Virus record (IMG/VR): IMGVR_UViG_3300010885_039212
Coordinates: 31,734 to 95,733 of that record
DNA: 64,000 nt
From: a virus
Direction: 5' to 3' (one strand)
Both the position numbers and the translations under genes were made by a program. Positions 1 through 64,000 of this stretch are shown here, piece by piece. The notes under the pieces were generated by a model. The model saw only the letters and a list, made by a program, of their open reading frames with translations. It made no database searches and was not told the origin of the DNA. How positions within the stretch are numbered: position 1 is the first letter of the stretch; every line of letters starts with the position of its first letter.

Positions 1-83
1 TTTACCGTAAAAAAGAATCAACTGTTTCCAAAGATATCGCAACAGTTTATCCAAAGATTTTCCGTAAAATGGCTGGTTGTTAA
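1..83 (+). CDS. C-terminal end of an unidentified protein (partial)
   Basis: An open frame runs in from the left edge and stops at TAA 81-83, giving about 26 residues that end in IFRKMAGC. It abuts the promoter at 99-127, so it is probably the last gene of an upstream operon. Too little remains to assign a family. Confidence 0.5.
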   Translation, partial: YRKKESTVSKDIATVYPKIFRKMAGC

Positions 84-98
84 AAAACAACGAAGCAC

Positions 99-127
99 TT
101 TACTTTTAATCAATCTTGCAGTATAAT
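99..127 (+). promoter_or_regulatory. sigma70-like promoter (TTTACT - 17 nt - TATAAT)
   Basis: The -35 is TTTACT at 99-104 and the -10 is TATAAT at 122-127, separated by exactly 17 nt. The predicted transcription start is near 134, about 20 nt before the first gene's start codon. The same layout recurs at 2583, 2741, 4319, 6081, 14985 and 17896. Confidence 0.75.
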
Positions 128-154
128 TATACTATCGATTTGAAAGGATTAAAA

Positions 155-340
155 ATGCGATTTACTACTATTGGTTTTCTGTACTTTATCACTGGTCTAT
201 TGGCTTTGTTTGGTGTAGTTGGTGGCTTTGAGACCAGCGATAATCTTACAGTGTTGGAAGTAATTCAATTATTTGTAGTTGCACTAGTTGGTATTGCTTC
301 AATGATGGTCGGTGTTTCATATCTAAAGGATGCTGAATAA
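155..340 (+). CDS. small membrane protein, two predicted helices
   Basis: A protein of 61 residues. The frame is open from an ATG at 116, but that codon lies upstream of the predicted transcription start. The ATG at 155 has an AAGGA ribosome site 6 nt ahead and is the better start. Two hydrophobic stretches (about residues 5-23 and 34-53) are joined by a short polar loop, so it is probably a two-helix inner-membrane protein. It is first in its transcript, and the stop overlaps the next start (TAATG). Function is unknown. Confidence 0.65.
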   Translation: MRFTTIGFLYFITGLLALFGVVGGFETSDNLTVLEVIQLFVVALVGIASMMVGVSYLKDAE

Positions 341-612
341 TGCGTACAAAAACAATCATCGATGGCTTTAAAAACAGCCAAAAATTCCGTATCATCTTTA
401 AAGGTGATGGCTCAGAAAATGACGTGGGTTTTTACATGACCATACAGCAAATGACAACTCAGTTTGCCACTGTAAATGCAAGAGCCATTTGCTGGGATGC
501 GCTATTGCAACTGAATTATCTACGCTATACAGCAAAGCGTAAAGGTGACGCAATACCCAGTGGTTTGGGAACAACCATTCGTAATAAGCAAGTACAGTTA
601 GATTTAATTTAA
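340..612 (+). CDS. hypothetical protein, 90 aa
   Basis: A basic soluble protein whose start overlaps the stop of the preceding gene, indicating translational coupling. No motif is recognised. The N-terminal half alternates charged and hydrophobic residues as a small alpha/beta fold would. Confidence 0.6.
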   Translation: MRTKTIIDGFKNSQKFRIIFKGDGSENDVGFYMTIQQMTTQFATVNARAICWDALLQLNYLRYTAKRKGDAIPSGLGTTIRNKQVQLDLI

Positions 613-620
613 GGGTTACT

Positions 621-1229
621 ATGCATAAGCACTTTGTTATGGCATGTGGGATTTTGTTGGCTCAAACAAGTTATTCGATGTGGACTGAGGATAGACATGG
701 TAACACCATTATCCCACCCAAGAAAGAAACACTTAATAAAATCGATTTACAAATTATCAAAGTGGTGGATAAAAAGCCAAACAAAGGTATTGCAAAGATA
801 TCCAACACCAGTTTAAAAGATACAGGTAATCGTATCGTTGGTCAAAGTGATGAAGACGTAAAGTGCCTTGCATATTCCATCTATCGTGAAGCAGGAAACC
901 TATTATCCCATGATCAATACGCTGTAGGACAAGTTCATATCAACAGACTTAGAGAAGGATCATGGGGAAATACTCTTTGTAAAGTGGTGTTTGCAAAAGC
1001 ACAATTTAGTTGGACGTTAGAAAAGAAATTGGTAAAATGGTCAACTTCACAAAGAGATAAATTCTATACAATGGCAAAGTTATTAATCAATGGTGTACGA
1101 GTCAAATCATTGGATAATGATCATGTGCTTTGGTACCATGCAAACTACGTCAATCCCAAATGGGCAAACAAGAACAAAATCGTGGCCATGGCTGGTCCAC
1201 ATATATTTTACAGAGATATACCACACTAG
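621..1229 (+). CDS. SleB-type cell-wall hydrolase, secreted
   Basis: A 202-residue protein. Residues 1-19 look like a Sec signal peptide (short basic start, hydrophobic core, TSYS before the mature part). Residues about 75-200 match the SleB/Hydrolase_2 family: CLAYSIYREAGN carries the conserved glutamate, AQFSW follows, and the C-terminal YHANYVNPKW ... GPHIFYRD block is diagnostic. Such enzymes cut peptidoglycan, as amidases or lytic transglycosylases depending on the member. A second, membrane-anchored paralogue lies at 16397-16909. With the GH19 enzyme at 12041 it probably serves lysis. The family call is firm; the bond cut is inferred. Confidence 0.85.
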   Translation: MHKHFVMACGILLAQTSYSMWTEDRHGNTIIPPKKETLNKIDLQIIKVVDKKPNKGIAKISNTSLKDTGNRIVGQSDEDVKCLAYSIYREAGNLLSHDQYAVGQVHINRLREGSWGNTLCKVVFAKAQFSWTLEKKLVKWSTSQRDKFYTMAKLLINGVRVKSLDNDHVLWYHANYVNPKWANKNKIVAMAGPHIFYRDIPH

Positions 1230-1237
1230 GAGTTAAT

Positions 1238-1540
1238 ATGAGTAAACTAATTGAACTATCAGAAATCGCCAGAAAATCCGTGCCACAAGGTGTATTGGTG
1301 GAAGATTGGATCGAATTATACAATGCAAAATTTGCAGATCTAATCCTACAAGAATGTTATCAAATCTGTGAACAAGGATCTGCAACTCAAACTACATCAG
1401 TAGGTATCATACCTAGACTGAAACAACACTTTCAAAATGATGCAGAATATGAACTAACAACTCATGAGAAACAAGCAGAGTTTGATAAGGATAGAAACTA
1501 TTTTTATGATCGTTTTTTCGCTGGACCAGACAATGACTGA
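1238..1540 (+). CDS. small phage protein with 'F-A-D-L-I-L-Q-E-C' helix
   Basis: About 100 residues. The ATG at 1238 follows TAGGAGTTAAT, a good ribosome site; the frame is open from 1130 but that part overlaps the SleB gene. The motif FADLILQECYQIC and a following KQHF segment recur in the proteins at 1990-2172 (LIVRECADIA, KHFGVEE) and 5062-5265 (LIIQDCTNII, KHFGIEK), so the three look like paralogues. The family is common in T4-like phages and has no function known to me. Confidence 0.7.
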   Translation: MSKLIELSEIARKSVPQGVLVEDWIELYNAKFADLILQECYQICEQGSATQTTSVGIIPRLKQHFQNDAEYELTTHEKQAEFDKDRNYFYDRFFAGPDND

Positions 1541-1820
1541 ATTTATTACTCATGACTTTGCAATAGGTGGAAAAATGGTCTTGGGAACGGCAGAAATGTC
1601 AACAGAATTTCATATGATGCTGGAAGATGGAGATCAAACAGCCATTATGCAAGTCAAAGAAAAACTAACAAGAGATATGGTATCATATATGCTAGAGAAC
1701 AAACTGGTTGAATTTACACACTATGATGATCCAGTATCATTAAGTCGGAAGTTAGCAGTTAGAGCATATCTTGCTCCATCAGATCAGGTAAAGATACTAA
1801 GATTATCGAATAAAATATGA
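1533..1820 (+). CDS. hypothetical protein, 95 aa
   Basis: Starts at ATG 1533, overlapping the preceding gene by 8 nt. It is a soluble, mixed-charge protein with no recognised domain. Its stop overlaps the next ATG (ATGA), consistent with coupled translation in an operon of small genes. Confidence 0.65.
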   Translation: MTEFITHDFAIGGKMVLGTAEMSTEFHMMLEDGDQTAIMQVKEKLTRDMVSYMLENKLVEFTHYDDPVSLSRKLAVRAYLAPSDQVKILRLSNKI

Positions 1821-1993
1821 ATAACAAAGATTATGATGTAGTACTAGATACGCTACAGAAACAAAGGGATATTCTATGGAAAATGATGATGAATATTATG
1901 GATGATATTCGTTTAAAACAAATATATGATATTCGTTTAAAACAAATATATGAATTAGATAAAGCAATGGAATTGTGGAAAGAAAGAAAATGA
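1817..1993 (+). CDS. small helical protein with an internal duplication, 58 aa
   Basis: Overlaps its neighbours at both ends (ATGA at 1817 and ATGA at 1990). It is rich in K, M, L and D and likely all helical. Eight residues, DIRLKQIY, occur twice in tandem because of a perfect 24-nt duplication. Position and overlaps argue that it is translated. Confidence 0.6.
   Translation: MNNKDYDVVLDTLQKQRDILWKMMMNIMDDIRLKQIYDIRLKQIYELDKAMELWKERK
1904..1951 (+). repeat. perfect 24-nt tandem duplication inside a gene
   Basis: Two identical 24-nt units, 1904-1927 and 1928-1951, keep the frame and duplicate the peptide DIRLKQIY. Perfect identity suggests a recent slippage or duplication event. Confidence 0.9.
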
Positions 1994-2172
1994 ACGAACG
2001 AATTAAAGAACTAATGAAACAAGCAGATTATCCTGCGCCTGAGATTGCTTTACGTGCTCAAAAACTCGTTGAGTTGATTGTGAGGGAATGTGCTGATATT
2101 GCTACAATGAATCAATTTCAATATGATGCTGTTGGTAATTATGTACTAAAACATTTCGGAGTTGAAGAATGA
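1990..2172 (+). CDS. small phage protein of the 'LIVREC' family, 60 aa
   Basis: Starts at ATG 1990, overlapping the previous stop. It contains RIKELMKQA, then LVELIVRECADIA and a terminal KHFGVEE. It is the canonical member of the three-copy family also at 1238 and 5062. Function is unknown; the helical pattern and widespread presence in T4-like phages are the only clues. Confidence 0.75.
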   Translation: MNERIKELMKQADYPAPEIALRAQKLVELIVRECADIATMNQFQYDAVGNYVLKHFGVEE

Positions 2173-2219
2173 GCCAAGAATATGGTAGTGATCGCTCTAT
2201 GGTTAAAAACAAAGATTGA
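2169..2219 (+). CDS. possible 16-residue peptide or gene remnant
   Basis: An ATG overlapping the previous stop opens a frame of only 16 codons, beginning MSQEYGSDRS. It could be a truncated small gene or chance. Nothing but the ATGA overlap supports translation. Confidence 0.2.
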   Translation: MSQEYGSDRSMVKNKD

Positions 2220-2235
2220 GTGTGTCTAGCCACGT

Positions 2236-2574
2236 ATGGGTTCATATCGCCAAAAAACTTGTCCAACATGTGGTGTTACGCATAACAAACGTGGTCCATA
2301 TTGCTCTAGATCATGTGGAAATTCACGCACATTCACTCATAAAGCACGAAAAAATCTGTCTGAAAAGATAACCACACGTTGGTCTACTACTGGAACCAAT
2401 GAAGACAGAGAAAGAGTTGCCCTTGTTGGTAAATTACAGCTGAAAAAAATGCATAACAAGGATGATGAGGACTTGCAGCAGATGACTTTGGACGATTTTA
2501 TGGTGGAACCAGTAGTGGTAAAGTTGCCAAACAACCAATTTGTGCAAGATGGCGACCTTTGGACCGAAGATTGA
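2236..2574 (+). CDS. zinc-ribbon protein, 112 aa
   Basis: The N-terminus holds two cysteine pairs, CPTCG (about 9-12) and YCSRSCGN (about 23-27), separated by a basic loop: a short zinc-binding module. A basic middle (HKARKNLSEKITTRW) could contact nucleic acid, and the C-terminus is acidic. The ribosome site is weak. It may be a small DNA- or RNA-binding regulator, but that is inference. It ends just before the promoter at 2583. Confidence 0.6.
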   Translation: MGSYRQKTCPTCGVTHNKRGPYCSRSCGNSRTFTHKARKNLSEKITTRWSTTGTNEDRERVALVGKLQLKKMHNKDDEDLQQMTLDDFMVEPVVVKLPNNQFVQDGDLWTED

Positions 2575-2582
2575 AAATAAAT

Positions 2583-2611
2583 TTGACATAATTTCGGGTC
2601 TGTGGTAAAAT
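2583..2611 (+). promoter_or_regulatory. sigma70-like promoter (TTGACA - 17 nt - TAAAAT)
   Basis: A consensus -35 TTGACA (2583-2588) and -10 TAAAAT (2606-2611) are 17 nt apart. The first strong gene downstream is the ATPase at 2800, with a second promoter at 2741 in between. Confidence 0.7.
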
Positions 2612-2731
2612 AACAGTGTCGGGTTTGATGAAAGAGATAGAAAACCAAAGGTTTACATTCTGGATCGTGATTTTGAGACGTTTTCATCCCTAGAAGAGAG
2701 AGAAAAGACCCTACCATCTGTAAGGTCATGA
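2609..2731 (+). other. start-less open frame between two promoters
   Basis: After TAA 2606-2608 a frame stays open for 40 codons to TGA 2729-2731. It has protein-like composition (for example DRKPKVYILDRDFETF) but no ATG, GTG or TTG at a sensible place. Its stop overlaps ATG 2728, which is in frame with the ATPase. It may be a decayed gene whose 5' end was replaced by the promoter, or chance. Confidence 0.25.
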
Positions 2732-2740
2732 AGAAAGTGC

Positions 2741-2769
2741 TTTACAATAAATCAGTCTTCAGGCATAAT
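2741..2769 (+). promoter_or_regulatory. sigma70-like promoter (TTTACA - 17 nt - CATAAT)
   Basis: TTTACA 2741-2746 and CATAAT 2764-2769 are 17 nt apart. The predicted start near 2776 gives a leader of about 24 nt carrying an AAGGA site before ATG 2800. This is what decides the start of the ATPase. Confidence 0.7.
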
Positions 2770-2799
2770 TCTATTATGGAATTAAGAAAAGGACTGAAA

Positions 2800-3735
2800 A
2801 TGCTGAATACTCTCAAAATCTCTGTTAAGACTGACAAATCTGGTAAATCTGTGATCTTTTTGGGTGACAAAAAGGTTACTACTGCTAAAACTGGTCGTGG
2901 TCTTGAAGAAGTCATTGAGTTTCATTATCGCAAAATCACTGGTGTAAAAGCACCTTACAACATGATCATGGGTGAAACCAAATTGCAAGAACCAAAAAGT
3001 GAAAAATTCGACATCAACACTCGATTTGGCTTTGTTGAGAAATTGGTAAACATGGTTGCTACTGGTGTTCAGCCATCAGCTGTGATCACTGGTGAAGGTG
3101 GTCTTGGTAAGACTTACACTGTGACCAAGACTCTTGAGTCAGCTGGTTACAAAGACATTAGCGACCTTGCTGAATTCCAAGTTGGTACTGTGTTGAATGC
3201 TCGCAAGTGCTTTACCATGGTCAAAGGTTACAGTACTCCCAAAGGTTTATATCGCACCTTGTTTGAAAACAACAAATCAATTATTGTGTTTGATGACTGT
3301 GACTCAGTGTTGAAAGACCCAGTTGCGTTGAACCTTCTCAAAAGTGCTCTTGACTCATACGGTAAGCGTATCATCTCTTGGAATGCAGACATGAAGGATG
3401 AGGATCTACCCAGATCTTTTAACTTTGAAGGTCGTGTGATCTTTATCTCTAACATGGAAGAAGGTCGTATCGACCAAGCCATTCGTTCACGTTCAATGAT
3501 GATTGACTTGAGCATGACTACCGACCAGAAAATTGACCGCATGGAGCACATCGCGATGTGCAAAGACTTTTTGCCTGAGTATGATGCCCAGTGCAAGAAA
3601 GATGCTCTAGCACTGATTCGTGAGATCGCCAGCGAGTGCAAAGAAATCACGTTGCGTACTCTGATCTCTGTAACAAAGGTTCGTGCCAGCAACAAAGACT
3701 GGAAAGATTTGGCTACTTATATGTTGACTGCTTAA
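2800..3735 (+). CDS. AAA-type ATPase
   Basis: A 311-residue protein. The frame is open from 2728, but ATG 2800 has AAGGA 6 nt upstream and lies just past a promoter. It shows a Walker A (GEGGLGKTYT, about residue 108), a Walker B (IIVFDDCD), and downstream sensor-like and arginine residues in RVIFISNM and AIRSRSMMIDL. This is the fold of a single-domain AAA+ ATPase such as those found in cyanomyophages. The N-terminal 75 residues are a separate small domain. The substrate is unknown; a DNA- or protein-remodelling role is likely. Nothing in the neighbourhood fixes its partner. Confidence 0.8.
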   Translation: MLNTLKISVKTDKSGKSVIFLGDKKVTTAKTGRGLEEVIEFHYRKITGVKAPYNMIMGETKLQEPKSEKFDINTRFGFVEKLVNMVATGVQPSAVITGEGGLGKTYTVTKTLESAGYKDISDLAEFQVGTVLNARKCFTMVKGYSTPKGLYRTLFENNKSIIVFDDCDSVLKDPVALNLLKSALDSYGKRIISWNADMKDEDLPRSFNFEGRVIFISNMEEGRIDQAIRSRSMMIDLSMTTDQKIDRMEHIAMCKDFLPEYDAQCKKDALALIREIASECKEITLRTLISVTKVRASNKDWKDLATYMLTA

Positions 3736-3745
3736 GGAGAGCATT

Positions 3746-3955
3746 ATGAAGATGATGATTATAGTAAATGGTATTAGCTTCTATACTACTAGTACTGCTA
3801 TTAAACGAGGTGTAGGCAACAATAGTAACATCAATGTAGCAATACAGCAAGTGTTCGCAGACCTACACAATGCAATTGGTATTAGCACTAGCATTCGACT
3901 GTACGACCATAAGATGCAACAACACAAATACGATATACAATTAAGGAGAATGTAA
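3746..3955 (+). CDS. hypothetical protein, 69 aa
   Basis: The AAGGAG ribosome site sits 6 nt before ATG. A basic protein with no recognised motif. It follows the ATPase by 10 nt and overlaps the next start (TAATG), so it belongs to the same operon. Confidence 0.6.
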   Translation: MKMMIIVNGISFYTTSTAIKRGVGNNSNINVAIQQVFADLHNAIGISTSIRLYDHKMQQHKYDIQLRRM

Positions 3956-4128
3956 TGAAGACGATTCGTGTGTATAAAATTGTTCACCATTGGATAGATG
4001 TTGAAATTGAAGACTTTCTACCAGATGAACATGCAATGGATCTGGCAATGGACCAAGATGAGTGCAATTGGGATTCTGAGATTCAAGATGAAGGTTGTTT
4101 AACATTGGATGGAGATGAAGATGAGTAA
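3955..4128 (+). CDS. small acidic protein, 57 aa
   Basis: ATG 3955 follows AAGGAGAATGTA. The C-terminal half is strongly acidic (D/E-rich with NWDSEIQDEG), like many small phage proteins that mimic nucleic acid or inhibit host enzymes. No family is recognised, so function is open. Confidence 0.6.
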   Translation: MKTIRVYKIVHHWIDVEIEDFLPDEHAMDLAMDQDECNWDSEIQDEGCLTLDGDEDE

Positions 4129-4312
4129 AATGGCTGACTTACACTTAGAGATTACTGACTATCTGGACAACACCAAATTTATGATAGACGAGATTGCAAA
4201 TGCAATTGGTTGTCCCATAGAGTTGGTAGAAGCGTTGGTGGAGCAACGCTGGACTGATATGGTTGAAGATGCGGTAGAGCCACTGTCGCCTTTTGCAACT
4301 TGTAACTCATAA
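4121..4312 (+). CDS. small helix-turn-helix-like protein, 63 aa
   Basis: ATG 4121 is preceded by GGAG and overlaps the prior gene by 8 nt; an in-frame ATG at 4109 lacks a site. Residues about 20-45 (MIDEIANAIGCPIELVEALVEQRW) have helix-turn-helix spacing. A related pattern occurs in the 41-residue protein at 5464. It could be a small DNA-binding regulator; its targets cannot be told. Confidence 0.6.
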   Translation: MSKMADLHLEITDYLDNTKFMIDEIANAIGCPIELVEALVEQRWTDMVEDAVEPLSPFATCNS

Positions 4313-4318
4313 TTATAC

Positions 4319-4347
4319 TTGACTTGCAATATAAAGTAAAGTAGAAT
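4319..4347 (+). promoter_or_regulatory. sigma70-like promoter (TTGACT - 17 nt - TAGAAT)
   Basis: TTGACT 4319-4324 and TAGAAT 4342-4347 with a 17-nt spacer. The predicted start is near 4354. The first well-supported gene begins at 4513, so this transcript has an unusually long leader of about 160 nt. Confidence 0.65.
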
Positions 4348-4353
4348 TGGCTT

Positions 4354-4512
4354 ATGAAAGCCATTTCGGCACTAGGGACTCCTACGCCATGCCCTAGACT
4401 ATGACTTTAAAGCATCATCATTCTTTAAAAGGATTCGGAAAATCGCCAAGAGTTTCATTTTCACACTGGCCAAAAAATTCCGCCAAAAATTTTTTATCAC
4501 TAAAGGTTCGAT
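4354..4512 (+). other. long structured leader or small-RNA candidate
   Basis: The region between the promoter and ATG 4513 has two potential hairpins: GGCTT-ATGA-AAGCC (4349-4362) and CTAGGG...CCCTAG around 4372-4397. An A/T-rich inverted repeat (AAAAAATT ... AATTTTTT) lies near 4475-4500. It matches no riboswitch I recognise. It could be a regulatory leader or a small RNA; it could also encode the short frame at 4401-4520. Confidence 0.3.
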
Positions 4513-4520
4513 ATGATTGA
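4401..4520 (+). CDS. possible 39-residue basic protein
   Basis: ATG 4401 opens a frame to TGA 4518-4520 that is rich in K, H and S (begins MTLKHHHSLKG). No ribosome site is visible and it overlaps the next gene by 8 nt. Weakly supported. Confidence 0.2.
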   Translation: MTLKHHHSLKGFGKSPRVSFSHWPKNSAKNFLSLKVRYD

Positions 4521-4728
4521 TTTGAATAAGTACACTTCTCCTGATGTCGAGGAATCATTCTATAAGAATATTCCCATAGAGCATCTACAGACAGTTCAAA
4601 AACACTTTGCCTCACGTGCTTCAGGACTACGCTATGTATTTCGTGGACCACGTTATGATGGTACTCGAGGATTTACCAAGAAATGCGATGCAACTGGCTT
4701 TTCCATCTATAAGAAATGTTGGTATTAA
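4513..4728 (+). CDS. hypothetical protein, 71 aa
   Basis: Begins MIDLNKYTSPDVEESF after a weak AAAGG site. The C-terminal half is basic and aromatic (RYVFRGPRYDG, CDATGFSIYKK). The block is phage-like but not assignable. Confidence 0.55.
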   Translation: MIDLNKYTSPDVEESFYKNIPIEHLQTVQKHFASRASGLRYVFRGPRYDGTRGFTKKCDATGFSIYKKCWY

Positions 4729-4729
4729 T

Positions 4730-4858
4730 ATGGCAAATGTAAAGCAAGGTAATCTTACAAGTCCTCCCCAATGGTGGAAACACCTCAAGGATTGGAAACG
4801 TGTGTTTTGGAAATCAGAACGTCAAGAACAAAAGAAAGTGATCAAAAATGAACATTAA
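4730..4858 (+). CDS. small Trp-rich phage protein, 42 aa
   Basis: ATG 4730 overlaps the preceding stop. The sequence PPQWWKHLKDWKRVFWKSERQ is typical of a short basic, tryptophan-rich protein found in many T4-like phages. No function is known. Confidence 0.6.
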   Translation: MANVKQGNLTSPPQWWKHLKDWKRVFWKSERQEQKKVIKNEH

Positions 4859-5060
4859 TTCAATTATGGTACAAAACGAATTTGGTATTTGGGTACATGA
4901 TATCTTTGCCGAGTGGTTATCAGTCCATACCCTTGGAGAGATTATTGATTTGAACCCGATTCATAACGCTGTATCAGTTGATATCTTTGCAGTTGCATTA
5001 ATGGGTATTGCTAATAATGATTGGGGCGGTGCAGGTGGTATATTGGCATTTGGGTATTAA
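4848..5060 (+). CDS. hypothetical protein, 70 aa
   Basis: Overlaps the previous gene by 11 nt; ATG 4866 is an alternative start and neither has a good ribosome site. Hydrophobic patches in the C-terminal half (IFAVALMGIANN, GGAGGILAFGY) might be membrane-associated. Unidentified. Confidence 0.5.
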   Translation: MNINSIMVQNEFGIWVHDIFAEWLSVHTLGEIIDLNPIHNAVSVDIFAVALMGIANNDWGGAGGILAFGY

Positions 5061-5061
5061 A

Positions 5062-5265
5062 ATGAATGACCGAATTATACAACTTTACGATCAAGCTATT
5101 GTGATAGAACAAGGTAAAGATTATGTCTGTGGTGAATTGGATCCAGAAAAGTTTGCCCAATTGATTATACAAGATTGTACGAATATAATTGCAAATCAAG
5201 GTAAATTCTTGGGTTATGTTGCTCTTGAAGAAAAAGTTAAAAAACATTTTGGTATTGAAAAATGA
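5062..5265 (+). CDS. small phage protein of the 'LIVREC' family, 67 aa
   Basis: ATG 5062 comes right after the preceding stop. It contains FAQLIIQDCTNIIANQG and ends KKHFGIEK, parallel to the proteins at 1238 and 1990. It is the most diverged copy because of the insert after RIIQLYDQA. Function unknown. Confidence 0.7.
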   Translation: MNDRIIQLYDQAIVIEQGKDYVCGELDPEKFAQLIIQDCTNIIANQGKFLGYVALEEKVKKHFGIEK

Positions 5266-5417
5266 ACTGGATCCTTTATATAATTTTAGGCACCACCATG
5301 CCCACTCTACATCAGGTAAATCGCTATGCCAACGAAACTGGTTGTCGTGCAGCAATTACTGAATTGACCAGTCAAGGAGTAAGAGCGGTATGCTTATTTA
5401 AACAAGATTCAAAATGA
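5262..5417 (+). CDS. hypothetical protein, 51 aa
   Basis: ATG overlaps the previous stop (ATGA). The N-terminal ten residues are hydrophobic and the rest is a small soluble segment with two cysteines. No family recognised. Confidence 0.5.
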   Translation: MNWILYIILGTTMPTLHQVNRYANETGCRAAITELTSQGVRAVCLFKQDSK

Positions 5418-5463
5418 ATGTCAGCATCGATTCCCCTAAATAGTAACCAAATCTGGAAGTTAT

Positions 5464-5589
5464 ATGCGTGATACAATTATTAATGCAGTTCGAGAGATGA
5501 TGGAAAGACACTGGGATGTTTATGAAATTGCCAGTAAACTAAAGATTGATATTGCAGTGGTGCAAGCAATTGTAGATATGTTATCATAG
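5464..5589 (+). CDS. small helix-turn-helix-like protein, 41 aa
   Basis: Residues 17-39 (DVYEIASKLKIDIAVVQAIVD) have the helix-turn-helix pattern seen in the 63-residue protein at 4121, so the two are probably related. It lies 46 nt after the previous gene with only a weak site (GGAAGTTAT). Confidence 0.55.
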   Translation: MRDTIINAVREMMERHWDVYEIASKLKIDIAVVQAIVDMLS

Positions 5590-5596
5590 GAGTGAT

Positions 5597-5926
5597 ATGT
5601 TAAATGACAAATTAGGTGTAAGTGATACAATCTCAATACAGATTGTAAAAGGAACACCAAAACAAGAAGGAGAACGAATGAGTTATTCTCGCTGGGGTGT
5701 TTCCACATGGTACGCATTCTACAATGTAAATGGATGCCTTTCTCTTTGGAGTGATATGGATCATATCATCGACTGGGAATTTGAAGATCTAAAATATATT
5801 ACGATTCAGAAATTACTGGAAGTTTATGGTTGCACTGAGGAAGACGCCAAAGAAGCAATGACTTACATTGCGCAATATTTGCAAGATTATAAAGAGGATA
5901 ATAAAGATGGACAAGAATCTGTTTAA
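5597..5926 (+). CDS. hypothetical protein, 109 aa
   Basis: The GGAG site sits 5 nt before ATG. A Trp/Tyr-rich middle (RWGVSTWYAFYNVNG, LWSDMDHIIDWEF) is followed by a helical C-terminus. It overlaps the next gene by 20 nt. No family recognised. Confidence 0.6.
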   Translation: MLNDKLGVSDTISIQIVKGTPKQEGERMSYSRWGVSTWYAFYNVNGCLSLWSDMDHIIDWEFEDLKYITIQKLLEVYGCTEEDAKEAMTYIAQYLQDYKEDNKDGQESV

Positions 5927-6101
5927 TTATAGTATTCGTATTACTCCACAAGGTACGTATGTTTGGAATCAAAACCCAAAGAAAGAAAAAGTTTCAGATT
6001 GGGTCGAAGACACGATTGACGCATATTTGCAATCTACCAATGACTATGCTGTTGCAAATGCGCTACTACAAAAATATCGCTTGACAAATAATAAGAATTA
6101 A
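5907..6101 (+). CDS. hypothetical protein, 64 aa
   Basis: ATG 5907 follows GAGGATAATAAAG; the upstream in-frame ATG would overlap its neighbour much more. It reads as a small beta-hairpin followed by a helix (DWVEDTIDAYLQS). The last codons overlap the -35 region of the promoter at 6081. Confidence 0.55.
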   Translation: MDKNLFNYSIRITPQGTYVWNQNPKKEKVSDWVEDTIDAYLQSTNDYAVANALLQKYRLTNNKN

Positions 6102-6109
6102 GGTATAAT
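6081..6109 (+). promoter_or_regulatory. consensus sigma70 promoter (TTGACA - 17 nt - TATAAT)
   Basis: Perfect -35 (6081-6086) and -10 (6104-6109) hexamers with the ideal 17-nt spacer, overlapping the end of the preceding gene. The predicted transcription start falls at 6115-6117, the start codon of the next gene. Confidence 0.85.
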
Positions 6110-6115
6110 TATACT

Positions 6116-6331
6116 ATGATACCTGATAATGAACTTGTTGAATTAGCCAATAAAGTAGATAGACTTATGTCTAACTTAATGGTAGAATATAAAATCTCGC
6201 CTTTAATCCTTGGAAGTGTTATTCTTGCAAGACTTATGGTGCTCACTGAGATGACAAAAGAAAATAAAGACTTTCGCACAATAATGCAGTCTGCCCTTGA
6301 TAAACCCTTTACTGATAGAACACTACAATGA
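6116..6331 (+). CDS. conserved small phage protein, 71 aa; possibly leaderless
   Basis: Helical throughout, with a hydrophobic core (ISPLILGSVILARLMVL). Its ATG coincides with the predicted transcription start of the consensus promoter and no ribosome site precedes it, so the mRNA may be leaderless. An in-frame ATG at 6167 also lacks a site. It overlaps the phosphoesterase gene by 4 nt. Function unknown. Confidence 0.65.
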   Translation: MIPDNELVELANKVDRLMSNLMVEYKISPLILGSVILARLMVLTEMTKENKDFRTIMQSALDKPFTDRTLQ

Positions 6332-7194
6332 AAATCGCTATTTGCTCCGATGTCCATTTGGAATTTGGGCAACTCAGATTAAGAAATACTGAAAATGCTG
6401 AAGTCCTTATTCTATCTGGTGATATTTGCACTGCTTGTGATTTATTATCCAACGACGATCGGTCTTTTATTGGGACTGCTAAGTCTAATCGTTATCATGA
6501 GTTTTTCAGCAACTGTAGTAGTGAGTTTCATCATGTTGTTTATGTTGCTGGGAATCATGAACATTATCATGGAGATTATGCTGAAACTTTGAAAATCCTC
6601 AAAGAACAATTAGCATACCTTGGTAATGTTCATATTCTAGACAATGAATCTTGGGATTTTGAAGACTATTGTTTTATCGGTGGAACACTTTGGACTAATA
6701 TGAATGATGAAGATGAAATGACCATGCAACATGTTCAACATCGTATGAATGATTTTCGTATTTGTGAAAACAGTAACAACATGGTTAACTATCGATCAAT
6801 TGATAAACATGGCGAAACTATATTTCGCAAGCGTCCAGGAACACTGAGTCCTGCTGATGTTGTTGAAGAACACAAAGCCATGATGAAGTTCATTGAGGAT
6901 ACTTACACAAATACTCCTCCATGGATAACAACGATTGTTGTTGGTCACCATGCTCCAAGTAAACTGTCTGAGCATCCTCGCTACAAACAAGATGTTTTAA
7001 TGAATGGTGCGTACAACTCTAATCTGGATCAGTTTATTCTTGATCGTCCAGGAATTAAATTGTGGACTCATGGTCATACTCATGAAGACTTTGATTATAT
7101 GATTGGTTCCACTCGTGTAATTTGTAATCCTCGTGGTTATATCGATTATGAAGATCGTGCTGATCGATTTGAACTAAAGGTAGTTGAAGTATGA
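6328..7194 (+). CDS. calcineurin-like metallophosphoesterase
   Basis: 288 residues with all metal-binding blocks of the family: SDVHLE near the start (D and H), LSGDI, AGNHEH, VGHHAPS and THGHTHEDF. These bind two metal ions and hydrolyse phosphomono- or diesters. Phage relatives resemble UDP-sugar or nucleotide phosphoesterases, but the substrate cannot be read from sequence. It sits in a run of tightly overlapping genes (ATGA junctions on both sides). Confidence 0.9.
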   Translation: MKIAICSDVHLEFGQLRLRNTENAEVLILSGDICTACDLLSNDDRSFIGTAKSNRYHEFFSNCSSEFHHVVYVAGNHEHYHGDYAETLKILKEQLAYLGNVHILDNESWDFEDYCFIGGTLWTNMNDEDEMTMQHVQHRMNDFRICENSNNMVNYRSIDKHGETIFRKRPGTLSPADVVEEHKAMMKFIEDTYTNTPPWITTIVVGHHAPSKLSEHPRYKQDVLMNGAYNSNLDQFILDRPGIKLWTHGHTHEDFDYMIGSTRVICNPRGYIDYEDRADRFELKVVEV

Positions 7195-7526
7195 GTGACT
7201 ATCATCCTGATAAATGGTTAGTTGTTAAAATTACTGGAAAAGATTATCCACCTGTCCATAAAGTTTTTGCCAACTGGTATGGTGGATATCTTGGATCAGA
7301 CTCATGGAAACTAAACAGTGGTATTACTAAGGCTACTCTTATTGGTGGCCATTACGAGTTTGATGGTAGTTCTGGTTCTGTTTACTTTTGTAATGTTAAC
7401 AGTTATGGAAGTAATGGATATGGATCAGGAGTTCTCGCTGATATGATTGAGAAGGCTGCTAAAAATGGTATTACCATTGAAGTGTTAGATGAAACTACAA
7501 ATTTTCTGGAGATAAATTATGAATAG
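7191..7526 (+). CDS. conserved phage hypothetical protein, 111 aa
   Basis: Overlaps the phosphoesterase by 4 nt. Aromatic- and glycine-rich (WYGGYLGSDSW, NSYGSNGYGSG) with a C-terminal helix; similar proteins are common in T4-like phages. No catalytic pattern is visible. Confidence 0.65.
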   Translation: MSDYHPDKWLVVKITGKDYPPVHKVFANWYGGYLGSDSWKLNSGITKATLIGGHYEFDGSSGSVYFCNVNSYGSNGYGSGVLADMIEKAAKNGITIEVLDETTNFLEINYE

Positions 7527-7695
7527 GTATACAATTACTGTTGAAGAAGATCCAGAAACTGGAGATCTAGTTCTTCCATTTACTGACGAAATTCTTTCTG
7601 CAGTTGGATGGAAAGCTGGAGACACACTTAACTGGACAGTGAATAAAGATGGTTCTTGGACTTTAGAGAAGAAGCAAGATGAACCAACAGAATGA
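7519..7695 (+). CDS. AbrB/MazE-type small DNA-binding protein, 58 aa
   Basis: The pattern LVLPFTDEILSAVGWKAGDTLNW is the swapped-hairpin AbrB/SpoVT signature (LP..E....GW..GD.L.W). Members bind DNA as dimers, as transition-state regulators or antitoxins. No toxin gene is adjacent, so a stand-alone regulator is more likely than an antitoxin. Confidence 0.65.
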   Translation: MNRYTITVEEDPETGDLVLPFTDEILSAVGWKAGDTLNWTVNKDGSWTLEKKQDEPTE

Positions 7696-7810
7696 GCAAG
7701 ACAATGCACTTGAACATTATATAAAAAAGTGTATGCAGTTAGAAGAAGAAAATCGTGAGTTGAAGAATCAAATTAAACAATTACTTTGGATATTAGAGGA
7801 GAAAGATTAA
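7679..7810 (+). CDS. small coiled-coil protein, 43 aa
   Basis: Overlaps the previous gene by 17 nt and the next ATG by 1 nt. Residues 17-42 (MQLEEENRELKNQIKQLL) follow a leucine-zipper heptad pattern, so it is likely a short dimeric coiled coil. Confidence 0.55.
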   Translation: MNQQNEQDNALEHYIKKCMQLEEENRELKNQIKQLLWILEEKD

Positions 7811-8130
7811 TGAGCAAATTTACATTTATGTGCGAAGAAGAACCGATGCCATTTGCAGCAAATGTTCTTACTAAAAGAGTTTTTGAATTCAATGCGGTAT
7901 CACTAAATGATATTCTGCAAGAATTTGAATATTTCTTAAGAGGTGCAGGATTCTGCATTAATGGAACAGTTGATATTGTTCCAGAAGAAACTTATGAAGA
8001 AATGAATGAAGACAATGATGAGGTTCAAACATTTTCAGTTCCACAAGAACTAGATGAATGGACTCGTGTTATTCGTGAAGACAACATGGGACATTCACAT
8101 CACTACTTTGATACAGAAAGAAACAAATGA
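7810..8130 (+). CDS. conserved phage hypothetical protein, 106 aa
   Basis: ATG 7810 follows GAGGAGAAAG. The block NDILQEFEYFLRGAGF is characteristic of a small protein found in many T4-like phages; the rest is acidic and ends with a His-rich stretch. Role unknown. Confidence 0.65.
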   Translation: MSKFTFMCEEEPMPFAANVLTKRVFEFNAVSLNDILQEFEYFLRGAGFCINGTVDIVPEETYEEMNEDNDEVQTFSVPQELDEWTRVIREDNMGHSHHYFDTERNK

Positions 8131-8501
8131 CAAAAGTATTTACAGACGTAGCAGTCTTTATGACAGCATGTGGGCAAGAATGTCCAACTACACCATCAAA
8201 ACCATCAGATCTTTCAGCTTTGTATGTAAAGTTAATTCAAGAAGAATATTTTGAATTTATGAAAGCCACTAAAAATAATAATGACACTGAAGAACTCGAT
8301 GCGTGTTTTGATATAATGTGGGTCATTGTTGGTTATATGCGATCACGTGGTTGGGATTGTGAAATGGCATGGGACGAAGGTGCTAAATCAAACCTAAGTA
8401 AAATTGATCCTACCACTGGAAATGTAATTACACGTGAAGATGGAAAGATTCTTAAACCAGAGGGTTGGCAACCACCCAATTTTAGGCAATTTGTAAAATG
8501 A
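8127..8501 (+). CDS. all-alpha NTP pyrophosphatase-like (MazG/PRA-PH type)
   Basis: 124 residues. LIQEEYFEFMKA and ELDACFDIMWVIVGYM supply the paired EExxE and ExxD metal-binding helices of the MazG/phosphoribosyl-ATP-pyrophosphohydrolase fold, followed by AWDEGAKSNLSKID. Family members remove pyrophosphate from (d)NTPs or alarmone-like substrates. It overlaps a HAD nucleotidase by 4 nt, suggesting a shared role in nucleotide turnover. Confidence 0.75.
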   Translation: MTKVFTDVAVFMTACGQECPTTPSKPSDLSALYVKLIQEEYFEFMKATKNNNDTEELDACFDIMWVIVGYMRSRGWDCEMAWDEGAKSNLSKIDPTTGNVITREDGKILKPEGWQPPNFRQFVK

Positions 8502-9004
8502 TTCTTGATTTATATTTGGATATGGATGGCGTGTTGTGTAATTTTGACAAAGCATATCGCAAAATTACAGATATACGTGTAAAAGACCATAAACAATTTC
8601 GTGACGCAGTTATGAATTATAAAATTTTTGAAGATTTGGAATTTATGCCAGATGCTCAAGAACTTCTTAATCATGTTACTAAGATAGATGGTGTTAATAT
8701 TCAAATTTTAACATCTATGGGAACATATGATAAACCACAGGCAAATGAAGCAATGCGTCAAAAACAAAAGTGGTTAGATAAACACAATATTCCATATCCT
8801 GCAAATTTCGTTCATTCCAAAGAAGAGAAGTCGATGTATGCTTCGTCAATTTCTATTTTGATTGATGATTCAGTTGGATGTATTAAACCATTTGAGTATG
8901 AAGGTGGATATGGTATACTACACACATCTGCAAAAGAATCTATAAAACACTTGGAATATGTTATGACTCAAATTAGAGCAATGCATGCTGTGAGGTTCGT
9001 GTGA
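8498..9004 (+). CDS. HAD-family 5'(3')-deoxyribonucleotidase-like phosphatase
   Basis: 168 residues. Motif I DMDGVLCNF (nucleophile Asp in LYLDMDGV), motif II ILTS, a lysine in HSKEEKS and the acidic motif ILIDDSVG match the HAD superfamily, closest in style to 5'(3')-deoxyribonucleotidases. It probably dephosphorylates nucleoside monophosphates. It is coupled to the NTP-pyrophosphatase gene. Confidence 0.75.
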   Translation: MILDLYLDMDGVLCNFDKAYRKITDIRVKDHKQFRDAVMNYKIFEDLEFMPDAQELLNHVTKIDGVNIQILTSMGTYDKPQANEAMRQKQKWLDKHNIPYPANFVHSKEEKSMYASSISILIDDSVGCIKPFEYEGGYGILHTSAKESIKHLEYVMTQIRAMHAVRFV

Positions 9005-9288
9005 ACGAACTATTAAAACCGACATTTGACTGGATTCATGATGACTATAGTAGTAATCGTTTTCGTTTTATTCTTGAGTTGTTGGCTTGGATTATTAGTA
9101 TCGGTTGCTCTCTTACTATGGCAATTACAGTCCCCAGTCCTCCACTGCTTGCTCTCTATCCTGTTTGGATTACTGGGTGCGTTATCTATAGTTGGTGCGC
9201 TTATAGTAGGAAATCGTTTGGCATGTTGGCTAACTATGTACTGCTGACAACTATTGATACTGTTGGACTTATAAGGATGCTTATGTAA
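9001..9288 (+). CDS. membrane protein, about three helices, 95 aa
   Basis: Hydrophobic segments at about 24-44, 47-66 and 74-93 suggest three membrane helices after a soluble N-terminus. Similar proteins occur next to other small membrane proteins in T4-like phages. No transporter signature is certain. Confidence 0.6.
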   Translation: MNELLKPTFDWIHDDYSSNRFRFILELLAWIISIGCSLTMAITVPSPPLLALYPVWITGCVIYSWCAYSRKSFGMLANYVLLTTIDTVGLIRMLM

Positions 9289-9437
9289 TGTGGCGACTAT
9301 GGGCTAAAGCACTTGGCGAAAAAACTGGTAGTAGCGATTGTGAATCCGATCAGATCGCTATTATCCGCACTATTATTGTTTTATCTTATATTATTACAAA
9401 TTTTTTTATTATTGCTGGCGTAATCCGCCATTGGTGA
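9288..9437 (+). CDS. conserved small membrane protein, 49 aa
   Basis: Begins MWRLWAKALGEKTG, a conserved cytoplasmic start, followed by one membrane helix (AIIRTIIVLSYIITNFFIIAGV) and RHW. This short protein is recurrent in T4-like phages of aquatic bacteria. Function unknown. Confidence 0.7.
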   Translation: MWRLWAKALGEKTGSSDCESDQIAIIRTIIVLSYIITNFFIIAGVIRHW

Positions 9438-9441
9438 ACTT

Positions 9442-10464
9442 ATGAATATTTCTAAAATTGGTTTTGCTTGTAAATGGATTGATAATGCTAATCAAGTTGA
9501 TGGCATCAGTCCAAAAGACGATGCTCGTAAATACAGCACAGGTACTACTACTATTGCTTGGCTTGCTCGTCAAAGCGTAGAAGATGCTGAACAAAAAATT
9601 TATGACATTGTTAAACAAAATCTTCAAAATACACTTAACCTTGTAATTAAAATATCGACCTTACCAGTTGGTTTACGCATGGTTCGTCTCAGTAGTGAAA
9701 TCTTACCAGTGTATACTCACAAGGACTGGTCTTATTTTTACAAACGTGCAGATGTTATTAAATTAATGGAATACTGTTTTAACAAAATTGGTGAAGTTGC
9801 CAGAACTTCTGGTGTTCGCCTTTCTTTTCATCCAGGACAGTTTACTGTTCTTGCTTCAGAAAATCCAGGTATTGTTAATAACTCTATCAATGAATTTGAA
9901 TACCATACCGACATGGCACGAATGATGGGTTATGGTAAAACATTTCAAGACTTTAAAATCAACGTGCATATCTCAGGTAAACTTGGACCAGAAGGTATTC
10001 GTGCTGCGTATAAAAGATTATCACTAGAAGCACGTAATTGTATCACTATTGAAAATGAAGAAAACGCATGGGGTCTTGATGATTCGCTAGAACTTGCTGA
10101 TCTGTTACCAATTGTTCTTGACATACATCATCACTGGTGTCGTGAAGGTATATGGTTAGATCCAAATAGCGATCAAGTCAAACGTGTTATTGATTCTTGG
10201 CGTGGAGTTCGTCCAACAATGCACTACTCGCAATCACGTGAAGATTATCTTATTGATCATCCAACTAATATCCAACCAGATATGAATTTATTAAAAGACG
10301 CAGGATATAAAAAATCTAAACTGCGTGCACATTCAGACTTTTATTGGAATACTGCATCAAATGATTGGGTTCTTGGGTATTTACCAACTCACGATATTAT
10401 GTGCGAAAGTAAAGCAAAAAATCTTGCTAGTTTTGCTCTTTATGAGAAATCTCTTGCTGTATGA
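9442..10464 (+). CDS. uvsE: UV-damage endonuclease UvsE/UvdE
   Basis: 340 residues of the UVDE TIM-barrel family, which nicks DNA 5' of UV photoproducts to start excision repair. Visible family blocks are IGFACKW at the N-terminus, RLSSEILP, LSFHPGQFTVLAS, INVHISGK, ITIENEENAWG and the metal-binding LDIHHHWC, with HYSQSR and RAHSDFYW near the end. Length matches phage and bacterial members. Phages living in sunlit water often carry one. Confidence 0.92.
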   Translation: MNISKIGFACKWIDNANQVDGISPKDDARKYSTGTTTIAWLARQSVEDAEQKIYDIVKQNLQNTLNLVIKISTLPVGLRMVRLSSEILPVYTHKDWSYFYKRADVIKLMEYCFNKIGEVARTSGVRLSFHPGQFTVLASENPGIVNNSINEFEYHTDMARMMGYGKTFQDFKINVHISGKLGPEGIRAAYKRLSLEARNCITIENEENAWGLDDSLELADLLPIVLDIHHHWCREGIWLDPNSDQVKRVIDSWRGVRPTMHYSQSREDYLIDHPTNIQPDMNLLKDAGYKKSKLRAHSDFYWNTASNDWVLGYLPTHDIMCESKAKNLASFALYEKSLAV

Positions 10465-11009
10465 AAATAGTTTCATACTATACTGCATTGTATCAATTTG
10501 AAGCATCAAACCTTAGAGAATCTCTTAAGAAATTTCCAGATATACATTATGATATTGACGAACGATCAGAAAGTGGTAGTTGGGAACTAAACACACACTA
10601 TAAAGCAGTTTATATTAAAGAGAAATTAATCGAACCAGTTATTTGGACTGATGCCGATTCAGTTTTAAAACAGTATCCCACGTTAATTGAAACGATAGAT
10701 TGTGATTTTGCTGCTCATTGGTTTAAAGATAAAGAACTTATATCAGCAACAATGTATTGGAATAATACACCTAAAGCCCATGAGTTATTGGATAAGTGGA
10801 TAGAATTAAATAAACTAAATTCAAAACTATGGGATCAGGTAAATTTACAAAATGCTTTAACTGAAATTGAAGATATTAAAGTAATTAAGTTACCGCCAGA
10901 GTATAATTTTATATTTGATTTAAGTCGAGAATATTATGGTAATTTGAACCCTGTATTTGAGCACTATCAAGCAAGTCGAAAATATAAAAATCGACTAAAT
11001 AGAACGTAA
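10461..11009 (+). CDS. GT-A-like glycosyltransferase domain protein
   Basis: 182 residues resembling nucleotide-diphospho-sugar transferases: a beta-alpha start (MKIVSYYTALYQFEA), AVYIKEKLIE then VIWTDADSVL with a DxD metal motif, and later SATMYWNNTP and WDQVNLQNAL. It probably transfers or binds a sugar nucleotide. The acceptor (DNA, virion or host surface) is unknown. It overlaps UvsE by 4 nt. Confidence 0.65.
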   Translation: MKIVSYYTALYQFEASNLRESLKKFPDIHYDIDERSESGSWELNTHYKAVYIKEKLIEPVIWTDADSVLKQYPTLIETIDCDFAAHWFKDKELISATMYWNNTPKAHELLDKWIELNKLNSKLWDQVNLQNALTEIEDIKVIKLPPEYNFIFDLSREYYGNLNPVFEHYQASRKYKNRLNRT

Positions 11010-11018
11010 GGAGTTATT

Positions 11019-11267
11019 ATGCCAACGTATGTATTTCGAGACAAAGAAACTGGTGAGCAATTTGAACAGATTATGAAGATGTCTGAACTTGACTTGTTCA
11101 GAGAACAAAATCCCCACCTAGAAACAATAATTCAAGCAGTAGCGTTTGGGGATAGTCACAAGTTAAGTGGTAGTCGTAAGTTTGATTCAGGATTCAAGGA
11201 GGTTCTACAAAGAGTACACGAAAAAACACCAGGAAGCCAACTCAATAAGTCGTCATCACAATTATAA
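11019..11267 (+). CDS. conserved phage protein resembling the FmdB start, 82 aa
   Basis: Begins MPTYVFRDKETGEQFE, like FmdB-type zinc ribbons, but has no cysteines, so it cannot be a ribbon. This cysteine-free form is widespread in T4-like phages. GGAG ribosome site. Function unknown. Confidence 0.65.
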   Translation: MPTYVFRDKETGEQFEQIMKMSELDLFREQNPHLETIIQAVAFGDSHKLSGSRKFDSGFKEVLQRVHEKTPGSQLNKSSSQL

Positions 11268-11276
11268 GGAAACTCA

Positions 11277-12044
11277 ATGGCTCGTACTTTCGCAGCAAAA
11301 AAAGTAGTAGAAATTCATAATGAAGAACGTGAGACAAAGCCAGTTACAAATAATCAATTAAGATTACGTTTAGATAATCTAAAAACTTTCCAACCATTAA
11401 CAGAAAATCAAAAACTATTTTATGATGCGTATAAGCGTGGTGACTATTTTGTAGCACTACATGGTGTGGCAGGAACAGGAAAAACATTTATTGCTTTATA
11501 TAAAGCAATAGAAGAAGTATTAGATAAATCAAATCCCTTTAATAAAATTATTGTAGTTCGTTCTGCAGTTCAATCTAGAGAAATGGGTCATCTTCCAGGT
11601 GATGCTGGTGAGAAGATGGAAATCTATGAACAACCATATCGTCAGATCTGCCATCAATTATTTGAACGTAAAGATGCATGGGATCGTTTAGAAGAACAGG
11701 GTTATATTCAATTTATCTCTACGTCATTTATTCGTGGTATGTCTTTTGATAATGCAATTATTATCGTAGATGAAATGCAAAACTTGACTTATGAAGAGAT
11801 TGACACAGTTATGACTCGTGTTGGTCATATGTCTAAAATTATTTGGTGTGGGGACTATCGTCAGACTGATCTAAATAAACGAAAGAACGACGTTACTGGT
11901 ATTTTAAAATTCTTTGATATCGCCCAACATATGAAGGCATTTACTCGCATTGAATTTACTGTAGATGACATTGTTCGTTCATCATTAGTTAAAGATTATA
12001 TCTTGGCTAAATTAAAGTACGAAGATTACGAGGATAAAAAATGA
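11277..12044 (+). CDS. phoH: PhoH-like P-loop ATPase
   Basis: 255 residues with Walker A GVAGTGKTFIA (about 62-72), Walker B IIIVDEMQN and the PhoH hallmarks SREMGHLPGD and WCGDYRQTDL. PhoH proteins are cytoplasmic ATPases with suggested RNA-helicase activity, very common in marine phages. The direct role in infection is not established. It overlaps the endolysin gene by 4 nt. Confidence 0.92.
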   Translation: MARTFAAKKVVEIHNEERETKPVTNNQLRLRLDNLKTFQPLTENQKLFYDAYKRGDYFVALHGVAGTGKTFIALYKAIEEVLDKSNPFNKIIVVRSAVQSREMGHLPGDAGEKMEIYEQPYRQICHQLFERKDAWDRLEEQGYIQFISTSFIRGMSFDNAIIIVDEMQNLTYEEIDTVMTRVGHMSKIIWCGDYRQTDLNKRKNDVTGILKFFDIAQHMKAFTRIEFTVDDIVRSSLVKDYILAKLKYEDYEDKK

Positions 12045-12661
12045 TAACATCAGAACAGTTCCATCACTTATTTCCACACAACCCAGATCCTGAACTCTGG
12101 GCACATGCCATGGCAGAAGTATTTCCAACTTATGATATTAACACACCAAGAAGGATTGCTGCATTCCTTGCGCAATGCGGACATGAGTCTGGTGGTTGGG
12201 TAGTATTTGAAGAAAATTTAAATTACTCTGCTCAAGGATTGAATGGTATTTTTAAGAAATACTTTCCAACGATTGAATCTGCACAACCATATGCACGTCA
12301 ACCAGAAAGAATTGCCAATAAGATTTATGCAAATCGTATGGGTAATGGATCAGAAGAATCTGGAGATGGTTTTAAATATCGTGGACGTGGACCAATTCAG
12401 TTAACTGGTAAATCTAACTATACTTCATTTGCAAAAGAAATGTTTGATGACTGGCAGAATGTAGTTGATAATCCTGATTGGGTTACTGAAGATAAAGACT
12501 TTGCTTTAATGTCAGCAATTTGGTTTTGGAATAAAAATAAACTAAATGCTCTTGCTGATGTTGAAGATATAAAGTTAATGACTAAAAAGATTAATGGTGG
12601 TTATATCGGTCTTGATGATCGTATTAAACACTATAACGAAGCAATACAATTACTTGCATAA
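12041..12661 (+). CDS. GH19 (chitinase-fold) endolysin
   Basis: 206 residues. Blocks AAFLAQCGHESGGW (catalytic Glu in HES), ENLNYS, NRMGNGSEESGDGFKYRGRGPIQLTG and NPDWVTEDKDFALMSAIWFW define the GH19 lysozyme-like family used as phage endolysins; they cleave the glycan strand of peptidoglycan. No signal peptide is seen, so it likely needs a holin (candidate at 24348-24899). Confidence 0.9.
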   Translation: MITSEQFHHLFPHNPDPELWAHAMAEVFPTYDINTPRRIAAFLAQCGHESGGWVVFEENLNYSAQGLNGIFKKYFPTIESAQPYARQPERIANKIYANRMGNGSEESGDGFKYRGRGPIQLTGKSNYTSFAKEMFDDWQNVVDNPDWVTEDKDFALMSAIWFWNKNKLNALADVEDIKLMTKKINGGYIGLDDRIKHYNEAIQLLA

Positions 12662-12674
12662 TTAGGAGAATAAA

Positions 12675-12791
12675 ATGTTAGACATTCTATTTTGGGTAGC
12701 ATTTGGCGCATTTGTTGGTTGGAATTTTCCACAGCCTTTCTGGGCTAAAATTATACAAGAAAAAATTCAAACAATGATCGCTAAAAAATAA
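12675..12791 (+). CDS. small membrane protein, 38 aa
   Basis: Starts MLDILFWVAFGAFVGWNFPQP: a single N-terminal membrane segment followed by an amphipathic basic helix. AGGAG site 7 nt before ATG. Located directly after the endolysin, so a lysis role is possible but unproven. Its stop overlaps the IscU start. Confidence 0.65.
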   Translation: MLDILFWVAFGAFVGWNFPQPFWAKIIQEKIQTMIAKK

Positions 12792-13165
12792 TGGCTTACT
12801 CCGATAAGGTAATCGATCACTACGAGAACCCAAGAAATGTTGGTTCTTTAGATAAAGACGATCCATCAGTTGGCACTGGTATGGTTGGTGCACCTGCTTG
12901 CGGTGACGTAATGAAACTACAAATAAAGGTAGATGAAAATGGTATTATTAGAGATGCTCGTTTCAAGACATATGGATGCGGTTCAGCAATCGCCAGTTCG
13001 TCGTTGGTTACAGAATGGGTTAAAGGGATGCATATTGATGCTGCTGCTAATCTACGCAACTCTCAGATTGCCGAAGAACTAGCATTACCTCCAGTTAAGA
13101 TTCACTGCTCCATACTTGCAGAAGATGCGATTAAAGCAGCAGTAGAAGACTATAGAAAAAAATAA
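12791..13165 (+). CDS. iscU: IscU-type Fe-S cluster scaffold
   Basis: 124 residues that match bacterial IscU almost position for position. The ligands Cys37, Asp39, Cys63, His105 and Cys106 are all present (ACGD, YGCGS, HCS), as is the chaperone-binding LPPVK at 99-103. IscU assembles 2Fe-2S and 4Fe-4S clusters from iron and sulfur supplied by a cysteine desulfurase. No desulfurase gene is in the window, so host IscS would have to serve. Two A-type carriers follow, making an Fe-S delivery module. Confidence 0.92.
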   Translation: MAYSDKVIDHYENPRNVGSLDKDDPSVGTGMVGAPACGDVMKLQIKVDENGIIRDARFKTYGCGSAIASSSLVTEWVKGMHIDAAANLRNSQIAEELALPPVKIHCSILAEDAIKAAVEDYRKK

Positions 13166-13176
13166 TTAGATAAAAA

Positions 13177-13296
13177 ATGAAAAAACTTATACATTTTTTA
13201 AGACTATCTTATAGGATGTGTTGTATAGCTCGACTTGCAGCATCTTATACGAATTTGGGTCAAGTTAACAAAGCCAGAGCCTTGTACGTAAAATGA
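13177..13296 (+). CDS. small basic protein, 39 aa
   Basis: Lies between IscU and the A-type carrier and overlaps the latter's start (ATGA). Sequence FLRLSYRMCCIARLAASYTNLG is helical and resembles one tetratricopeptide hairpin. Function unknown; position suggests co-expression with the Fe-S genes. Confidence 0.55.
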   Translation: MKKLIHFLRLSYRMCCIARLAASYTNLGQVNKARALYVK

Positions 13297-13622
13297 TAAC
13301 GCTTACCGAAAAAGCCTGTGAAAAAATAAAAACTCAAATTAAAAATCGTGGTACTGGCGATGGGATTAGGCTTGGTGTAAAGACCACAGGATGCAGTGGC
13401 TTAGCATATACAATGGAGTATGTCGATAAATATGAATTTGAAGAAGGTGTAACTAATTACGCTCAAAAAGATTTTGCAGTTCTTGTAGATACAAAGAGTG
13501 ATCCTTATCTAAATGGATTAACCATGGATTGGGTTCGTAATGGACTCAATGAAGGATTTGATTTTCAAAACCCAAACGAACGAGACCGCTGTGGTTGCGG
13601 AGAAAGTTTCAGAGTAAAATAA
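13293..13622 (+). CDS. iscA: A-type Fe-S carrier (IscA-like)
   Basis: 109 residues with the three family cysteines: Cys34 in TTGCSG and the C-terminal CGCG pair (100, 102) in RCGCGESF. A-type carriers pass clusters from the IscU scaffold to target proteins. It is translationally coupled to the small gene before it. A second carrier, nearer ErpA in its end motif, is at 14017. Confidence 0.9.
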   Translation: MITLTEKACEKIKTQIKNRGTGDGIRLGVKTTGCSGLAYTMEYVDKYEFEEGVTNYAQKDFAVLVDTKSDPYLNGLTMDWVRNGLNEGFDFQNPNERDRCGCGESFRVK

Positions 13623-13635
13623 AAAGGAGATTCTA

Positions 13636-14013
13636 ATGGAATTAGAACAAATGAAGGAGCAGATGAGTGCCAACGCCAGCAAAGGCGCACTGATCGAAAA
13701 AGTAACATTTGCAGTATTGCCAATCATGTTTGCCTGTGTGGTGTATTTGATGAATGCGCTGTCTCATGTTAATCATCAGTTGACCATTCTTGAAAGCAAG
13801 ATGCAGTTGGTGGTGACATCAGACAACAAACAAGCACCAAACATGGGTGCTGAACTGGCTCGTGAAAAACTGCGCCAAGACTTTATGCAACAGAATACAG
13901 AAGCACTATCAAGAAGCGGTGCCAACAAAGCTGTGTTGGACACATTAGTATGGCGTGTGCAAGAGTTGGAAAAGTACAAAGAGAAACAATCTAACAATGG
14001 TGGGAAGAAGTAA
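13636..14013 (+). CDS. single-pass membrane protein with coiled coil
   Basis: 125 residues. A soluble start, one membrane helix at about 25-43 (VTFAVLPIMFACVVYLM), then a long charged helical region. It lies between the two A-type carriers and its codons look a little more GC-rich than its neighbours, hinting at separate acquisition. It might be a spanin-like or membrane-scaffold protein; no family is recognised. Confidence 0.6.
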   Translation: MELEQMKEQMSANASKGALIEKVTFAVLPIMFACVVYLMNALSHVNHQLTILESKMQLVVTSDNKQAPNMGAELAREKLRQDFMQQNTEALSRSGANKAVLDTLVWRVQELEKYKEKQSNNGGKK

Positions 14014-14016
14014 TAA

Positions 14017-14340
14017 ATGATAACAATAACAGAATCAGCAAAGATAAAAATTCTAGATCTTTTCGCAGAAGAAGGTAATCCTGACTTATGTTTAAGAACA
14101 TTCGTACAAGGTGGTGGATGTAGCGGAATGAGTTATGGATTTACATTTGATGAGATAATGAACGAAGACGATTTTGAAGTACCTCTTGAAAAAACTAAAA
14201 TACTAATAGATTCCATGAGTATGCAATATCTAACAGGAGCAACTGTGGATTATAAAGAAGATATACAAGGCTCACAATTTGTTATAACTAATCCAAATGC
14301 ACAATCAACCTGTGGTTGTGGAAGTAGTTTCTCAGTATAA
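14017..14340 (+). CDS. erpA: A-type Fe-S carrier (ErpA-like)
   Basis: 107 residues. [15 protein letters not shown] (Cys35) and the terminal [11 protein letters not shown] (Cys99, Cys101) match ErpA more closely than IscA. ErpA delivers clusters to essential apo-proteins. With IscU and IscA-like proteins in 1.6 kb it forms the scaffold-plus-carriers half of an ISC system. Confidence 0.88.
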
Positions 14341-14341
14341 T

Positions 14342-14995
14342 ATGAAGACATTTATACACCATGAATTCGATAAACTCCAACGTGAAACCTCTCCCGATGG
14401 TAAAAGAGTTTACAAAACTCCGTCGGGTCGAGCCTACCCTAGCGTCACAACAGTTACAGGACTCCACTCAGCAAAATCAATCGCACAGTGGAGAGCAAGA
14501 GTCGGAGAAGCAGAAGCCAACAGAATATCAGGTCGCGCAAGTGCACGTGGCACAAGAATCCACAGTCTCTGCGAATCATTCCTCCGCAATGAAAGATGTG
14601 AGCCTGATATCTTCGATCGAGAATTATTTCAGGGAATTTCACCCCACCTTGAAGAAATAGATAATATACATGCGCTTGAAGATCCTCTGTACTCAGATCA
14701 TCTTGAAGTTGCGGGAACTGTTGATTGTATTGCTGAGTTTAGAGGTAAGTTATCTGTAATAGATTTTAAAACTTCAAGTAAAGTAAAAACTCGTGATGAT
14801 ATTCACAATTACTTTATGCAAACATCAGCATATGCAGTTGCCTTTGAAGAACGAACTGGGATTCCTGTTGGTAGACTTGTAGTTATTATGGGAGTTGATA
14901 ATGAGGATCCATTGATATTTGTCGAGAAGAGAGATACTTGGATTGATGGTTTCTGCAAATTGAGAGAAGAATATAAAAATAAATTTGCTTTATAA
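14342..14995 (+). CDS. PD-(D/E)XK exonuclease, RecB/Cas4-like
   Basis: 217 residues starting at ATG 14342, right after the ErpA stop. The C-terminal half has the nuclease core: HLEVAGTVDCIAEF (catalytic Asp), LSVIDFKTSSK (D-x-K) and YFMQTSAYAVAFEE (QxxxY). The N-terminal half (YPSVTTVTG, ARGTRIHSLCE) is typical of phage exonucleases of this type. It likely degrades DNA ends for recombination or host DNA breakdown. No iron-sulfur cysteine set of true Cas4 is visible. Confidence 0.75.
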   Translation: MKTFIHHEFDKLQRETSPDGKRVYKTPSGRAYPSVTTVTGLHSAKSIAQWRARVGEAEANRISGRASARGTRIHSLCESFLRNERCEPDIFDRELFQGISPHLEEIDNIHALEDPLYSDHLEVAGTVDCIAEFRGKLSVIDFKTSSKVKTRDDIHNYFMQTSAYAVAFEERTGIPVGRLVVIMGVDNEDPLIFVEKRDTWIDGFCKLREEYKNKFAL

Positions 14996-15013
14996 CTAAA
15001 TATAAGGTATAAT
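14985..15013 (+). promoter_or_regulatory. sigma70-like promoter of the tmRNA (TTGCTT - 17 nt - TATAAT)
   Basis: TTGCTT 14985-14990 overlaps the end of the nuclease gene; TATAAT is at 15008-15013, 17 nt away. The predicted start is near 15020, just before the acceptor piece of the tmRNA. Confidence 0.7.
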
Positions 15014-15019
15014 GAAGGT

Positions 15020-15305
15020 ATTGCTGTATGAAGTGATGTAAAACGTGTTCTGGACGGGAGTTCGATTCTCCCCACCTCCACCAAAACGGCACTACACCCC
15101 TCTTAACAATGGGCAACCTTGTAGTGCGTTTTTGATGGGGGTGACTAGGTTTCGACAGGGCAATTAGTAACTGCGTGGACAGCACATCAGAGTAGATGTT
15201 AAAACTAAACAAAGTAAACGCAAACGACTCACAGTTCGCATTGGCAGCCTAAACGCTGACTAGGGTTTCGGTAGGTTTCCTCGTAACAGAATAACCTACC
15301 ATTTT
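15020..15305 (+). ncRNA. ssrA: circularly permuted (two-piece) tmRNA
   Basis: The 3' part precedes the 5' part. Upstream is the acceptor piece: T-stem GGGAG (15056-15060), loop TTCGATT, CTCCC, then acceptor strand CACCTCC (15073-15079), A and CCA (15081-15083). Downstream is the coding piece, starting GGGGGTG at 15137-15143, which pairs with CACCTCC and places a G-U at the third pair, the alanine identity signal. It is followed by TTTCGACAGG, a tmRNA D-arm hallmark. The tag frame at 15220-15252 encodes ANDSQFALAA then stop. The pieces are joined by an excisable segment (15084-15136) that folds as a hairpin (GCACTACA/TGTAGTGC). ACATC 15184-15188 can pair with GATGT 15035-15039 as part of helix P2. 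It rescues stalled ribosomes and tags products for proteolysis. Confidence 0.93.
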
Positions 15306-15307
15306 TT
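15270..15307 (+). terminator. intrinsic terminator of the tmRNA
   Basis: Stem GGTAGGTT (15270-15277) pairs with AACCTACC (15293-15300) and is followed by ATTTTTT. The loop is 15 nt. Confidence 0.75.
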
Positions 15308-15325
15308 AAATAAAGGAATATAATC

Positions 15326-15829
15326 TTGTTGGGTATTATATTAGGTAATGGACCAAGTAAACAGTTTTACGATAGAAGCGGAGACTGTGTAATTGGTTGT
15401 AATATCCCAAGCAAGGAATTTAGTGTTGACGCAACTGTAATATGTGATGTGGAGATTGTTTATCTTTTAGCGACATCTCCAGAATTAGTTCAATGTCCAG
15501 TTATTGTCAGCACTAAAGCATGGGAAAAAATGAAAGAGTTACGTATCGATCATTATTTTGATATTCGATACGTGTTTCAACCTAAAGACTGGTATAATAC
15601 TGCACATTATGCTGCAGAGTTTTTGCTCGAGCATGGAGACTTCAATACAATACATATATGGGGATGCGATTCTATATTCAGTGATACTACAGAATCTTCT
15701 ACTGATAAGTTTGTAAAAAAAGAAAACACTAAAGACCAAAAATTTATTAAAAATTGGCGTAGAGTGTGGGATGAGATTTTTAACCGATACCCAAATATCG
15801 ACTTTAACACGATGAGGATAGAAAAATGA
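15326..15829 (+). CDS. NGPS-motif protein, unidentified, 167 aa
   Basis: Starts at TTG 15326 (or TTG 15329) after AAGGA; no ATG is available. The opening IILGNGPSKQF with later DATVICDVEIVY and IHIWGCDSIF resembles Rossmann-like phage proteins carrying an N-G-P-S nucleotide-binding loop, as in DUF115/MptE-type and some glycan-modifying enzymes. Activity cannot be assigned. It overlaps the next gene by 4 nt. Confidence 0.6.
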   Translation: MLGIILGNGPSKQFYDRSGDCVIGCNIPSKEFSVDATVICDVEIVYLLATSPELVQCPVIVSTKAWEKMKELRIDHYFDIRYVFQPKDWYNTAHYAAEFLLEHGDFNTIHIWGCDSIFSDTTESSTDKFVKKENTKDQKFIKNWRRVWDEIFNRYPNIDFNTMRIEK

Positions 15830-16005
15830 AATCATTAATAATTTTTGCTATGAGTTTAGTTCTTTTAACGTCTAATGCAATCGCAGCAGATAAGAAAGAT
15901 ACCAAGAAAGAAAAATGCGTTCCTTCTAAAGAAGTTGTTTGTAAGGATTCACTAAAAGGTAAAGAGCGTCCTACACCAAAGAAGAAAACAGAAGAAGCTA
16001 AATAA
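15826..16005 (+). CDS. small secreted lysine-rich protein, 59 aa
   Basis: Residues 1-20 form a clear signal peptide with an AIAA cleavage region. The mature part is very rich in K and E and has two cysteines (CVPSKEVVC), which could form a disulfide in the periplasm. No family recognised. Confidence 0.65.
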   Translation: MKSLIIFAMSLVLLTSNAIAADKKDTKKEKCVPSKEVVCKDSLKGKERPTPKKKTEEAK

Positions 16006-16008
16006 TAG

Positions 16009-16024
16009 AGGGTTGGTGAACCCT
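16009..16024 (+). terminator. short hairpin, weak terminator candidate
   Basis: AGGGTT-GGTG-AACCCT forms a 6-bp stem directly after the gene end, but no T-run follows. Confidence 0.3.
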
Positions 16025-16066
16025 ACAAAATCACTATTTTACACAACACACAAAAAGGAGTAAATT

Positions 16067-16342
16067 ATGTCAAACTTGACACCATTCGAGATTCGCCTAG
16101 AATTATTAAAAATGGCGAAAGACATGCTTAACGATGATTATTACGGTAAGCGTGAACAAATTAGCAACGACTGGTCTACAAAAGTCGAATCTGCTAAAAT
16201 CAATGGAGGCACGATCCCAGATCATCCTGGATTCCCTGCTATCCCATCCGAACTCGATATCATTGCAAAGGCGCAAGTCTTAAATGGTTTCGTTTCAAAC
16301 GTCCCCTCTACAATAGAAAAGACTAGCAAAAAGTCCACCTAA
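16067..16342 (+). CDS. conserved phage hypothetical protein, 91 aa
   Basis: A good AAGGAG site precedes ATG. Begins MSNLTPFEIRLELLKMAKDML, a helical start common in T4-like phages of aquatic bacteria. It has its own strong terminator 8 nt downstream, so it may be transcribed as a unit, perhaps at high level. Function unknown. Confidence 0.7.
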   Translation: MSNLTPFEIRLELLKMAKDMLNDDYYGKREQISNDWSTKVESAKINGGTIPDHPGFPAIPSELDIIAKAQVLNGFVSNVPSTIEKTSKKST

Positions 16343-16350
16343 CGGGATCG

Positions 16351-16381
16351 GAAGGTGTGTGTGCGAACACACACCTTCTTT
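16351..16381 (+). terminator. strong intrinsic terminator
   Basis: A 12-bp perfect stem (GAAGGTGTGTGT / ACACACACCTTC, 16351-16378) closes on GCGA and is followed by TTT. It separates the 91-residue gene from the SleB-type hydrolase. Confidence 0.8.
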
Positions 16382-16396
16382 AACTAAAGGAGAAAC

Positions 16397-16909
16397 ATGC
16401 GAGTATATTTAAATACTTTTTTGATTATCATTGCGATGGTATGTATTACTATCTTCGTCACAACGAAACCACAAGAAACAAAATTGTTTAATGTCAAATA
16501 CAAAGAATTAACAGCTGAAGCAAGAAAACAAGTAGATTGCTTGGCAGACAACATTTATTATGAAGCAGGTTATGAACCAGATGATGGTAAACTTGCAGTT
16601 GCCCTTGTAACAATTAATAGAACGCAAGATCCAAGATTCCCAAAAGATATTTGCTCTGTAGTAAAACAAAAGGTAAACTTACTGTGTCAGTTCTCTTGGT
16701 TTTGTGAAGGTATAAAAACCAAGAAACATGATGTTTATGCGAAATCAAAAGAGATCGCAATATTCACTTATGTTAATTATGAGATGCTTGACGATATAAC
16801 AAATGGAGCGTTATATTTCCATGCGGATTATATTAACCCAAATTGGAAACTGAAGAAGACCAAAGTTATTGGTCGACATATATTTTATAAAGAAGGAAGA
16901 AACATCTAA
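16397..16909 (+). CDS. SleB-type cell-wall hydrolase, membrane-anchored
   Basis: 170 residues. The N-terminal hydrophobic stretch (about 5-22) looks like a signal anchor rather than a cleaved peptide. The catalytic region from residue 46 has CLADNIYYEAGYEPDDGKLAVA, CQFSWFC and YFHADYINPNW ... GRHIFYKE, the same family as the protein at 621-1229. A membrane-tethered hydrolase of this type could act after release into the periplasm (SAR-like), but that is inference. It overlaps the ClpP-like gene by 1 nt. Confidence 0.85.
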   Translation: MRVYLNTFLIIIAMVCITIFVTTKPQETKLFNVKYKELTAEARKQVDCLADNIYYEAGYEPDDGKLAVALVTINRTQDPRFPKDICSVVKQKVNLLCQFSWFCEGIKTKKHDVYAKSKEIAIFTYVNYEMLDDITNGALYFHADYINPNWKLKKTKVIGRHIFYKEGRNI

Positions 16910-17469
16910 TGATGCAAAAATTAAACCTCCAATTGAATGAGACATCAGACTCTCGTCATTCGTTCTTTCTATTGATGGAGGAAATTACTCTTGCTGCATG
17001 CAAGCAAGCAGTTGAATGGGTGTTTGAAGCAAACTTTGCTGAAGAACGTCCAGATATGTTGAATATGATTATCACTACTCCTGGTGGTGATTTGAATGCA
17101 GCATTTGCTTTAGTTGATACCATGCGTGGTTCTGCAATTCCGATTCGAACAATTGGTCTTGGTCAGATTGCTTCAGCTGGATTGATGATTTTTATTGCTG
17201 GTGCCACAGGGCAACGTATTCTTACACCGAATACTTCTATCTTGTCACATCAGTATTCTTGGGGTGCGTTTGGAAAAGAACATGAATTGTTTGCTCAAAT
17301 TAAAGAGTTTGACTTGACCACTAAACGCATGATTGCTCATTACAAAAAGTGCACTGGCTTGAAGGAAGACCAAATTAGAGAGTATCTACTTCCACCTCAA
17401 GATATTTGGCTAAGTGCAGCAGAATCTAAAAAGTTAGGACTATGCGATGACGTTAAAGACCTTAGGTAA
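16909..17469 (+). CDS. ClpP-like serine protease
   Basis: 186 residues of the ClpP/crotonase fold. The catalytic Ser89 lies in GQIASAGLM, His114 in LSHQYSWG and the probable Asp165 in PPQDIW; the oxyanion-loop TTPGGD (about 56-61) is present. ClpP-like proteins in phages may act with host unfoldases or in prohead processing. No Clp ATPase is encoded nearby. It lies about 1.6 kb from the tmRNA, whose tag would normally target proteins to Clp-type proteases. Confidence 0.85.
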   Translation: MMQKLNLQLNETSDSRHSFFLLMEEITLAACKQAVEWVFEANFAEERPDMLNMIITTPGGDLNAAFALVDTMRGSAIPIRTIGLGQIASAGLMIFIAGATGQRILTPNTSILSHQYSWGAFGKEHELFAQIKEFDLTTKRMIAHYKKCTGLKEDQIREYLLPPQDIWLSAAESKKLGLCDDVKDLR

Positions 17470-17638
17470 TTATGTACGTTACTCTGGTATATGGGTTAGT
17501 TTTGCACTAAATCCATTTCACTGGAGATTTTCGTTCGAGTTTATGCAACCAGATGAGATAAATCCTGCAATGCGTGGATTTTTTGTTTCGATTGCACCTG
17601 TTTCAATTCGACTCGTTATAGATGATGGATCATGGTGA
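17447..17638 (+). CDS. hypothetical protein, 63 aa
   Basis: Overlaps the ClpP-like gene by 23 nt. Aromatic-rich (FALNPFHWRFSFEF) with a beta-like pattern. No family recognised. Confidence 0.55.
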   Translation: MTLKTLGNYVRYSGIWVSFALNPFHWRFSFEFMQPDEINPAMRGFFVSIAPVSIRLVIDDGSW

Positions 17639-17649
17639 GGAAAATATAT

Positions 17650-17871
17650 ATGGATAAACCTTTAGACAAAAACCTTCTTGCAATTTTAATTAGTTGCGTA
17701 TTAATACTAGTTACTGGATTTGGATGTTTAACTTATTACAAATTAAACGAATTGCAATCTATGAAATCCAATATTGAATCTGCAATTGTCAAAGGTGTAG
17801 ACCCTCTCTCAGTTCGTTGTTCTTACGACTCCAGTAGTACTGTATGTTCTATCTACGCCAGCAGAAAATAA
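17650..17871 (+). CDS. small membrane protein with periplasmic tail, 73 aa
   Basis: ATG 17650 has GAGGA about 9 nt upstream and is preferred over ATG 17632. One membrane helix (about 9-28), then a polar C-terminal domain with two cysteines (RCSYDSSSTVCSIY) that could form a disulfide. Unidentified. Confidence 0.6.
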   Translation: MDKPLDKNLLAILISCVLILVTGFGCLTYYKLNELQSMKSNIESAIVKGVDPLSVRCSYDSSSTVCSIYASRK

Positions 17872-17898
17872 CCTTACTTCCAGTAAGGTTTTCGCTTT
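17870..17898 (+). terminator. intrinsic terminator
   Basis: AACCTTAC-TTCCA-GTAAGGTT (17870-17890) followed by TTCGCTTT ends the operon directly before the promoter at 17896. Confidence 0.65.
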
Positions 17899-17924
17899 AC
17901 TTTTATTCAAAAATGAGGTATAAT
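17896..17924 (+). promoter_or_regulatory. sigma70-like promoter (TTTACT - 17 nt - TATAAT)
   Basis: TTTACT 17896-17901 and TATAAT 17919-17924 with 17 nt between. The start near 17931 leaves a 16-nt leader with AAAGGA before ATG 17947. It should drive the gp33-gp59-gp32 operon. Confidence 0.75.
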
Positions 17925-17946
17925 TATATTATCGATGAAAGGATTT

Positions 17947-18294
17947 ATGATGCAAATGATACATACTTCGTTCAAGAAAGTAAAGAAGCATAAGCCAAAT
18001 GCAAAACAGCGTGAGTTAGATAGTTCGTGGCAAGACTTACTAAAGAAGTATCCTGCAAAGAGTTTTTCTGATAACAAGAAAGACCTCAGTAGCGTATACT
18101 CACTTGGAAAAAGTGCTCGTGGTGACACGCCTAGGATTCCGAGTTTACCATTTACTGGAGCACCTTGTACGAAAGCACCAGATAAAGTTTATACAGGAAC
18201 TATGATGAAGGGTATTGGTACGATGCATAAATCAAATGCAGTTCCAATTTTTAGTGATGAAGAAGCGATTGCTATAGCAAACATGCGGAGATAA
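17947..18294 (+). CDS. conserved T4-like hypothetical protein, 115 aa
   Basis: Start ATG 17947 or ATG 17950 follows AAAGGA. A basic N-terminus leads to a conserved tail (IPSLPFTGAPCTKAP, YTGTMMKGIGTMHKSN, AIAIANMRR) seen in many T4-like phages. Function unknown; first gene of the replication operon. Confidence 0.7.
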   Translation: MMQMIHTSFKKVKKHKPNAKQRELDSSWQDLLKKYPAKSFSDNKKDLSSVYSLGKSARGDTPRIPSLPFTGAPCTKAPDKVYTGTMMKGIGTMHKSNAVPIFSDEEAIAIANMRR

Positions 18295-18297
18295 ATA

Positions 18298-18564
18298 ATG
18301 AATCAATATTATGGTAAAATGTCAGAGTGCGCAACTTATAGAGATATTAATGGTATTAATGAAATATATCAAAACCTTGTAATGGATCGTATGCGTATGG
18401 ATAAATTTTTCAGTATGTATCTTGATAAAGTTGGTGATAAGATGGATCCTGAATTTACGGACACACCAGTCTGGAAACTTTACAGAAAGAAATTAAAAGA
18501 ATATGGCGAAGTTGAGCAAGCCATTAAAGTTGCTCAATATTATCTAAAGAAAAGTTATGTTTAA
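18298..18564 (+). CDS. conserved hypothetical protein, 88 aa
   Basis: Helical, with VWKLYRKKLKEYGEVEQAIKVAQYYLKK at the end. It occupies the place near genes 33 and 59 where T4 has dsbA, but does not look like DsbA. It overlaps gp33 by 8 nt. Confidence 0.6.
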   Translation: MNQYYGKMSECATYRDINGINEIYQNLVMDRMRMDKFFSMYLDKVGDKMDPEFTDTPVWKLYRKKLKEYGEVEQAIKVAQYYLKKSYV

Positions 18565-18772
18565 AAATTCAAACGAATTCTCTTTACACATCGAGCAGTT
18601 AGTCCAAGAAAAGCGTCTAAATTATATGGATGCAGTTCTTGATTATTGTCAAGAAAACTCTCTTGAACCTTCTGATATTTCAAAACTAATTAATAAATCT
18701 CTTAAGGATAAACTTGAGATGAACTTTCGTGAATTAAATTACTTACCTAAGCAGGCACAGCTGGATGTTTAA
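18557..18772 (+). CDS. 33: gp33, late-transcription coactivator
   Basis: 71 residues. Content (EFSLHIEQLVQEKRLNYMDAVLDYCQENSLEPSDISKLI) and the position just before gene 59 match T4-like gp33, which bridges host RNA polymerase and the sliding clamp to activate late promoters. It is shorter than T4 gp33 (112 aa), as usual in aquatic relatives. Confidence 0.75.
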   Translation: MFKNSNEFSLHIEQLVQEKRLNYMDAVLDYCQENSLEPSDISKLINKSLKDKLEMNFRELNYLPKQAQLDV

Positions 18773-19386
18773 TGGACGGATTTAAGGCATATAAATATTA
18801 TATTGCAATTAAATTACACTTCACAAAAGATTCCTTTGATGTATTTAAGAATCGTGGTTCTGTAAAGGGAACTCGTGAAGCATTTAATGCAAGAAACGAT
18901 CGTTATATTTTTGAGAAGTTAGCACGTAAATATCCAGTGGACAAAGATTTGATTCAATTTTATGTTGCTAACTTTGCATATGGTAATGATGGAATGATTT
19001 ATTCAATTGAGGAAGCAGAATCATATTTGTTAGAATGGAACAAACGTAAGCAGTCTATTACAAAAATCTTTGCAGATGATCTTAACAAGATTTTGATGGA
19101 TGCTTACAAACGCAAGATTAAAGAAACATCAATAATAAATTTTACTTTAAATCAATATCCGAGTATACTTAACCTATACCTTGGAAAACAAATTGGGATT
19201 GAAACTCTTAGGATTTTAGATGACGTAGCGAACTTAATCGAACCATGGAAACAAAACACTTCGATGACTTTACTTTGGGAAAATGAAATCCGTAAAGTTG
19301 AAAAGTCAAAAGGTTTTGTTAAATACGATAAAGAAAAGATAATGTCATCTTATTTGGAATTCAAGGAAGAAGTTAAAGAGTTATAA
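18772..19386 (+). CDS. 59: gp59, replicative helicase loader
   Basis: 204 residues starting at the previous stop. FKAYKYYIAIKLHFTKDSFDVFKNRG is the family's N-terminal signature, and length is close to T4 gp59 (217 aa). It loads the gp41 helicase onto forks and gp32-coated DNA. Gene order 33-59-32 is that of T4. Confidence 0.85.
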   Translation: MDGFKAYKYYIAIKLHFTKDSFDVFKNRGSVKGTREAFNARNDRYIFEKLARKYPVDKDLIQFYVANFAYGNDGMIYSIEEAESYLLEWNKRKQSITKIFADDLNKILMDAYKRKIKETSIINFTLNQYPSILNLYLGKQIGIETLRILDDVANLIEPWKQNTSMTLLWENEIRKVEKSKGFVKYDKEKIMSSYLEFKEEVKEL

Positions 19387-19387
19387 T

Positions 19388-19606
19388 ATGGGCAAGACTT
19401 ACCATAAAAATCAAAATAAATTTGATGAAGAAATTTCCAGCCAGCGTTCTGGGAAACACAGTAAACATTCCAATGGAAAGAAAACTGGGGGTATGAAAAC
19501 GCTAAATAGTTATGTTGAAGAAGATTATGACGATGACTCATTTGACGATGAGTTTGAACTTAATGATGAAATCACTATTCAACATATACAAAACGATACA
19601 CCGTAA
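19388..19606 (+). CDS. acidic-tailed hypothetical protein, 72 aa
   Basis: A basic, low-complexity N-terminus (K, H, S, G) and a very acidic C-terminus (EEDYDDDSFDDEFE). It lies between gp59 and gp32. The charge split suggests it binds a basic partner or DNA; no family recognised. Confidence 0.6.
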   Translation: MGKTYHKNQNKFDEEISSQRSGKHSKHSNGKKTGGMKTLNSYVEEDYDDDSFDDEFELNDEITIQHIQNDTP

Positions 19607-19632
19607 ATACAACTTATATAAGGAAAATACAA

Positions 19633-20547
19633 ATGGATATTCAAACACTTCGCAAAATGCGTTCTTCTGACTTCGGCAAAATCGCTGGAGAGTTCGAGAA
19701 AATCGCTAATCCCCAAACCAATACCAAGTCTTATGTCGATGATCGCTTCTGGAAACTTGAAGGCGACAAGGCAGGAAATGGAACAGCCACACTTCGTTTT
19801 CTACCACGTGTAGAAGGTGATGAGTTACCATGGGTTCGTATCTTTTCTCATGGCTTCCAAGGACCAACTGGTAAGTGGTATATTGAAAACTCACTCACTA
19901 CTCTTGGTGAGAATGATCCTGTTGGTGAACTTAATTCACGTTTGTGGAACTCTGGTTCTGAAGCCAACAAGAAAATTGCACAGGCGCAAAAGCGTCGCTT
20001 ATCTTTTATTGCCAATGTTTTAATCGTTTCTGATCCAAAGCATCCTGAAAATGAAGGACAAGTTAAACTGTTTAAGTTTGGTAAGAAAATCTTTGATAAG
20101 ATCATGGATAAGGCTCGCCCAACTTATGATGATGAAAATCCAGTGAATGTGTTTGATCTTTGGGAAGGTGCTAACTTCAAATTACGCATGCGTAAGAAAG
20201 ATGGTTACACTAACTATGATGAATCTTCTTTTCAAGATCCAACTCCAGTCACTGAAGATGAAGAAAAAATGTTGGGTTTTGTAAATGCTCAGCATAAATT
20301 GTCTGAATTCACTGATCGTAAGAATTTCAAATCTTATGATGAGTTGAAGAAAAAACTTGAAGAAGTTCTTTCTGGCGATTCATTCTCTGCTAAATCTGCT
20401 GCGGAGATTGCTGAAGAAGAAGATCGTCCTGTTGCTGCAGCACCACAGATTAAATCTGTACCTGCTCCAAAAGCAAAGGAAGTTTCTTTAGATGAAGATG
20501 ATGAAGACGTTATGTCTTATTTTAAGAAAATTGCTCAAGAGAATTGA
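19633..20547 (+). CDS. 32: gp32, single-stranded DNA-binding protein
   Basis: 304 residues, near T4 length (301). A basic N-terminal segment (LRKMRSSDFGKI) for cooperativity, an OB-fold core (FWKLEGDKAGNGTATLRFLP, FIANVLIVSDP, LWEGANFKLRMRKKDG) and an acidic C-terminal tail (SLDEDDEDVMSYF) that recruits partners. There is no cysteine anywhere, so the T4 zinc site is missing. It coats ssDNA during replication and recombination. A terminator follows. Confidence 0.92.
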   Translation: MDIQTLRKMRSSDFGKIAGEFEKIANPQTNTKSYVDDRFWKLEGDKAGNGTATLRFLPRVEGDELPWVRIFSHGFQGPTGKWYIENSLTTLGENDPVGELNSRLWNSGSEANKKIAQAQKRRLSFIANVLIVSDPKHPENEGQVKLFKFGKKIFDKIMDKARPTYDDENPVNVFDLWEGANFKLRMRKKDGYTNYDESSFQDPTPVTEDEEKMLGFVNAQHKLSEFTDRKNFKSYDELKKKLEEVLSGDSFSAKSAAEIAEEEDRPVAAAPQIKSVPAPKAKEVSLDEDDEDVMSYFKKIAQEN

Positions 20548-20565
20548 TTGAGTAATACTTAAAGG

Positions 20566-20591
20566 AAAGCCACCTTTGCGGTGGCTTTTTT
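20566..20591. terminator. terminator between convergent operons
   Basis: AAAGCCACC-TTTGC-GGTGGCTTT with T6 on the plus strand and A-rich sequence on the other side. It ends gp32 transcription and, read on the minus strand, lies just beyond the end of the tape-measure gene. Confidence 0.8.
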
Positions 20592-20595
20592 CATT

Positions 20596-23028
20596 TTAGT
20601 ATGCTGCGTATCGAGTACCAATATACTTGTTAAGTGTTGAATCTTCATTCTTAAATGGAGATCTCATTATAGTAGATTGATTAGTGTTGTTGTTAACTGT
20701 AGTTGGTGCGTTCAGAATAGCGTTGGTGTTACCACCTTTATTTGCCATATCTTCTTTTGCACCAACAACTTCAGTTGACTTACCAGCAATAATATTACCA
20801 GATGATGGTGTTGGAGTTATAGCATTTGCTTTAGAGTTATCAACAGTAGCACCACCAGCTAATTGTTTATTATACTGCTGCATTATTTCTGCAGGATACT
20901 TATTTCCCATAGACAAGGACATAGCCATAACTGCCATCTGTTTACCAGATAATGGTTGTCCAGGAACTACTTTTTCACCAGCAATTTGAGTATATTCTTC
21001 TTTTGAACCAGTAGATTTTATTGGTGATGTAGATGCAGGAGATGCTCCACTATCAACTCTTCTTGGATCTTTCGCAGCAAACTCAGCTGAACCTTGTCCT
21101 GCGCCAGCAGTACTATTTCCAGCAGCAATAGGTTTCGTTTCAGCTTTTCCAAACGGATAGAATGGACCAACAGAAACTTTCTGATTAACTACTGGTATCG
21201 TAAATCCAATTTCTGGTATACTAATACTTTGTAGCATACCAATAATACTGGCACCCATACCTTTAAAGAAATCGGTTACTGGTTTAAATACTTCTCCAAT
21301 TTTACTAAATGCACCAGTTACAAGAGTACCTAATTCTTTTAGACTATTGATTGGATGCATTATCAAGTCTTGAATTTTCTGTGGGATAAACATTATCATA
21401 TCCACAAAATCATCAAAAATCTTTTCAAATGAGAATGAATCTAAAAACTTTTCTATGTTTTTAAATCCAAGCGCACCAGCTACCCAAGAGACAGCACCTT
21501 TAATCATATCAGCTACGCCAAAGATTAAAGAATCAAACAACCCTTTAATTGCGCCACCGATTGCACCAACTAAACCACCTTCTTCAAATCCTTTGAACGC
21601 ACCTTTAACGGTATCCCAAACTGTCATAATAATAGTAAGTGGTAGAAATAGTTTCTCAGCAATAACTGCAACTTTACCAATATATTTACCAAATTTAGAA
21701 ACATATTCAGATATCCCAGTAAACATTTTGCTTAGGAATTCTGAACCACCGATTAATCCCTTTAAAGTATCATAGGCTACAACAAATGGTTTTGTTAATT
21801 TAGCAATACCATCTTTAAAACCTTCAATAACTTTTCCGATTCTTGACTCTTCTCCAAACGAGAACAGACTTTTAATTTTGGTTCCTATCTCTTCAAAGAA
21901 TTTACCGATCGATGCAAACTTTTCACCTATAAATTTTCTAAGTGATTCTGGAACTAATGTTTCAAAAAATAATTTAATTGTTTTGACCCATGCTCTAGCA
22001 AAACCAATCAGACCACCGATCAATCCACCAATAACTAGTCCTAGTCCACCTAAACCACCTTCTTCTTCTGGTTTCTGTGGACTTTTAAATTTGTCTTTAC
22101 CACCAGTATTTTCTGCAATACGTTTTAGAAGTTCAGTTTGTTCTTCTTCTCTTCTAATTGCTTCAAGTTCAAGTTCATCAGTTTTTATAGCTGGGTTTGC
22201 AGCTTTAATAACGGATAGTGGCGTATTTCCTATAGGAACTATTTTTTTATTTACATTAATATTTTCATTAACATTAGTAGCATTAACTCGATTTAAATTC
22301 GTACTAGATTCATTAGTAGCATTAACTTGTTTTTTATTAGATTCATTAGTAGTATTTAAATGTTGCTGAACTCTATAATCTATTTTAGATAATTTGTTTA
22401 CTTCTGAATTTCTATTTTCAAGAAGAGTTTTACCATGAATCGTTTTAGAAAGTTGTTCTTCAGAGATTCCTAGTTTAGTGTATTTACCAATTTCTTTTTC
22501 ATTATGAGTGATATTCTTTTCATGCTCTTTAATCTGAGTTAATTTATTTCTGGCTTCTTGCTCAGAAGTACCAGACAGTTTCATATCACCTTTAATAAAG
22601 GTTTTATCGGCTTCTCTACGTTTAAGAGCATTATCAAAAACTCCACCGCCACCTTTTTTAACAACGCCCATTGTATCAAGAACATTACGTAGCGAACCAA
22701 ATTTAGCATCGAACTTTGCTCTAATAGATTCACCAACAGTTCCAGGTGCTTTATCCTGAACCATTTTAGCGATATTTTTTGAGGATTCTTTTGTTAGCTC
22801 AATTAAATCTTTAATGTTAGTGCTAACTTCTTTGGTTGCCTTTAACTGGTCGTTATCTACAACTTTTTGTTCTTTAACTTCTTTAAATGAATCTTCATCA
22901 AGTTTTCTTGATAATTCTGTCAATGTTTTAATTGCAGATAATTGAGTTAAAGATTGTTGTTGTATTTCCAGAAGTTTTTTAAACTCGCTGGAACTTACAT
23001 TAACGACATAGTTTGTATTTTTTGCCAT
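20596..23028 (-). CDS. tape-measure-like tail protein (probable gp29 equivalent)
   Basis: 810 residues. An N-terminal third of helical coiled coil (many K, E, Q, N), a glycine-rich hydrophobic stretch (GGLGGLGLVIGGLIGGLIG), then repeated amphipathic helices with F-K-G patterns, and a low-complexity Ser/Ala/Gly tail. This layout and the place right after gp26 and gp51 fit a tail tape-measure protein that sets tail length. A baseplate-hub structural role is the alternative. Last gene of the minus-strand operon. Confidence 0.6.
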   Translation of the reverse strand: MAKNTNYVVNVSSSEFKKLLEIQQQSLTQLSAIKTLTELSRKLDEDSFKEVKEQKVVDNDQLKATKEVSTNIKDLIELTKESSKNIAKMVQDKAPGTVGESIRAKFDAKFGSLRNVLDTMGVVKKGGGGVFDNALKRREADKTFIKGDMKLSGTSEQEARNKLTQIKEHEKNITHNEKEIGKYTKLGISEEQLSKTIHGKTLLENRNSEVNKLSKIDYRVQQHLNTTNESNKKQVNATNESSTNLNRVNATNVNENINVNKKIVPIGNTPLSVIKAANPAIKTDELELEAIRREEEQTELLKRIAENTGGKDKFKSPQKPEEEGGLGGLGLVIGGLIGGLIGFARAWVKTIKLFFETLVPESLRKFIGEKFASIGKFFEEIGTKIKSLFSFGEESRIGKVIEGFKDGIAKLTKPFVVAYDTLKGLIGGSEFLSKMFTGISEYVSKFGKYIGKVAVIAEKLFLPLTIIMTVWDTVKGAFKGFEEGGLVGAIGGAIKGLFDSLIFGVADMIKGAVSWVAGALGFKNIEKFLDSFSFEKIFDDFVDMIMFIPQKIQDLIMHPINSLKELGTLVTGAFSKIGEVFKPVTDFFKGMGASIIGMLQSISIPEIGFTIPVVNQKVSVGPFYPFGKAETKPIAAGNSTAGAGQGSAEFAAKDPRRVDSGASPASTSPIKSTGSKEEYTQIAGEKVVPGQPLSGKQMAVMAMSLSMGNKYPAEIMQQYNKQLAGGATVDNSKANAITPTPSSGNIIAGKSTEVVGAKEDMANKGGNTNAILNAPTTVNNNTNQSTIMRSPFKNEDSTLNKYIGTRYAAY

Positions 23029-23029
23029 T

Positions 23030-23212
23030 TTAATTTTTCTTAGATTCTAATCGTTGTTTTTCTTCTTCTAGATACTGAACCAACATACTAATATAAATTT
23101 CTCTCTCAAATGGGATCATATTATTCAATTCATCCAATGAGTATTTGTGATATTGCATTAATGCAAAATTCATTTTATAGTGATTGAATAAAGAATCATG
23201 TGAGAGATTCAT
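23030..23212 (-). CDS. 51: gp51-like tail/baseplate assembly chaperone
   Basis: 60 residues from ATG at 23212, whose A is also the last base of the gp26 stop (TGATG). Short, helical and charged (YHKYSLDELNNMIPFEREIYISMLVQYLEEEKQRLE), as in the gp51-type proteins of aquatic T4-like phages. A ribosome site at normal distance is missing; it may be read mainly through coupling or as a -1 frameshift extension of gp26. Confidence 0.65.
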   Translation of the reverse strand: MNLSHDSLFNHYKMNFALMQYHKYSLDELNNMIPFEREIYISMLVQYLEEEKQRLESKKN

Positions 23213-23925
23213 CAAAAAAAACTGTCAAGTCCCTCCAAAACTTTATTATGATCACGAGAGCACATAGGGCACTTATATTGTACCTTCTGACTTAAACGTG
23301 GCATAGTTTCAAAAAAGTTTTGAATTTTTGCGAACTGTTGAGATGTTAAATTCTCAAGGAATTCCATAATGTCTTTTTTACTGGTTTCTTTTGCATGGAA
23401 CAATTCAGTATCATTGTAAATTGTTTCGATTGATGCTGAAATGACATTAAACACTGAATCTACATTACTCATATCCAGCGTTTCTAATTCTTTAATAACA
23501 TTGATAGAAGGATATTTCATTATTACACCCACATTCTCAAATAATTGAATGTTCTTAGTGTGTCCTTCTGGGAAATCTACGTTGATTTTGGTTAGATCAA
23601 ATGTTATTTTAACTCTTGCTTTTTCGTCTTCACAAACATCGCAAGGGAATAGTAACTCAACATTTTCTCCAACTGACTTGGCTCTAATTTGCGTGAATAG
23701 ATATTCTAGATCAAATGTTGCAAGACTATCTGGATCAACTTTATCCATCGTGCAAGACTTAATAATATCTTTTAATGTGTCGACCATTACGACCTGATCC
23801 TCGCTATGCTGAGCAATCAAAAGAGCTTTTTCTTCTTTGACCAAGAATGGTCTAAATTTAATTGATTCCTTGGATGAAGGAATCGTTACTGAGTATACTG
23901 GTGCGGTGTTAATTGGTAAAGCCAT
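23212..23925 (-). CDS. 26: gp26-like baseplate hub protein (T4_baseplate family)
   Basis: 237 residues. PVYSVTIPSSKESIKFRPFLVKEEKALLIA at the start, a CDVC pair in the middle and YKCPMCSRDH near the end match the T4_baseplate family (gp26). In T4 it is needed for hub assembly. The C-terminus meets a slippery run and gp51. The order gp26, gp51, tape measure mirrors the two chaperone genes that precede the tape measure in many other tailed phages. Confidence 0.8.
   Translation of the reverse strand: MALPINTAPVYSVTIPSSKESIKFRPFLVKEEKALLIAQHSEDQVVMVDTLKDIIKSCTMDKVDPDSLATFDLEYLFTQIRAKSVGENVELLFPCDVCEDEKARVKITFDLTKINVDFPEGHTKNIQLFENVGVIMKYPSINVIKELETLDMSNVDSVFNVISASIETIYNDTELFHAKETSKKDIMEFLENLTSQQFAKIQNFFETMPRLSQKVQYKCPMCSRDHNKVLEGLDSFF
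23214..23236 (-). promoter_or_regulatory. -1 ribosomal frameshift signal at the gp26/gp51 junction
   Basis: Read on the minus strand: an SD-like GGAGGG (23236-23231), 9 nt, then eight T (23221-23214) directly before the gp26 stop TGA. The zero frame reads T-TTT-TTT, a canonical slippery heptamer; slipping back one base avoids the stop and enters the gp51 frame. An internal SD about 10 nt upstream is the stimulator in E. coli dnaX. Confidence 0.6.
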
Positions 23926-23929
23926 AATT

Positions 23930-24346
23930 TTATTCTCCTAATTTCAGTTTCTTAATCATCTTGTTCAATTCAGATGTGCTACCTACAAAGATAGCATTAT
24001 TTGTAACTTTCTGGGTATTTTCTTTTGGTCCATCAAGTTTTGCTTTTTGCTGATGTATATCCATTAGTTGTTGGTTTACATCAGCGAGTTGCTTCATTAG
24101 ATTACCCACGACCTCATAGGCACGTGGGTGTTCAGATTGTTTTGCCACTTCTAAGGCAGAATATAAAGCATTCTGCCCAGTGACCAATAATTCACGAAGA
24201 TTGTCTCTGGCTGTGTCATAGTCAGAGGTAATTTTCTCCTCAGGAGTTTTTAGTATTTCTCCTGTGGAGTTATCAATCACTTCACGTGTAGTAGTCTCTA
24301 ACTTTACAGTGTCAAAGACTTCTGATAATCTATCATCAATTTTCAT
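23930..24346 (-). CDS. 16: terminase small subunit gp16
   Basis: 138 residues, mostly coiled coil. SDYDTARDNLRELL, AKQSEHPRAYEVVGNLMKQLADVN and the ending NAIFVGSTSELNKMIKK are hallmarks of T4-like gp16, which binds DNA and regulates the large terminase during packaging. It lies apart from the large-subunit gene (gp17 is not in this window). Confidence 0.85.
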   Translation of the reverse strand: MKIDDRLSEVFDTVKLETTTREVIDNSTGEILKTPEEKITSDYDTARDNLRELLVTGQNALYSALEVAKQSEHPRAYEVVGNLMKQLADVNQQLMDIHQQKAKLDGPKENTQKVTNNAIFVGSTSELNKMIKKLKLGE

Positions 24347-24347
24347 A

Positions 24348-24899
24348 TTAATCGTTTCTTGTATTTCTAGTTGGAGGATCAGACGAATCTAATCCAGAAC
24401 CAAAACCTGATACACTTGGAGTCGGTTTATTTATTGTCGTTGTTGCAGGTACGCTTCCAAAGCCACCTCCGCCAAAGCCACTTGATGGAGCTGACGCTGA
24501 TCCAAAACTAGGTGCTGGTGTTGATATTGGTGTATTAAAACCGCTGGTGGATGCCTGTCCGCTTGATGGCGGAGGCGTATATGTTGTTCCGAAATTTGAT
24601 GGTGCAGATATTCCGCCATTGTTAGCTCCTGCTAATTTTTCTTGAGTACGACCCATTGCAGCGATACCAAGAACAGCACCCATGGCGACATGGAATAATC
24701 CAGCACCTTGAAGTGTTAATGGTTGCCATTGACTTGTTACTTGCCCATGACTAACTGATTGTAAAAGGCTCCATAAAATTGGAAATACAACAAAATCAAA
24801 TGCACAGACTCCCATATATAACCAGCCCATCATTGGACGCCATTTGCTGTTCATCCAATCTTCTTTTTTCTTTTCGCTTGCGTTTATTTCTTCTGCCAT
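24348..24899 (-). CDS. holin-like membrane protein
   Basis: 183 residues. KWRPMMGWLYMGVCAFDFVVFPILW supplies a first membrane segment and GLFHVAMGAVLGIAAMGRTQE a second; this resembles 3TM-type phage and gene-transfer-agent holins. The C-terminal 90 residues are a Pro/Gly/Ser-rich tail. It lies immediately upstream of gp16 in the transcript. Lysis timing is the likely role, unproven. Confidence 0.6.
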   Translation of the reverse strand: MAEEINASEKKKEDWMNSKWRPMMGWLYMGVCAFDFVVFPILWSLLQSVSHGQVTSQWQPLTLQGAGLFHVAMGAVLGIAAMGRTQEKLAGANNGGISAPSNFGTTYTPPPSSGQASTSGFNTPISTPAPSFGSASAPSSGFGGGGFGSVPATTTINKPTPSVSGFGSGLDSSDPPTRNTRND

Positions 24900-24923
24900 G
24901 ATACTTCCTTTATAATTATTGTT

Positions 24924-25649
24924 TTACCAGAATCCGCCAAACCCAGAGTTATCACCCATTGGATTTCCATAACCATAATTTGTTACTGCACCAAAAAACG
25001 AACTTGCAACAGATGTACCAAATGCTACAGCTGTTGTTACATTCTGGACCTCAGGTAAGAATTGATCTTGTGTAATTGTATATGTTGAATTTGTAGATTG
25101 TGGAAGTCTAACTGATGTGTCGGAAGTCCAATACTTATACATTAAACTAACTGTCATTTTCATAACATCTTTTTGGTCATATCCAACTTGAACAGAACTA
25201 ATTGATTTTGGATATGCTTCATATAGTGTAACAGTGTGAATCTCTTCATCTTGCATATTCTCAATATTTATTTTCACTTGGTCGCTAATGTAATAATTGT
25301 AATATTGGAAATTTCTGGTTTTGCCGATTTGAATATTTTTAATCCATTCATCGAAAAGACCTTTTATAATCATGTCTCCATCTACATAAAAACTAAATTG
25401 AACTGGGTCATAATTAAACTCATAAGGCATTTCTCGAACTTCACCAAAGGTTCTTATTTGAGTTGTATTAACATTCAATCCAGGAATCTGAGCAGATTCA
25501 CAAAATAGATGCATCTTTCTAAAATCATTGTCATTATAATTGCTAGTGTTTCGCATTACCAATGGGAATGGTATTTCAATTGTATAACGATTAGATCTGG
25601 CTAATCCATTACTGTTTTGAACTTCTGCAACGAAATCTGTTATTTTCAT
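24924..25649 (-). CDS. tail-tube-fold protein (gp54/gp19 type)
   Basis: 241 residues. RSNRYTIEIPFP, FCESAQIPGLNV and a C-terminal MTVSLMYKYW follow the T4 gp19/gp54 tail-tube pattern, in which rings of beta-barrels stack on the baseplate. Because it sits among baseplate genes and gp48 is nearby, the tube initiator gp54 is more likely than the main tube protein gp19. Overlaps the upstream gene by 4 nt. Confidence 0.6.
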   Translation of the reverse strand: MKITDFVAEVQNSNGLARSNRYTIEIPFPLVMRNTSNYNDNDFRKMHLFCESAQIPGLNVNTTQIRTFGEVREMPYEFNYDPVQFSFYVDGDMIIKGLFDEWIKNIQIGKTRNFQYYNYYISDQVKINIENMQDEEIHTVTLYEAYPKSISSVQVGYDQKDVMKMTVSLMYKYWTSDTSVRLPQSTNSTYTITQDQFLPEVQNVTTAVAFGTSVASSFFGAVTNYGYGNPMGDNSGFGGFW

Positions 25650-26251
25650 AGGTTAGCCTGTGATTCTTTCCATACTTTTTCTTTTGGTGCTTTTACAAAT
25701 CTTTCAACAGGAAGCATCATTGCTGTTGCCCAATCATTAACATCGACTTTCTTAAAAGCTGTTTTTACATGAGGTAATAGATAATGTTTTATACAAGGTT
25801 CTGCCATTTTATATTTGGAGACTCCTGCGATCAATGACCATGAATATTTGATTCTGGTGGTTCCATCCATTTTATCGTTATTTTTGAAAACTAATAAACG
25901 ATCTAAAAGGCGAATACGTAGTGGATATGGAAGATAATGCATATTCAATCCCATAAAACCACCACCAGGAACTGTGGCATACGGAAACACTAAAGGAAAC
26001 GTATCATAGTATGGAAGAGTTGCTTTTAATTTTGGATCGTATACAAACATATACAAATTCCCAGGAATAATACGTGCTCTTAAATCTTGCGTATTTTCAC
26101 GCATTAATTGCTGTGGCGTTATCCTTTGCTTCGAAAGAAGCAGTACTTGTTGAGTATACCATGACTTTGATCTTTTCAGAGAAGATTTGAGGTCGTATTT
26201 ATTACGCTCAAATACGTCATGCATGCTCGGAGTTTTAGGTGTTGTAGCCAT
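25646..26251 (-). CDS. conserved T4-like virion-associated protein, 201 aa
   Basis: Blocks IIPGNLYMFVYDPKLKATLPYYDTFPLVFPY and GLNMHYLPYPLRIRLLDRL are strongly conserved in T4-like phages next to gp4. I cannot place it with a numbered T4 gene; a head or tail completion role is plausible from context only. Confidence 0.65.
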   Translation of the reverse strand: MATTPKTPSMHDVFERNKYDLKSSLKRSKSWYTQQVLLLSKQRITPQQLMRENTQDLRARIIPGNLYMFVYDPKLKATLPYYDTFPLVFPYATVPGGGFMGLNMHYLPYPLRIRLLDRLLVFKNNDKMDGTTRIKYSWSLIAGVSKYKMAEPCIKHYLLPHVKTAFKKVDVNDWATAMMLPVERFVKAPKEKVWKESQANL

Positions 26252-26265
26252 ATTAGTTATTTAGG

Positions 26266-26703
26266 TCATTTAATCCCAAGCTCATGCTCTGTAATAATCT
26301 TAAATTCCCAACCTCTGTCTTTTGCATACTCAGTCGCAGCTTTCCATTTTGCCTGATTTTTGATAAAAACTAGGGATTCGTTTAGGTATCTTTGGGTTCT
26401 TTTTCCAGGATAAACTGGAGGAATTGTTTGAGCCGATGGTTTAACTTCAACTAAATATGTTCGAAGCAATCCATCTTTGTTTCTTATCTGAATCTGAAAA
26501 TCTACAAAGTAACGATGGATTTTATTATCAGTTGGACATCTGTATGGAATTACTGTCTCCTCGGATAACCACTTAACAACAGCTGGATTTTTATCGCACC
26601 AAGAAGCAAACCTAGTTTCCCAAGAACTTCGCATAATTATGCATGTGGGATCGCCAGAGTATTTTTCTGGGAACATCGGAACGAAACGTCTTTTATGGAA
26701 CAT
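26266..26703 (-). CDS. 4: gp4 head completion protein (TnsA-like nuclease fold)
   Basis: 145 residues. SSWETRFASWCDKNP, IPYRCPTDNKIHRYFVDF and YLVEVKP carry the E/D...E-x-K pattern of the TnsA-like fold; the ending AKDRGWEFKIITEHELG is typical of T4 gp4 (gp50/65). It finishes filled heads before tail joining. First gene of the minus operon, 26 nt from a late-promoter-like element. Confidence 0.85.
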   Translation of the reverse strand: MFHKRRFVPMFPEKYSGDPTCIIMRSSWETRFASWCDKNPAVVKWLSEETVIPYRCPTDNKIHRYFVDFQIQIRNKDGLLRTYLVEVKPSAQTIPPVYPGKRTQRYLNESLVFIKNQAKWKAATEYAKDRGWEFKIITEHELGIK

Positions 26704-26716
26704 AAATAGTAATAGG

Positions 26717-26758
26717 AATAAATAACCTCATTTATATTTAGCATGTAACCTAAATAAT
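26717..26758 (+). promoter_or_regulatory. late-promoter-like elements for the baseplate operon
   Basis: AATAAATAA (26717-26725) and CTAAATAAT (26750-26758) precede the gp48 gene at 26784. T4 late promoters consist of a TATAAATA -10 element alone; these are close variants. Similar elements lie before 34722, 42579 and 63701. Confidence 0.45.
26729..26736 (-). promoter_or_regulatory. late-promoter-like TATAAATG, minus strand
   Basis: On the minus strand TATAAATG lies 26 nt before the gp4 start codon at 26703. With the plus-strand elements this makes a divergent late control region. Confidence 0.45.
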
Positions 26759-26783
26759 CGATAGCCAACTATTAGAGAGCAAA

Positions 26784-27893
26784 ATGGCACTAGACACCAA
26801 TACATCGCCAGGTAATCGTGGTATGCCCAAAGATACCTTTAATCAAAACACATATAATGTAACTCACACACAATATCCGATTGACTTGTTCAGGAATGAT
26901 ACTGAATATGGCGGTAATTATGTTATATTTTACATTAACATAGCGCAGGATTCTAAACTTATTAAAGGTAATACCGTAACAACTATTAATGGTAATATAT
27001 CAAAAAGAGTTCAAAGCGATTTAGTTGGATTAAATTTAAGTAATAAACAACTTATTGAAGCAACTGGAACTGCAGGTGCTTTTACTGGTGCAGTTGCAGG
27101 TGGCATATTTAGTGGTAATGCTATTCGAGGTGCTCTTAAAGGTGCTCTTTTTGGTGGCGTTGCAGGAACCGCAGCAACTGGCGTTGCTACAGATGATGAA
27201 AGACAACTAGGAACACAAGCAGGAAGACAGAATAAACGTCTTGACCATGCCATCGCTTTACATATACCAAACCAACTTAATATCAATTATAGTATGGAAT
27301 GGCAAACAGATGAAACTTTTGCGTTTCAAGCAGCAGCAGTATCAAATCGTGAAATTGCTAAAGCCATTGCATCTGGAACTCACAAAGATATAGATAATGA
27401 TTCCCGTGTCAAAGAAACTCTTGGAACTATTGCTCAAAGCATTGCATTATCTAAAACTCCAGGAATGGCTGGTGCTCTTTCTGCAGCAACTGGACTTGCT
27501 GCAAACCCAAAGAAAGAACAAATATTTAAAAGCGTAAATTTCCGTGAGTTTACATTTGATTATACATTCTCACCAAGAAGTCCTGAAGAAGCACAAGCAG
27601 TTAGAAACATAATCTATATGTTCAAACTCCATATGCATCCTGAATATAAAGATGCAAATAATTTTATCTTTTTGTATCCATCTGAGTTTGACATTTATTA
27701 CTACCAAGGTGGTAAAGAAAATCTTAATATACACAGACATCCTTCTTGTGTGCTGAAAAATATGTCAATCAATTATACACCAAATGGTGCATTTAACACT
27801 TTTGATGATGGTATGCCTACACAAATTAATGTTCAACTACAGTTCGTTGAATTGGCTATCTTGACAAAAGAAACTATACAGAGTAATTTCTAA
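26784..27893 (+). CDS. 48: gp48 baseplate tail-tube cap
   Basis: 369 residues. RDTEYGGNYVIFYI-like opening, glycine/alanine-rich middle (about 95-145), and a C-terminal part with REFTFDYTFSPRSPEEAQAVRNIIYMFKLHMHPEY and PSEFDIYYYQG, the signature of T4-like gp48. It caps the baseplate and starts the tail tube together with gp54. First gene of the plus-strand structural operon. Confidence 0.8.
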   Translation: MALDTNTSPGNRGMPKDTFNQNTYNVTHTQYPIDLFRNDTEYGGNYVIFYINIAQDSKLIKGNTVTTINGNISKRVQSDLVGLNLSNKQLIEATGTAGAFTGAVAGGIFSGNAIRGALKGALFGGVAGTAATGVATDDERQLGTQAGRQNKRLDHAIALHIPNQLNINYSMEWQTDETFAFQAAAVSNREIAKAIASGTHKDIDNDSRVKETLGTIAQSIALSKTPGMAGALSAATGLAANPKKEQIFKSVNFREFTFDYTFSPRSPEEAQAVRNIIYMFKLHMHPEYKDANNFIFLYPSEFDIYYYQGGKENLNIHRHPSCVLKNMSINYTPNGAFNTFDDGMPTQINVQLQFVELAILTKETIQSNF

Positions 27894-28396
27894 TGGCTTA
27901 TTTTAATAACTTTCCGCAAATGTTGTACAACTTCCCGATTGGAGGAAGTGATAAAGTAGTTGTCGTTCGAGACATAACTGCAAATGTAAGAGTTATAAAA
28001 TCTGTATTGGAAAATATTACTTTATACGATGAATACGATATCGTTGATGGAGAATCTCCAGAAATAGTTTCAAATAAAGTTTATGAAACTTCTGACTATC
28101 ATTGGGTTCTAATGATAGTAAACCAGCGTTTTGATTATTTGGCAGATTGGCCAATGACTTACGATAGATTGGTTCAATACTGTATTGACAAATATGGAAA
28201 TACAACTTCTATACATCATTATGAAGATTCGAAATTTAACGTAGTAAATTCTGATTATCCTTCAGCAATATCAATAGATAATATAACATATGAAAACCGT
28301 ATTAATGAATCTAAACGAAGAATAAAAATAATTTCAAAATCTCTTATTCAACAAATAACTAATGAACTTAGAACAGTAATGACTCCAAATGGCTAA
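27893..28396 (+). CDS. 53: gp53 baseplate wedge
   Basis: 167 residues. Opens FNNFPQMLYNF and contains YHWVLMIVNQRFDYLADWPM, the core of gp53 in T4-like phages, which joins wedges around the hub. Somewhat shorter than T4 gp53 (196 aa). Overlaps the hub gene by 8 nt. Confidence 0.85.
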   Translation: MAYFNNFPQMLYNFPIGGSDKVVVVRDITANVRVIKSVLENITLYDEYDIVDGESPEIVSNKVYETSDYHWVLMIVNQRFDYLADWPMTYDRLVQYCIDKYGNTTSIHHYEDSKFNVVNSDYPSAISIDNITYENRINESKRRIKIISKSLIQQITNELRTVMTPNG

Positions 28397-29711
28397 TACA
28401 TCTTCAAATGATTTAAGATTTGCTGGTGATGTTAACGTCGGCGAAATTACCATAAAATCTTTGGTGAATAACTCTGCATTCAACGTAAAGAATCAGTTGT
28501 TAACTATTCAACTTTATGAGGATATGTTTTCACCATTTATTACTGGATCTTTAATTTTTAGAGAGTCTTCAGATTTTGCAAGTAACTTTCCTTTTGTTGG
28601 TGAGGAAGTTGTGGACATTAGTATATTTACACCTTCCTTTGATATAAAATATCCTGATAATGGAGTTATTAAAGGAAGGTTCTACATTTATAAAATGTCA
28701 GATCGTCAGGAAATAGCAGAACGTAATACTGTTTATCAGTTGCATTTTATTTCAGTCGAAGCCATTAATGATTTAAATGTAAAAATCTCCAAAGGATTTA
28801 ACGGTAAAATTTCAGATATTGCAAATGAATTGTTAACTGGCGAAAACGCATTATATACAAAGAAAAAAGTTTTTATCGAAGAGACAAGTAATAAAACAAA
28901 ATATGTTTCTAATTTTTGGTCTCCAATCCGCAATATAAATTACATTGTGGATCATGCGTTAAATGAAAATGAATCGCCCACATATGTTTTTTATGAAAAT
29001 AGAAATGGGTTCAATTTTATTTCTCTAGACACTTTAAATAGTCAACGACCATTTCAAACATTTCAACAATATGATGTGCATCAAATTATAACACCAGATG
29101 GTGGTTCCACAAGAGATATAAATTTAGATTTTAGAAAAATAACTGAATTGACTATTCCAGTAAGTTATGATTATATGGATAAAGCAACTTCTGGAGTTTA
29201 TGGTTCTACACTATTGTATAGTGACCTTGGAACTAAAGAATATTTTAATCAAAAGTTTTCATTGTTTGATAAATGGGGTGATGATACCAAGGAAACACGA
29301 CTTAATAAATTTCCTGTAGCATCTAATAAACTATTTTCAACATTTAGAGCATCAATGTTTAATGATACTATTGAAGTTGGATTGTTTACAGATTATGAAG
29401 ATGTTTCAAACATAAAGAATAGACAAAAACGTATTTCCAGATTAAAACAAGCAGAAGCCAATAAAATTCAAATTGTTGTTTATGGAAGAACAGATTATAC
29501 AGTTGGTCTTGTTGTTAAAGTTGTAAAATTTAAATCAGCACCAATTGAAAAGAACGACACTGAGAGTTCTCCCGAAAAGATTTTAGATGGACTTATAAGT
29601 GGTAATTATTTGATATCTGCAATCAACCATGTTATAGATGTAGAAAAACACGAGTGCCATATGACCCTAATTAAAGATTCACTAATTGTTGATTTAAATA
29701 ACGTATCATGA
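28389..29711 (+). CDS. 27: gp27-like baseplate hub protein
   Basis: 440 residues, mostly beta. ITIQLYEDMFSPFITGSLIFRE-type opening (VKNQLLTIQLYEDMF), FYIYKMSDRQ, YQLHFISVEAIND and a C-terminal HECHMTLIKDSLI follow the gp27 hub family (tube-like domains plus an insertion). It forms the cup holding the gp5 spike, and gp5 is the next gene, overlapping by 4 nt. Confidence 0.75.
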   Translation: MANTSSNDLRFAGDVNVGEITIKSLVNNSAFNVKNQLLTIQLYEDMFSPFITGSLIFRESSDFASNFPFVGEEVVDISIFTPSFDIKYPDNGVIKGRFYIYKMSDRQEIAERNTVYQLHFISVEAINDLNVKISKGFNGKISDIANELLTGENALYTKKKVFIEETSNKTKYVSNFWSPIRNINYIVDHALNENESPTYVFYENRNGFNFISLDTLNSQRPFQTFQQYDVHQIITPDGGSTRDINLDFRKITELTIPVSYDYMDKATSGVYGSTLLYSDLGTKEYFNQKFSLFDKWGDDTKETRLNKFPVASNKLFSTFRASMFNDTIEVGLFTDYEDVSNIKNRQKRISRLKQAEANKIQIVVYGRTDYTVGLVVKVVKFKSAPIEKNDTESSPEKILDGLISGNYLISAINHVIDVEKHECHMTLIKDSLIVDLNNVS

Positions 29712-32700
29712 ACAAATTTTATACAGGTTGCGTAGAAGATAGAAATGACCCACTAAAACTCGGTCGTTGTCAAGTACGTATTGTTGGTCTTCATACAGAA
29801 GATAAAACAATACTACCAACTGCTGATTTACCATGGGCATTCCCAGTAACTCCTATTACATCTGCTGGTGTTTCTGGAATTGGTACTACACCAATTGGTC
29901 CAGTTGAGGGTTCTTGGGTTCTTATTATGTTTATGGATCCAGACCAACAGATGCCTATTATGATGGGTACTCTTGGTGGTATTTCTCAAATCGCAAATGC
30001 AAAAGATGATTCTAAAACAATTCAAGTTGATAGTGTAAGTCCTGATGGAACTATTAACCAGAGTTCAGGCGATCCTGAAGCAACTACTACAAAAACACCA
30101 ACTAATTTACAAGATGGTAATATTTCAAAACCAGACGAGATTGTTGGTCCACTTGCAAAACTAATTGCTGGTGGTGAATCTGGTTCTGCAGGATATGATG
30201 CATTCAATAGAGGTAGTGGAGCACCAAAGGGAACTGGTTCTGTTGGTGGTCAAAAATTATCTTTGACAGATATGACTATCAAAGATATTATGGACAAACA
30301 ATCTCTTCCGCCAGGAGATCCTAATAGATTATTTGCAGTTGGTAAATATCAATGTATTCCTTCGACTTTAAAAGATGCATGTCAGAAACTTAACATTGAT
30401 GTAAACCAAAGATTCTCTTCATATACACAAGATCTTATATGTCAAGAATATTTGGTAGCACGTAAACGACCAAGATTACTTGCTTACTATCGCAATCCAA
30501 ATAAAAATAATGAAACACTTTTAAAAGAAGCTGGTAAAGCACTTGCTGCTGAATTTGCTTCTATTGAAGATCCATTCAATCTTAAATTTCCTTATGGTGG
30601 TGAAACTGGAACTTATTACAAAAATGGTAATAGAGTTAAAACATCATGGGATACTATTAAAGAGAACCTAGTTTCTGAATGGGAGTTTAGAAATAATCCT
30701 CAGGCTCCACCAGTAACAACAGCAATTGCAAGTGGTGATAAATTTGCTGCTAAAGGTACAGACTATACTGGTGTTCAGAAGTTATTACCAAAAGACGATT
30801 CTAAAAAATCTAAACCAACTGAATCTGCTGGTGATAGTCTGGTTGGCGATATAGTTGGAGCTATTGCTGGTGATATTATTCCAGAAGGTTTAGGTGATGG
30901 TTTATTTGATGGTGGTTTTGGAGAATTGCTGGGTGGTATAACAGATCTTGGTGGTTTAACTGATTTGGCTGATCTTGGTTTAGATTTCGCTGGTCTTGCT
31001 GATCTTGGGCTTGGAAATTTAGCTGATTTAGGATTAGGAGATCTTGGAGATCTTGGAGATCTTGGTGGTTTACTTGGAGATATGGGACTTTCTGGACTTG
31101 GTAATCTTGGTCCAGACCTAGTAAGTAATATAACTGAACTGCAAGGACAGATAACTGATTTAACTAAGTCAATCGGTTTAGATTCACCACTAGATGGAAT
31201 TCTTGGTAAAACTGCCAATGGTGGGTTTAACTTAAATGGAATGCTTACTGATGCTGGATTTAATGTTCAGGGAATTGATGTAAATGGTTTAGTTGCTAAA
31301 ACAACTGGTATTAATGTAAATAATTTAAATGTCAATAGTTTGGTTTCTCAGGCTACTGGTGTTAATTTGAACAATTTTGCTGGTGGTTTAAATGTTAACA
31401 ATTTAATTGGTCAATATACTAATGGTGATAGTTTAAATATTAACAACATAATTGGACAGGCTACCCAAGGATTAAATGTTAACAATTTGATTGGACAGGC
31501 TGTTAATGCAAGTGGAGTTAATAGTTTACTTGGACAGGTTACTGGAAATGGTTTAAACCTTAATAGTATTCTTGGTCAATCTACTGGGTTAAATCCAAAT
31601 AATTTATTGGGACAATTTGGTTCTTCATTAAATCAAATTACATCAAGTCTTGGTATTGGTAATCTTTCAGGATCAGTAACTGGATTAGTTGCAAGTCTTG
31701 GATTAACATCTTTCACGCCAAATGCTTTGATGGCTGAGTTAACTAAAATTGCTGGATCAACTCCTGGACAAGCAAAAGCAATAGTTTCTAATTTACAAAA
31801 TGAACCAACGATTCAATTACCAGAAGTTATTGGAGAACAGAAAGCCGATGGTACCATTAGTACTGGTAGTAATGTAGATCCAAATCGTGGTTTCCAAGAT
31901 CCTAATGGCAGATACCCAAAATATAAAAACGAACAAGATACAAACAGACTTGCTTCTGGAAACAATCTTGGAAGAACTATTGTTCTTGAAAAAGAAGCTG
32001 CACTAAAAACTGCAGTACCAATTGCCAATGGTGGTACATGGGATCAAGCACCAGTTCCTTATAATGCTGTTTATCCATATAACAAAGTGACTCAAACTGA
32101 ATCAGGACATGTGACTGAGTTTGATGATACGCCTGGATCTGAACGTATACATTTCTACCATAAAGCAGGAACATTTACTGAGACCGATGCCAATGGAACA
32201 CAGGTAAATCGAATAGTCGGTGATGGTTTTGAAATTATTGAACGTAATGGTTTTGTGTATGTGCAAGGCGCATTAAATGTTACTGTTGATGGAGCAATGA
32301 ATCTTCGTACAGATAACATATTTAATTTAGAAGTTTCTGGCGCAGCAAATATCAACATCTATAATGATGCCAATATTAATGTTAGCGGAAATGCTAATAT
32401 GGCAGTTGGTGGCGTTTATAATTTAAAAGCGCATCAAATTAATATGGAATCTGACGGACAATTTAATATTAAAGCAGGAAGTGGATTAAATATTCAATCT
32501 GATTCTGATTTAAACATCTATTCTGGTGGAACGATTTATAACGAAGCTGACTCTGATATTAATTTAAAATCTGTTGGAGCAATATTCACTGAAACAGATT
32601 CTGATGTATATATTAAAGCAGGTGGATTAGTTAATATAGAAAGCGATGAAAGTACCAATATTAATGCAGGTATGAAAGTTAATGTTACCGCTGGCACTAA

Positions 32701-33727
32701 TTTGAATTTAAGTGCGAATATATTTGCAACATTAAGTTCAGAAATTGCTGTTGACATTAATGCAGGAGGCTTCGTTAATGTTGATGGTACAATTATTAAC
32801 TTAAATAATGGTATTTCAACTGGAGCAGGATCTGCAAAAGGAGCTAAAGGAGCTAAAGGAGCAAAACTGGCAGCGAATGCTGATATTGATTTACCAATTG
32901 AAACACGTGGTACTTCTGGTGTAAGTTTCTTACCACCATTAAATGTTGTTACTCGTGGCTCTGAATCGCATTTTGAAACTGACGATACGAGTAGCGGTAA
33001 AGATGATCTTGCAACATATCGTTCAAATAGAGTTGCGAATAATGAAAGTTCTGCAACTGGAATAACTTCCAATAAATATATCAAAGATACGTATCAGCCA
33101 AAGGGAACATCTTCTGGTTCTATTGATAGCAATGTAAGTGGTATTCTAGATATGTCTTCAAACGCATTTAATTCTGGCATGAGGCTATCTAAACATTGGA
33201 CTCTTGGTGAATTAACTAAAGGTGGAACTAGAATTCCTAGAATGACTTATGTTGTTCCATCAGTTAAAGGTGGACCAAGAGATATGAAGTTGACTCCACA
33301 AGATATTGTTGCTAATTTGAAAATTTTATGTGATACAGTTCTTGAACCAATTACTGAAAAATATGGTAAAGATTCTTTTGTAATAACAAGTTGTTTTAGA
33401 CGTTGTTCCAATGGACCAAATGATCCAGGAGATCTTGCTTTGAAAGATGCTAGTGGTAATTATATTCCAGAGCATGGAGACCATGTAAAAGGAAGTGCCG
33501 TTGACATTACATTTAAAGAAGGTAAGGCTAAAACCTTTGCTGTTTGTAAAGAATTACCAGATGTATTGACGACATGGAATCAAATTATTATGGAATATGA
33601 TAAAGGTGGTTCTGCTTATTGGATTCATGCTTCTGCCAAACAACAAGGAAACAATGGTCATTGTTTCAGTATGAATAATCACAAGATTTGTGTAGCTGGC
33701 GTAAATGCAGGATTTGTGTTGATATAA
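29708..33727 (+). CDS. 5: gp5 spike with two peptidoglycan-hydrolase domains
   Basis: 1339 residues, more than twice T4 gp5 (575). Domains in order: OB-fold (1-95, YTGCVEDRNDPLKLGRCQVRIVG); lysozyme-like domain (about 140-330, GGESG with Glu157, VGKYQCIPSTL); a low-complexity Gly/Asp/Leu stretch (about 400-470); repeated N-V-N-N-L-I-G-Q units (about 530-640); beta-helix spike (about 790-1040, many NI/SD repeats); and an M15-type peptidase (about 1160-1339, His1259, Asp1266, His1307 in WIHAS). The tail tip can thus cut both glycan and peptide bonds during entry. A run of KGA repeats joins spike and peptidase. Confidence 0.88.
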   Translation: MNKFYTGCVEDRNDPLKLGRCQVRIVGLHTEDKTILPTADLPWAFPVTPITSAGVSGIGTTPIGPVEGSWVLIMFMDPDQQMPIMMGTLGGISQIANAKDDSKTIQVDSVSPDGTINQSSGDPEATTTKTPTNLQDGNISKPDEIVGPLAKLIAGGESGSAGYDAFNRGSGAPKGTGSVGGQKLSLTDMTIKDIMDKQSLPPGDPNRLFAVGKYQCIPSTLKDACQKLNIDVNQRFSSYTQDLICQEYLVARKRPRLLAYYRNPNKNNETLLKEAGKALAAEFASIEDPFNLKFPYGGETGTYYKNGNRVKTSWDTIKENLVSEWEFRNNPQAPPVTTAIASGDKFAAKGTDYTGVQKLLPKDDSKKSKPTESAGDSLVGDIVGAIAGDIIPEGLGDGLFDGGFGELLGGITDLGGLTDLADLGLDFAGLADLGLGNLADLGLGDLGDLGDLGGLLGDMGLSGLGNLGPDLVSNITELQGQITDLTKSIGLDSPLDGILGKTANGGFNLNGMLTDAGFNVQGIDVNGLVAKTTGINVNNLNVNSLVSQATGVNLNNFAGGLNVNNLIGQYTNGDSLNINNIIGQATQGLNVNNLIGQAVNASGVNSLLGQVTGNGLNLNSILGQSTGLNPNNLLGQFGSSLNQITSSLGIGNLSGSVTGLVASLGLTSFTPNALMAELTKIAGSTPGQAKAIVSNLQNEPTIQLPEVIGEQKADGTISTGSNVDPNRGFQDPNGRYPKYKNEQDTNRLASGNNLGRTIVLEKEAALKTAVPIANGGTWDQAPVPYNAVYPYNKVTQTESGHVTEFDDTPGSERIHFYHKAGTFTETDANGTQVNRIVGDGFEIIERNGFVYVQGALNVTVDGAMNLRTDNIFNLEVSGAANINIYNDANINVSGNANMAVGGVYNLKAHQINMESDGQFNIKAGSGLNIQSDSDLNIYSGGTIYNEADSDINLKSVGAIFTETDSDVYIKAGGLVNIESDESTNINAGMKVNVTAGTNLNLSANIFATLSSEIAVDINAGGFVNVDGTIINLNNGISTGAGSAKGAKGAKGAKLAANADIDLPIETRGTSGVSFLPPLNVVTRGSESHFETDDTSSGKDDLATYRSNRVANNESSATGITSNKYIKDTYQPKGTSSGSIDSNVSGILDMSSNAFNSGMRLSKHWTLGELTKGGTRIPRMTYVVPSVKGGPRDMKLTPQDIVANLKILCDTVLEPITEKYGKDSFVITSCFRRCSNGPNDPGDLALKDASGNYIPEHGDHVKGSAVDITFKEGKAKTFAVCKELPDVLTTWNQIIMEYDKGGSAYWIHASAKQQGNNGHCFSMNNHKICVAGVNAGFVLI

Positions 33728-33728
33728 T

Positions 33729-34358
33729 ATGACACTTAAAATAACTCAGTCTAATCTTGTTGGGTTTGAGGCAATCCCAGGAGATGAACTAGATGTAATT
33801 AGAGGAGCAACTGGTGGTGAGGATGGTGCTGGTGGTTCAATACCACAAACTTATTTACCAACAGTTTATGAATCAATGCCATATTCTATTGATTTAACAT
33901 TTGAGGGAATATATGCAGCACCAACTGAACCACCATCTTATACAACTTTACCAGCAACCCTAGTAACTACTACTTTTAATTGGGCTAACGCTGGATTAAC
34001 ATATACACCATTAACTGTTAATAGTATAAGACTATCTGGTGCTTCATCTTATGACTTTAATACTCAACATTATAATTTTGTTAAATCGGATTTAAGTACA
34101 GAGATATTACCACCACCAACATCACCACCATTTAATTTAATATATGAATATACTCTACCAACTAATAAATCACAAAAACTTACATATGCTAGTATTTTTG
34201 CCACAATTCCTGCAGATCCATATTTACTAACTCCTGGTGGAATAGAAACAGTTGATATGGAGCAATGGATTCATTGGTCATTCGCAAGTGCCAGAGCAAA
34301 AGTTTTATTTTTAAGAGCAAATGGTAGCATACCTATTAATTTACCAGCTAAAGCATAA
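33729..34358 (+). CDS. hypothetical structural protein, 209 aa
   Basis: Pro/Thr-rich and predicted beta (YTLPTNKSQKLTYASIFATIP). It lies between the spike and the PAAR tip gene, so it is probably a virion component. No family recognised. Confidence 0.55.
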   Translation: MTLKITQSNLVGFEAIPGDELDVIRGATGGEDGAGGSIPQTYLPTVYESMPYSIDLTFEGIYAAPTEPPSYTTLPATLVTTTFNWANAGLTYTPLTVNSIRLSGASSYDFNTQHYNFVKSDLSTEILPPPTSPPFNLIYEYTLPTNKSQKLTYASIFATIPADPYLLTPGGIETVDMEQWIHWSFASARAKVLFLRANGSIPINLPAKA

Positions 34359-34370
34359 AGGGTTATAATA

Positions 34371-34691
34371 ATGTTTGCAGTTTCAAGAGTTACAGATACC
34401 GTTGCATCGCCAACTGGTACAGGATGGAAATGTCTAATGCCAACTACAACAGTAATTGTTGGTCCAGGAACTCCTACAGTATTAGTAAACTATTTACCAA
34501 TTGCTGGTTCAGGAGATGCAGTAATGCCCCATCTGGGTGCTTTCTGTCATCCAGACATATCATTTATAATTGGGACTGGTTTTACAGTTCTTGCTGGTTA
34601 TAGACCAGTAGCAACGATTGGAGATGAAGCATTTGGATCTGATCTACCAAATTTTATAATAAGAGGTTCTTTTAATGTTCTTGTTGGATAA
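34371..34691 (+). CDS. PAAR-like spike-tip protein
   Basis: 106 residues. MFAVSRVTDTVA, GDAVMPHLGAFCHPDISFIIGTGFTVLAG and RPVATIGDEAFG form the PAAR repeat pattern with His/Cys metal ligands (PHLGAFCHP). PAAR proteins cap the gp5 beta-helix as a sharp metal-bound cone, as gp5.4 does in T4. Confidence 0.8.
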   Translation: MFAVSRVTDTVASPTGTGWKCLMPTTTVIVGPGTPTVLVNYLPIAGSGDAVMPHLGAFCHPDISFIIGTGFTVLAGYRPVATIGDEAFGSDLPNFIIRGSFNVLVG

Positions 34692-34721
34692 TAAGACGCA
34701 ACTATTGTCCTAAATAATAAT

Positions 34722-35114
34722 ATGGCACGAAACACTAGAATTTTCACTGATTTAGATCTTAATTTCTCGGCTCATCCTGTTACAAAAGACGTAACAGTTA
34801 AAACTGATGAACAAGCAATTAAGGCATCGATACGTAATCTGATTTTAACATCAAATTATGAGAAACCATTTCACCCAGAAATTGGTTCTCCGATTAAATC
34901 GCTTTTATTTGAACCAGCAACTCCGCTTCTACCAATTATTCTGAAGAAAGCAATTTCTCAGACTATAACTAATTTTGAACCAAGAGTTAATCTTACAAAT
35001 GTAACGGCAAATTTAAGTGCTGATAATAATGATGTTTATGTAACAATAGAATTTACAATAGTCAATACTAGCACAATTTTAAGTGTTGATTTAATACTTA
35101 CCAGAACGAGATAA
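34722..35114 (+). CDS. 25: gp25 baseplate wedge
   Basis: 130 residues, same length as T4 gp25 (132). DLNFSAHPVTKDV, NLILTSNYEKPFHPEIGS and VNLTNVTANL are the gp25/lysozyme-like wedge signature. It links the wedge to the sheath. CTAAATAAT stands 10 nt before ATG and no ribosome site is visible. Confidence 0.9.
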   Translation: MARNTRIFTDLDLNFSAHPVTKDVTVKTDEQAIKASIRNLILTSNYEKPFHPEIGSPIKSLLFEPATPLLPIILKKAISQTITNFEPRVNLTNVTANLSADNNDVYVTIEFTIVNTSTILSVDLILTRTR

Positions 35115-35117
35115 AAT

Positions 35118-36968
35118 ATGGCAATCGATAGCAAAAGAATTCAAGTTAGTGAATTAGATTTCGATCAAATTAAATCTAATTTAAAGAACTTTATGAAGGG
35201 TCAAAGTACCTTTACGGACTATGACTTTGAGGGTTCTGGACTTTCTACTTTATTGGATGTTCTGGCTTATAATACCCATTACAATGCTCTTTATACAAAT
35301 TTGGCTATAAATGAGATGTTTTTAGATTCAGCTAGTAAAAGAGCAAGCGTAGTTTCTTTGGCTAAGTCTTTGGGTTACACTCCAACTTCTGCAACTGCTG
35401 CAAGAGCAACAGTTAATATGCAAGTTACACATCCAACTTCTACTCCGTATTCTCTTACACTCCCCCAGTATTCTGCATTTGGTACTACGATTAATGGTAA
35501 TTCATATACGTTCTATAATATGGATGCGGTTACTATTATTCCTCCAAATGGAATTTATACATTTACAAATTTACAATTGATCGAAGGAACGCCATTAAGT
35601 TTTAAATACACTGTTGTTGATGGACAGAAATATATTATTCCAAACCCAAATATTGATATGTCAACACTTAGAGTTCGTGTTCAAGAATCTTCTAGTTCAG
35701 ATACATTTACAACATTTATACCAGCTGTTTCTTTAGTTCAACTAGCCTCTGATAGTAATGTATATTTTTCTAAAGAAATTGATAACGGATTATTTGAAAT
35801 TGTTTTTGGTGATGGTATTGTTTCAACTGGGCTAATGAATGGTAATGTAGTACATCTTGATTATTTTGTTACTAAAGGCTCTATTGCAAATGGCGCACGT
35901 CAATTTGTTTATAATGGATCAACGCTAATCGGTGGGCGTCCAGTTATAACAACTACAAGTTATGCAACAGGTGGAACTGCTGCAGAAAGTATAGATAGTA
36001 TTAGATTTAATGCACCAAGATTATATGCTGCACAAAATCGCGCAGTCACACCAGACGATTATAAAGCATTAATATATGGATCATTTCCATACATTTCTTC
36101 AGTATCAGTTTGGGGTGGTGAGGATAATAATCCTCCAGTTTATGGGAAAACTTATATCTGTGCAAAACCAACCAATGCTATTAAATTAACTAATCAACAA
36201 AAATCTGATATTACAAGTACTTTACTATCTTCACGAAGTGTAGTATCAATTTCTCCAGTTATTGTTGACCCAGAATATATTAATATTGCACTAAATGTTG
36301 CAGTATATTATAATGATAGAAAAACAATTCAAACTGCTGCTCAAATAGCATCTTTAGTTACTGATACAATTTTTGCATATGATAGTTCAACTCTACAAAA
36401 ATTTGATGGTGTTTTTCGATTCTCTCAATTAAGTCGTTTAATTGATATATCAGATCCATCTATTGTAAGCAATATTACAACAGTTATATTAAGAAGACAA
36501 GTATCACCTCGTTATAATGTGTCTGCTGAATATTCTATAAGACTCGTTAATCCAATTTTTTCTGCAGGCGTACCAGAAGATGCAATTTCTTCTTCTGGCT
36601 TTTATATAAAAGGTAGTAGTCAAGTACACTACATACAAGATGACGGTATTGGTAATATTCAACTTTATTATTTCACAGCATCAAGAAGTGCTGTCGCTGG
36701 AAGCACAAAATTTGTAGTTAATCCAAAAATTGGTACAGTTGATTATGCTGATGGAATTATTAATATTAAAAATTTAAATATTACTGCACTTGCAGAAACT
36801 GATTGGGAAATTGCAATCAAACCTCAATCAAACGATGTGGTTTCTGCGTACACTCAAATCGCTCAAATTGCACGTGATTATGTAACAGTAACAGCAATAC
36901 CAGATCAAACTGCCAATGGCGATTTGCGTGGTGGAAAGAACTATACATTTACATCTAGCAGAAACTAA
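35118..36968 (+). CDS. 6: gp6 baseplate wedge
   Basis: 616 residues, near T4 gp6 (660). ELDFDQIKSNLKNFMKGQSTFTDYDFEGSG and LLDVLAYNTHYNALYTNLAINEMFLDSA are the gp6/BaseplateJ N-terminal signature; APRLYAAQNRAVTPDDYKAL follows at mid-length. gp6 forms the inner ring of the baseplate. Overlaps the next gene by 1 nt. Confidence 0.92.
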   Translation: MAIDSKRIQVSELDFDQIKSNLKNFMKGQSTFTDYDFEGSGLSTLLDVLAYNTHYNALYTNLAINEMFLDSASKRASVVSLAKSLGYTPTSATAARATVNMQVTHPTSTPYSLTLPQYSAFGTTINGNSYTFYNMDAVTIIPPNGIYTFTNLQLIEGTPLSFKYTVVDGQKYIIPNPNIDMSTLRVRVQESSSSDTFTTFIPAVSLVQLASDSNVYFSKEIDNGLFEIVFGDGIVSTGLMNGNVVHLDYFVTKGSIANGARQFVYNGSTLIGGRPVITTTSYATGGTAAESIDSIRFNAPRLYAAQNRAVTPDDYKALIYGSFPYISSVSVWGGEDNNPPVYGKTYICAKPTNAIKLTNQQKSDITSTLLSSRSVVSISPVIVDPEYINIALNVAVYYNDRKTIQTAAQIASLVTDTIFAYDSSTLQKFDGVFRFSQLSRLIDISDPSIVSNITTVILRRQVSPRYNVSAEYSIRLVNPIFSAGVPEDAISSSGFYIKGSSQVHYIQDDGIGNIQLYYFTASRSAVAGSTKFVVNPKIGTVDYADGIINIKNLNITALAETDWEIAIKPQSNDVVSAYTQIAQIARDYVTVTAIPDQTANGDLRGGKNYTFTSSRN

Positions 36969-39136
36969 TGATTACAAGACCTAAAGTTTCTTCCCTGTTA
37001 CCATCACAGGTTCCTGAATTCGTCAGGGAAGACTACACAACATTTGTTGAGTTCCTACAAGCGTATTATGAGTTTGTAGATCAAAACTATAATACAGACT
37101 TTACTGTTTTAAAAGATTTAGATAAAACTCTCGACCATTTCATTGATCATTTTAAAAATGAATTGGCATTTAATATACCATTCACTGTTGTAAATGAAAG
37201 ATTTTTATTAGAAAGAATTAAAGATCAATACCTAGCCAAAGGTTCTGAAGCATCTTTTAAATTATTGTTTAAACTTCTTTTTAATAAAGAAGTGACTGTT
37301 GGATATCCAGCGAAACAAATTTTACGTGCATCAGATGGTAAGTGGAATCAAGATGTTTCTATATTTGTATATGTAAATGCTGGTAATCCAGATAATATTA
37401 TTGGGAAAATTGTTGATGTAGTTACACCAAATAAAATTATTAGAATTCAGGTAGATAAAAAACATACTGTTGAAATTGAAGTAGACCAAGTTGTTCAAAT
37501 TTCAGAACACATATATGAATTATTCATTGACAGAAGGTTTTTTGGTAATATTAGTGTTGGTGATAAAATTCGTTATGGTAATGTGTTTGATGCAACTGTT
37601 TTACCCACAACATCTAACATTACAGTTCAAGTTTCAGGCAAAAAATTTAAAGTTGGAGAATTATATTCCATTGTAAATGGTAATGGGCTTGGTTCAGTTG
37701 TAAAAATAAAAAGAGTTAATTCACTAGGTTCTATTGAAGCACTTGAGTTTGTAAAATATGGTGTAGGATATGCAACAGATTTTACTGCAACATTATATCC
37801 GTATTCAGAAAGACCTCCAGAAGCAAGTCAAACTAATCTCACTACTACAAAAGTTGGTACTGTTTCTAGTATCTATTATAAAGAACCAACTAATGGTTTC
37901 TATGAACAGGGAACAATCAATTATCTTGATTACGTTGCTCAAACTGCGCAAGAAATTATTTCCCAAGGTGTAGGATTAGCCTGGGATGGAACATATAATG
38001 GTACTGTTGTTCGTGAATTTTTCGTTGATAATAAGAGCGTAGTTTTAGATCCAACTTCTCCTGCTGTTGTTAAAATATCATTAAACTCATTAACGAAATA
38101 TCCAGGATATTATACAACAAATGATGGATTCTTGGATGATGCGATTTATATTCAAGATAGTCGTTACTATCAGGCATTTGCATATGTTCTTAAAATTGAT
38201 GAAAGATTAAATACATATCGTTCTGCTGTTAAAACAATGGTTCATCCAGCTGGTATGGCATTGTTCGGTGAGTATGATATTAGAAATGAATTTGATACAG
38301 GAACTTCTTTAGAATTTGCATTAAAAGCATTTTTCTTTAATCATCGTGATGAAGTTTTTGCAACAGAACAAAGTAATCTTGGTATAACGCTTAACAAAGG
38401 TTTTGGCTCTGATCCAGGAATAGATTGGTTAGCTGGTGCTACTGTTAGCATTGGAGATTACATTAATTTTGGTGGTCGAAGATATCTAGTTTCTTCTAAT
38501 GGAATTTTAGGTTCTTCTTCTCCAGTACACACATCTGGATCAGCTTCTAATGGCTCTGCAATATTAGATTTTGTTGGATACTCTAATGTAGATAAAGTTG
38601 TTCCATTAGAAACGCATACATATAATTTTAATAAATTAGTTGATGAAACGACCAGAAATTTAGATTATGTTCAAGATCCACAATCAGTTATAATAGTTGA
38701 TTCAGATGGATTGTTGAATTATTCAATTAGAACTATACCAAACTATACAGTTGGTAAAACACTTGGTTCTAATCTATTATATACATTAGTTTCTGATACA
38801 AATATAACAATACCAAGCGATTCGATACAACCATTTAGCATATCTAAAGCATTAGATGATGCTCCAGTACTTTCTGAATCTATAGATACAAAAGATTCAA
38901 CTAAAGCACTAGATGATAGTCAATCAATAAATGATACAACTGGGGAAGATTCATCGAGAACTGTCCCATATATTGCGCTAAATATGTATATTACTGGTTC
39001 GCATGTCGCTACACCAACTGATAGTGGAGGAAATTACTGGTTCAATCCATATACAGATCCCTATCCAGTATCAAATTCATATTTTTCGAACGATAGCGGA
39101 AATTACACAGAAGGCGAAAGTGCCTTTACAGGATAA
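36968..39136 (+). CDS. baseplate wedge protein, gp7-like
   Basis: 722 residues. PSQVPEFVREDYTTFVEFLQAYYEFVDQ at the start is strongly conserved in T4-like phages between gp6 and gp8; position suggests the gp7 role, though T4 gp7 is longer (1032 aa). Residues about 490-540 hold a module ending HTSGSASNGSAILDF that also occurs in the next large proteins. Confidence 0.65.
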   Translation: MITRPKVSSLLPSQVPEFVREDYTTFVEFLQAYYEFVDQNYNTDFTVLKDLDKTLDHFIDHFKNELAFNIPFTVVNERFLLERIKDQYLAKGSEASFKLLFKLLFNKEVTVGYPAKQILRASDGKWNQDVSIFVYVNAGNPDNIIGKIVDVVTPNKIIRIQVDKKHTVEIEVDQVVQISEHIYELFIDRRFFGNISVGDKIRYGNVFDATVLPTTSNITVQVSGKKFKVGELYSIVNGNGLGSVVKIKRVNSLGSIEALEFVKYGVGYATDFTATLYPYSERPPEASQTNLTTTKVGTVSSIYYKEPTNGFYEQGTINYLDYVAQTAQEIISQGVGLAWDGTYNGTVVREFFVDNKSVVLDPTSPAVVKISLNSLTKYPGYYTTNDGFLDDAIYIQDSRYYQAFAYVLKIDERLNTYRSAVKTMVHPAGMALFGEYDIRNEFDTGTSLEFALKAFFFNHRDEVFATEQSNLGITLNKGFGSDPGIDWLAGATVSIGDYINFGGRRYLVSSNGILGSSSPVHTSGSASNGSAILDFVGYSNVDKVVPLETHTYNFNKLVDETTRNLDYVQDPQSVIIVDSDGLLNYSIRTIPNYTVGKTLGSNLLYTLVSDTNITIPSDSIQPFSISKALDDAPVLSESIDTKDSTKALDDSQSINDTTGEDSSRTVPYIALNMYITGSHVATPTDSGGNYWFNPYTDPYPVSNSYFSNDSGNYTEGESAFTG

Positions 39137-39154
39137 TTAATAAAGGAGACTCCT

Positions 39155-39598
39155 ATGAACATAAAAGAAAATTTAAAAGCAACTGGTCGTTTAACTATTA
39201 CAGTTTTTGACAGAGATGGAAATTTAAAAGAAACTAAGACAGTTCCAAACTTAGTTGTTACTGTTGGTAAAAATTATATTGCAAGTCGTATGGCTGGTAC
39301 AGCATCCACTGTAATGAGTCACATGGCTATTGGTGCTGGCGTAGTTAGTCCAGCTGCAGGAGACACTACACTAGGTTCTGAACTTGGTCGTGCATCTTTA
39401 ACATCATTTACAGCATCTACAAATACAGTTACAGCGACCGCTACATTTAATGCGGGTACTGGTACTGGCGCTGTTACAGAAGCTGGTATTTTAAATGCTT
39501 CTTCTGGAGGAACCCTGCTTTGCCGTACTACTTTTCCAGTAGTCAATAAAGCTGCAGGTGACTCTATTGCTATTACTTGGGTTGTTACAGTAAGTTAA
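39155..39598 (+). CDS. tail-associated structural protein, 147 aa
   Basis: Strong AAGGAG site. ETKTVPNLVVTVGKNYIASRM, MAIGAG, GSELGRASL and TEAGILNASSGGTLLCRTTFPVVNKAAGD form a beta-sandwich family found in tails of many phages. The likely role is an adaptor or decoration on baseplate or fibre. Confidence 0.65.
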   Translation: MNIKENLKATGRLTITVFDRDGNLKETKTVPNLVVTVGKNYIASRMAGTASTVMSHMAIGAGVVSPAAGDTTLGSELGRASLTSFTASTNTVTATATFNAGTGTGAVTEAGILNASSGGTLLCRTTFPVVNKAAGDSIAITWVVTVS

Positions 39599-39613
39599 TT
39601 AAAAGAAAACAAA

Positions 39614-42541
39614 ATGCCAATTACATCTTCTTTAATGAAGTCCACTCTGCACAATTCTATTGCAGATGGTATATATAATGAAATAATCACAAAGTCTTCA
39701 AGATATTATTATTTCTTGGGAAGAACATTGGCATGGGAAAATGATTTAACCCCACCTGCACCAGTTGACAGTCATGCTTATGAGTTTAATACTCGTAATG
39801 AAATTATAACGATGAAACAAATTAATGAAACAGATGTTTCTTATGTAGTTCCACGATATAACTGGATAAGTGGAACTGTTTATGATCAATATGATGACCA
39901 ATATTCAACTGAAGTGCAGGGTATTAATTTATTCAATGGTGGTTATGGCTATGGCTCTGCTCCAAATGTATATGTAGGATCCTATGGTGCTAAAAACTGG
40001 GCATCAAATACTGCATATGTTTATGGAGATATGATTATTACAGCAGCTTCTAAAGTTTATGTTGTGACGGATCCAGGAACAAGTGGCGCTACTGCTCCAA
40101 TATTTACAACTGGTACTGCTTTAAATGGTACAGTGACTTTACGTTACATTAGCCATCATGATCAAAATGGAAGTGGTGCCACTGCTGAAGCAACAGTTTT
40201 AGATGGCGCTGTTGTCGATATAACACTTACTCGCAAAGGTATTGGTTATACAGGTAATCCAACAGTTACTATTATCGGTGGTGGAGGTAATGGTGCAGAT
40301 GCTCAAGGTGTTGTAATTGTTTCTCCATCACTTAAACAAAGATTAGAAGATTGTAATTTTTACGTAGTTACTGATGAATTTAATGTTTATCAATGCATTG
40401 ATAATTATAGTGGAGCATTTTCTACAATTAAACCTACTGGAACATCTTCAGATTTTTTAAAGACTTCTGATAATTATATTTGGAAATTTCTTTACAGTAT
40501 TCCAATTGCTTTAAGAAATAAATTTTTAACAGATGCGTATATGCCTGTTATTACTGCTTTAAGAAATCAATTCTATTCAGCTGGTGTATTAAATACTATT
40601 AAGATCGATCAGGCTGGATCTGGTTATACATCAGGAAACATACTCGTTCAGGGTGATGGAACTGCAACATCTGAACCCAAATATATTACTTCATATTCAA
40701 GAGTTTCAGGTGGATCTGGTTATACGACTGTAACGCTTACAGTTGATCCTCCATTTGATGGTGTTTCACCATGGTTACCTTCGCAGTTAGTTTTGATTGG
40801 CCAAAAATTATCTTACCAAAATAATATCTATAAAGTTGCAGTTTCAGGAACTACTTATACGATTGGACCGATTCATCGAAAAGGTATTGTTGCTAATGGA
40901 TCATCATCATTAGAATATATTGGAACTAATATAACTGCCGATGCAATCATATCTAGTGGTGTTATTACTAATTTAAATGTTTATGGAATGCTCAGAGATA
41001 CAGAAATAATTTCAAATGGATCAGGATATACATCTGCACCAACTGTTACGTTTTCTGGCGGAAATGGTATTTCGGCAACTGGACTTGCGGTTTTGCAAAA
41101 CGGATCTGTTACAAAAATTATAATTACAGATCCTGGAATCAATTATATTTCTGCTCCAACTATTACAATAGGAAATTTATGGACAGCATCAACTTCGGTT
41201 AATATCGGTGACCAGATTTTTTATTCAACACGTCTTTATACTGTAACTGGCGCAGGAACTACTGGCTCAACTGCACCAGTTCATCTATCTGGATCTGCAT
41301 CAAATGGTACAGCTACTTTAAAATATGCAGGAATACCTGCAACAGCACTTGCATTTATAAAATATGGTTCTGGATATTCAGCATTTCCACAGACTACAAT
41401 AACTGGTCCGACGGGTTCTGGTGCTTCTATTTCTTTTAGTGGTATTAAAACTGAAGCAAAACTATTACCAATATTTGCAAGTGATTCACTTGGACAAGAA
41501 TGGCAAACTGTAACAGCTTATGGGGTTGGGTTAAAAATTTGGTATTCTAATAGATTATATACAGTTACTACTGCTGGAACTAGTGGAGCGATATACCCAA
41601 CACATAGTTCTGGATCTACATCAAATGGTAGTTGTATTTTAAAATATGAAGGTAGTTTCGGACAGTTAATTGGCGTTCAGATAGATGATCCAGGAGTTGG
41701 TTATACATATGCTACTTTAACAGTTACAGGTACTGGATCTGGCGCAGCAGTTTCTGCAGATCTTTCTCCAGGAAATATTGATTCGCTGCAAGCAAATATT
41801 GAACTGTTGGCAGTCGATGGTAGGATTGTTAATTGTCCAATAATATCAGGTGGATATAATTATACAACTGCCACTGTTACAATAACTGGTGATGGTTCAG
41901 GTGCTACTGCAACTGCACAAATAGCAAATGGCTCAATTACTCGCCTAAATATAACTAATTATGGTTCTGGATATCGCAAGGCAACTATTACTATTAGTGG
42001 TAATGGATATGGAGCTAAAGCAAGAGCAATTATTGGACCATATGGTGGTTATGGAAAAGAAGCCCTAAATAATTTGTATGCTACAACTTTAATGTTTTAC
42101 AGTAATATTTCTTTAGATAAAAATCAAGGATTTAATGTAAATAATGATTATCGTCAGGTTGGTATTATTAAATCTCCAAGACAATATAGTAATACAAATA
42201 ATTTAACCTCAATTTTGGCATCAGCATGCTGGGTAATTTCTGGAATAACTAATCCTACGTTATTTCCACCAGATTCAATTATAACCAGAGTATCAGATTC
42301 TGTGAAATTTAGAATTGTAACAAATACTTCAGCAGCTCTTTTAGTTCAGTCTATAGATAATGCTATCCCAGTTATCGGTAATATATTTTCTAATTCTGGA
42401 TCAGATTTATTTGTAGTTACTGCGGTATCTCCTCCAACGGTAGATAAATATTCTGGAGATTTATTGTTTATAGATAACAAAGCTGCATTTACACCAACAA
42501 CCGATGAAATTGTTACACTTAGAACTGTTCTTAGGTTCTAA
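39614..42541 (+). CDS. 8: gp8 baseplate wedge with inserted beta modules
   Basis: 975 residues, about three times T4 gp8 (334). The gp8 core is recognisable: YNWISGTVYDQYDDQYS near the start, FYVVTDEFNVYQCIDNYSGAFSTIKPTGTSS, YIWKFLYSIP, and the closing block FYSNISLDKNQGFNVNNDYRQVGII. Between these lie repeated GSGYTSAPTVTFSGG-type beta repeats and four copies of a 50-residue module (SGS.SNGT..LKY). The inserts may give extra surface for fibre attachment or glycan contact. Confidence 0.8.
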   Translation: MPITSSLMKSTLHNSIADGIYNEIITKSSRYYYFLGRTLAWENDLTPPAPVDSHAYEFNTRNEIITMKQINETDVSYVVPRYNWISGTVYDQYDDQYSTEVQGINLFNGGYGYGSAPNVYVGSYGAKNWASNTAYVYGDMIITAASKVYVVTDPGTSGATAPIFTTGTALNGTVTLRYISHHDQNGSGATAEATVLDGAVVDITLTRKGIGYTGNPTVTIIGGGGNGADAQGVVIVSPSLKQRLEDCNFYVVTDEFNVYQCIDNYSGAFSTIKPTGTSSDFLKTSDNYIWKFLYSIPIALRNKFLTDAYMPVITALRNQFYSAGVLNTIKIDQAGSGYTSGNILVQGDGTATSEPKYITSYSRVSGGSGYTTVTLTVDPPFDGVSPWLPSQLVLIGQKLSYQNNIYKVAVSGTTYTIGPIHRKGIVANGSSSLEYIGTNITADAIISSGVITNLNVYGMLRDTEIISNGSGYTSAPTVTFSGGNGISATGLAVLQNGSVTKIIITDPGINYISAPTITIGNLWTASTSVNIGDQIFYSTRLYTVTGAGTTGSTAPVHLSGSASNGTATLKYAGIPATALAFIKYGSGYSAFPQTTITGPTGSGASISFSGIKTEAKLLPIFASDSLGQEWQTVTAYGVGLKIWYSNRLYTVTTAGTSGAIYPTHSSGSTSNGSCILKYEGSFGQLIGVQIDDPGVGYTYATLTVTGTGSGAAVSADLSPGNIDSLQANIELLAVDGRIVNCPIISGGYNYTTATVTITGDGSGATATAQIANGSITRLNITNYGSGYRKATITISGNGYGAKARAIIGPYGGYGKEALNNLYATTLMFYSNISLDKNQGFNVNNDYRQVGIIKSPRQYSNTNNLTSILASACWVISGITNPTLFPPDSIITRVSDSVKFRIVTNTSAALLVQSIDNAIPVIGNIFSNSGSDLFVVTAVSPPTVDKYSGDLLFIDNKAAFTPTTDEIVTLRTVLRF

Positions 42542-42548
42542 TAAATAA
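42541..42548 (+). promoter_or_regulatory. late-promoter-like ATAAATAA
   Basis: ATAAATAA directly after the gp8 stop and 30 nt before the next ATG, close to the T4 late -10 element. Confidence 0.45.
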
Positions 42549-42578
42549 TAAAGAATTACTTACAGGACAAAGTTTACA

Positions 42579-45500
42579 ATGTTAGATTTTAATACAGAAC
42601 CTTATAATGATGATTTTGACGAAAATAATAAATTCTATAGAATTTTGTTTCGTCCAGGATTTGCTGTACAAGCTAGAGAATTAACTCAGCTACAAACTAT
42701 ACTTCAAAATCAAATTTCTCGTCAGGGTAATCACCTTTTTAAAGAAGGTTCAATGGTAATTCCTGGACAGATTTCTTTAGATACAAAATATAATTATGTA
42801 AAATTACAAATTTTTAACTCCGCTGGTGATATAACTGAATCATTCGTTCAGAATTTAGCTGGAGCTACACTTATAGGAACATCTGGTGTAACTGCAGAAG
42901 TATTAACTGTTGTGAGTGCTTCTGGTGCTGATCCAACAACTCTTTATATAAAATATACATCATCAGGAACAAATAAAACAACATCTAAATTTTCTAATGG
43001 TGAAGTTTTAACTACATCTGATTCTGCATACACTGTTACTGCATTAACAAGTAATGCTGTTGGTACTGGATCCTCTGCTACAATTGAACGTGGTGTATAT
43101 TTTGTAAAAGGGTTTTTTGTTCTTTGTGATCAACAAACTATTATTTTAGACAAATACACCAATTCACCATCATATCGTGTTGGTTTAACTGTTACTGAAA
43201 CAAAATTAACTCCAGAAGATACTGGATATGAACAGCTTTTAGATAATGCACAAAATTCTTTCAATTATGCAGCTCCAGGAGCACATCGTTATTTTATTGA
43301 CTTAACACTAGCAAAAATTCCACTGTTAACAGATGCATTTAGTTGGGCTGCTGGATTAACAGTTGCAAAGGGAGATGTTGTTAAAAATAATGATATTTAT
43401 TATCAAGTAACAGTCGCTGGTAATCTGGGTTCTTCTGCACCTAGCCATACATCTGGTTCTACTAGTAATGGCACATCAACATTACAGTTTATTGAAATAT
43501 ACACTGAATCAACTGACACTGATTCAGATTCTGGATTTATTGAACTTCTTTCAACAGCTGCTGGACAAGTTAAACGTGAAGTTAGTACATCTTCTTATGC
43601 TGAAATTGAAAAAACATTGGCTCGTCGTACATATGATGAATCTGGAAATTATATAACTAAACCATTTACTATTGAGGTTCGTGAATATAGAAATAATGAA
43701 CGTAAACAGTGGACGCAAGGAACTTCTTATTTAATTGGTGATGTGGTTACAAATAACAGTATTACATATGTTGCTAAAAATAGTGCAACATCTGGAATAG
43801 TTCCACCGACACATACTTCTGGAATTGTCACTGATGGTACTGTAAATTGGGAATATAATATGATGCCATATTATAATCGTGGAGTTTATACCCCATCTAA
43901 TTCAGAAAACATTACTGTAAATCAAGAAAACGAAGCAAAATTAGCCATTGGTTTAGAACCAGGAAAAGCCTATGTGCAGGGTTTTGAAATTCAAAAAATT
44001 GCAACTGAATATGTTACTATTGATAAAGCACGAACTTATGATCAAGTCAACAATAGTTATCTAAGCACCAAACTTGGTAATTTTATTTATGTAACAAATC
44101 TTAATTCACTACCACCATTTGATTCATCAACTGGTTGTCCAGAAATCACAATCTATAATAGATTCACTTCTTCTGTTGGTGTAGCACCAAATAATTCTAA
44201 TGTTGCAGCTACTGTTGCTATTTCTTCTACAGGAGGGCAGTTTACATGCGGTAACTCTACTTTAGTTGTGGGTGATTTAATTACTATTACTGGTACAAAA
44301 GCTGGAAGTTCTACGTTCACTGGTTATGTTTCTGGAACAACTTATAAAGTTTCTTCTGTCACTGGTACATCGCCAAATGTAACTGGGTTTACTTTAACAA
44401 CTACTTCTGATGTCGCATTAACAACTGTAGCTGGTACTCTAACTGGATTAACTTATACTGTTGCAAGCGCAACTGCAATTGGCACTGCTCGTGTTCGTGG
44501 TATTGAATATGACAGTGGTACTGCTGGAAGTCAGACAGCAATATACAAATTATATCTGTTTGATATAAATGTTACTGCTGGATATGATATAAGTCGTGAT
44601 GCTAAATGTTTTTACTATAATCGTTCAGATTCTAATCTAAACTTTACCGCAGATATTAAACCAATGACTTTGGACTTAGTTGGTTCAGCAACAACTTATA
44701 ATTCTTATCCAACTAAAGGTGCTTCTACTTCATTGACTGGTATTGGTTCAGCATGGAAAGGTGGAACGCTAACAAGTCCATTACTTAAAGTTGGAGACTA
44801 TATTTATGTAGGTTCTTCTTCAAATATTCGTAGAGTGGTAACTGTTACAAGTAATGGAGTTATCGTTGTTGATTCTTCAGTTACAGTTGATGGTGGAATC
44901 ATTAGTTTAGTTACATCTAAAGTGCAAGAGCCAGCAAATAATTCATTAATATTCTCTCTACCAAACTATGCTATCAAATCTGTTCGTGATGCAAATAATT
45001 CGAATCAGATTATATACTATACAATGAAATATATTTCTGCCAGTACTGGTAGTAGTATCGGTAGTGGAAAATGTGAATTAACAATTAATAGTGGCGGTGG
45101 AGTTTTTGCAGAAACTACAGAAATAGATAATTATATTTTAATGTATAATGATTCTAGTGCAGGTGGTGCTGTAATTGATCCAATTTCTGCTTCTGGTGCA
45201 GGAACTTCACAGGTTAAGTTTTTACTCTCTGATTCTTATGCAAATAAGAATTTCACCGTCATGGCCACAATTAAAAAGATTGGAACTGATGGTGGAGAGA
45301 AAACGAAAACTCTTCAGACAGTCACTCAAACATATACTACACAAGCATCTGCAACCAATTCTATTATATCATTGGGTAAAGCCGATATATTCAGAATTAA
45401 ATCCATCAAGATGGATACGGGTTCTTTTGCTTCGCCAACTGGTACTTATGGATTCAACATTTATGATCGTTATAATTTTGATAATGGTCAGCGTGACGAA

Positions 45501-48500
45501 TATTATGATGTGGGTAAATTGTTCTTAAAGCATTCTTATTCACCTCCTTCAGCGCCTATTTCTGTTGAATTTGAATATTTCTCACATGGTGGTAGTGGAG
45601 ATTATTTCACTATAAATTCATATGGTAATCAAGTTCGTGTAAACGATATTCCTTCATATAATGGAGTATCATTACGTGATGTATTGGATTTCCGTCCAAG
45701 AATTGCAGATGCTGGAGATGTATTTACAAGTACAGGTTCTTCTTTCTCTTTAACACCGAAACGTGGTCAGGATATTACTGTAAGTTATTCATACTATCTG
45801 CCAAGAAAAGATAAAATTGCAATTAGTCAAAATGGTGTATTTTTTGATGTTGCAGGAGTTCCTGCATTAGTTCCAGGTGAGCCATTAGATCCAGCAGTTG
45901 GTATGGTTCTCTACAAATTAACGCTAGAGCCATATACATTTGGAACAACAAATTCAAATATTATTATTGATCAAATTGATAACAAGCGTTATACAATGCG
46001 AGATATTGGTAATTTAGAAAAACGTATTGATAACTTAGAATACTATACGTCTTTAACTTTATTGGAACAAGAAACCAAAGGATTACCAATTACCGATGCC
46101 AATGGTCTTGATAGATTTAAAAATGGATTTATTGTAGATTCATTTACTGGACATAATGTAGGTAATGTACTATCTCCAGATTATTTGTGTTCTGTCGATA
46201 TGCAGAATGGTGAGTTACGCCCATTCTATAATATTAATAATGTAAATTTAATTGAAAGTATTTCTAGCGATAATGATCGTACAACAGCTGGATATAAACT
46301 TTATGGTGATGTAATTACATTACCTGTTGTAGATCATATTCCTATTGTTAAACAAATTTATGCTTCTCGTTTAGAGAACATTAATCCATTTGCTATTTTT
46401 ACATTCCTCGGTGATATTAAACTCAACCCATCTTCAGATGATTGGTTTGAAACACAACGTGCTCCAGATATTATTCGCAACGTAGAGGGTAATTTCAATA
46501 CAATTGCAGCACTTGCTACTCAAGCAGGTATCCTAGGAACTATCTGGAATGCATGGCAGGTTACTTGGGTTGGGCAAGTAGTTCCAGTTGGTGGAGCTTT
46601 AGTTCAGTATACTACAGGCAATAACTGGGCATCCCAGGGGTACATGGGTGACTCTACAGGAAAAAACGTTGGTACTGGAGCAGCTATCTATATTAATGTA
46701 AATGAATTTAATCAGCGTTTCGGTGGTGGTGGCTCTGGTCCAGCACGTCAAGTTTTTGTTACAACTGAAGCACAAACTATTTCTAGATCTAGACTAGGTG
46801 TTAAATCAACACTCGCAGTTCAGATGGACAGACAAATTATTGATGATAAAGTTATCTCAACTACTGTAATACCATATATCCGTAAACGTAACATATTAGT
46901 TCAGGTTAAAAAATTAAAACCAAATACAACATTCTATCCTTATTTTGATAATATTGATGTTAAATCTTATTGCACTCCATCATCTACCATTACATATACA
47001 TTACCAACTGCAACGTCAACAGATTTTGAAACTTCAAAGAACTCTGGTAGTTTAGCAGCTGACCCAGCACGTGTAATTAATACAACAGCTGGTATATTTA
47101 ATTCAGATTATGGTGGTAATATGTGTCTGAATATTGGTGATGTTATTACTGGACAGTCTTCAGCTGCAACTGCAGTTGTAGTTGGAAGAGAATATGATTC
47201 AGATAGCGGAATTAGAAAATTACACGTAATGAATATAAAGGGTACGTTTACTGTAAGCGAAACAATCCTTGGATCTATTTCAGGTGCGCAGGGAACTGTT
47301 ACAGTTCGTGAAGGTAACAGAGTACAAGGTGGTAATTTAATTACAAATGGTTCTGGAGATCTTAACTTTGTATTCTTTATTCCTGATAATGATAATATTA
47401 GATTCCGTACAGGAACACGTGAATTTAAATTACTTGATGTAAGTACTGTAAATGGACAGCAAACATCTTCAGCTAAAGTTCAATATGAAGCCAAAGGTAT
47501 TTTAGAAACTAAACAACAAACAGTTCTTTCTGTCCGCAATGCTCAAATTATTCAAGAGATTGTCAATGAGAATGATACTGTCACTAAAACTATTGATCGT
47601 ATTGCACGAGATACTGGTTGGTATGATCCATTGGCACAAACATTCTTGGTTCAATCTAAAGGTGGCGCTTTCTTAAGTAAAGTAGATATTTTCTTTGCGA
47701 CTAAGGATACTAAAATTCCTGTTACTTTACAAATTCGTGAAGTTGTAAATGGTTATCCAGGTAAACGTATTCTACCATTTTCTGAAGTTACATTAAAACC
47801 AGAGCAGGTAAATATTTCTGGTACTACTGTTGCAATGACTGATGGTTCAGGGTCAAACTATCCAAAGTATGATACACCAACTACATTTACTTTCCCAAGC
47901 CCAATATATGTTCAGGATAATACTGAATATTGTATCGTGTTGGCTTCTGATTCAAATAATTATAAAGTTTGGATTAGTCAGATGGGTGATCAAATTCCAG
48001 CATCTTCAAGAACTATTTCTGAACAACCATACGCTGGTGTACTATTTAAATCTCAGAATGCTTCTACATGGACAGCTAATCAAGATCAAGATTTGAAATT
48101 TACTGTTTATCGTGCGAAATTTGATATTCTTGCACAGGGTAGTGTTGTATTTACAAATGATGTTTTACCAGTTCAAATTATTGATACAAAACCTTTTGAA
48201 ACTGTTTCTGGAACCAATAAACTTCGTGTATGGCATCGTGATCATGGAATGTTTGTAAATTCTAAAGTTCAGTTCGATAATGAAGATACTACAGTTTATG
48301 CTGGAAAAACTTCTTCTGGTGGTACTATTACATGTTCAACTTCAAGTACTACGGTAACTGGTATTGGAACATTGTTTATTGATGATTTTACTGCAGCAAA
48401 TGCAGCGTTATTTAGAGCAAGCGATGGTAAACTTATCGGTATCGTTGATCATTTAACAAATGACACTACTTTGGTATTAAAAGCCAATGCTTCTACAACT

Positions 48501-49733
48501 ATTGTAACTGGTGTTGCTTATAGATTTGCACTTCCAATAAATGGTATTCCAGTTACTGAAATCTATAAAAATACTCTTGGTAATGCAATTACTCATACAA
48601 TTACTGATGTTGATTTAGATTCTTATGTAATTCAGGTTACTACAAATGCATCTATTACAGGTTATACTGGCGGTGATACAGTTCGTGCAGGAAACAACGT
48701 AATATATGATATCGTTCAGCCAAGCGTACAATGTCAGAATTTCTCAGAAACTAGATGCGATTTCACTTTGGCAACTGCTTCAGGTAAATCTGTTGATGGA
48801 TCTGAGTCTCCTTATCTTGTTGGAGATTACTATGGCGTAATTCCAAATGATAATAACTATCTGTATTCTCCAGCTGTAATTGGATCTACCGTTAATGAAG
48901 ATAATTATATTGTTCAGTCAATCCTAAATTCAGGTAAGAAATCTGTTTATTTGCAAGCATCTATGTCAACTACAAATGATGCACTGTCTCCACTAATTGA
49001 CACCCACAGAACTTCATTGATTGCTATCTCAAACAAGATAAATAGTCCAAGAGAAGATAATATTAACGTAGCTGAGATTGACAACAGAACTTTATTCACT
49101 GGTGCAACTGGTGCTTATACTTTCGCTGGATCTACAATTACTACTAGCAACGCTACAGTTTCTGCATTGATTCAAACTGTTTCTGTTGGTAAATATATCA
49201 CAGTATCTAGTGCAACTACTGCTGGTAATAATGGCACTTATCTAGTTACTGGAGTAGCTGGTGATGGTGCAACTACTGGAACTATTACTATTAGTGGAAC
49301 TTTTACAAATAATGAATCCGCTGCATCAGGAACTACAGTTAAACTAAGAAATTTGTTTGTTGATGAGATTGCTCCAAGAGGTAGTTCATCAGTTAACAAG
49401 TATATTTCCAAGGCAATTAAACTGGCGAATCCTTCCAACTTCTTTAGGATTCGTTTATCTACTAACTGTCCAAACGAAGCTGATGTTTTAGTATATTATA
49501 AAATAAATCCAGTTGGTACGACTCGAGATTTAGAGACAGTTAACTGGACTGTGACTGACCCAGATGTAGCAATCAAGAAAGTTCAAAATGGTGTAAATGC
49601 TTTCTATGATGTAGATTATTCTGAAGATGGCTTAGTTCCTTTCGATGCAATTGCAGTTAAAATTGTAATGCAGTCTACCAATAGTTCTGCGGTACCAAGA
49701 ATCAAAGATCTCAGAATTATAGCATGTGTGTAA
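42579..49733 (+). CDS. giant baseplate/fibre-connector protein, DUF4815-type, 2384 aa
   Basis: FNTEPYNDDFDENNKFYRILFRPGFAVQARELTQLQTILQ at the N-terminus is the DUF4815 signature of T4-like aquatic phages. The region near 1130 (IGNLEKRIDNLEYYTSLTLLEQET) is a coiled coil, and near 1680 AQTFLVQSKGGAFLSKVDIFFATKD marks a conserved beta domain. Two copies of the 50-residue module (about 252-305 and 377-427) are shared with gp8. It probably joins baseplate periphery and fibres, in place of T4 gp10. No ribosome site is seen (ACAGGAC lies 12 nt upstream). Confidence 0.75.
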   Translation: MLDFNTEPYNDDFDENNKFYRILFRPGFAVQARELTQLQTILQNQISRQGNHLFKEGSMVIPGQISLDTKYNYVKLQIFNSAGDITESFVQNLAGATLIGTSGVTAEVLTVVSASGADPTTLYIKYTSSGTNKTTSKFSNGEVLTTSDSAYTVTALTSNAVGTGSSATIERGVYFVKGFFVLCDQQTIILDKYTNSPSYRVGLTVTETKLTPEDTGYEQLLDNAQNSFNYAAPGAHRYFIDLTLAKIPLLTDAFSWAAGLTVAKGDVVKNNDIYYQVTVAGNLGSSAPSHTSGSTSNGTSTLQFIEIYTESTDTDSDSGFIELLSTAAGQVKREVSTSSYAEIEKTLARRTYDESGNYITKPFTIEVREYRNNERKQWTQGTSYLIGDVVTNNSITYVAKNSATSGIVPPTHTSGIVTDGTVNWEYNMMPYYNRGVYTPSNSENITVNQENEAKLAIGLEPGKAYVQGFEIQKIATEYVTIDKARTYDQVNNSYLSTKLGNFIYVTNLNSLPPFDSSTGCPEITIYNRFTSSVGVAPNNSNVAATVAISSTGGQFTCGNSTLVVGDLITITGTKAGSSTFTGYVSGTTYKVSSVTGTSPNVTGFTLTTTSDVALTTVAGTLTGLTYTVASATAIGTARVRGIEYDSGTAGSQTAIYKLYLFDINVTAGYDISRDAKCFYYNRSDSNLNFTADIKPMTLDLVGSATTYNSYPTKGASTSLTGIGSAWKGGTLTSPLLKVGDYIYVGSSSNIRRVVTVTSNGVIVVDSSVTVDGGIISLVTSKVQEPANNSLIFSLPNYAIKSVRDANNSNQIIYYTMKYISASTGSSIGSGKCELTINSGGGVFAETTEIDNYILMYNDSSAGGAVIDPISASGAGTSQVKFLLSDSYANKNFTVMATIKKIGTDGGEKTKTLQTVTQTYTTQASATNSIISLGKADIFRIKSIKMDTGSFASPTGTYGFNIYDRYNFDNGQRDEYYDVGKLFLKHSYSPPSAPISVEFEYFSHGGSGDYFTINSYGNQVRVNDIPSYNGVSLRDVLDFRPRIADAGDVFTSTGSSFSLTPKRGQDITVSYSYYLPRKDKIAISQNGVFFDVAGVPALVPGEPLDPAVGMVLYKLTLEPYTFGTTNSNIIIDQIDNKRYTMRDIGNLEKRIDNLEYYTSLTLLEQETKGLPITDANGLDRFKNGFIVDSFTGHNVGNVLSPDYLCSVDMQNGELRPFYNINNVNLIESISSDNDRTTAGYKLYGDVITLPVVDHIPIVKQIYASRLENINPFAIFTFLGDIKLNPSSDDWFETQRAPDIIRNVEGNFNTIAALATQAGILGTIWNAWQVTWVGQVVPVGGALVQYTTGNNWASQGYMGDSTGKNVGTGAAIYINVNEFNQRFGGGGSGPARQVFVTTEAQTISRSRLGVKSTLAVQMDRQIIDDKVISTTVIPYIRKRNILVQVKKLKPNTTFYPYFDNIDVKSYCTPSSTITYTLPTATSTDFETSKNSGSLAADPARVINTTAGIFNSDYGGNMCLNIGDVITGQSSAATAVVVGREYDSDSGIRKLHVMNIKGTFTVSETILGSISGAQGTVTVREGNRVQGGNLITNGSGDLNFVFFIPDNDNIRFRTGTREFKLLDVSTVNGQQTSSAKVQYEAKGILETKQQTVLSVRNAQIIQEIVNENDTVTKTIDRIARDTGWYDPLAQTFLVQSKGGAFLSKVDIFFATKDTKIPVTLQIREVVNGYPGKRILPFSEVTLKPEQVNISGTTVAMTDGSGSNYPKYDTPTTFTFPSPIYVQDNTEYCIVLASDSNNYKVWISQMGDQIPASSRTISEQPYAGVLFKSQNASTWTANQDQDLKFTVYRAKFDILAQGSVVFTNDVLPVQIIDTKPFETVSGTNKLRVWHRDHGMFVNSKVQFDNEDTTVYAGKTSSGGTITCSTSSTTVTGIGTLFIDDFTAANAALFRASDGKLIGIVDHLTNDTTLVLKANASTTIVTGVAYRFALPINGIPVTEIYKNTLGNAITHTITDVDLDSYVIQVTTNASITGYTGGDTVRAGNNVIYDIVQPSVQCQNFSETRCDFTLATASGKSVDGSESPYLVGDYYGVIPNDNNYLYSPAVIGSTVNEDNYIVQSILNSGKKSVYLQASMSTTNDALSPLIDTHRTSLIAISNKINSPREDNINVAEIDNRTLFTGATGAYTFAGSTITTSNATVSALIQTVSVGKYITVSSATTAGNNGTYLVTGVAGDGATTGTITISGTFTNNESAASGTTVKLRNLFVDEIAPRGSSSVNKYISKAIKLANPSNFFRIRLSTNCPNEADVLVYYKINPVGTTRDLETVNWTVTDPDVAIKKVQNGVNAFYDVDYSEDGLVPFDAIAVKIVMQSTNSSAVPRIKDLRIIACV

Positions 49734-49734
49734 T

Positions 49735-49959
49735 ATGACAAAATTTTTGAAAGTGACTGGAAATGACGGATTGGTCAGAGATTCTGAAACCTTAGCTATC
49801 CTAAATACTAATAGTTCAGAATATGAAAAATATGTCGCCCAAAGAGAATCTCTCAGAAAAACCAAAGATGAAATGGGTCGTCAGGCAGACGAGATAAATA
49901 ATATAAAACAAGATTTGAATGAAATCAAGCAAATGCTACAGGCATTAATAAAAGGATAA
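49735..49959 (+). CDS. small coiled-coil protein, 74 aa
   Basis: ATG 49735 follows the giant gene's stop. The second half (MGRQADEINNIKQDLNEIKQMLQAL) is a heptad coiled coil. Similar small proteins precede fibre genes in T4-like phages; possibly a virion or assembly factor. Confidence 0.6.
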   Translation: MTKFLKVTGNDGLVRDSETLAILNTNSSEYEKYVAQRESLRKTKDEMGRQADEINNIKQDLNEIKQMLQALIKG

Positions 49960-49965
49960 GGAAAC

Positions 49966-51327
49966 ATGTCAACTATAACCTTAAGAGCCACTAAAGGATC
50001 GCCACTTACCAATACAGAAGTGGATAATAACTTTAGTAATTTAAATACTGATAAGTTAGAATCTAGTTACGCTGGAGCAATGAATAGCCTTACTGGTGGT
50101 TCATCTATCGTTACAGTTAGTTCTACAACTGGTATTACAACTGGCGCATGGAAAGCCACTGCAATTGGTGCTGCATATGGCGGTACTGGTGTTGCAAATA
50201 ATGCTGCGAGTACTTTAACAATTTCTGGCGCATACGGAACTACGCTGACTGTATCAGGAACTACGTCTCTTACTTTGCCTACTTCTGGCACTATTGCTAC
50301 TTTAGCTGGTACAGAAACTTTTACAAATAAGACATTAACTTTCCCGACAATTGATAATATCAAGTTAGGTTATTCCACAACTGCAACTGCAGCAGGAACA
50401 ACTATTTTATCTTCTACAAGTAACAGTCAACAGTTTTTTACTGGATCTACCACTCAACAGGTAAATTTACCAGATACTTCTACTCTGTCAACTGGTGTAT
50501 CTTATACGATCGTTAATCAAAGTTCTGGCGTAGTTACTGTTAAAACCACATCTGGTACAAATTTAGTTTTTGCAGTTCCTGCATCAACTCAGGCTACATT
50601 TTATTGTATCAGTACTTCTAATAATAATGCTGCATCATGGTATTATAATGCTGGAGCAACTTCTGGTTCAACAAGTATTATTACTTTAGGTACTATTACT
50701 ACTGGTACTTGGAATGGTACTGCGATCAGTGTTGGTTATGGCGGTACTGGAGCATCATCTTTAACTGCTTATGCGGTTCTTTGTGGAGGAACTACTTCAA
50801 CTGGTGCAGTTCAAGCAGTCGCTTCTGTGGGTACAGCTGGTTATGTTTTAACATCTAATGGTGCTGGCGCACTTCCTACTTTTCAATCTGCAGCAGGTGG
50901 TGTTACTGTTACTGATGACACATCAACTAATAGCAACGCAAGATATCCACTCTTTACATCAGCTACTTCTGGCTCTGTAAGTGGCACAAACGTATCAACT
51001 ACAAAGTTATATTTTAACCCAAGTACTGGTACTTTAAACGCAACAAACTTTAACTCTCTGTCTGATGAAACGCTAAAGACAAATATTACACCTATCGTAA
51101 ATGCAACAGATATCGTTCGTGCATTGAATGGTGTTGAATTTGATTGGACAGATACTGGCGATAAATCGTCTGGTGTTATTGCTCAGCAATTAGAACCAAT
51201 TCTACCGCATCTAGTTAATACTAACGAAGAAGGTATTAAGTCTGTTAACTATCAAGGTATTACTGCGTATTTAATTGAAGCGTTCAAAGAGATCGATCAA
51301 AGATTACAAAACTTAGAAGCAAAATAA
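49966..51327 (+). CDS. tail fibre with S74 intramolecular chaperone
   Basis: 453 residues. Start STITLRATKGSPLTNTEVDNNF is a common fibre attachment segment. The shaft has TGTWNGTAISVGYGGTG repeats. Residues 366-453 form the peptidase S74 chaperone: SDETLKTNI with the Ser366/Lys371 pair, GVEFDW, GVIAQQLEPILPHLV and a terminal helix. S74 domains trimerise fibres and then cut themselves off. Confidence 0.85.
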   Translation: MSTITLRATKGSPLTNTEVDNNFSNLNTDKLESSYAGAMNSLTGGSSIVTVSSTTGITTGAWKATAIGAAYGGTGVANNAASTLTISGAYGTTLTVSGTTSLTLPTSGTIATLAGTETFTNKTLTFPTIDNIKLGYSTTATAAGTTILSSTSNSQQFFTGSTTQQVNLPDTSTLSTGVSYTIVNQSSGVVTVKTTSGTNLVFAVPASTQATFYCISTSNNNAASWYYNAGATSGSTSIITLGTITTGTWNGTAISVGYGGTGASSLTAYAVLCGGTTSTGAVQAVASVGTAGYVLTSNGAGALPTFQSAAGGVTVTDDTSTNSNARYPLFTSATSGSVSGTNVSTTKLYFNPSTGTLNATNFNSLSDETLKTNITPIVNATDIVRALNGVEFDWTDTGDKSSGVIAQQLEPILPHLVNTNEEGIKSVNYQGITAYLIEAFKEIDQRLQNLEAK

Positions 51328-51328
51328 A

Positions 51329-52441
51329 ATGGCTTTCCAAATAAATGGTACAAATGTTATTGCTGATACAACAGCAGCAACAATAGATAACATTAATATT
51401 AATGTTGCGACCAGAGATGTTCAGGCAGGAACAACAGCATATGGTACCAGTGTGTATCAAGGTACTATAAGTGGATATTCTCATGGTGGGGCTGGTCCTA
51501 CAAGTCCAAGTCCAGTAGGATCTATAAAAATTGAGAAATTTTCGTTTCCGTCAAATGCTAATGCTACTTCTGTTGGATCCTTAACCAAAGGAAGATATAC
51601 TTCTTCAGGTGTAGGTTCTACAGTTAGTGGATATACTATGGCTGGATATACTGCAGATATGGATGGCCGAGCTTCAGTAAATACAACTTATGAGAAGTTT
51701 TCTTTTGCATCTGATGGTAATGGTGTTGGTGTTGGTAGATTGACAGTTGGTAGATGGAGACCATTTGGTGGTAGCGCATCTTCAACATATGGTTATACTG
51801 GTGGTGGTATTAATCCAGATCTTGGACCAAATAGTTCTACAGTAAGTAACTATGAGAAATTTCCATTTTCGTCAGATGAAAATATGGCAATTGTAAATAC
51901 TTTGTTGTGGTCGGCAAGTGGATTAAATATGGGTGCCACGTCTTCAGTGAGTGGATACATAATTGGCGATCAGCCTGCTTTTCCTGGTGGTGCAACTGGT
52001 ATTATTCAAAAATTCCCATTTGCAACAGACTCAACAACAACTTTAGTTACATCTTCAATGGTAGTATCAAGAAGAACTTACGCACAAGGTAATGGAGTTT
52101 CTTCAACAAATTTTGGATATGTTTCAGGTACCAGTGCACCATCACAGCCTGCAACATATGGTGTTTCTAATCAAATGAAACTAATAGAAAAATTTGCATT
52201 CGCATCAGATGGTGCTTCTACTGCAGTTGGTCAATTAACATTGGCCAGATATGGTTCCAGTGGACAATCTTCAACAATTAATGGTTACTGTTCTGGAGGT
52301 TATGGTGGAACTCCAGTAGCAGCAGTATCACTTGTTATTGATAATTGGCCATTCTCATCAGATTCAAACGCAACTTCTGTTGGACAGTTAGTTACTGGCA
52401 GAGAAGAACAAGCTGGATCACAAGCAAGATCACCGAGTTAA
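51329..52441 (+). CDS. six-motif Kelch-like propeller fibre protein A1
   Basis: 370 residues. N-terminus MAFQINGTNVIADT, then six repeats of about 50 residues, each with an aromatic strand K-F-x-F-x-S-D, a VGSLT-type turn, a GR.. strand and GY..GG. The six strand motifs start KFSFPS, KFSFAS, KFPFSS, KFPFAT, KFAFAS and WPFSS. The pattern is that of a six-bladed beta-propeller. First of three adjacent type-A copies, 1 nt after the S74 fibre; a receptor-binding role is inferred. Confidence 0.75.
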   Translation: MAFQINGTNVIADTTAATIDNININVATRDVQAGTTAYGTSVYQGTISGYSHGGAGPTSPSPVGSIKIEKFSFPSNANATSVGSLTKGRYTSSGVGSTVSGYTMAGYTADMDGRASVNTTYEKFSFASDGNGVGVGRLTVGRWRPFGGSASSTYGYTGGGINPDLGPNSSTVSNYEKFPFSSDENMAIVNTLLWSASGLNMGATSSVSGYIIGDQPAFPGGATGIIQKFPFATDSTTTLVTSSMVVSRRTYAQGNGVSSTNFGYVSGTSAPSQPATYGVSNQMKLIEKFAFASDGASTAVGQLTLARYGSSGQSSTINGYCSGGYGGTPVAAVSLVIDNWPFSSDSNATSVGQLVTGREEQAGSQARSPS

Positions 52442-52445
52442 AAAA

Positions 52446-53528
52446 ATGACATATCAAATATCAGGTACAACAGTTATTAATGATTCGTCTGTTACTAGTT
52501 TTCCCACATCAATTAGTACAACGGGATCTATAGCGTTTAGTTCAAATGATACGTTCCAAGGAACTGTGGCAGGATATACTTCTGCTGGTTGGAGTCCATC
52601 ACTGTATCCCACCAACCCTAATGGATATTTCGCTTCTATTCAAAGAACTTCATTTACATCAGATGGTAATTCCATTGTAACTGGAGCTTTATCTCGAGCT
52701 ATACGAGATGGCGGTGGATGTTCTTCTGATAGTAATGGTTACCATGCTAATGGATTTAATTCAAATCCTGGAGCTGGACAGATAGAAAAATTCCCATTCG
52801 CAAGTAATGCCAATTCAAATGTCGTTGGACAAATGAATGGTTGGTCTCATGGTGTTTCTTCTTCTTCAAGTATTCCATATGGATATGGATATATAATGGG
52901 TGGCGCTGGTTCAGGACAGCCAAACCCACAGCCATATCCAGTTACACCAGATGGATATTCAAATAAGATATCAAGATTTCCATTCGCAATAGAAACAAAT
53001 TCCACACTTATGGTTGGAACTTTATCTGTATCAAAAGGTTTTGGAAGTACTGGACATTCTTCACCTCTAGCTGGTTGGGCGGTAGGTGGATGGACTCCAG
53101 CTGGCGTAGGTCTTAGTAATATTGAAAAATATACATTTGCAACTGACTCTAGTGCAACTTCAGTTGGACAATTACCAGCTGCAAAGACTGGTTCTAGTGG
53201 TACATCATCTTCTACATATGGGTATGTAGCAGGTGGTTCAATTAACCAAAGTGGACCAGGAACAGTTGCTACCATTTATAAATGGCCATTTACATCTCCT
53301 GGAAATGCAACTTCAGTTGGACAATTAACAGTTGGAAGATATAGTGGAGTAATTGGGACTTCATCAACTGCTTCTGGATATAATATGGGTGGTCAACCAA
53401 GTGCTGCAGATGGTGGAGCTACAGCAGCGGTCATTGATAAATTCCCATTCGCATCAGATTCAAACGCAACTAGTGTTGGTAGTCTCGCTTGGAGACTACA
53501 CAATAATTACTCTAGTCAACAGGATTAA
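52446..53528 (+). CDS. six-motif Kelch-like propeller fibre protein A2
   Basis: 360 residues. MTYQISGTTVINDS start, related to A1. Six strand motifs: SFTSD, KFPFAS, RFPFAI, KYTFAT, KWPFTS and KFPFAS. The third blade has a long Pro/Gln insertion (GSGQPNPQPYPVTPDG), a likely variable loop. Tandem with A1 and A3; no promoter between them. Confidence 0.75.
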   Translation: MTYQISGTTVINDSSVTSFPTSISTTGSIAFSSNDTFQGTVAGYTSAGWSPSLYPTNPNGYFASIQRTSFTSDGNSIVTGALSRAIRDGGGCSSDSNGYHANGFNSNPGAGQIEKFPFASNANSNVVGQMNGWSHGVSSSSSIPYGYGYIMGGAGSGQPNPQPYPVTPDGYSNKISRFPFAIETNSTLMVGTLSVSKGFGSTGHSSPLAGWAVGGWTPAGVGLSNIEKYTFATDSSATSVGQLPAAKTGSSGTSSSTYGYVAGGSINQSGPGTVATIYKWPFTSPGNATSVGQLTVGRYSGVIGTSSTASGYNMGGQPSAADGGATAAVIDKFPFASDSNATSVGSLAWRLHNNYSSQQD

Positions 53529-53531
53529 AAA

Positions 53532-54623
53532 ATGGCATTCCAAATAAATGGTACAACAATTTTAGATGCTAATGCTGGCGGTTCTAGTACAATATCAAAT
53601 GTTCCATCACTTAATGCCACTGGCGATGCTGCGTATTTTGAAGCAACTCCATCATCTCCGTATTATGGAACTGTGGCAGGATTTGTTTCTGCTGGTTATG
53701 GAGCACCTCCATCACCACCGCCAACTGGATATCAAAGGGTAATTCAAAGATTCCCATTTGCAACTGATACGGATTCAACATATATTGGTGATGGTTTGGT
53801 TCAAGGATATTCAGTAACAGGAAATTCATCAACTACCCATGGATATAGACAAGGTATGGGTTTTCCTACATCAATTAATCAACCAGATGGTACTAATTGG
53901 AGTTCAAACCAAGAAAAATTTACATTTTCTTCTACAACATATGCTTCAAGCGCAGGTAGTCTTGTAAATGCGGTTATGAGTGGTATCGGAGTATCAGCAC
54001 CAGACACTGGATATATTATCGGTGGTATTAATGGTTCTGCTCCAAATGGTGGTAGTATAAGAAATTATATACAAAAATTCTCGTTTAGATCAGATGCAAA
54101 TGCATCTTTAAATAGTGGAATAGTTACTTTAGGAGGTAGAGCAAATAGTGGTGGACATGCTTCTACTATTAAAGGATATGTTTCTGCTGGTAGTTCGTAT
54201 TCAGGTAACCCTGGAGTATCACCTCTTGGAATAACTGCAGCAATTGAAAGTTTTCCATTCTCAACTGATTCAAATACAACTAGTGTTGGTCAAGTTACTG
54301 TTGGTAGAACAAATGCAGTGGGTCAATCTTCACCTATATCTGGATATACTTCGGGTGGTTATTTACCATCACCTGTTACGCACTATACTACAATTGATAA
54401 ATTTCCATTTGCATCCAATACCAATTCAACCTCTGTTGGTTCATTAACTCAGGCTAGAACTGATGGTTGCGGTGCAGGACATTCTTCAGTTAATTATGGA
54501 TATACCTCTGGTGGTTATATGCAAACCAGAATTGATAAATTTAGTTTTTCCACTGATTCCAATGCAACTACAGTTGGTTCTTTGGCTAAACAAACATGGC
54601 TCGCTGCTGGGCATCAAGATTAA
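53532..54623 (+). CDS. six-motif Kelch-like propeller fibre protein A3
   Basis: 363 residues. MAFQINGTTILDAN start, nearly the same as A1. Six motifs: RFPFAT, KFTFSS, KFSFRS, SFPFST, KFPFAS and KFSFST. Loops between blades differ from A1 and A2 in length. Followed by a hairpin at 54651. Confidence 0.75.
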   Translation: MAFQINGTTILDANAGGSSTISNVPSLNATGDAAYFEATPSSPYYGTVAGFVSAGYGAPPSPPPTGYQRVIQRFPFATDTDSTYIGDGLVQGYSVTGNSSTTHGYRQGMGFPTSINQPDGTNWSSNQEKFTFSSTTYASSAGSLVNAVMSGIGVSAPDTGYIIGGINGSAPNGGSIRNYIQKFSFRSDANASLNSGIVTLGGRANSGGHASTIKGYVSAGSSYSGNPGVSPLGITAAIESFPFSTDSNTTSVGQVTVGRTNAVGQSSPISGYTSGGYLPSPVTHYTTIDKFPFASNTNSTSVGSLTQARTDGCGAGHSSVNYGYTSGGYMQTRIDKFSFSTDSNATTVGSLAKQTWLAAGHQD

Positions 54624-54650
54624 AGAGTATCTTAATCTAGATTAAAAACT

Positions 54651-54672
54651 TTCTGGAGGTTCGCCTCCAGAA
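54651..54672 (+). terminator. strong hairpin after the type-A fibres
   Basis: TTCTGGAGG-TTCG-CCTCCAGAA: nine pairs closed by a stable TTCG loop. No T-run follows, so it may stop transcription weakly, protect the fibre mRNA's 3' end, or mark a processing site. Confidence 0.5.
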
Positions 54673-54712
54673 GTCATATATATAATATGATGAAATAAAC
54701 TATGGAGTTATA

Positions 54713-55552
54713 ATGAACCGCTTGCATTTTTGTGGTGGTCTTCCAAGATCTGGAAGTACCATTTTGATGAATATTTTACAACAGAATCCAAAAATCTTCA
54801 CTACTGGGACTTGTGCCCTGCCTGATCTAATTTCAGATCACATTTTAATCAAATCTAGATACCGAGAAATGTTCCAAGCCATGTCTGTACATGATGCGGA
54901 TAAGGCTATGTATGGATTAATTCATGGTGCAACAAAAGGTTGGTTTGAGGGATTAACAAATAAAGAAGTTGTAATTTCTAAAAATAGAAATTGGTCTTCT
55001 ATTTTTCATCTATATAAAGATTCAAAATATATTGTAATGGTGCGTGATATTCGTGATATAGTTGAAAGTTTTGAGAAGGTCAATCATAAAACACTGGCAC
55101 TTCATTCTTTCGGTGATACTGGAACTACTTCTCCTGCAATGCACGAGTTAGAGAAATATCATTTTTATTTTCAACAAGGAAATGCACTACAGGCTTCCAT
55201 TAATTTTGAAATTCCAAGGTTAATGGAAAGATATATGTCTGGTGGACAAAATAATATAAAATTTGTTCGTTATGAAGATTTTACACAAGATCCAGTTTAT
55301 ATTTTAAAAAAGATATATGAATTTTTAGGGTTGGACTATTTTGAACATGATTTAAATAATATTCAACAACAAACACTGTTTGAGCATGATCATGCTTATT
55401 TTAGAGAAAGAACGGATCATGTTATTGATCCAGTTTTTAAATATTATAAACCTCCAGTTAGAACTTTACCAGATCGTTTTCATGAGAAAACTTTAAAAGA
55501 GTATGACTGGTTTTACAAAGGATTTTATCCAGATGTTATTCCAACCAATTGA
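54713..55552 (+). CDS. sulfotransferase
   Basis: 279 residues. The 5'-phosphosulfate loop GGLPRSGSTIL (8-18) and the 3'-phosphate motif YIVMVRDIRDIVESF are those of PAPS-dependent sulfotransferases; KFVRYEDFTQDP is a further family block. It should transfer sulfate from PAPS to an unknown acceptor. Lying between fibre genes, and with an APS-kinase-like gene at 62555, it suggests sulfation of fibre or host-surface material. Confidence 0.85.
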   Translation: MNRLHFCGGLPRSGSTILMNILQQNPKIFTTGTCALPDLISDHILIKSRYREMFQAMSVHDADKAMYGLIHGATKGWFEGLTNKEVVISKNRNWSSIFHLYKDSKYIVMVRDIRDIVESFEKVNHKTLALHSFGDTGTTSPAMHELEKYHFYFQQGNALQASINFEIPRLMERYMSGGQNNIKFVRYEDFTQDPVYILKKIYEFLGLDYFEHDLNNIQQQTLFEHDHAYFRERTDHVIDPVFKYYKPPVRTLPDRFHEKTLKEYDWFYKGFYPDVIPTN

Positions 55553-56105
55553 AATAAATGGACTTAATACATTTATCGTTCAGAGTAAAGTATCTGATGA
55601 AGCTGTAGAACAAGCGATTAATACATTTAATGTATTAATACCTCATGCTGGACTAACTGGCAATGGTGTTAATCCAGAGAAAAAAGATTCTTTAGATGTT
55701 AGTGTAGTTCCAAATACTGTTCTTATTGAACGTGAAATTCGTGAGATAGTTGGAAATTATTGTGAATACTATTCTTTAGATAAATTTGTAGCTCCTTTAG
55801 ATATTACTGAACACATTAATATACAAAAATATCCACTAAAGGGTGCATACCATTCTATACATGCTGATCGAGGATGGTCGCCATTAGATATGTATAGAGA
55901 ATTAGTTTTTATGACATATTTAAATACGATACATAGTGGTGGTGAAACAGAATTTATGTTTTACAAACTAAAAATTAAACCAGAAAAAGGTTTAACATTA
56001 GTATGGCCAGCTGGATGGACGCATGCACATCGTGGGTTACCTGCTCCAACTGCTGAAAAAATAATCCTTACAGGATGGTTTAGTCCATCAAGAAATTATG
56101 ATTAA
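55533..56105 (+). CDS. 2OG-Fe(II) oxygenase, prolyl-hydroxylase-like
   Basis: 190 residues from ATG 55533 (20-nt overlap with the sulfotransferase). Iron ligands: SIHADRGW (H-x-D) and WTHAHRG (distal His), with the 2OG-binding region before TGWFSPS. The GGETEF block is typical of prolyl 4-hydroxylase-like members. Substrate unknown. Confidence 0.8.
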   Translation: MLFQPIEINGLNTFIVQSKVSDEAVEQAINTFNVLIPHAGLTGNGVNPEKKDSLDVSVVPNTVLIEREIREIVGNYCEYYSLDKFVAPLDITEHINIQKYPLKGAYHSIHADRGWSPLDMYRELVFMTYLNTIHSGGETEFMFYKLKIKPEKGLTLVWPAGWTHAHRGLPAPTAEKIILTGWFSPSRNYD

Positions 56106-56664
56106 AGAATTACCACACCATAAATTATTTCCCACTCCTATATGGGGTTATGTTTTATCAAACTCACATTATCAAGCAATTGACTACGTTAATAAAATAA
56201 GAGAGATACAACAAACAGAACCTTCTGTTAAAAAAAGTAATTTTAGTGGATATCAAAGTCGAGATAATTTGCATGAAGAACCGATTTTTCAAGAATTGGT
56301 TAAATATGAAATTCTTCCACTTGCTCAAGATATTATAAATACATATTCAAATGTTAAAGTAAAAATGGATCAAATGTGGGCAAACATTAACGATAAGTAT
56401 AGTTGCAATCAATCTCATATACATAGTGGACTACTATCTGGAGTATTCTACTTACAGACTCCAGAAAATTGTGGACAAATTGTTTTCTGTAATCCTGCAG
56501 TGAGAAGTAATTATCACATTATAAAAGAACCAGATTATGGAGTACCTCCTCAAAGATTGGCATGTTTGTTTTTTCCTAGTTGGTTAGAACATTATGTTGA
56601 ACCAAATTGCAGTGATGAGAGTAGAATTAGTATTAGTTTTAATATAGGAGAAATTTATGAATAA
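56098..56664 (+). CDS. 2OG-Fe(II) oxygenase, TIGR02466/2OG-FeII_Oxy_5 type
   Basis: 188 residues. KLFPTPIWGY opening, MWANINDKYSCNQSHIHSGLLSGVFYL and CLFFPSWLEHYVEPN ... RISISFNI are the family marks, with HIH and LEH as the iron-binding segments. Widespread in marine T4-like phages. Overlaps neighbours by 8 nt on each side. Confidence 0.8.
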   Translation: MIKELPHHKLFPTPIWGYVLSNSHYQAIDYVNKIREIQQTEPSVKKSNFSGYQSRDNLHEEPIFQELVKYEILPLAQDIINTYSNVKVKMDQMWANINDKYSCNQSHIHSGLLSGVFYLQTPENCGQIVFCNPAVRSNYHIIKEPDYGVPPQRLACLFFPSWLEHYVEPNCSDESRISISFNIGEIYE

Positions 56665-57931
56665 ATCAGCAGAATTTTTTGATCAAAATGGTTATGTGGT
56701 AGTTACAGATGTTCTACCAAAACAAACATGCGAAGAGTTAACTCAGCACATGTTTAGTCTTTTAAATGATGGTAAGCTGACAAAAGATGATCAGTGTCCA
56801 ATTTCAGATGCAATTTATGGAGATCCAGTGTTTGATGATCTCTTGCAAAAATTTGCAGAACCAGTTGGTAATCAAGTAGGTCGTAAACTGTTACCAACTT
56901 ATACTTACGCAAGAATTTATCGTCCAGGAGAAGTTTTAAAGAAACATAAAGATCGTCCAGCATGTGAGATTAGTTGCACATTAACTCTTGGTTATAATGG
57001 TAAATCTGTTTGGCCAATTTTCTTTGATGAAAATAAAGCAATACCAGTTATGTTAGAGCCAGGAGAAATGGCTGTGTATAAAGGATGTGATATTGCACAT
57101 TGGAGAACAGAATTTAAAGGCGATTGGCATGTGCAAGTATTTTTTCATTATGTAGATGCTAATGGACCATATAAAGATGAGTATAAAGATCGTCGCCCAG
57201 ATTTTGGAATTGACAAAAAAACTTTGACTACAAATGCAGGTCAAGTTCAAACTGATGTTACTGAACAAGAAAAAATGTTACAACAAGTTAAATATAATAA
57301 GCCAGTATTTGGTGGTGTAATTATTTCTAGTCAAGATGATTCATTTCCTGGATATACAAGTATAGATTCTTCTAATTATCGAGGATTGATGTTTACCAAA
57401 GAAGAGTGTACTAAGATTACTAATTTAGTTAAAGATAATTATCCTGCTCCTGCATCTATTGGTGGAAATCAAAATAATAGTAAAGTTGCAGAATCGATAA
57501 GATCAGCTGATATTTACATTTTAGAAAATGATGATGAAAATAGATGGCTTTTTGATAAAGTTTCAACTATTGTAACTCTAGCGAATAAACTACATTTTGA
57601 TTATGATATTAGTGGTATTATCCATGGTATTCAGTTAATCCATTATAAGTCTAATACTGAAGTTGCTGGACATTATGACTGGCATATTGACTCTGGTCCA
57701 GGAATTTCTGCTACCAGAAAAATATCATTTACAGCACAAATTAGTCCTCCAGAAGATTATGAGGGATGTGAACTTATCCTAAATAATAATGGGCAGATAG
57801 TTACGGCAACAAAAGAACAAGGTTCTGTGCATTTATTTCCAAGTTATATGTCACACAGAGTTACACCAGTAACTAAAGGCGAACGATTTGCTTTAGTAAT
57901 TTGGATCCATGGATCGAGGAGATTTAGATAA
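56657..57931 (+). CDS. fused double 2OG-Fe(II) oxygenase
   Basis: 424 residues with two oxygenase domains. Domain 1 (about 1-180): RIYRPGEVLKKHKDRPACEIS (HxD), then GCDIAHWRTEF. Domain 2 (about 215-424): HYDWHIDSGPG (HxD), LFPSYMSHRVTPVTKGERFALVIW, like PiuC-type prolyl hydroxylases. Both keep recognisable iron ligands. Two active sites in one chain may modify two residues of one target. Confidence 0.8.
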   Translation: MNKSAEFFDQNGYVVVTDVLPKQTCEELTQHMFSLLNDGKLTKDDQCPISDAIYGDPVFDDLLQKFAEPVGNQVGRKLLPTYTYARIYRPGEVLKKHKDRPACEISCTLTLGYNGKSVWPIFFDENKAIPVMLEPGEMAVYKGCDIAHWRTEFKGDWHVQVFFHYVDANGPYKDEYKDRRPDFGIDKKTLTTNAGQVQTDVTEQEKMLQQVKYNKPVFGGVIISSQDDSFPGYTSIDSSNYRGLMFTKEECTKITNLVKDNYPAPASIGGNQNNSKVAESIRSADIYILENDDENRWLFDKVSTIVTLANKLHFDYDISGIIHGIQLIHYKSNTEVAGHYDWHIDSGPGISATRKISFTAQISPPEDYEGCELILNNNGQIVTATKEQGSVHLFPSYMSHRVTPVTKGERFALVIWIHGSRRFR

Positions 57932-57950
57932 AATGAATGAGGAAAAAATT

Positions 57951-58898
57951 ATGAATGAAAAAGAAACAACTTCAGAAACAGTTAAGCAAGAAATTGCTGT
58001 ATTTGAGGACATCCGTAGAGATTTAGCGATACAAACAAAGCTAAATATACCTATGAGCTACGTGTTTGGGCGTGGGGTAATTGGTAATAAAGAAAGTTTT
58101 GGTGGTAATTCTTTAACAGTTAATACGGCTAAAGTCGATGGGGCTTTGGCTAATGTTGAAGAATTACAGAATATTTGGAACCATAGTCATACTCAATGGA
58201 CATGGAGACATTTAAACTTATCTTATCATGCTCCTCTAAAGAATATGCGACAAATTGCTGCAGAAATGTCAGCAAAAAAAGCTGCGTTAAACGAAGCTAA
58301 ATGGAGACATGTTGATTCAGAATTAAAGATTCGTAAGATTGAAGAAGAACTTCAAAAGGGACTTGATAGTGGTACTTTAGATTATTGGAGAGAAGTTGAA
58401 CTCAAAATTAAACTTGCTAAAATGAAAGAAGGTCTTGCAGATGGTACTTCTTATATTGAAGGAGCCATGAAAGACGTTCTAACTCTCAATGAACTATACG
58501 AGCAGTTGAAAGAAAAAGTTTCTAGTTTTAGCGAAGCTGATGTTGAGAAAGAAGAAACTAAATCTCATCTTCAAAGATCTCTTGTTCAATGTATTCGTGA
58601 TGTACGAGAACGTGGTTCAATATCAAAAGGTGAACAAGAATATATAGAACAGATCGGTGTGAATCCAATGAAACTGCAAGGTTTGCTACAAAAATATGTA
58701 GCTGCAGAAGCAAAAGAAGACAGCTGGGATGTTACGGGATTATATGAATTTGTAAATAAACTTACAGATGAATTAACTGATGTATATAAAGTAGATCATG
58801 CTAGAATGAAACTGCAGGGATTTAAACCTGAAGTATTTGATAATTATTCTTATACAAATAAGGTAGCGTTGTTACCTAAACAAGAAAAGGAAGACTAA
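57951..58898 (+). CDS. hypothetical helical protein, about 315 aa
   Basis: ATG 57951 has GAGGA 7 nt upstream; in-frame ATG 57933 is the alternative. Long charged helices (AEMSAKKAALNEAKWRHVDSEL, KIEEELQKGL) point to a coiled-coil rod. Conserved in phages of this group by appearance, but I cannot name it. Confidence 0.6.
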   Translation: MNEKETTSETVKQEIAVFEDIRRDLAIQTKLNIPMSYVFGRGVIGNKESFGGNSLTVNTAKVDGALANVEELQNIWNHSHTQWTWRHLNLSYHAPLKNMRQIAAEMSAKKAALNEAKWRHVDSELKIRKIEEELQKGLDSGTLDYWREVELKIKLAKMKEGLADGTSYIEGAMKDVLTLNELYEQLKEKVSSFSEADVEKEETKSHLQRSLVQCIRDVRERGSISKGEQEYIEQIGVNPMKLQGLLQKYVAAEAKEDSWDVTGLYEFVNKLTDELTDVYKVDHARMKLQGFKPEVFDNYSYTNKVALLPKQEKED

Positions 58899-58899
58899 A

Positions 58900-59244
58900 A
58901 TGGCAGTAATAGAATACATGATGGTACGAGATAGACATACTAGACAAGTACCAGAATTTGTTGGAGATCGTGGTCACTGGTATAATTCGGTGGATCATAC
59001 TTTTATCGGTTGGGTAGATGATAATCGTGACTACTATGTTCCAGATACTATTGTTTATCTTACTAAAGAGCAATTCATCGCCAGACAACTTGCTGCTCAT
59101 GCAGTTGTTCCATGGACTAAGTTTAAAGATGAAAAAGAAAACTTTAATCCAGGGGCTGAGAAAATTGATTTGACAATTGAAGAAGTCACATCAATTTCTG
59201 GCGCATGGTATGATGGATTTGTTGCAGCAAATCAACCTGCCTAA
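58900..59244 (+). CDS. hypothetical protein, 114 aa
   Basis: Follows the previous stop at once. Trp/Tyr/His-rich N-terminal half (GDRGHWYNSVDHTFIGWVDD), helical C-terminus. Unidentified. Confidence 0.6.
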   Translation: MAVIEYMMVRDRHTRQVPEFVGDRGHWYNSVDHTFIGWVDDNRDYYVPDTIVYLTKEQFIARQLAAHAVVPWTKFKDEKENFNPGAEKIDLTIEEVTSISGAWYDGFVAANQPA

Positions 59245-59250
59245 ATAATT

Positions 59251-59379
59251 ATGATAGAAATTACCGCACAAAGAATTCTAGAGCTAGAACTTCCAGAATT
59301 GATTAGTTTATTGAGAAATTTACAAATAGAAGACTTGGATGCATTTAAAAAAGTACGAGAATTACTAGAAGATCTATAA
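59251..59379 (+). CDS. small helical protein, 42 aa
   Basis: Leucine/glutamate-rich (ELELPELISLLRNLQIEDLD), stop overlapping the next ATG (TAATG). The CTAAATAAT element sits right before its start. It occupies the whole gap between two genes, which supports it. Confidence 0.5.
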   Translation: MIEITAQRILELELPELISLLRNLQIEDLDAFKKVRELLEDL

Positions 59380-60395
59380 TGACTATCAGAGTTAAAAAAG
59401 ACCGCATAGATTTCGACAATGGTTTTTCCATTGTCGAAACAGCAGAGGGATTTTCCTTTAATGGAGTTATCAATGCTAAAACTGCTCAAAGAAGTGGTTT
59501 TCAAGGTGTAATTGCGGGTTGGACTGCTGGTGGATATGTATATCCAGGCACAAGTACGCAAATTGAAAAAATTCCATTTGCAACAACTTTCACTCACTTT
59601 GGTGTTGGAAATTTAACAACACCTAGTATCTATGGACAGAATGGACACTCATCTGGAACTGATGGATATGCTAGTGGGGGTTTTACAACTAACATTGAAA
59701 AATTTCCATTTGCATCTGGTTCGGTTACAGCAGTTATATATGGAACACTTGGATCAAGTGGTGGTCTTGGTTTTGCAGTAAGTTCAGATACTGATGGTTA
59801 CAGCCATATGGGACATCCACCATTTCCATCTACTGGTAAGGGTGGTAAAGCAGTTTATAAATTTCCATTTGCAGTTGCTGGTAATATATCTAATCAAGTT
59901 TTTCAGTTAAACACAGGAAGACAACTTCCAGCATCTCAACAAAATACTATATATGGATTTGCCAGTGGCGGAAGAACAGATCCTCCTGGTAGTCCTACTC
60001 CAAGTTATGTTGGAACATCAACTATTGAAAAATTCCAATTTGGAACAGACTATACTAATTATACAGTTGGTGCTTTAACTCAGGCTCGCATTGCTGCTAG
60101 TGGTATTTCTGGACCAGTATATGCATATACTGCTGGTGGGTATAATCCATCTGCAGTTGCAACGATTGATAAATTTCCAATGGTTACTAATAATAATGCA
60201 ATAAGTGTCGGATCATTAAGCGTTACGAAATATTCTGGCTTTGGTAATAGTAGCACAACAGCTGGTTGGGTTCCTGGTGGTAATACGCCTTCACTAAATA
60301 CAGTTGAAACTTTTCCATTTGCCACTGATACAAATGCAACTAATGTTGGTTCTTTGTATACAAGCAGATATAGTGGTGCACCAGCTCAGGTATAA
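59379..60395 (+). CDS. six-motif Kelch-like propeller fibre protein B1
   Basis: 338 residues. N-terminus MTIRVKKDRIDFDNGF ... SFNGVINAKT differs from group A and defines type B. Six strand motifs: KIPFAT, KFPFAS, KFPFAV, KFQFGT, KFPMVT and TFPFAT. First of three tandem type-B copies. Confidence 0.75.
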   Translation: MTIRVKKDRIDFDNGFSIVETAEGFSFNGVINAKTAQRSGFQGVIAGWTAGGYVYPGTSTQIEKIPFATTFTHFGVGNLTTPSIYGQNGHSSGTDGYASGGFTTNIEKFPFASGSVTAVIYGTLGSSGGLGFAVSSDTDGYSHMGHPPFPSTGKGGKAVYKFPFAVAGNISNQVFQLNTGRQLPASQQNTIYGFASGGRTDPPGSPTPSYVGTSTIEKFQFGTDYTNYTVGALTQARIAASGISGPVYAYTAGGYNPSAVATIDKFPMVTNNNAISVGSLSVTKYSGFGNSSTTAGWVPGGNTPSLNTVETFPFATDTNATNVGSLYTSRYSGAPAQV

Positions 60396-60398
60396 CAA

Positions 60399-61508
60399 AT
60401 GACTATTAAAATAAATTCAGACAGTATACAGTTTCCAGGTGGAACCAGAATAGTTGCAACTCCAACTGGTATTGCTATAACTGGTAATCAAACAGAAGGT
60501 GCTTCTGGGTTTTTAACTGCAAAAGCATTTTCATATAAATCTCCAAATATTGGAGAAAACTACGGATATACTTCTGGTGGTGCTGGACCATCTGCTGGTG
60601 CAAATACTTTAACTGCAATTCAAAAATTTGCATTTGCATCAACAGTAAGTTCAACCCCTGTTGGTTCTTTAGCAATTGGTACTAACAATGTTCGTTGGGG
60701 ATCATCTTCTCCAAGTAATGGATATAATGTGGGTGGTCAAAATAGTCAGGCTGGACCAGCAGCACCATTTGCTCAGGCACCGCTTGGGATGGCATTGACC
60801 ACAATTCAAAAATTCCCATTTACATCAGATTCAAATGCAACTAATATTGGACAATTAACATATGGTTCATATGGTACTTCTAATGGGCACTCTACCATTG
60901 AAAATGGATTTGGTGGCGGTGGAATTTATTATACAACCAGAGTTGCTAGATGGTCTCATGTAAATGATGGAAATAGTCAAGTGCACACTAATTTAACTAC
61001 TGGTGTTATGTATGGGAGTTCGTTATCATCTGCATTTGCTGGTTACCAGGCTGGTGGTGGTAGTTCTCCAGCTTCACGAAACAGAACTGCAATTGAAAAA
61101 TTCCCATTTGCCATTCAAAATACTATATCTACTATAGGAAACCTTACACAAGGGCGAGAATCAATAGCTGGTGTTAATGCTCAACAAAATGGTTATTTCT
61201 GGGGTGGACAAGCAACTGCAACTTCAGCTGTTACAACAATTGCGGAAAAGTTTAATTGGAGTAATGAAAACGTAGTTGCTATTCCTAACATGTATACTCC
61301 ATATACGTCGCCAAATGGAGGTACTACTGCGGCAGGCGCAAAGACACCATCATCAAGTGCAACTACAGGATTTCTTGCTGGAGGAAATAATACTGTTGGA
61401 GGTGCTATGGTTGCAGTTGATGCTTTTTCTTTTGCTTCAGATGGATCTTCTGTCCTAGTTGGAACATTGGGAACTGCAGCATCGCAATCATCACCAAGTT
61501 TTTACTAA
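60399..61508 (+). CDS. six-motif Kelch-like propeller fibre protein B2
   Basis: 369 residues. MTIKINSDSIQFPGGTRI start, type B. Six motifs: KFAFAS, KFPFTS, RWSHVN, KFPFAI, KFNWSN and AFSFAS. Two blades (third and fifth) have diverged most, replacing F-x-F by W-S-H and F-N-W. Confidence 0.75.
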   Translation: MTIKINSDSIQFPGGTRIVATPTGIAITGNQTEGASGFLTAKAFSYKSPNIGENYGYTSGGAGPSAGANTLTAIQKFAFASTVSSTPVGSLAIGTNNVRWGSSSPSNGYNVGGQNSQAGPAAPFAQAPLGMALTTIQKFPFTSDSNATNIGQLTYGSYGTSNGHSTIENGFGGGGIYYTTRVARWSHVNDGNSQVHTNLTTGVMYGSSLSSAFAGYQAGGGSSPASRNRTAIEKFPFAIQNTISTIGNLTQGRESIAGVNAQQNGYFWGGQATATSAVTTIAEKFNWSNENVVAIPNMYTPYTSPNGGTTAAGAKTPSSSATTGFLAGGNNTVGGAMVAVDAFSFASDGSSVLVGTLGTAASQSSPSFY

Positions 61509-61520
61509 AAGAAGAATAAA

Positions 61521-62516
61521 ATGGCAATCAAACTTTTTGCAGATCATATTGAAATTGGAAATTTTATCTTAACAGAAGGTAACCAAGGAATTCAATTTGA
61601 TGGTGTTATTAATGCGGATAGAATCAATAGTAATCCATATCAAGGTGTAAGTGCTGGATATACTGTTGGACAATATGGTCCACCGCAAATTGGACAATTT
61701 CCATTCTCGACTTACGTAACTCAAAAAAATCCACAGACTCCTTCTTTTCCACCATATTCTAGAAGTACAGCTGGTGGTGCATCTAATACACATGGTTATC
61801 AATTTGGACACTATCAAGGTGGTTCACCACCATTAATGTCCAGTATTGAAAAATTTCCATTTGCAGATGTAACAGCTCCTGCTGTTGCAACTGGTGCGTT
61901 AAAAAATGCTGCTGGTGGAATTTCTGTTTATTTTAAGAGTTCAGAAAACGCATATATTGATGATTCAACCACTTGTAAAATTCCATGGGCAACAGATCAA
62001 CCATCTGTCCCACTACCATTATTTCCTCAAGGTGGTACTAATCTTGGCGGTGGTCATGGAGTTTCGTCTTCAAGTCATGGATATGGTACAGGGCAATATT
62101 CTGCTAGTTCAGTACTAAGAAAATTCCCATTCGCATCAGAAAATGGAATGCAAGATCTTGGTCAGTTAATGTATTATCCAGGATTTAATAGAAAAAATTG
62201 TTCTTCACCTACCAATGGATATGCATTAAGTGGACAGACCTATGGACCAGCAGGTAATGCAGTATTAGCGTATTCTATGGAAAGATTTCCTTTTGCACAA
62301 GATACAGCAGGTAAAGCAGTTTTAATTGGATCACTTGGTCCAAGCACTGGTGTTTGGGGAATCACCCATTCTTCTCGAACTAATGGCCATTGGACTGAAG
62401 GTACTGTTGGAGTAAATACATTTCCATTTGCCACTGATGCTTCTGCCACGCAACAACAAGCAGCACCAGCACTTGCATTTGGTACATTTTTAGCATCGTC
62501 TCATGTTCATGTCTAA
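61521..62516 (+). CDS. six-motif Kelch-like propeller fibre protein B3
   Basis: 331 residues. MAIKLFADHIEIGNF ... QFDGVINADR start, type B (the VINA segment is shared with B1). Six motifs: QFPFST, KFPFAD, KIPWAT, KFPFAS, RFPFAQ and TFPFAT. Confidence 0.75.
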   Translation: MAIKLFADHIEIGNFILTEGNQGIQFDGVINADRINSNPYQGVSAGYTVGQYGPPQIGQFPFSTYVTQKNPQTPSFPPYSRSTAGGASNTHGYQFGHYQGGSPPLMSSIEKFPFADVTAPAVATGALKNAAGGISVYFKSSENAYIDDSTTCKIPWATDQPSVPLPLFPQGGTNLGGGHGVSSSSHGYGTGQYSASSVLRKFPFASENGMQDLGQLMYYPGFNRKNCSSPTNGYALSGQTYGPAGNAVLAYSMERFPFAQDTAGKAVLIGSLGPSTGVWGITHSSRTNGHWTEGTVGVNTFPFATDASATQQQAAPALAFGTFLASSHVHV

Positions 62517-62554
62517 TATATAGAATACTATTTTTTAATTATGGAGAAAATATT

Positions 62555-63415
62555 ATGGCACAGCGAATTTTAGTAATGGGATTACCAGGATCTGGTAAAA
62601 CTTATTTTACACAACATTTAAAAACCTATTTGGAAACTCATGGGGATCTTTATAAAATTAATCCTCAACGAATAATGAATTATGAGGGTATTCCAGATAG
62701 GAATTTCCTTCGGGTAAATGTTGACTGGTTCAACGCTGATGAGATAAGAAAGAAATATAATGATTGGGATTTCTCTAAAGAAGGAAGAATTCGTCAATCA
62801 TTACGTATGTTTCAGTTTGCATTTGAATGTACTGGTGACTATGTAATTTGTGATTTTGTTGCACCACTTGTTGAGATGCGCAACAACTTCAAAGCGGATT
62901 GGGTTATCTGGATGGATACCATTGATGCTGGTCGTTATGATGATACAAACAAAGCATTTACTCCACCAGATGTTTATGATTTTAGAATCACTGAGCAAAA
63001 CGCAGAGAAATGGGCAGAGTTTGTTGGTTCGCATATTCTAGAAAATCGTCGTAGACCTAAGTTTGACTGGCAAAAAGAAACAGTTCAAATGCTTGGTAGA
63101 TGGCAACCTTGGCATGAAGGTCATAGAAAATTGTTTGAAAGATCTATTGCTAAAACTGGTCAGGTTGTAATTCAGATTAGAGACTGTCAGGGGTGGCAAG
63201 GTTCCAATCCTTTTGCAATCGAGCAAGTAAAAAATTACATCAAACGAGATCTTGATCCTTTATTTCAAGGACAATATGAAATTCAAGTTGTTCCAAATAT
63301 TGTAAATATTACATATGGACGTGATGTTGGATATAAAATTGAACAAGAATCTTTTGATAAATCTGTAACAGATATTTCAGCCACCAAGATCCGTAAGGAA
63401 ATGGGAATTGAGTGA
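62555..63415 (+). CDS. APS-kinase-like / nucleotidyltransferase fusion
   Basis: 286 residues. The N-terminal kinase (1-165) has P-loop GLPGSGKTYFT and RVNVDWFNADEIRKKYNDWDFS, like adenylylsulfate kinase (CysC). The C-terminal domain (about 180-286) has GRWQPWHEGHRKLF with H187-x-x-H190 and ISATKIRKEM, a cytidylyl/adenylyltransferase core. The kinase would make PAPS for the sulfotransferase; the second domain may be a nucleotidyltransferase of different substrate, since classical ATP-sulfurylase motifs are not evident. Confidence 0.75.
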   Translation: MAQRILVMGLPGSGKTYFTQHLKTYLETHGDLYKINPQRIMNYEGIPDRNFLRVNVDWFNADEIRKKYNDWDFSKEGRIRQSLRMFQFAFECTGDYVICDFVAPLVEMRNNFKADWVIWMDTIDAGRYDDTNKAFTPPDVYDFRITEQNAEKWAEFVGSHILENRRRPKFDWQKETVQMLGRWQPWHEGHRKLFERSIAKTGQVVIQIRDCQGWQGSNPFAIEQVKNYIKRDLDPLFQGQYEIQVVPNIVNITYGRDVGYKIEQESFDKSVTDISATKIRKEMGIE

Positions 63416-63614
63416 TACTTCAGTTCGCAGTCTAGCAAAGGCTGTTAGCTGGCGAGTTACAGGAACTATTGATACGTTTCTTATTAGTTGGCTAATAACT
63501 GGGCAGGTGTTACTTGCTTCAGGTATTGCTCTTACTGAAATACTAACAAAAGTCTTTTTATTTTGGGCTCATGAAAGAGTTTGGAATAAAATAAATTGGG
63601 GTAAATCCCAATAA
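63408..63614 (+). CDS. DUF2061 membrane protein, 68 aa
   Basis: Starts at TTG 63408, overlapping the kinase by 8 nt, with AAGGA upstream. RSLAKAVSWRVTGTIDTFLISWLITG and TEILTKVFLFWAHERVWNKI are the DUF2061 signature: two membrane helices. Coupling to an APS-kinase-like gene suggests a role in sulfate metabolism or transport, by context only. A terminator follows. Confidence 0.8.
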   Translation: MSDTSVRSLAKAVSWRVTGTIDTFLISWLITGQVLLASGIALTEILTKVFLFWAHERVWNKINWGKSQ

Positions 63615-63624
63615 ATATTTTTGT

Positions 63625-63650
63625 AAAACCCCACCTTGTGTGGGGTTTTT
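63625..63650 (+). terminator. intrinsic terminator
   Basis: AAAACCCCAC-CTTGT-GTGGGG followed by TTTTT, right after the DUF2061 gene. Confidence 0.85.
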
Positions 63651-63673
63651 GCATTTCTTGCACTCTGAAAAAC

Positions 63674-63681
63674 GATAAATA
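63674..63681 (+). promoter_or_regulatory. late-promoter-like GATAAATA
   Basis: GATAAATA 20 nt before GTG 63701, in the gap between terminator and next gene, close to the T4 late -10. Confidence 0.5.
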
Positions 63682-63700
63682 AAGATATAGGAGATAAGCT

Positions 63701-64000
63701 GTGGCATCGATAGCAAATTTATACATAGATCAAGGTTCGACTTACAGTAATACTATCACTGTAGCGTCAGCTACAGGCACATCTTTAAATTTAACTGGAT
63801 ATACCGTTGCTTCTCAGATAAGAAAGTCTTATGGTTCTTCCACTTATTATACATTTACCGCAAGTGTTTTTGACGCAGCAACAGGTAAGGTTAGATTACA
63901 ACTAACATCGACACAAACTTCTGCGATTCCAGCTGGTAGATATCTTTATGATATAGAAATCACAAATACATCTACAACTGCAAAAACAAGAATCTTGGAA
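63701..64000 (+). CDS. structural protein, N-terminal part (runs off the window)
   Basis: GTG start with AGGAG 7 nt upstream, 100 codons open to the right edge. ANLYIDQGSTYSNTITV, GYTVASQIRKSY and AGRYLYDIEI are typical of a beta-sandwich virion protein found in T4-like aquatic phages. It begins a new late transcript. Confidence 0.65.
   Translation, partial: MASIANLYIDQGSTYSNTITVASATGTSLNLTGYTVASQIRKSYGSSTYYTFTASVFDAATGKVRLQLTSTQTSAIPAGRYLYDIEITNTSTTAKTRILE

Follow-up and report, generated by a model that had tools for sequence, protein, structure and literature searches.

Two groups of predicted six-bladed Kelch-type propellers as putative receptor-binding heads of a T4-like phage

The window analysed here is a stretch of 64,000 nucleotides of viral DNA (IMG/VR record IMGVR_UViG_3300010885_039212, positions 31,734 to 95,733 of that record). 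An earlier, sequence-only reading had placed six repeat-containing ORFs at 51329–54623 and 59379–62516, and all six are present there, in two groups of three (A1–A3 and B1–B3). The ORFs form one run on the plus strand, with a spacing of 3–12 nt inside each group, and the two groups enclose a cassette of other genes. The features of the locus, in window positions, are as follows.

29708–42541, plus strand: T4-like baseplate region upstream of the array, with a gp5-like hub/lysozyme and gp6-like and other wedge subunits
49966–51327, plus strand: tail-fibre protein with an S74 endosialidase-chaperone domain, directly upstream of A1
51329–52441, plus strand: A1, 370 aa; A-type N-terminal segment (aa 1–45) and predicted six-unit Kelch propeller
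52446–53528, plus strand: A2, 360 aa; A-type N-terminal segment and predicted six-unit propeller
53532–54623, plus strand: A3, 363 aa; A-type N-terminal segment and predicted six-bladed propeller
53532–53666, plus strand: N-terminal segment of A3 (MAFQINGTTI...)
54713–55552, plus strand: sulfotransferase (PF13469/PF00685), first gene of the cassette
55503–56105, plus strand: 2OG-Fe(II) oxygenase (PF13640, phrog_61)
56098–56664, plus strand: 2OG-Fe(II) oxygenase (PF13759, phrog_81)
56657–57931, plus strand: two-part protein with phrog_2954 in its N-terminal and a 2OG-Fe(II) oxygenase in its C-terminal half
57909–58898, plus strand: coiled-coil-like protein, 329 aa, in no curated family
58900–59244, plus strand: 114-aa protein with no assigned function
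59379–60395, plus strand: B1, 338 aa; B-type N-terminal segment and predicted six-unit propeller
60399–61508, plus strand: B2, 369 aa; B-type N-terminal segment and predicted six-unit propeller
61521–62516, plus strand: B3, 331 aa; B-type N-terminal segment (aa 1–30) and the most divergent predicted propeller

Upstream of the fibre genes, positions 42579–49733 encode a 2384-aa structural protein related to phrog_358 (function not annotated). The gene that follows B3 (62555–63415) encodes a protein with a weak nucleotide-kinase-like N-terminal match and a cytidylyltransferase-like part.

Each of the six proteins contains six units of the K/R-F-x-F type, spaced 42–62 residues apart. The C-strand anchors of these units (0-based) lie at residues 69, 122, 176, 227, 287 and 338 in A1; 63, 114, 176, 227, 278 and 331 in A2; 72, 128, 181, 239, 289 and 335 in A3; 63, 107, 160, 217, 264 and 310 in B1; 75, 137, 179, 233, 283 and 341 in B2; and 58, 110, 152, 200, 254 and 299 in B3. 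An N-terminal half unit, GTxAGYTSGGY, stands ahead of unit 1 and unit 6 lacks the GY..GG half, so that, counted circularly, every chain comes to six complete repeats. Unit 1 of A2, units 3 and 5 of B2 and most units of B3 are degenerate. A blade HMM, built from the blades of relatives with the window left out, scored 224.6 bits for A1, 195.9 for A2, 203.9 for A3, 143.7 for B1, 109.4 for B2 and 27.7 for B3, compared with at most 9.4 bits for 1200 shuffled sequences (200 per protein). The proposal that every protein carries exactly six units of about 50 residues is thus upheld. The description of the blades as near-identical is not, as blade identity is about 32–33% both within and between the six proteins, and the proteins themselves are 25–37% identical in pairwise comparisons. 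Positional orthology of the blades was rejected, since blades from the same position resemble each other no more closely than blades from different positions (0.544 vs 0.537).

Structures were predicted for A3, the most typical of the six proteins, and for B3, the most divergent, while A1, A2, B1 and B2 were assigned by unit count and homology. The AlphaFold2 model of A3, with an alignment of 112 relatives as input (mean pLDDT 86, pTM 0.85), has four antiparallel strands in each of six blades. Its strands begin with B (49–53), C (67–75) and D (83–93), continue with five full A-B-C-D sets and end with a lone strand at 359–362. Because blade 1 starts at strand B and an extra strand A lies at 359–362, the ring would be closed by the two chain ends, and from the strand order in the model the C-terminal strand is read as strand A of blade 1. 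In a Foldseek search against the PDB, A3 matched the Kelch domains of KLHL12, SAKe6 and KEAP1 (E 1e-14 to 6e-17), with KLHL12 as the best match and a TM-score by target of 0.84–0.90 for nearly all top matches. The B3 model (76-sequence alignment as input; pLDDT 78, pTM 0.75) also found KLHL12 as its best match, with a TM-score of 0.68–0.72. The models agree with the fold proposed from the sequence, and the six window proteins are accordingly predicted to be six-bladed Kelch-type propellers. The loops differ in length between blades, as had been noted, and across the family the length variation is almost confined to the B-C loops (39% gaps, compared with 0% in the A-B and C-D loops).

At the sequence level, no Pfam Kelch model matches any of the six proteins, a sequence search of PDB chains found no match, and only one of 112 family members matches Kelch_4 (E 0.0056). 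The six proteins belong to the Kelch fold, outside the curated Kelch/galactose-oxidase sequence families. A galactose oxidase-like enzyme, which would be seven-bladed with a copper site, was rejected on the six blades given by the unit count and the A3 model. No trimerisation or fibre shaft was found. The earlier term "fibre proteins" is a loose one, as each protein would be a lone propeller mounted on some 40 residues rather than a long fibre.

No Pfam family accounts for the six window proteins, and their only PHROG match, phrog_19111, is weak and without annotated function. An alignment-based scan of IMG/VR recovered 291 relatives, and the family comprises about 300 distinct proteins in total, encoded in arrays of one to ten propeller genes. 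With single sequences as queries, neither tblastn of A3 and A2 alone on phage records nor a scan of viral contigs with one protein found anything, probably owing to low-complexity filtering and divergence. Exactly six units were counted in 188 of 196 distinct full-length proteins from the loci kept, and unit number had played no part in their retrieval. The same HMM was applied to further loci that had been retrieved by way of the adjacent coiled-coil gene, and it gave six units in 162 of 189 proteins and four, five or seven in the rest; part of these deviating counts will be degenerate units missed by the HMM. Among the isolates of the phage collection, only the Synechococcus phage S-SKS1 has clear relatives; one single-cell marine virus record has them too. 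The six-unit form was found in none of the cultured relatives. Loci L081, L083 (S-SKS1) and L082 (AG-345-L05) have about 7–8 units per long ORF, and one ORF has 18 HMM stretches, so members at the margin of the family can depart from six. A search of 84,980 cellular genomes yielded six loci, all in metagenome-assembled genomes, and a cellular origin was rejected. Four propeller contigs (L162–L165) inside one Gammaproteobacteria metagenome-assembled genome are probably phage sequences binned with the host. The family is almost confined to uncultured phages. Matches of relatives to the Pfam entries DUF4907, THDPS_M and NucA/NucB were dismissed as repeat artefacts; in the DUF4907 matches inspected, no single stretch was significant by itself.

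The A and B proteins, on opposite sides of the cassette, carry different N-terminal segments, a distinction already made in the sequence-only reading, and both classes are kept in relatives. The B3 segment is modelled as four short strands with a pLDDT of about 90, and the A-type segment of A3 is modelled with low confidence. In loci outside the seed loci, 18 A-type N-termini lie upstream and seven downstream of the coiled-coil gene, compared with 16 and 47 for the B-type (Fisher P 8e-5); the A-before/B-after arrangement is conserved in relatives. When the A-type segment was sought on non-propeller proteins of the propeller loci, it was found on S74 endosialidase-chaperone proteins (L101, L105, L108 and L117); relatives of these proteins in cyanophages bear a tail-fibre annotation. 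Moreover, four propellers of locus L024 have an N-terminal PF18454 Mtd_N domain (39.9–53.2 bits against a cut-off of 26.3). These domain associations suggest that the propeller family sits on tail fibres or similar sites. In L024 (531–8318), the Mtd domain stands where the A or B segment would be.

The same observations bear on the alternative that the propellers are intracellular adaptors, which would bind host proteins after infection in the manner of poxvirus or KLHL Kelch proteins and whose variable face would track host proteins or defence factors. The nearest solved folds are indeed substrate-adaptor Kelch domains, poxvirus Kelch proteins turn up in the viral fold search, and a fast-changing face suits any arms race; an intracellular one could also be the cause of the rapid propeller divergence described below. 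However, the propeller genes come after baseplate genes and the S74 fibre gene, the A-type segment is common to S74 fibre proteins, some members carry Mtd_N, and Pfam detects no BTB/BACK or effector-type domain in the window proteins. Such an intracellular function appears improbable.

Comparisons between related phages revealed how the propellers vary. In general, flanking genes are about 75–99% and N-termini about 90–100% identical, and many propellers drop abruptly to the family background. Gene order in the sister phage L084 matches that of the window; the S74 fibre is 88% identical, the coiled-coil protein 76%, the oxygenases 52–67% and the downstream kinase, the highest among the genes compared, 94%. 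The N-termini of B1 and B3 are 51–54% identical between these two phages, and the in-order propeller pairs share 28–36% over the propeller part, compared with 0.29–0.39 for unrelated family members. In the pair L085/L086, all six N-termini are 94–100% identical and the propellers 97, 94, 93, 91, 72 and 61%. Among seven aligned genes of L113/L116, with N-termini at 86–100%, two propellers are 98–99% and five 48–73% identical; the DNA of L113|2629 is 98–100% identical up to residue 75 and about 60% thereafter. The N-terminus is kept and the propeller replaced in L057/L071, L076/L080 and L042/L058 as well (flanking genes mostly 84–99%), and L130/L131 form a further pair with a conserved N-terminal and an exchanged C-terminal module. 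Most replaced propellers diverge over their full length, starting from a junction close to where the N-terminal segment ends. The reading adopted here is that relatives have exchanged entire propellers and retained the N-terminus.

A second kind of change is focused on one face of the predicted propeller. Among 21 pairs that are 80–99.9% identical and partly non-independent, B-C loops have 9.3% and D-A loops 5.6% amino-acid change, compared with 1.1–3.2% in strands and other loops. Taken together, B-C and D-A loops show 96 changes in 1374 positions against 80 in 3936 for the rest, a 3.6-fold excess (Fisher P 2e-16); the two sets do not differ in synonymous-only change (3.4 vs 3.2%, Fisher P 0.66). 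In the Kelch topology the B-C and D-A loops lie on one face, which is the ligand-binding face in KLHL proteins. A diversity-generating retroelement was rejected as the source of variation, as no reverse transcriptase (PF00078) match was found in the 95.7-kb record, which may be incomplete.

Many copies and types of propeller per genome, up to 10, would also fit surface decorations of the capsid or tail sheath that bind polysaccharide or the aquatic environment weakly and non-specifically rather than a particular host. A parallel exists in the jumbo phage CBB, which has whiskers along its tail and encodes the Kelch proteins CBB_550, CBB_552 and CBB_554, of which CBB_552 was detected in the virion (PMC5259590). 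Nevertheless, propeller replacement and loop-focused change resemble the behaviour of specificity modules, and the fibre-type N-terminal domains together with the gene position favour the tail, which makes a purely decorative role very unlikely.

The sequence-only reading had suggested that mixing or recombination among blades could widen the receptor range. Since the repeat consensus alone yields blade pairs of high identity, a raw list of such pairs was set aside and replaced by a DNA test with synonymous shuffling. Out-of-register exchange between paralogues exceeded the null in L060 (223 nt, 90%), L048 (157 nt, 95%), L014 (347 nt, 80%) and L009 (547 nt, 82%), with a weaker excess in some other relatives, and was not above the null in L085, L078 and L023. 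The window scored 29 against a null maximum of 30, indicating no recent blade exchange there. Recombination among blades is thus seen in relatives and not in the window. The near-identical phages L044 and L051 have a propeller gene (L044:2321-3502 vs L051:1863-2897) that differs by exactly one blade of 49 residues, which could be a real blade loss or an assembly collapse. Blade-level shuffling as the main generator of diversity would draw on these exchanged segments and on the one-blade difference. With no recent exchange in the window, replaced propellers that mostly diverge over their whole length after the N-terminal junction, and the L044/L051 case open to assembly collapse, it seems unlikely in that leading role. 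The proposed mixing is better described as whole-propeller replacement behind a conserved N-terminus, combined with change on one face.

The six proteins are best interpreted as modular, putative receptor-binding heads of a T4-like contractile-tailed phage (probability about 0.78), receptor binding being suggested by the pattern of variation. Points that weigh against this reading are that cultured relatives lack the six-unit form, that the A-type segment is modelled with low confidence, that the loop comparison draws on 21 pairs not all independent, that an intracellular arms race could also underlie the fast divergence, and that neither trimerisation nor a fibre shaft was found. According to this model, the short N-terminal segment, in its two classes, would dock the protein on the tail or a tail fibre, and a six-bladed Kelch-type propeller is predicted for the remainder. 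One face, equivalent to the side on which eukaryotic Kelch domains bind ligands, would be built from the B-C and D-A loops and would touch the host surface. Diversity may then arise by two routes, both visible in relatives: the wholesale swapping of propellers on a conserved N-terminus and, in the B-C and D-A loops, an excess of amino-acid change. Several heads per genome could allow one phage lineage to track changing or multiple receptors, and each of the two groups, A and B, may have its own docking site or carrier protein. The receptor-binding proteins of most uncultured aquatic phages are unknown, and this family is large, recognisable and almost phage-specific, with one fast-changing face and arrays of up to ten per genome. 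If its members are receptor-binding heads, N-terminal classes and variable loops would give direct access to host recognition in metagenomic data, and the propeller-swap pattern would make the upkeep and exchange of several receptor-binding proteins by phages testable in natural populations.

KLHL12, KEAP1 and the designed SAKe6 share with the window proteins six four-stranded blades, a GG after strand B and variable B-C/D-A loops on one face, and with the A3 model a C-terminal strand that closes blade 1. The window proteins differ from them in their repeat consensus (IDKFPFASDANATDVGDL..R...AGQSS..SGYTSGG), in having no BTB/BACK partner and in their phage tail context. The CBB Kelch proteins are likewise several in one phage and appear among the structural neighbours; however, they are recognised by standard Kelch profiles, have not been reported to form arrays with N-terminal classes in pairs, and match the window propellers weakly in structure (TM 0.47–0.67). 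Hypothetical proteins of S-SKS1 (M4QT40 and others) belong to the same repeat family by HMM and fold, are arrayed and have an annotated sulfotransferase nearby, but their longest ORFs have about 7–8 units, identity is 34%, and the phage has no match to the coiled-coil protein. Receptor-binding proteins of the Mtd type and of Klebsiella phages resemble the family in combining conserved N-terminal attachment with an exchangeable specificity module, and Mtd_N itself occurs on the four L024 propellers. The C-type lectin fold of Mtd owes its variation to a retroelement, whereas the present family has a Kelch propeller in its place and the record yielded no reverse transcriptase. The modular principle as such is already known, as a publication on Klebsiella-phage receptor-binding proteins sets out (PMC8262889). 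The HFTV1 paper, considered as a possible precedent, mentions no propeller in its text. Kelch proteins in phages and modular receptor-binding proteins were thus known before, while no description of this array family was found in the searched databases and open-access papers, an absence that is not proof of novelty.

The arrangement of the cassette genes between the propeller groups recurs in relatives. To avoid the bias that loci retrieved with the coiled-coil protein would introduce, occurrence was counted in the 38 non-redundant loci that came from the propeller search only. Relatives are present in 26 of the 38 for the two-part protein, 24 for the coiled-coil-like protein, 20 for the 114-aa protein and 14 for the sulfotransferase, which in all 14 directly adjoins a propeller gene, at a distance of no more than 175 nt (median 31). 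Conversely, a propeller lies within the stretch covered in 65 of 78 loci fetched via the coiled-coil protein, so the link between the two is strong, not absolute. The cassette genes travel with the propellers, and any action on them is hypothetical. It is conceivable, though unlikely, that the cassette (sulfotransferase, one to three 2OG-Fe(II) oxygenases, coiled-coil and 114-aa proteins) modifies or assembles the propellers, which would amount to phage-borne sulfation or hydroxylation of swappable receptor-binding heads at two virion sites. The "ferrochelatase" annotation of the phrog_2954 half of the two-part protein (56657–57931), which comes from cyanophages, looks doubtful. The coiled-coil-like protein has no match among 50,697 phage records and 97 matching stretches in IMG/VR.
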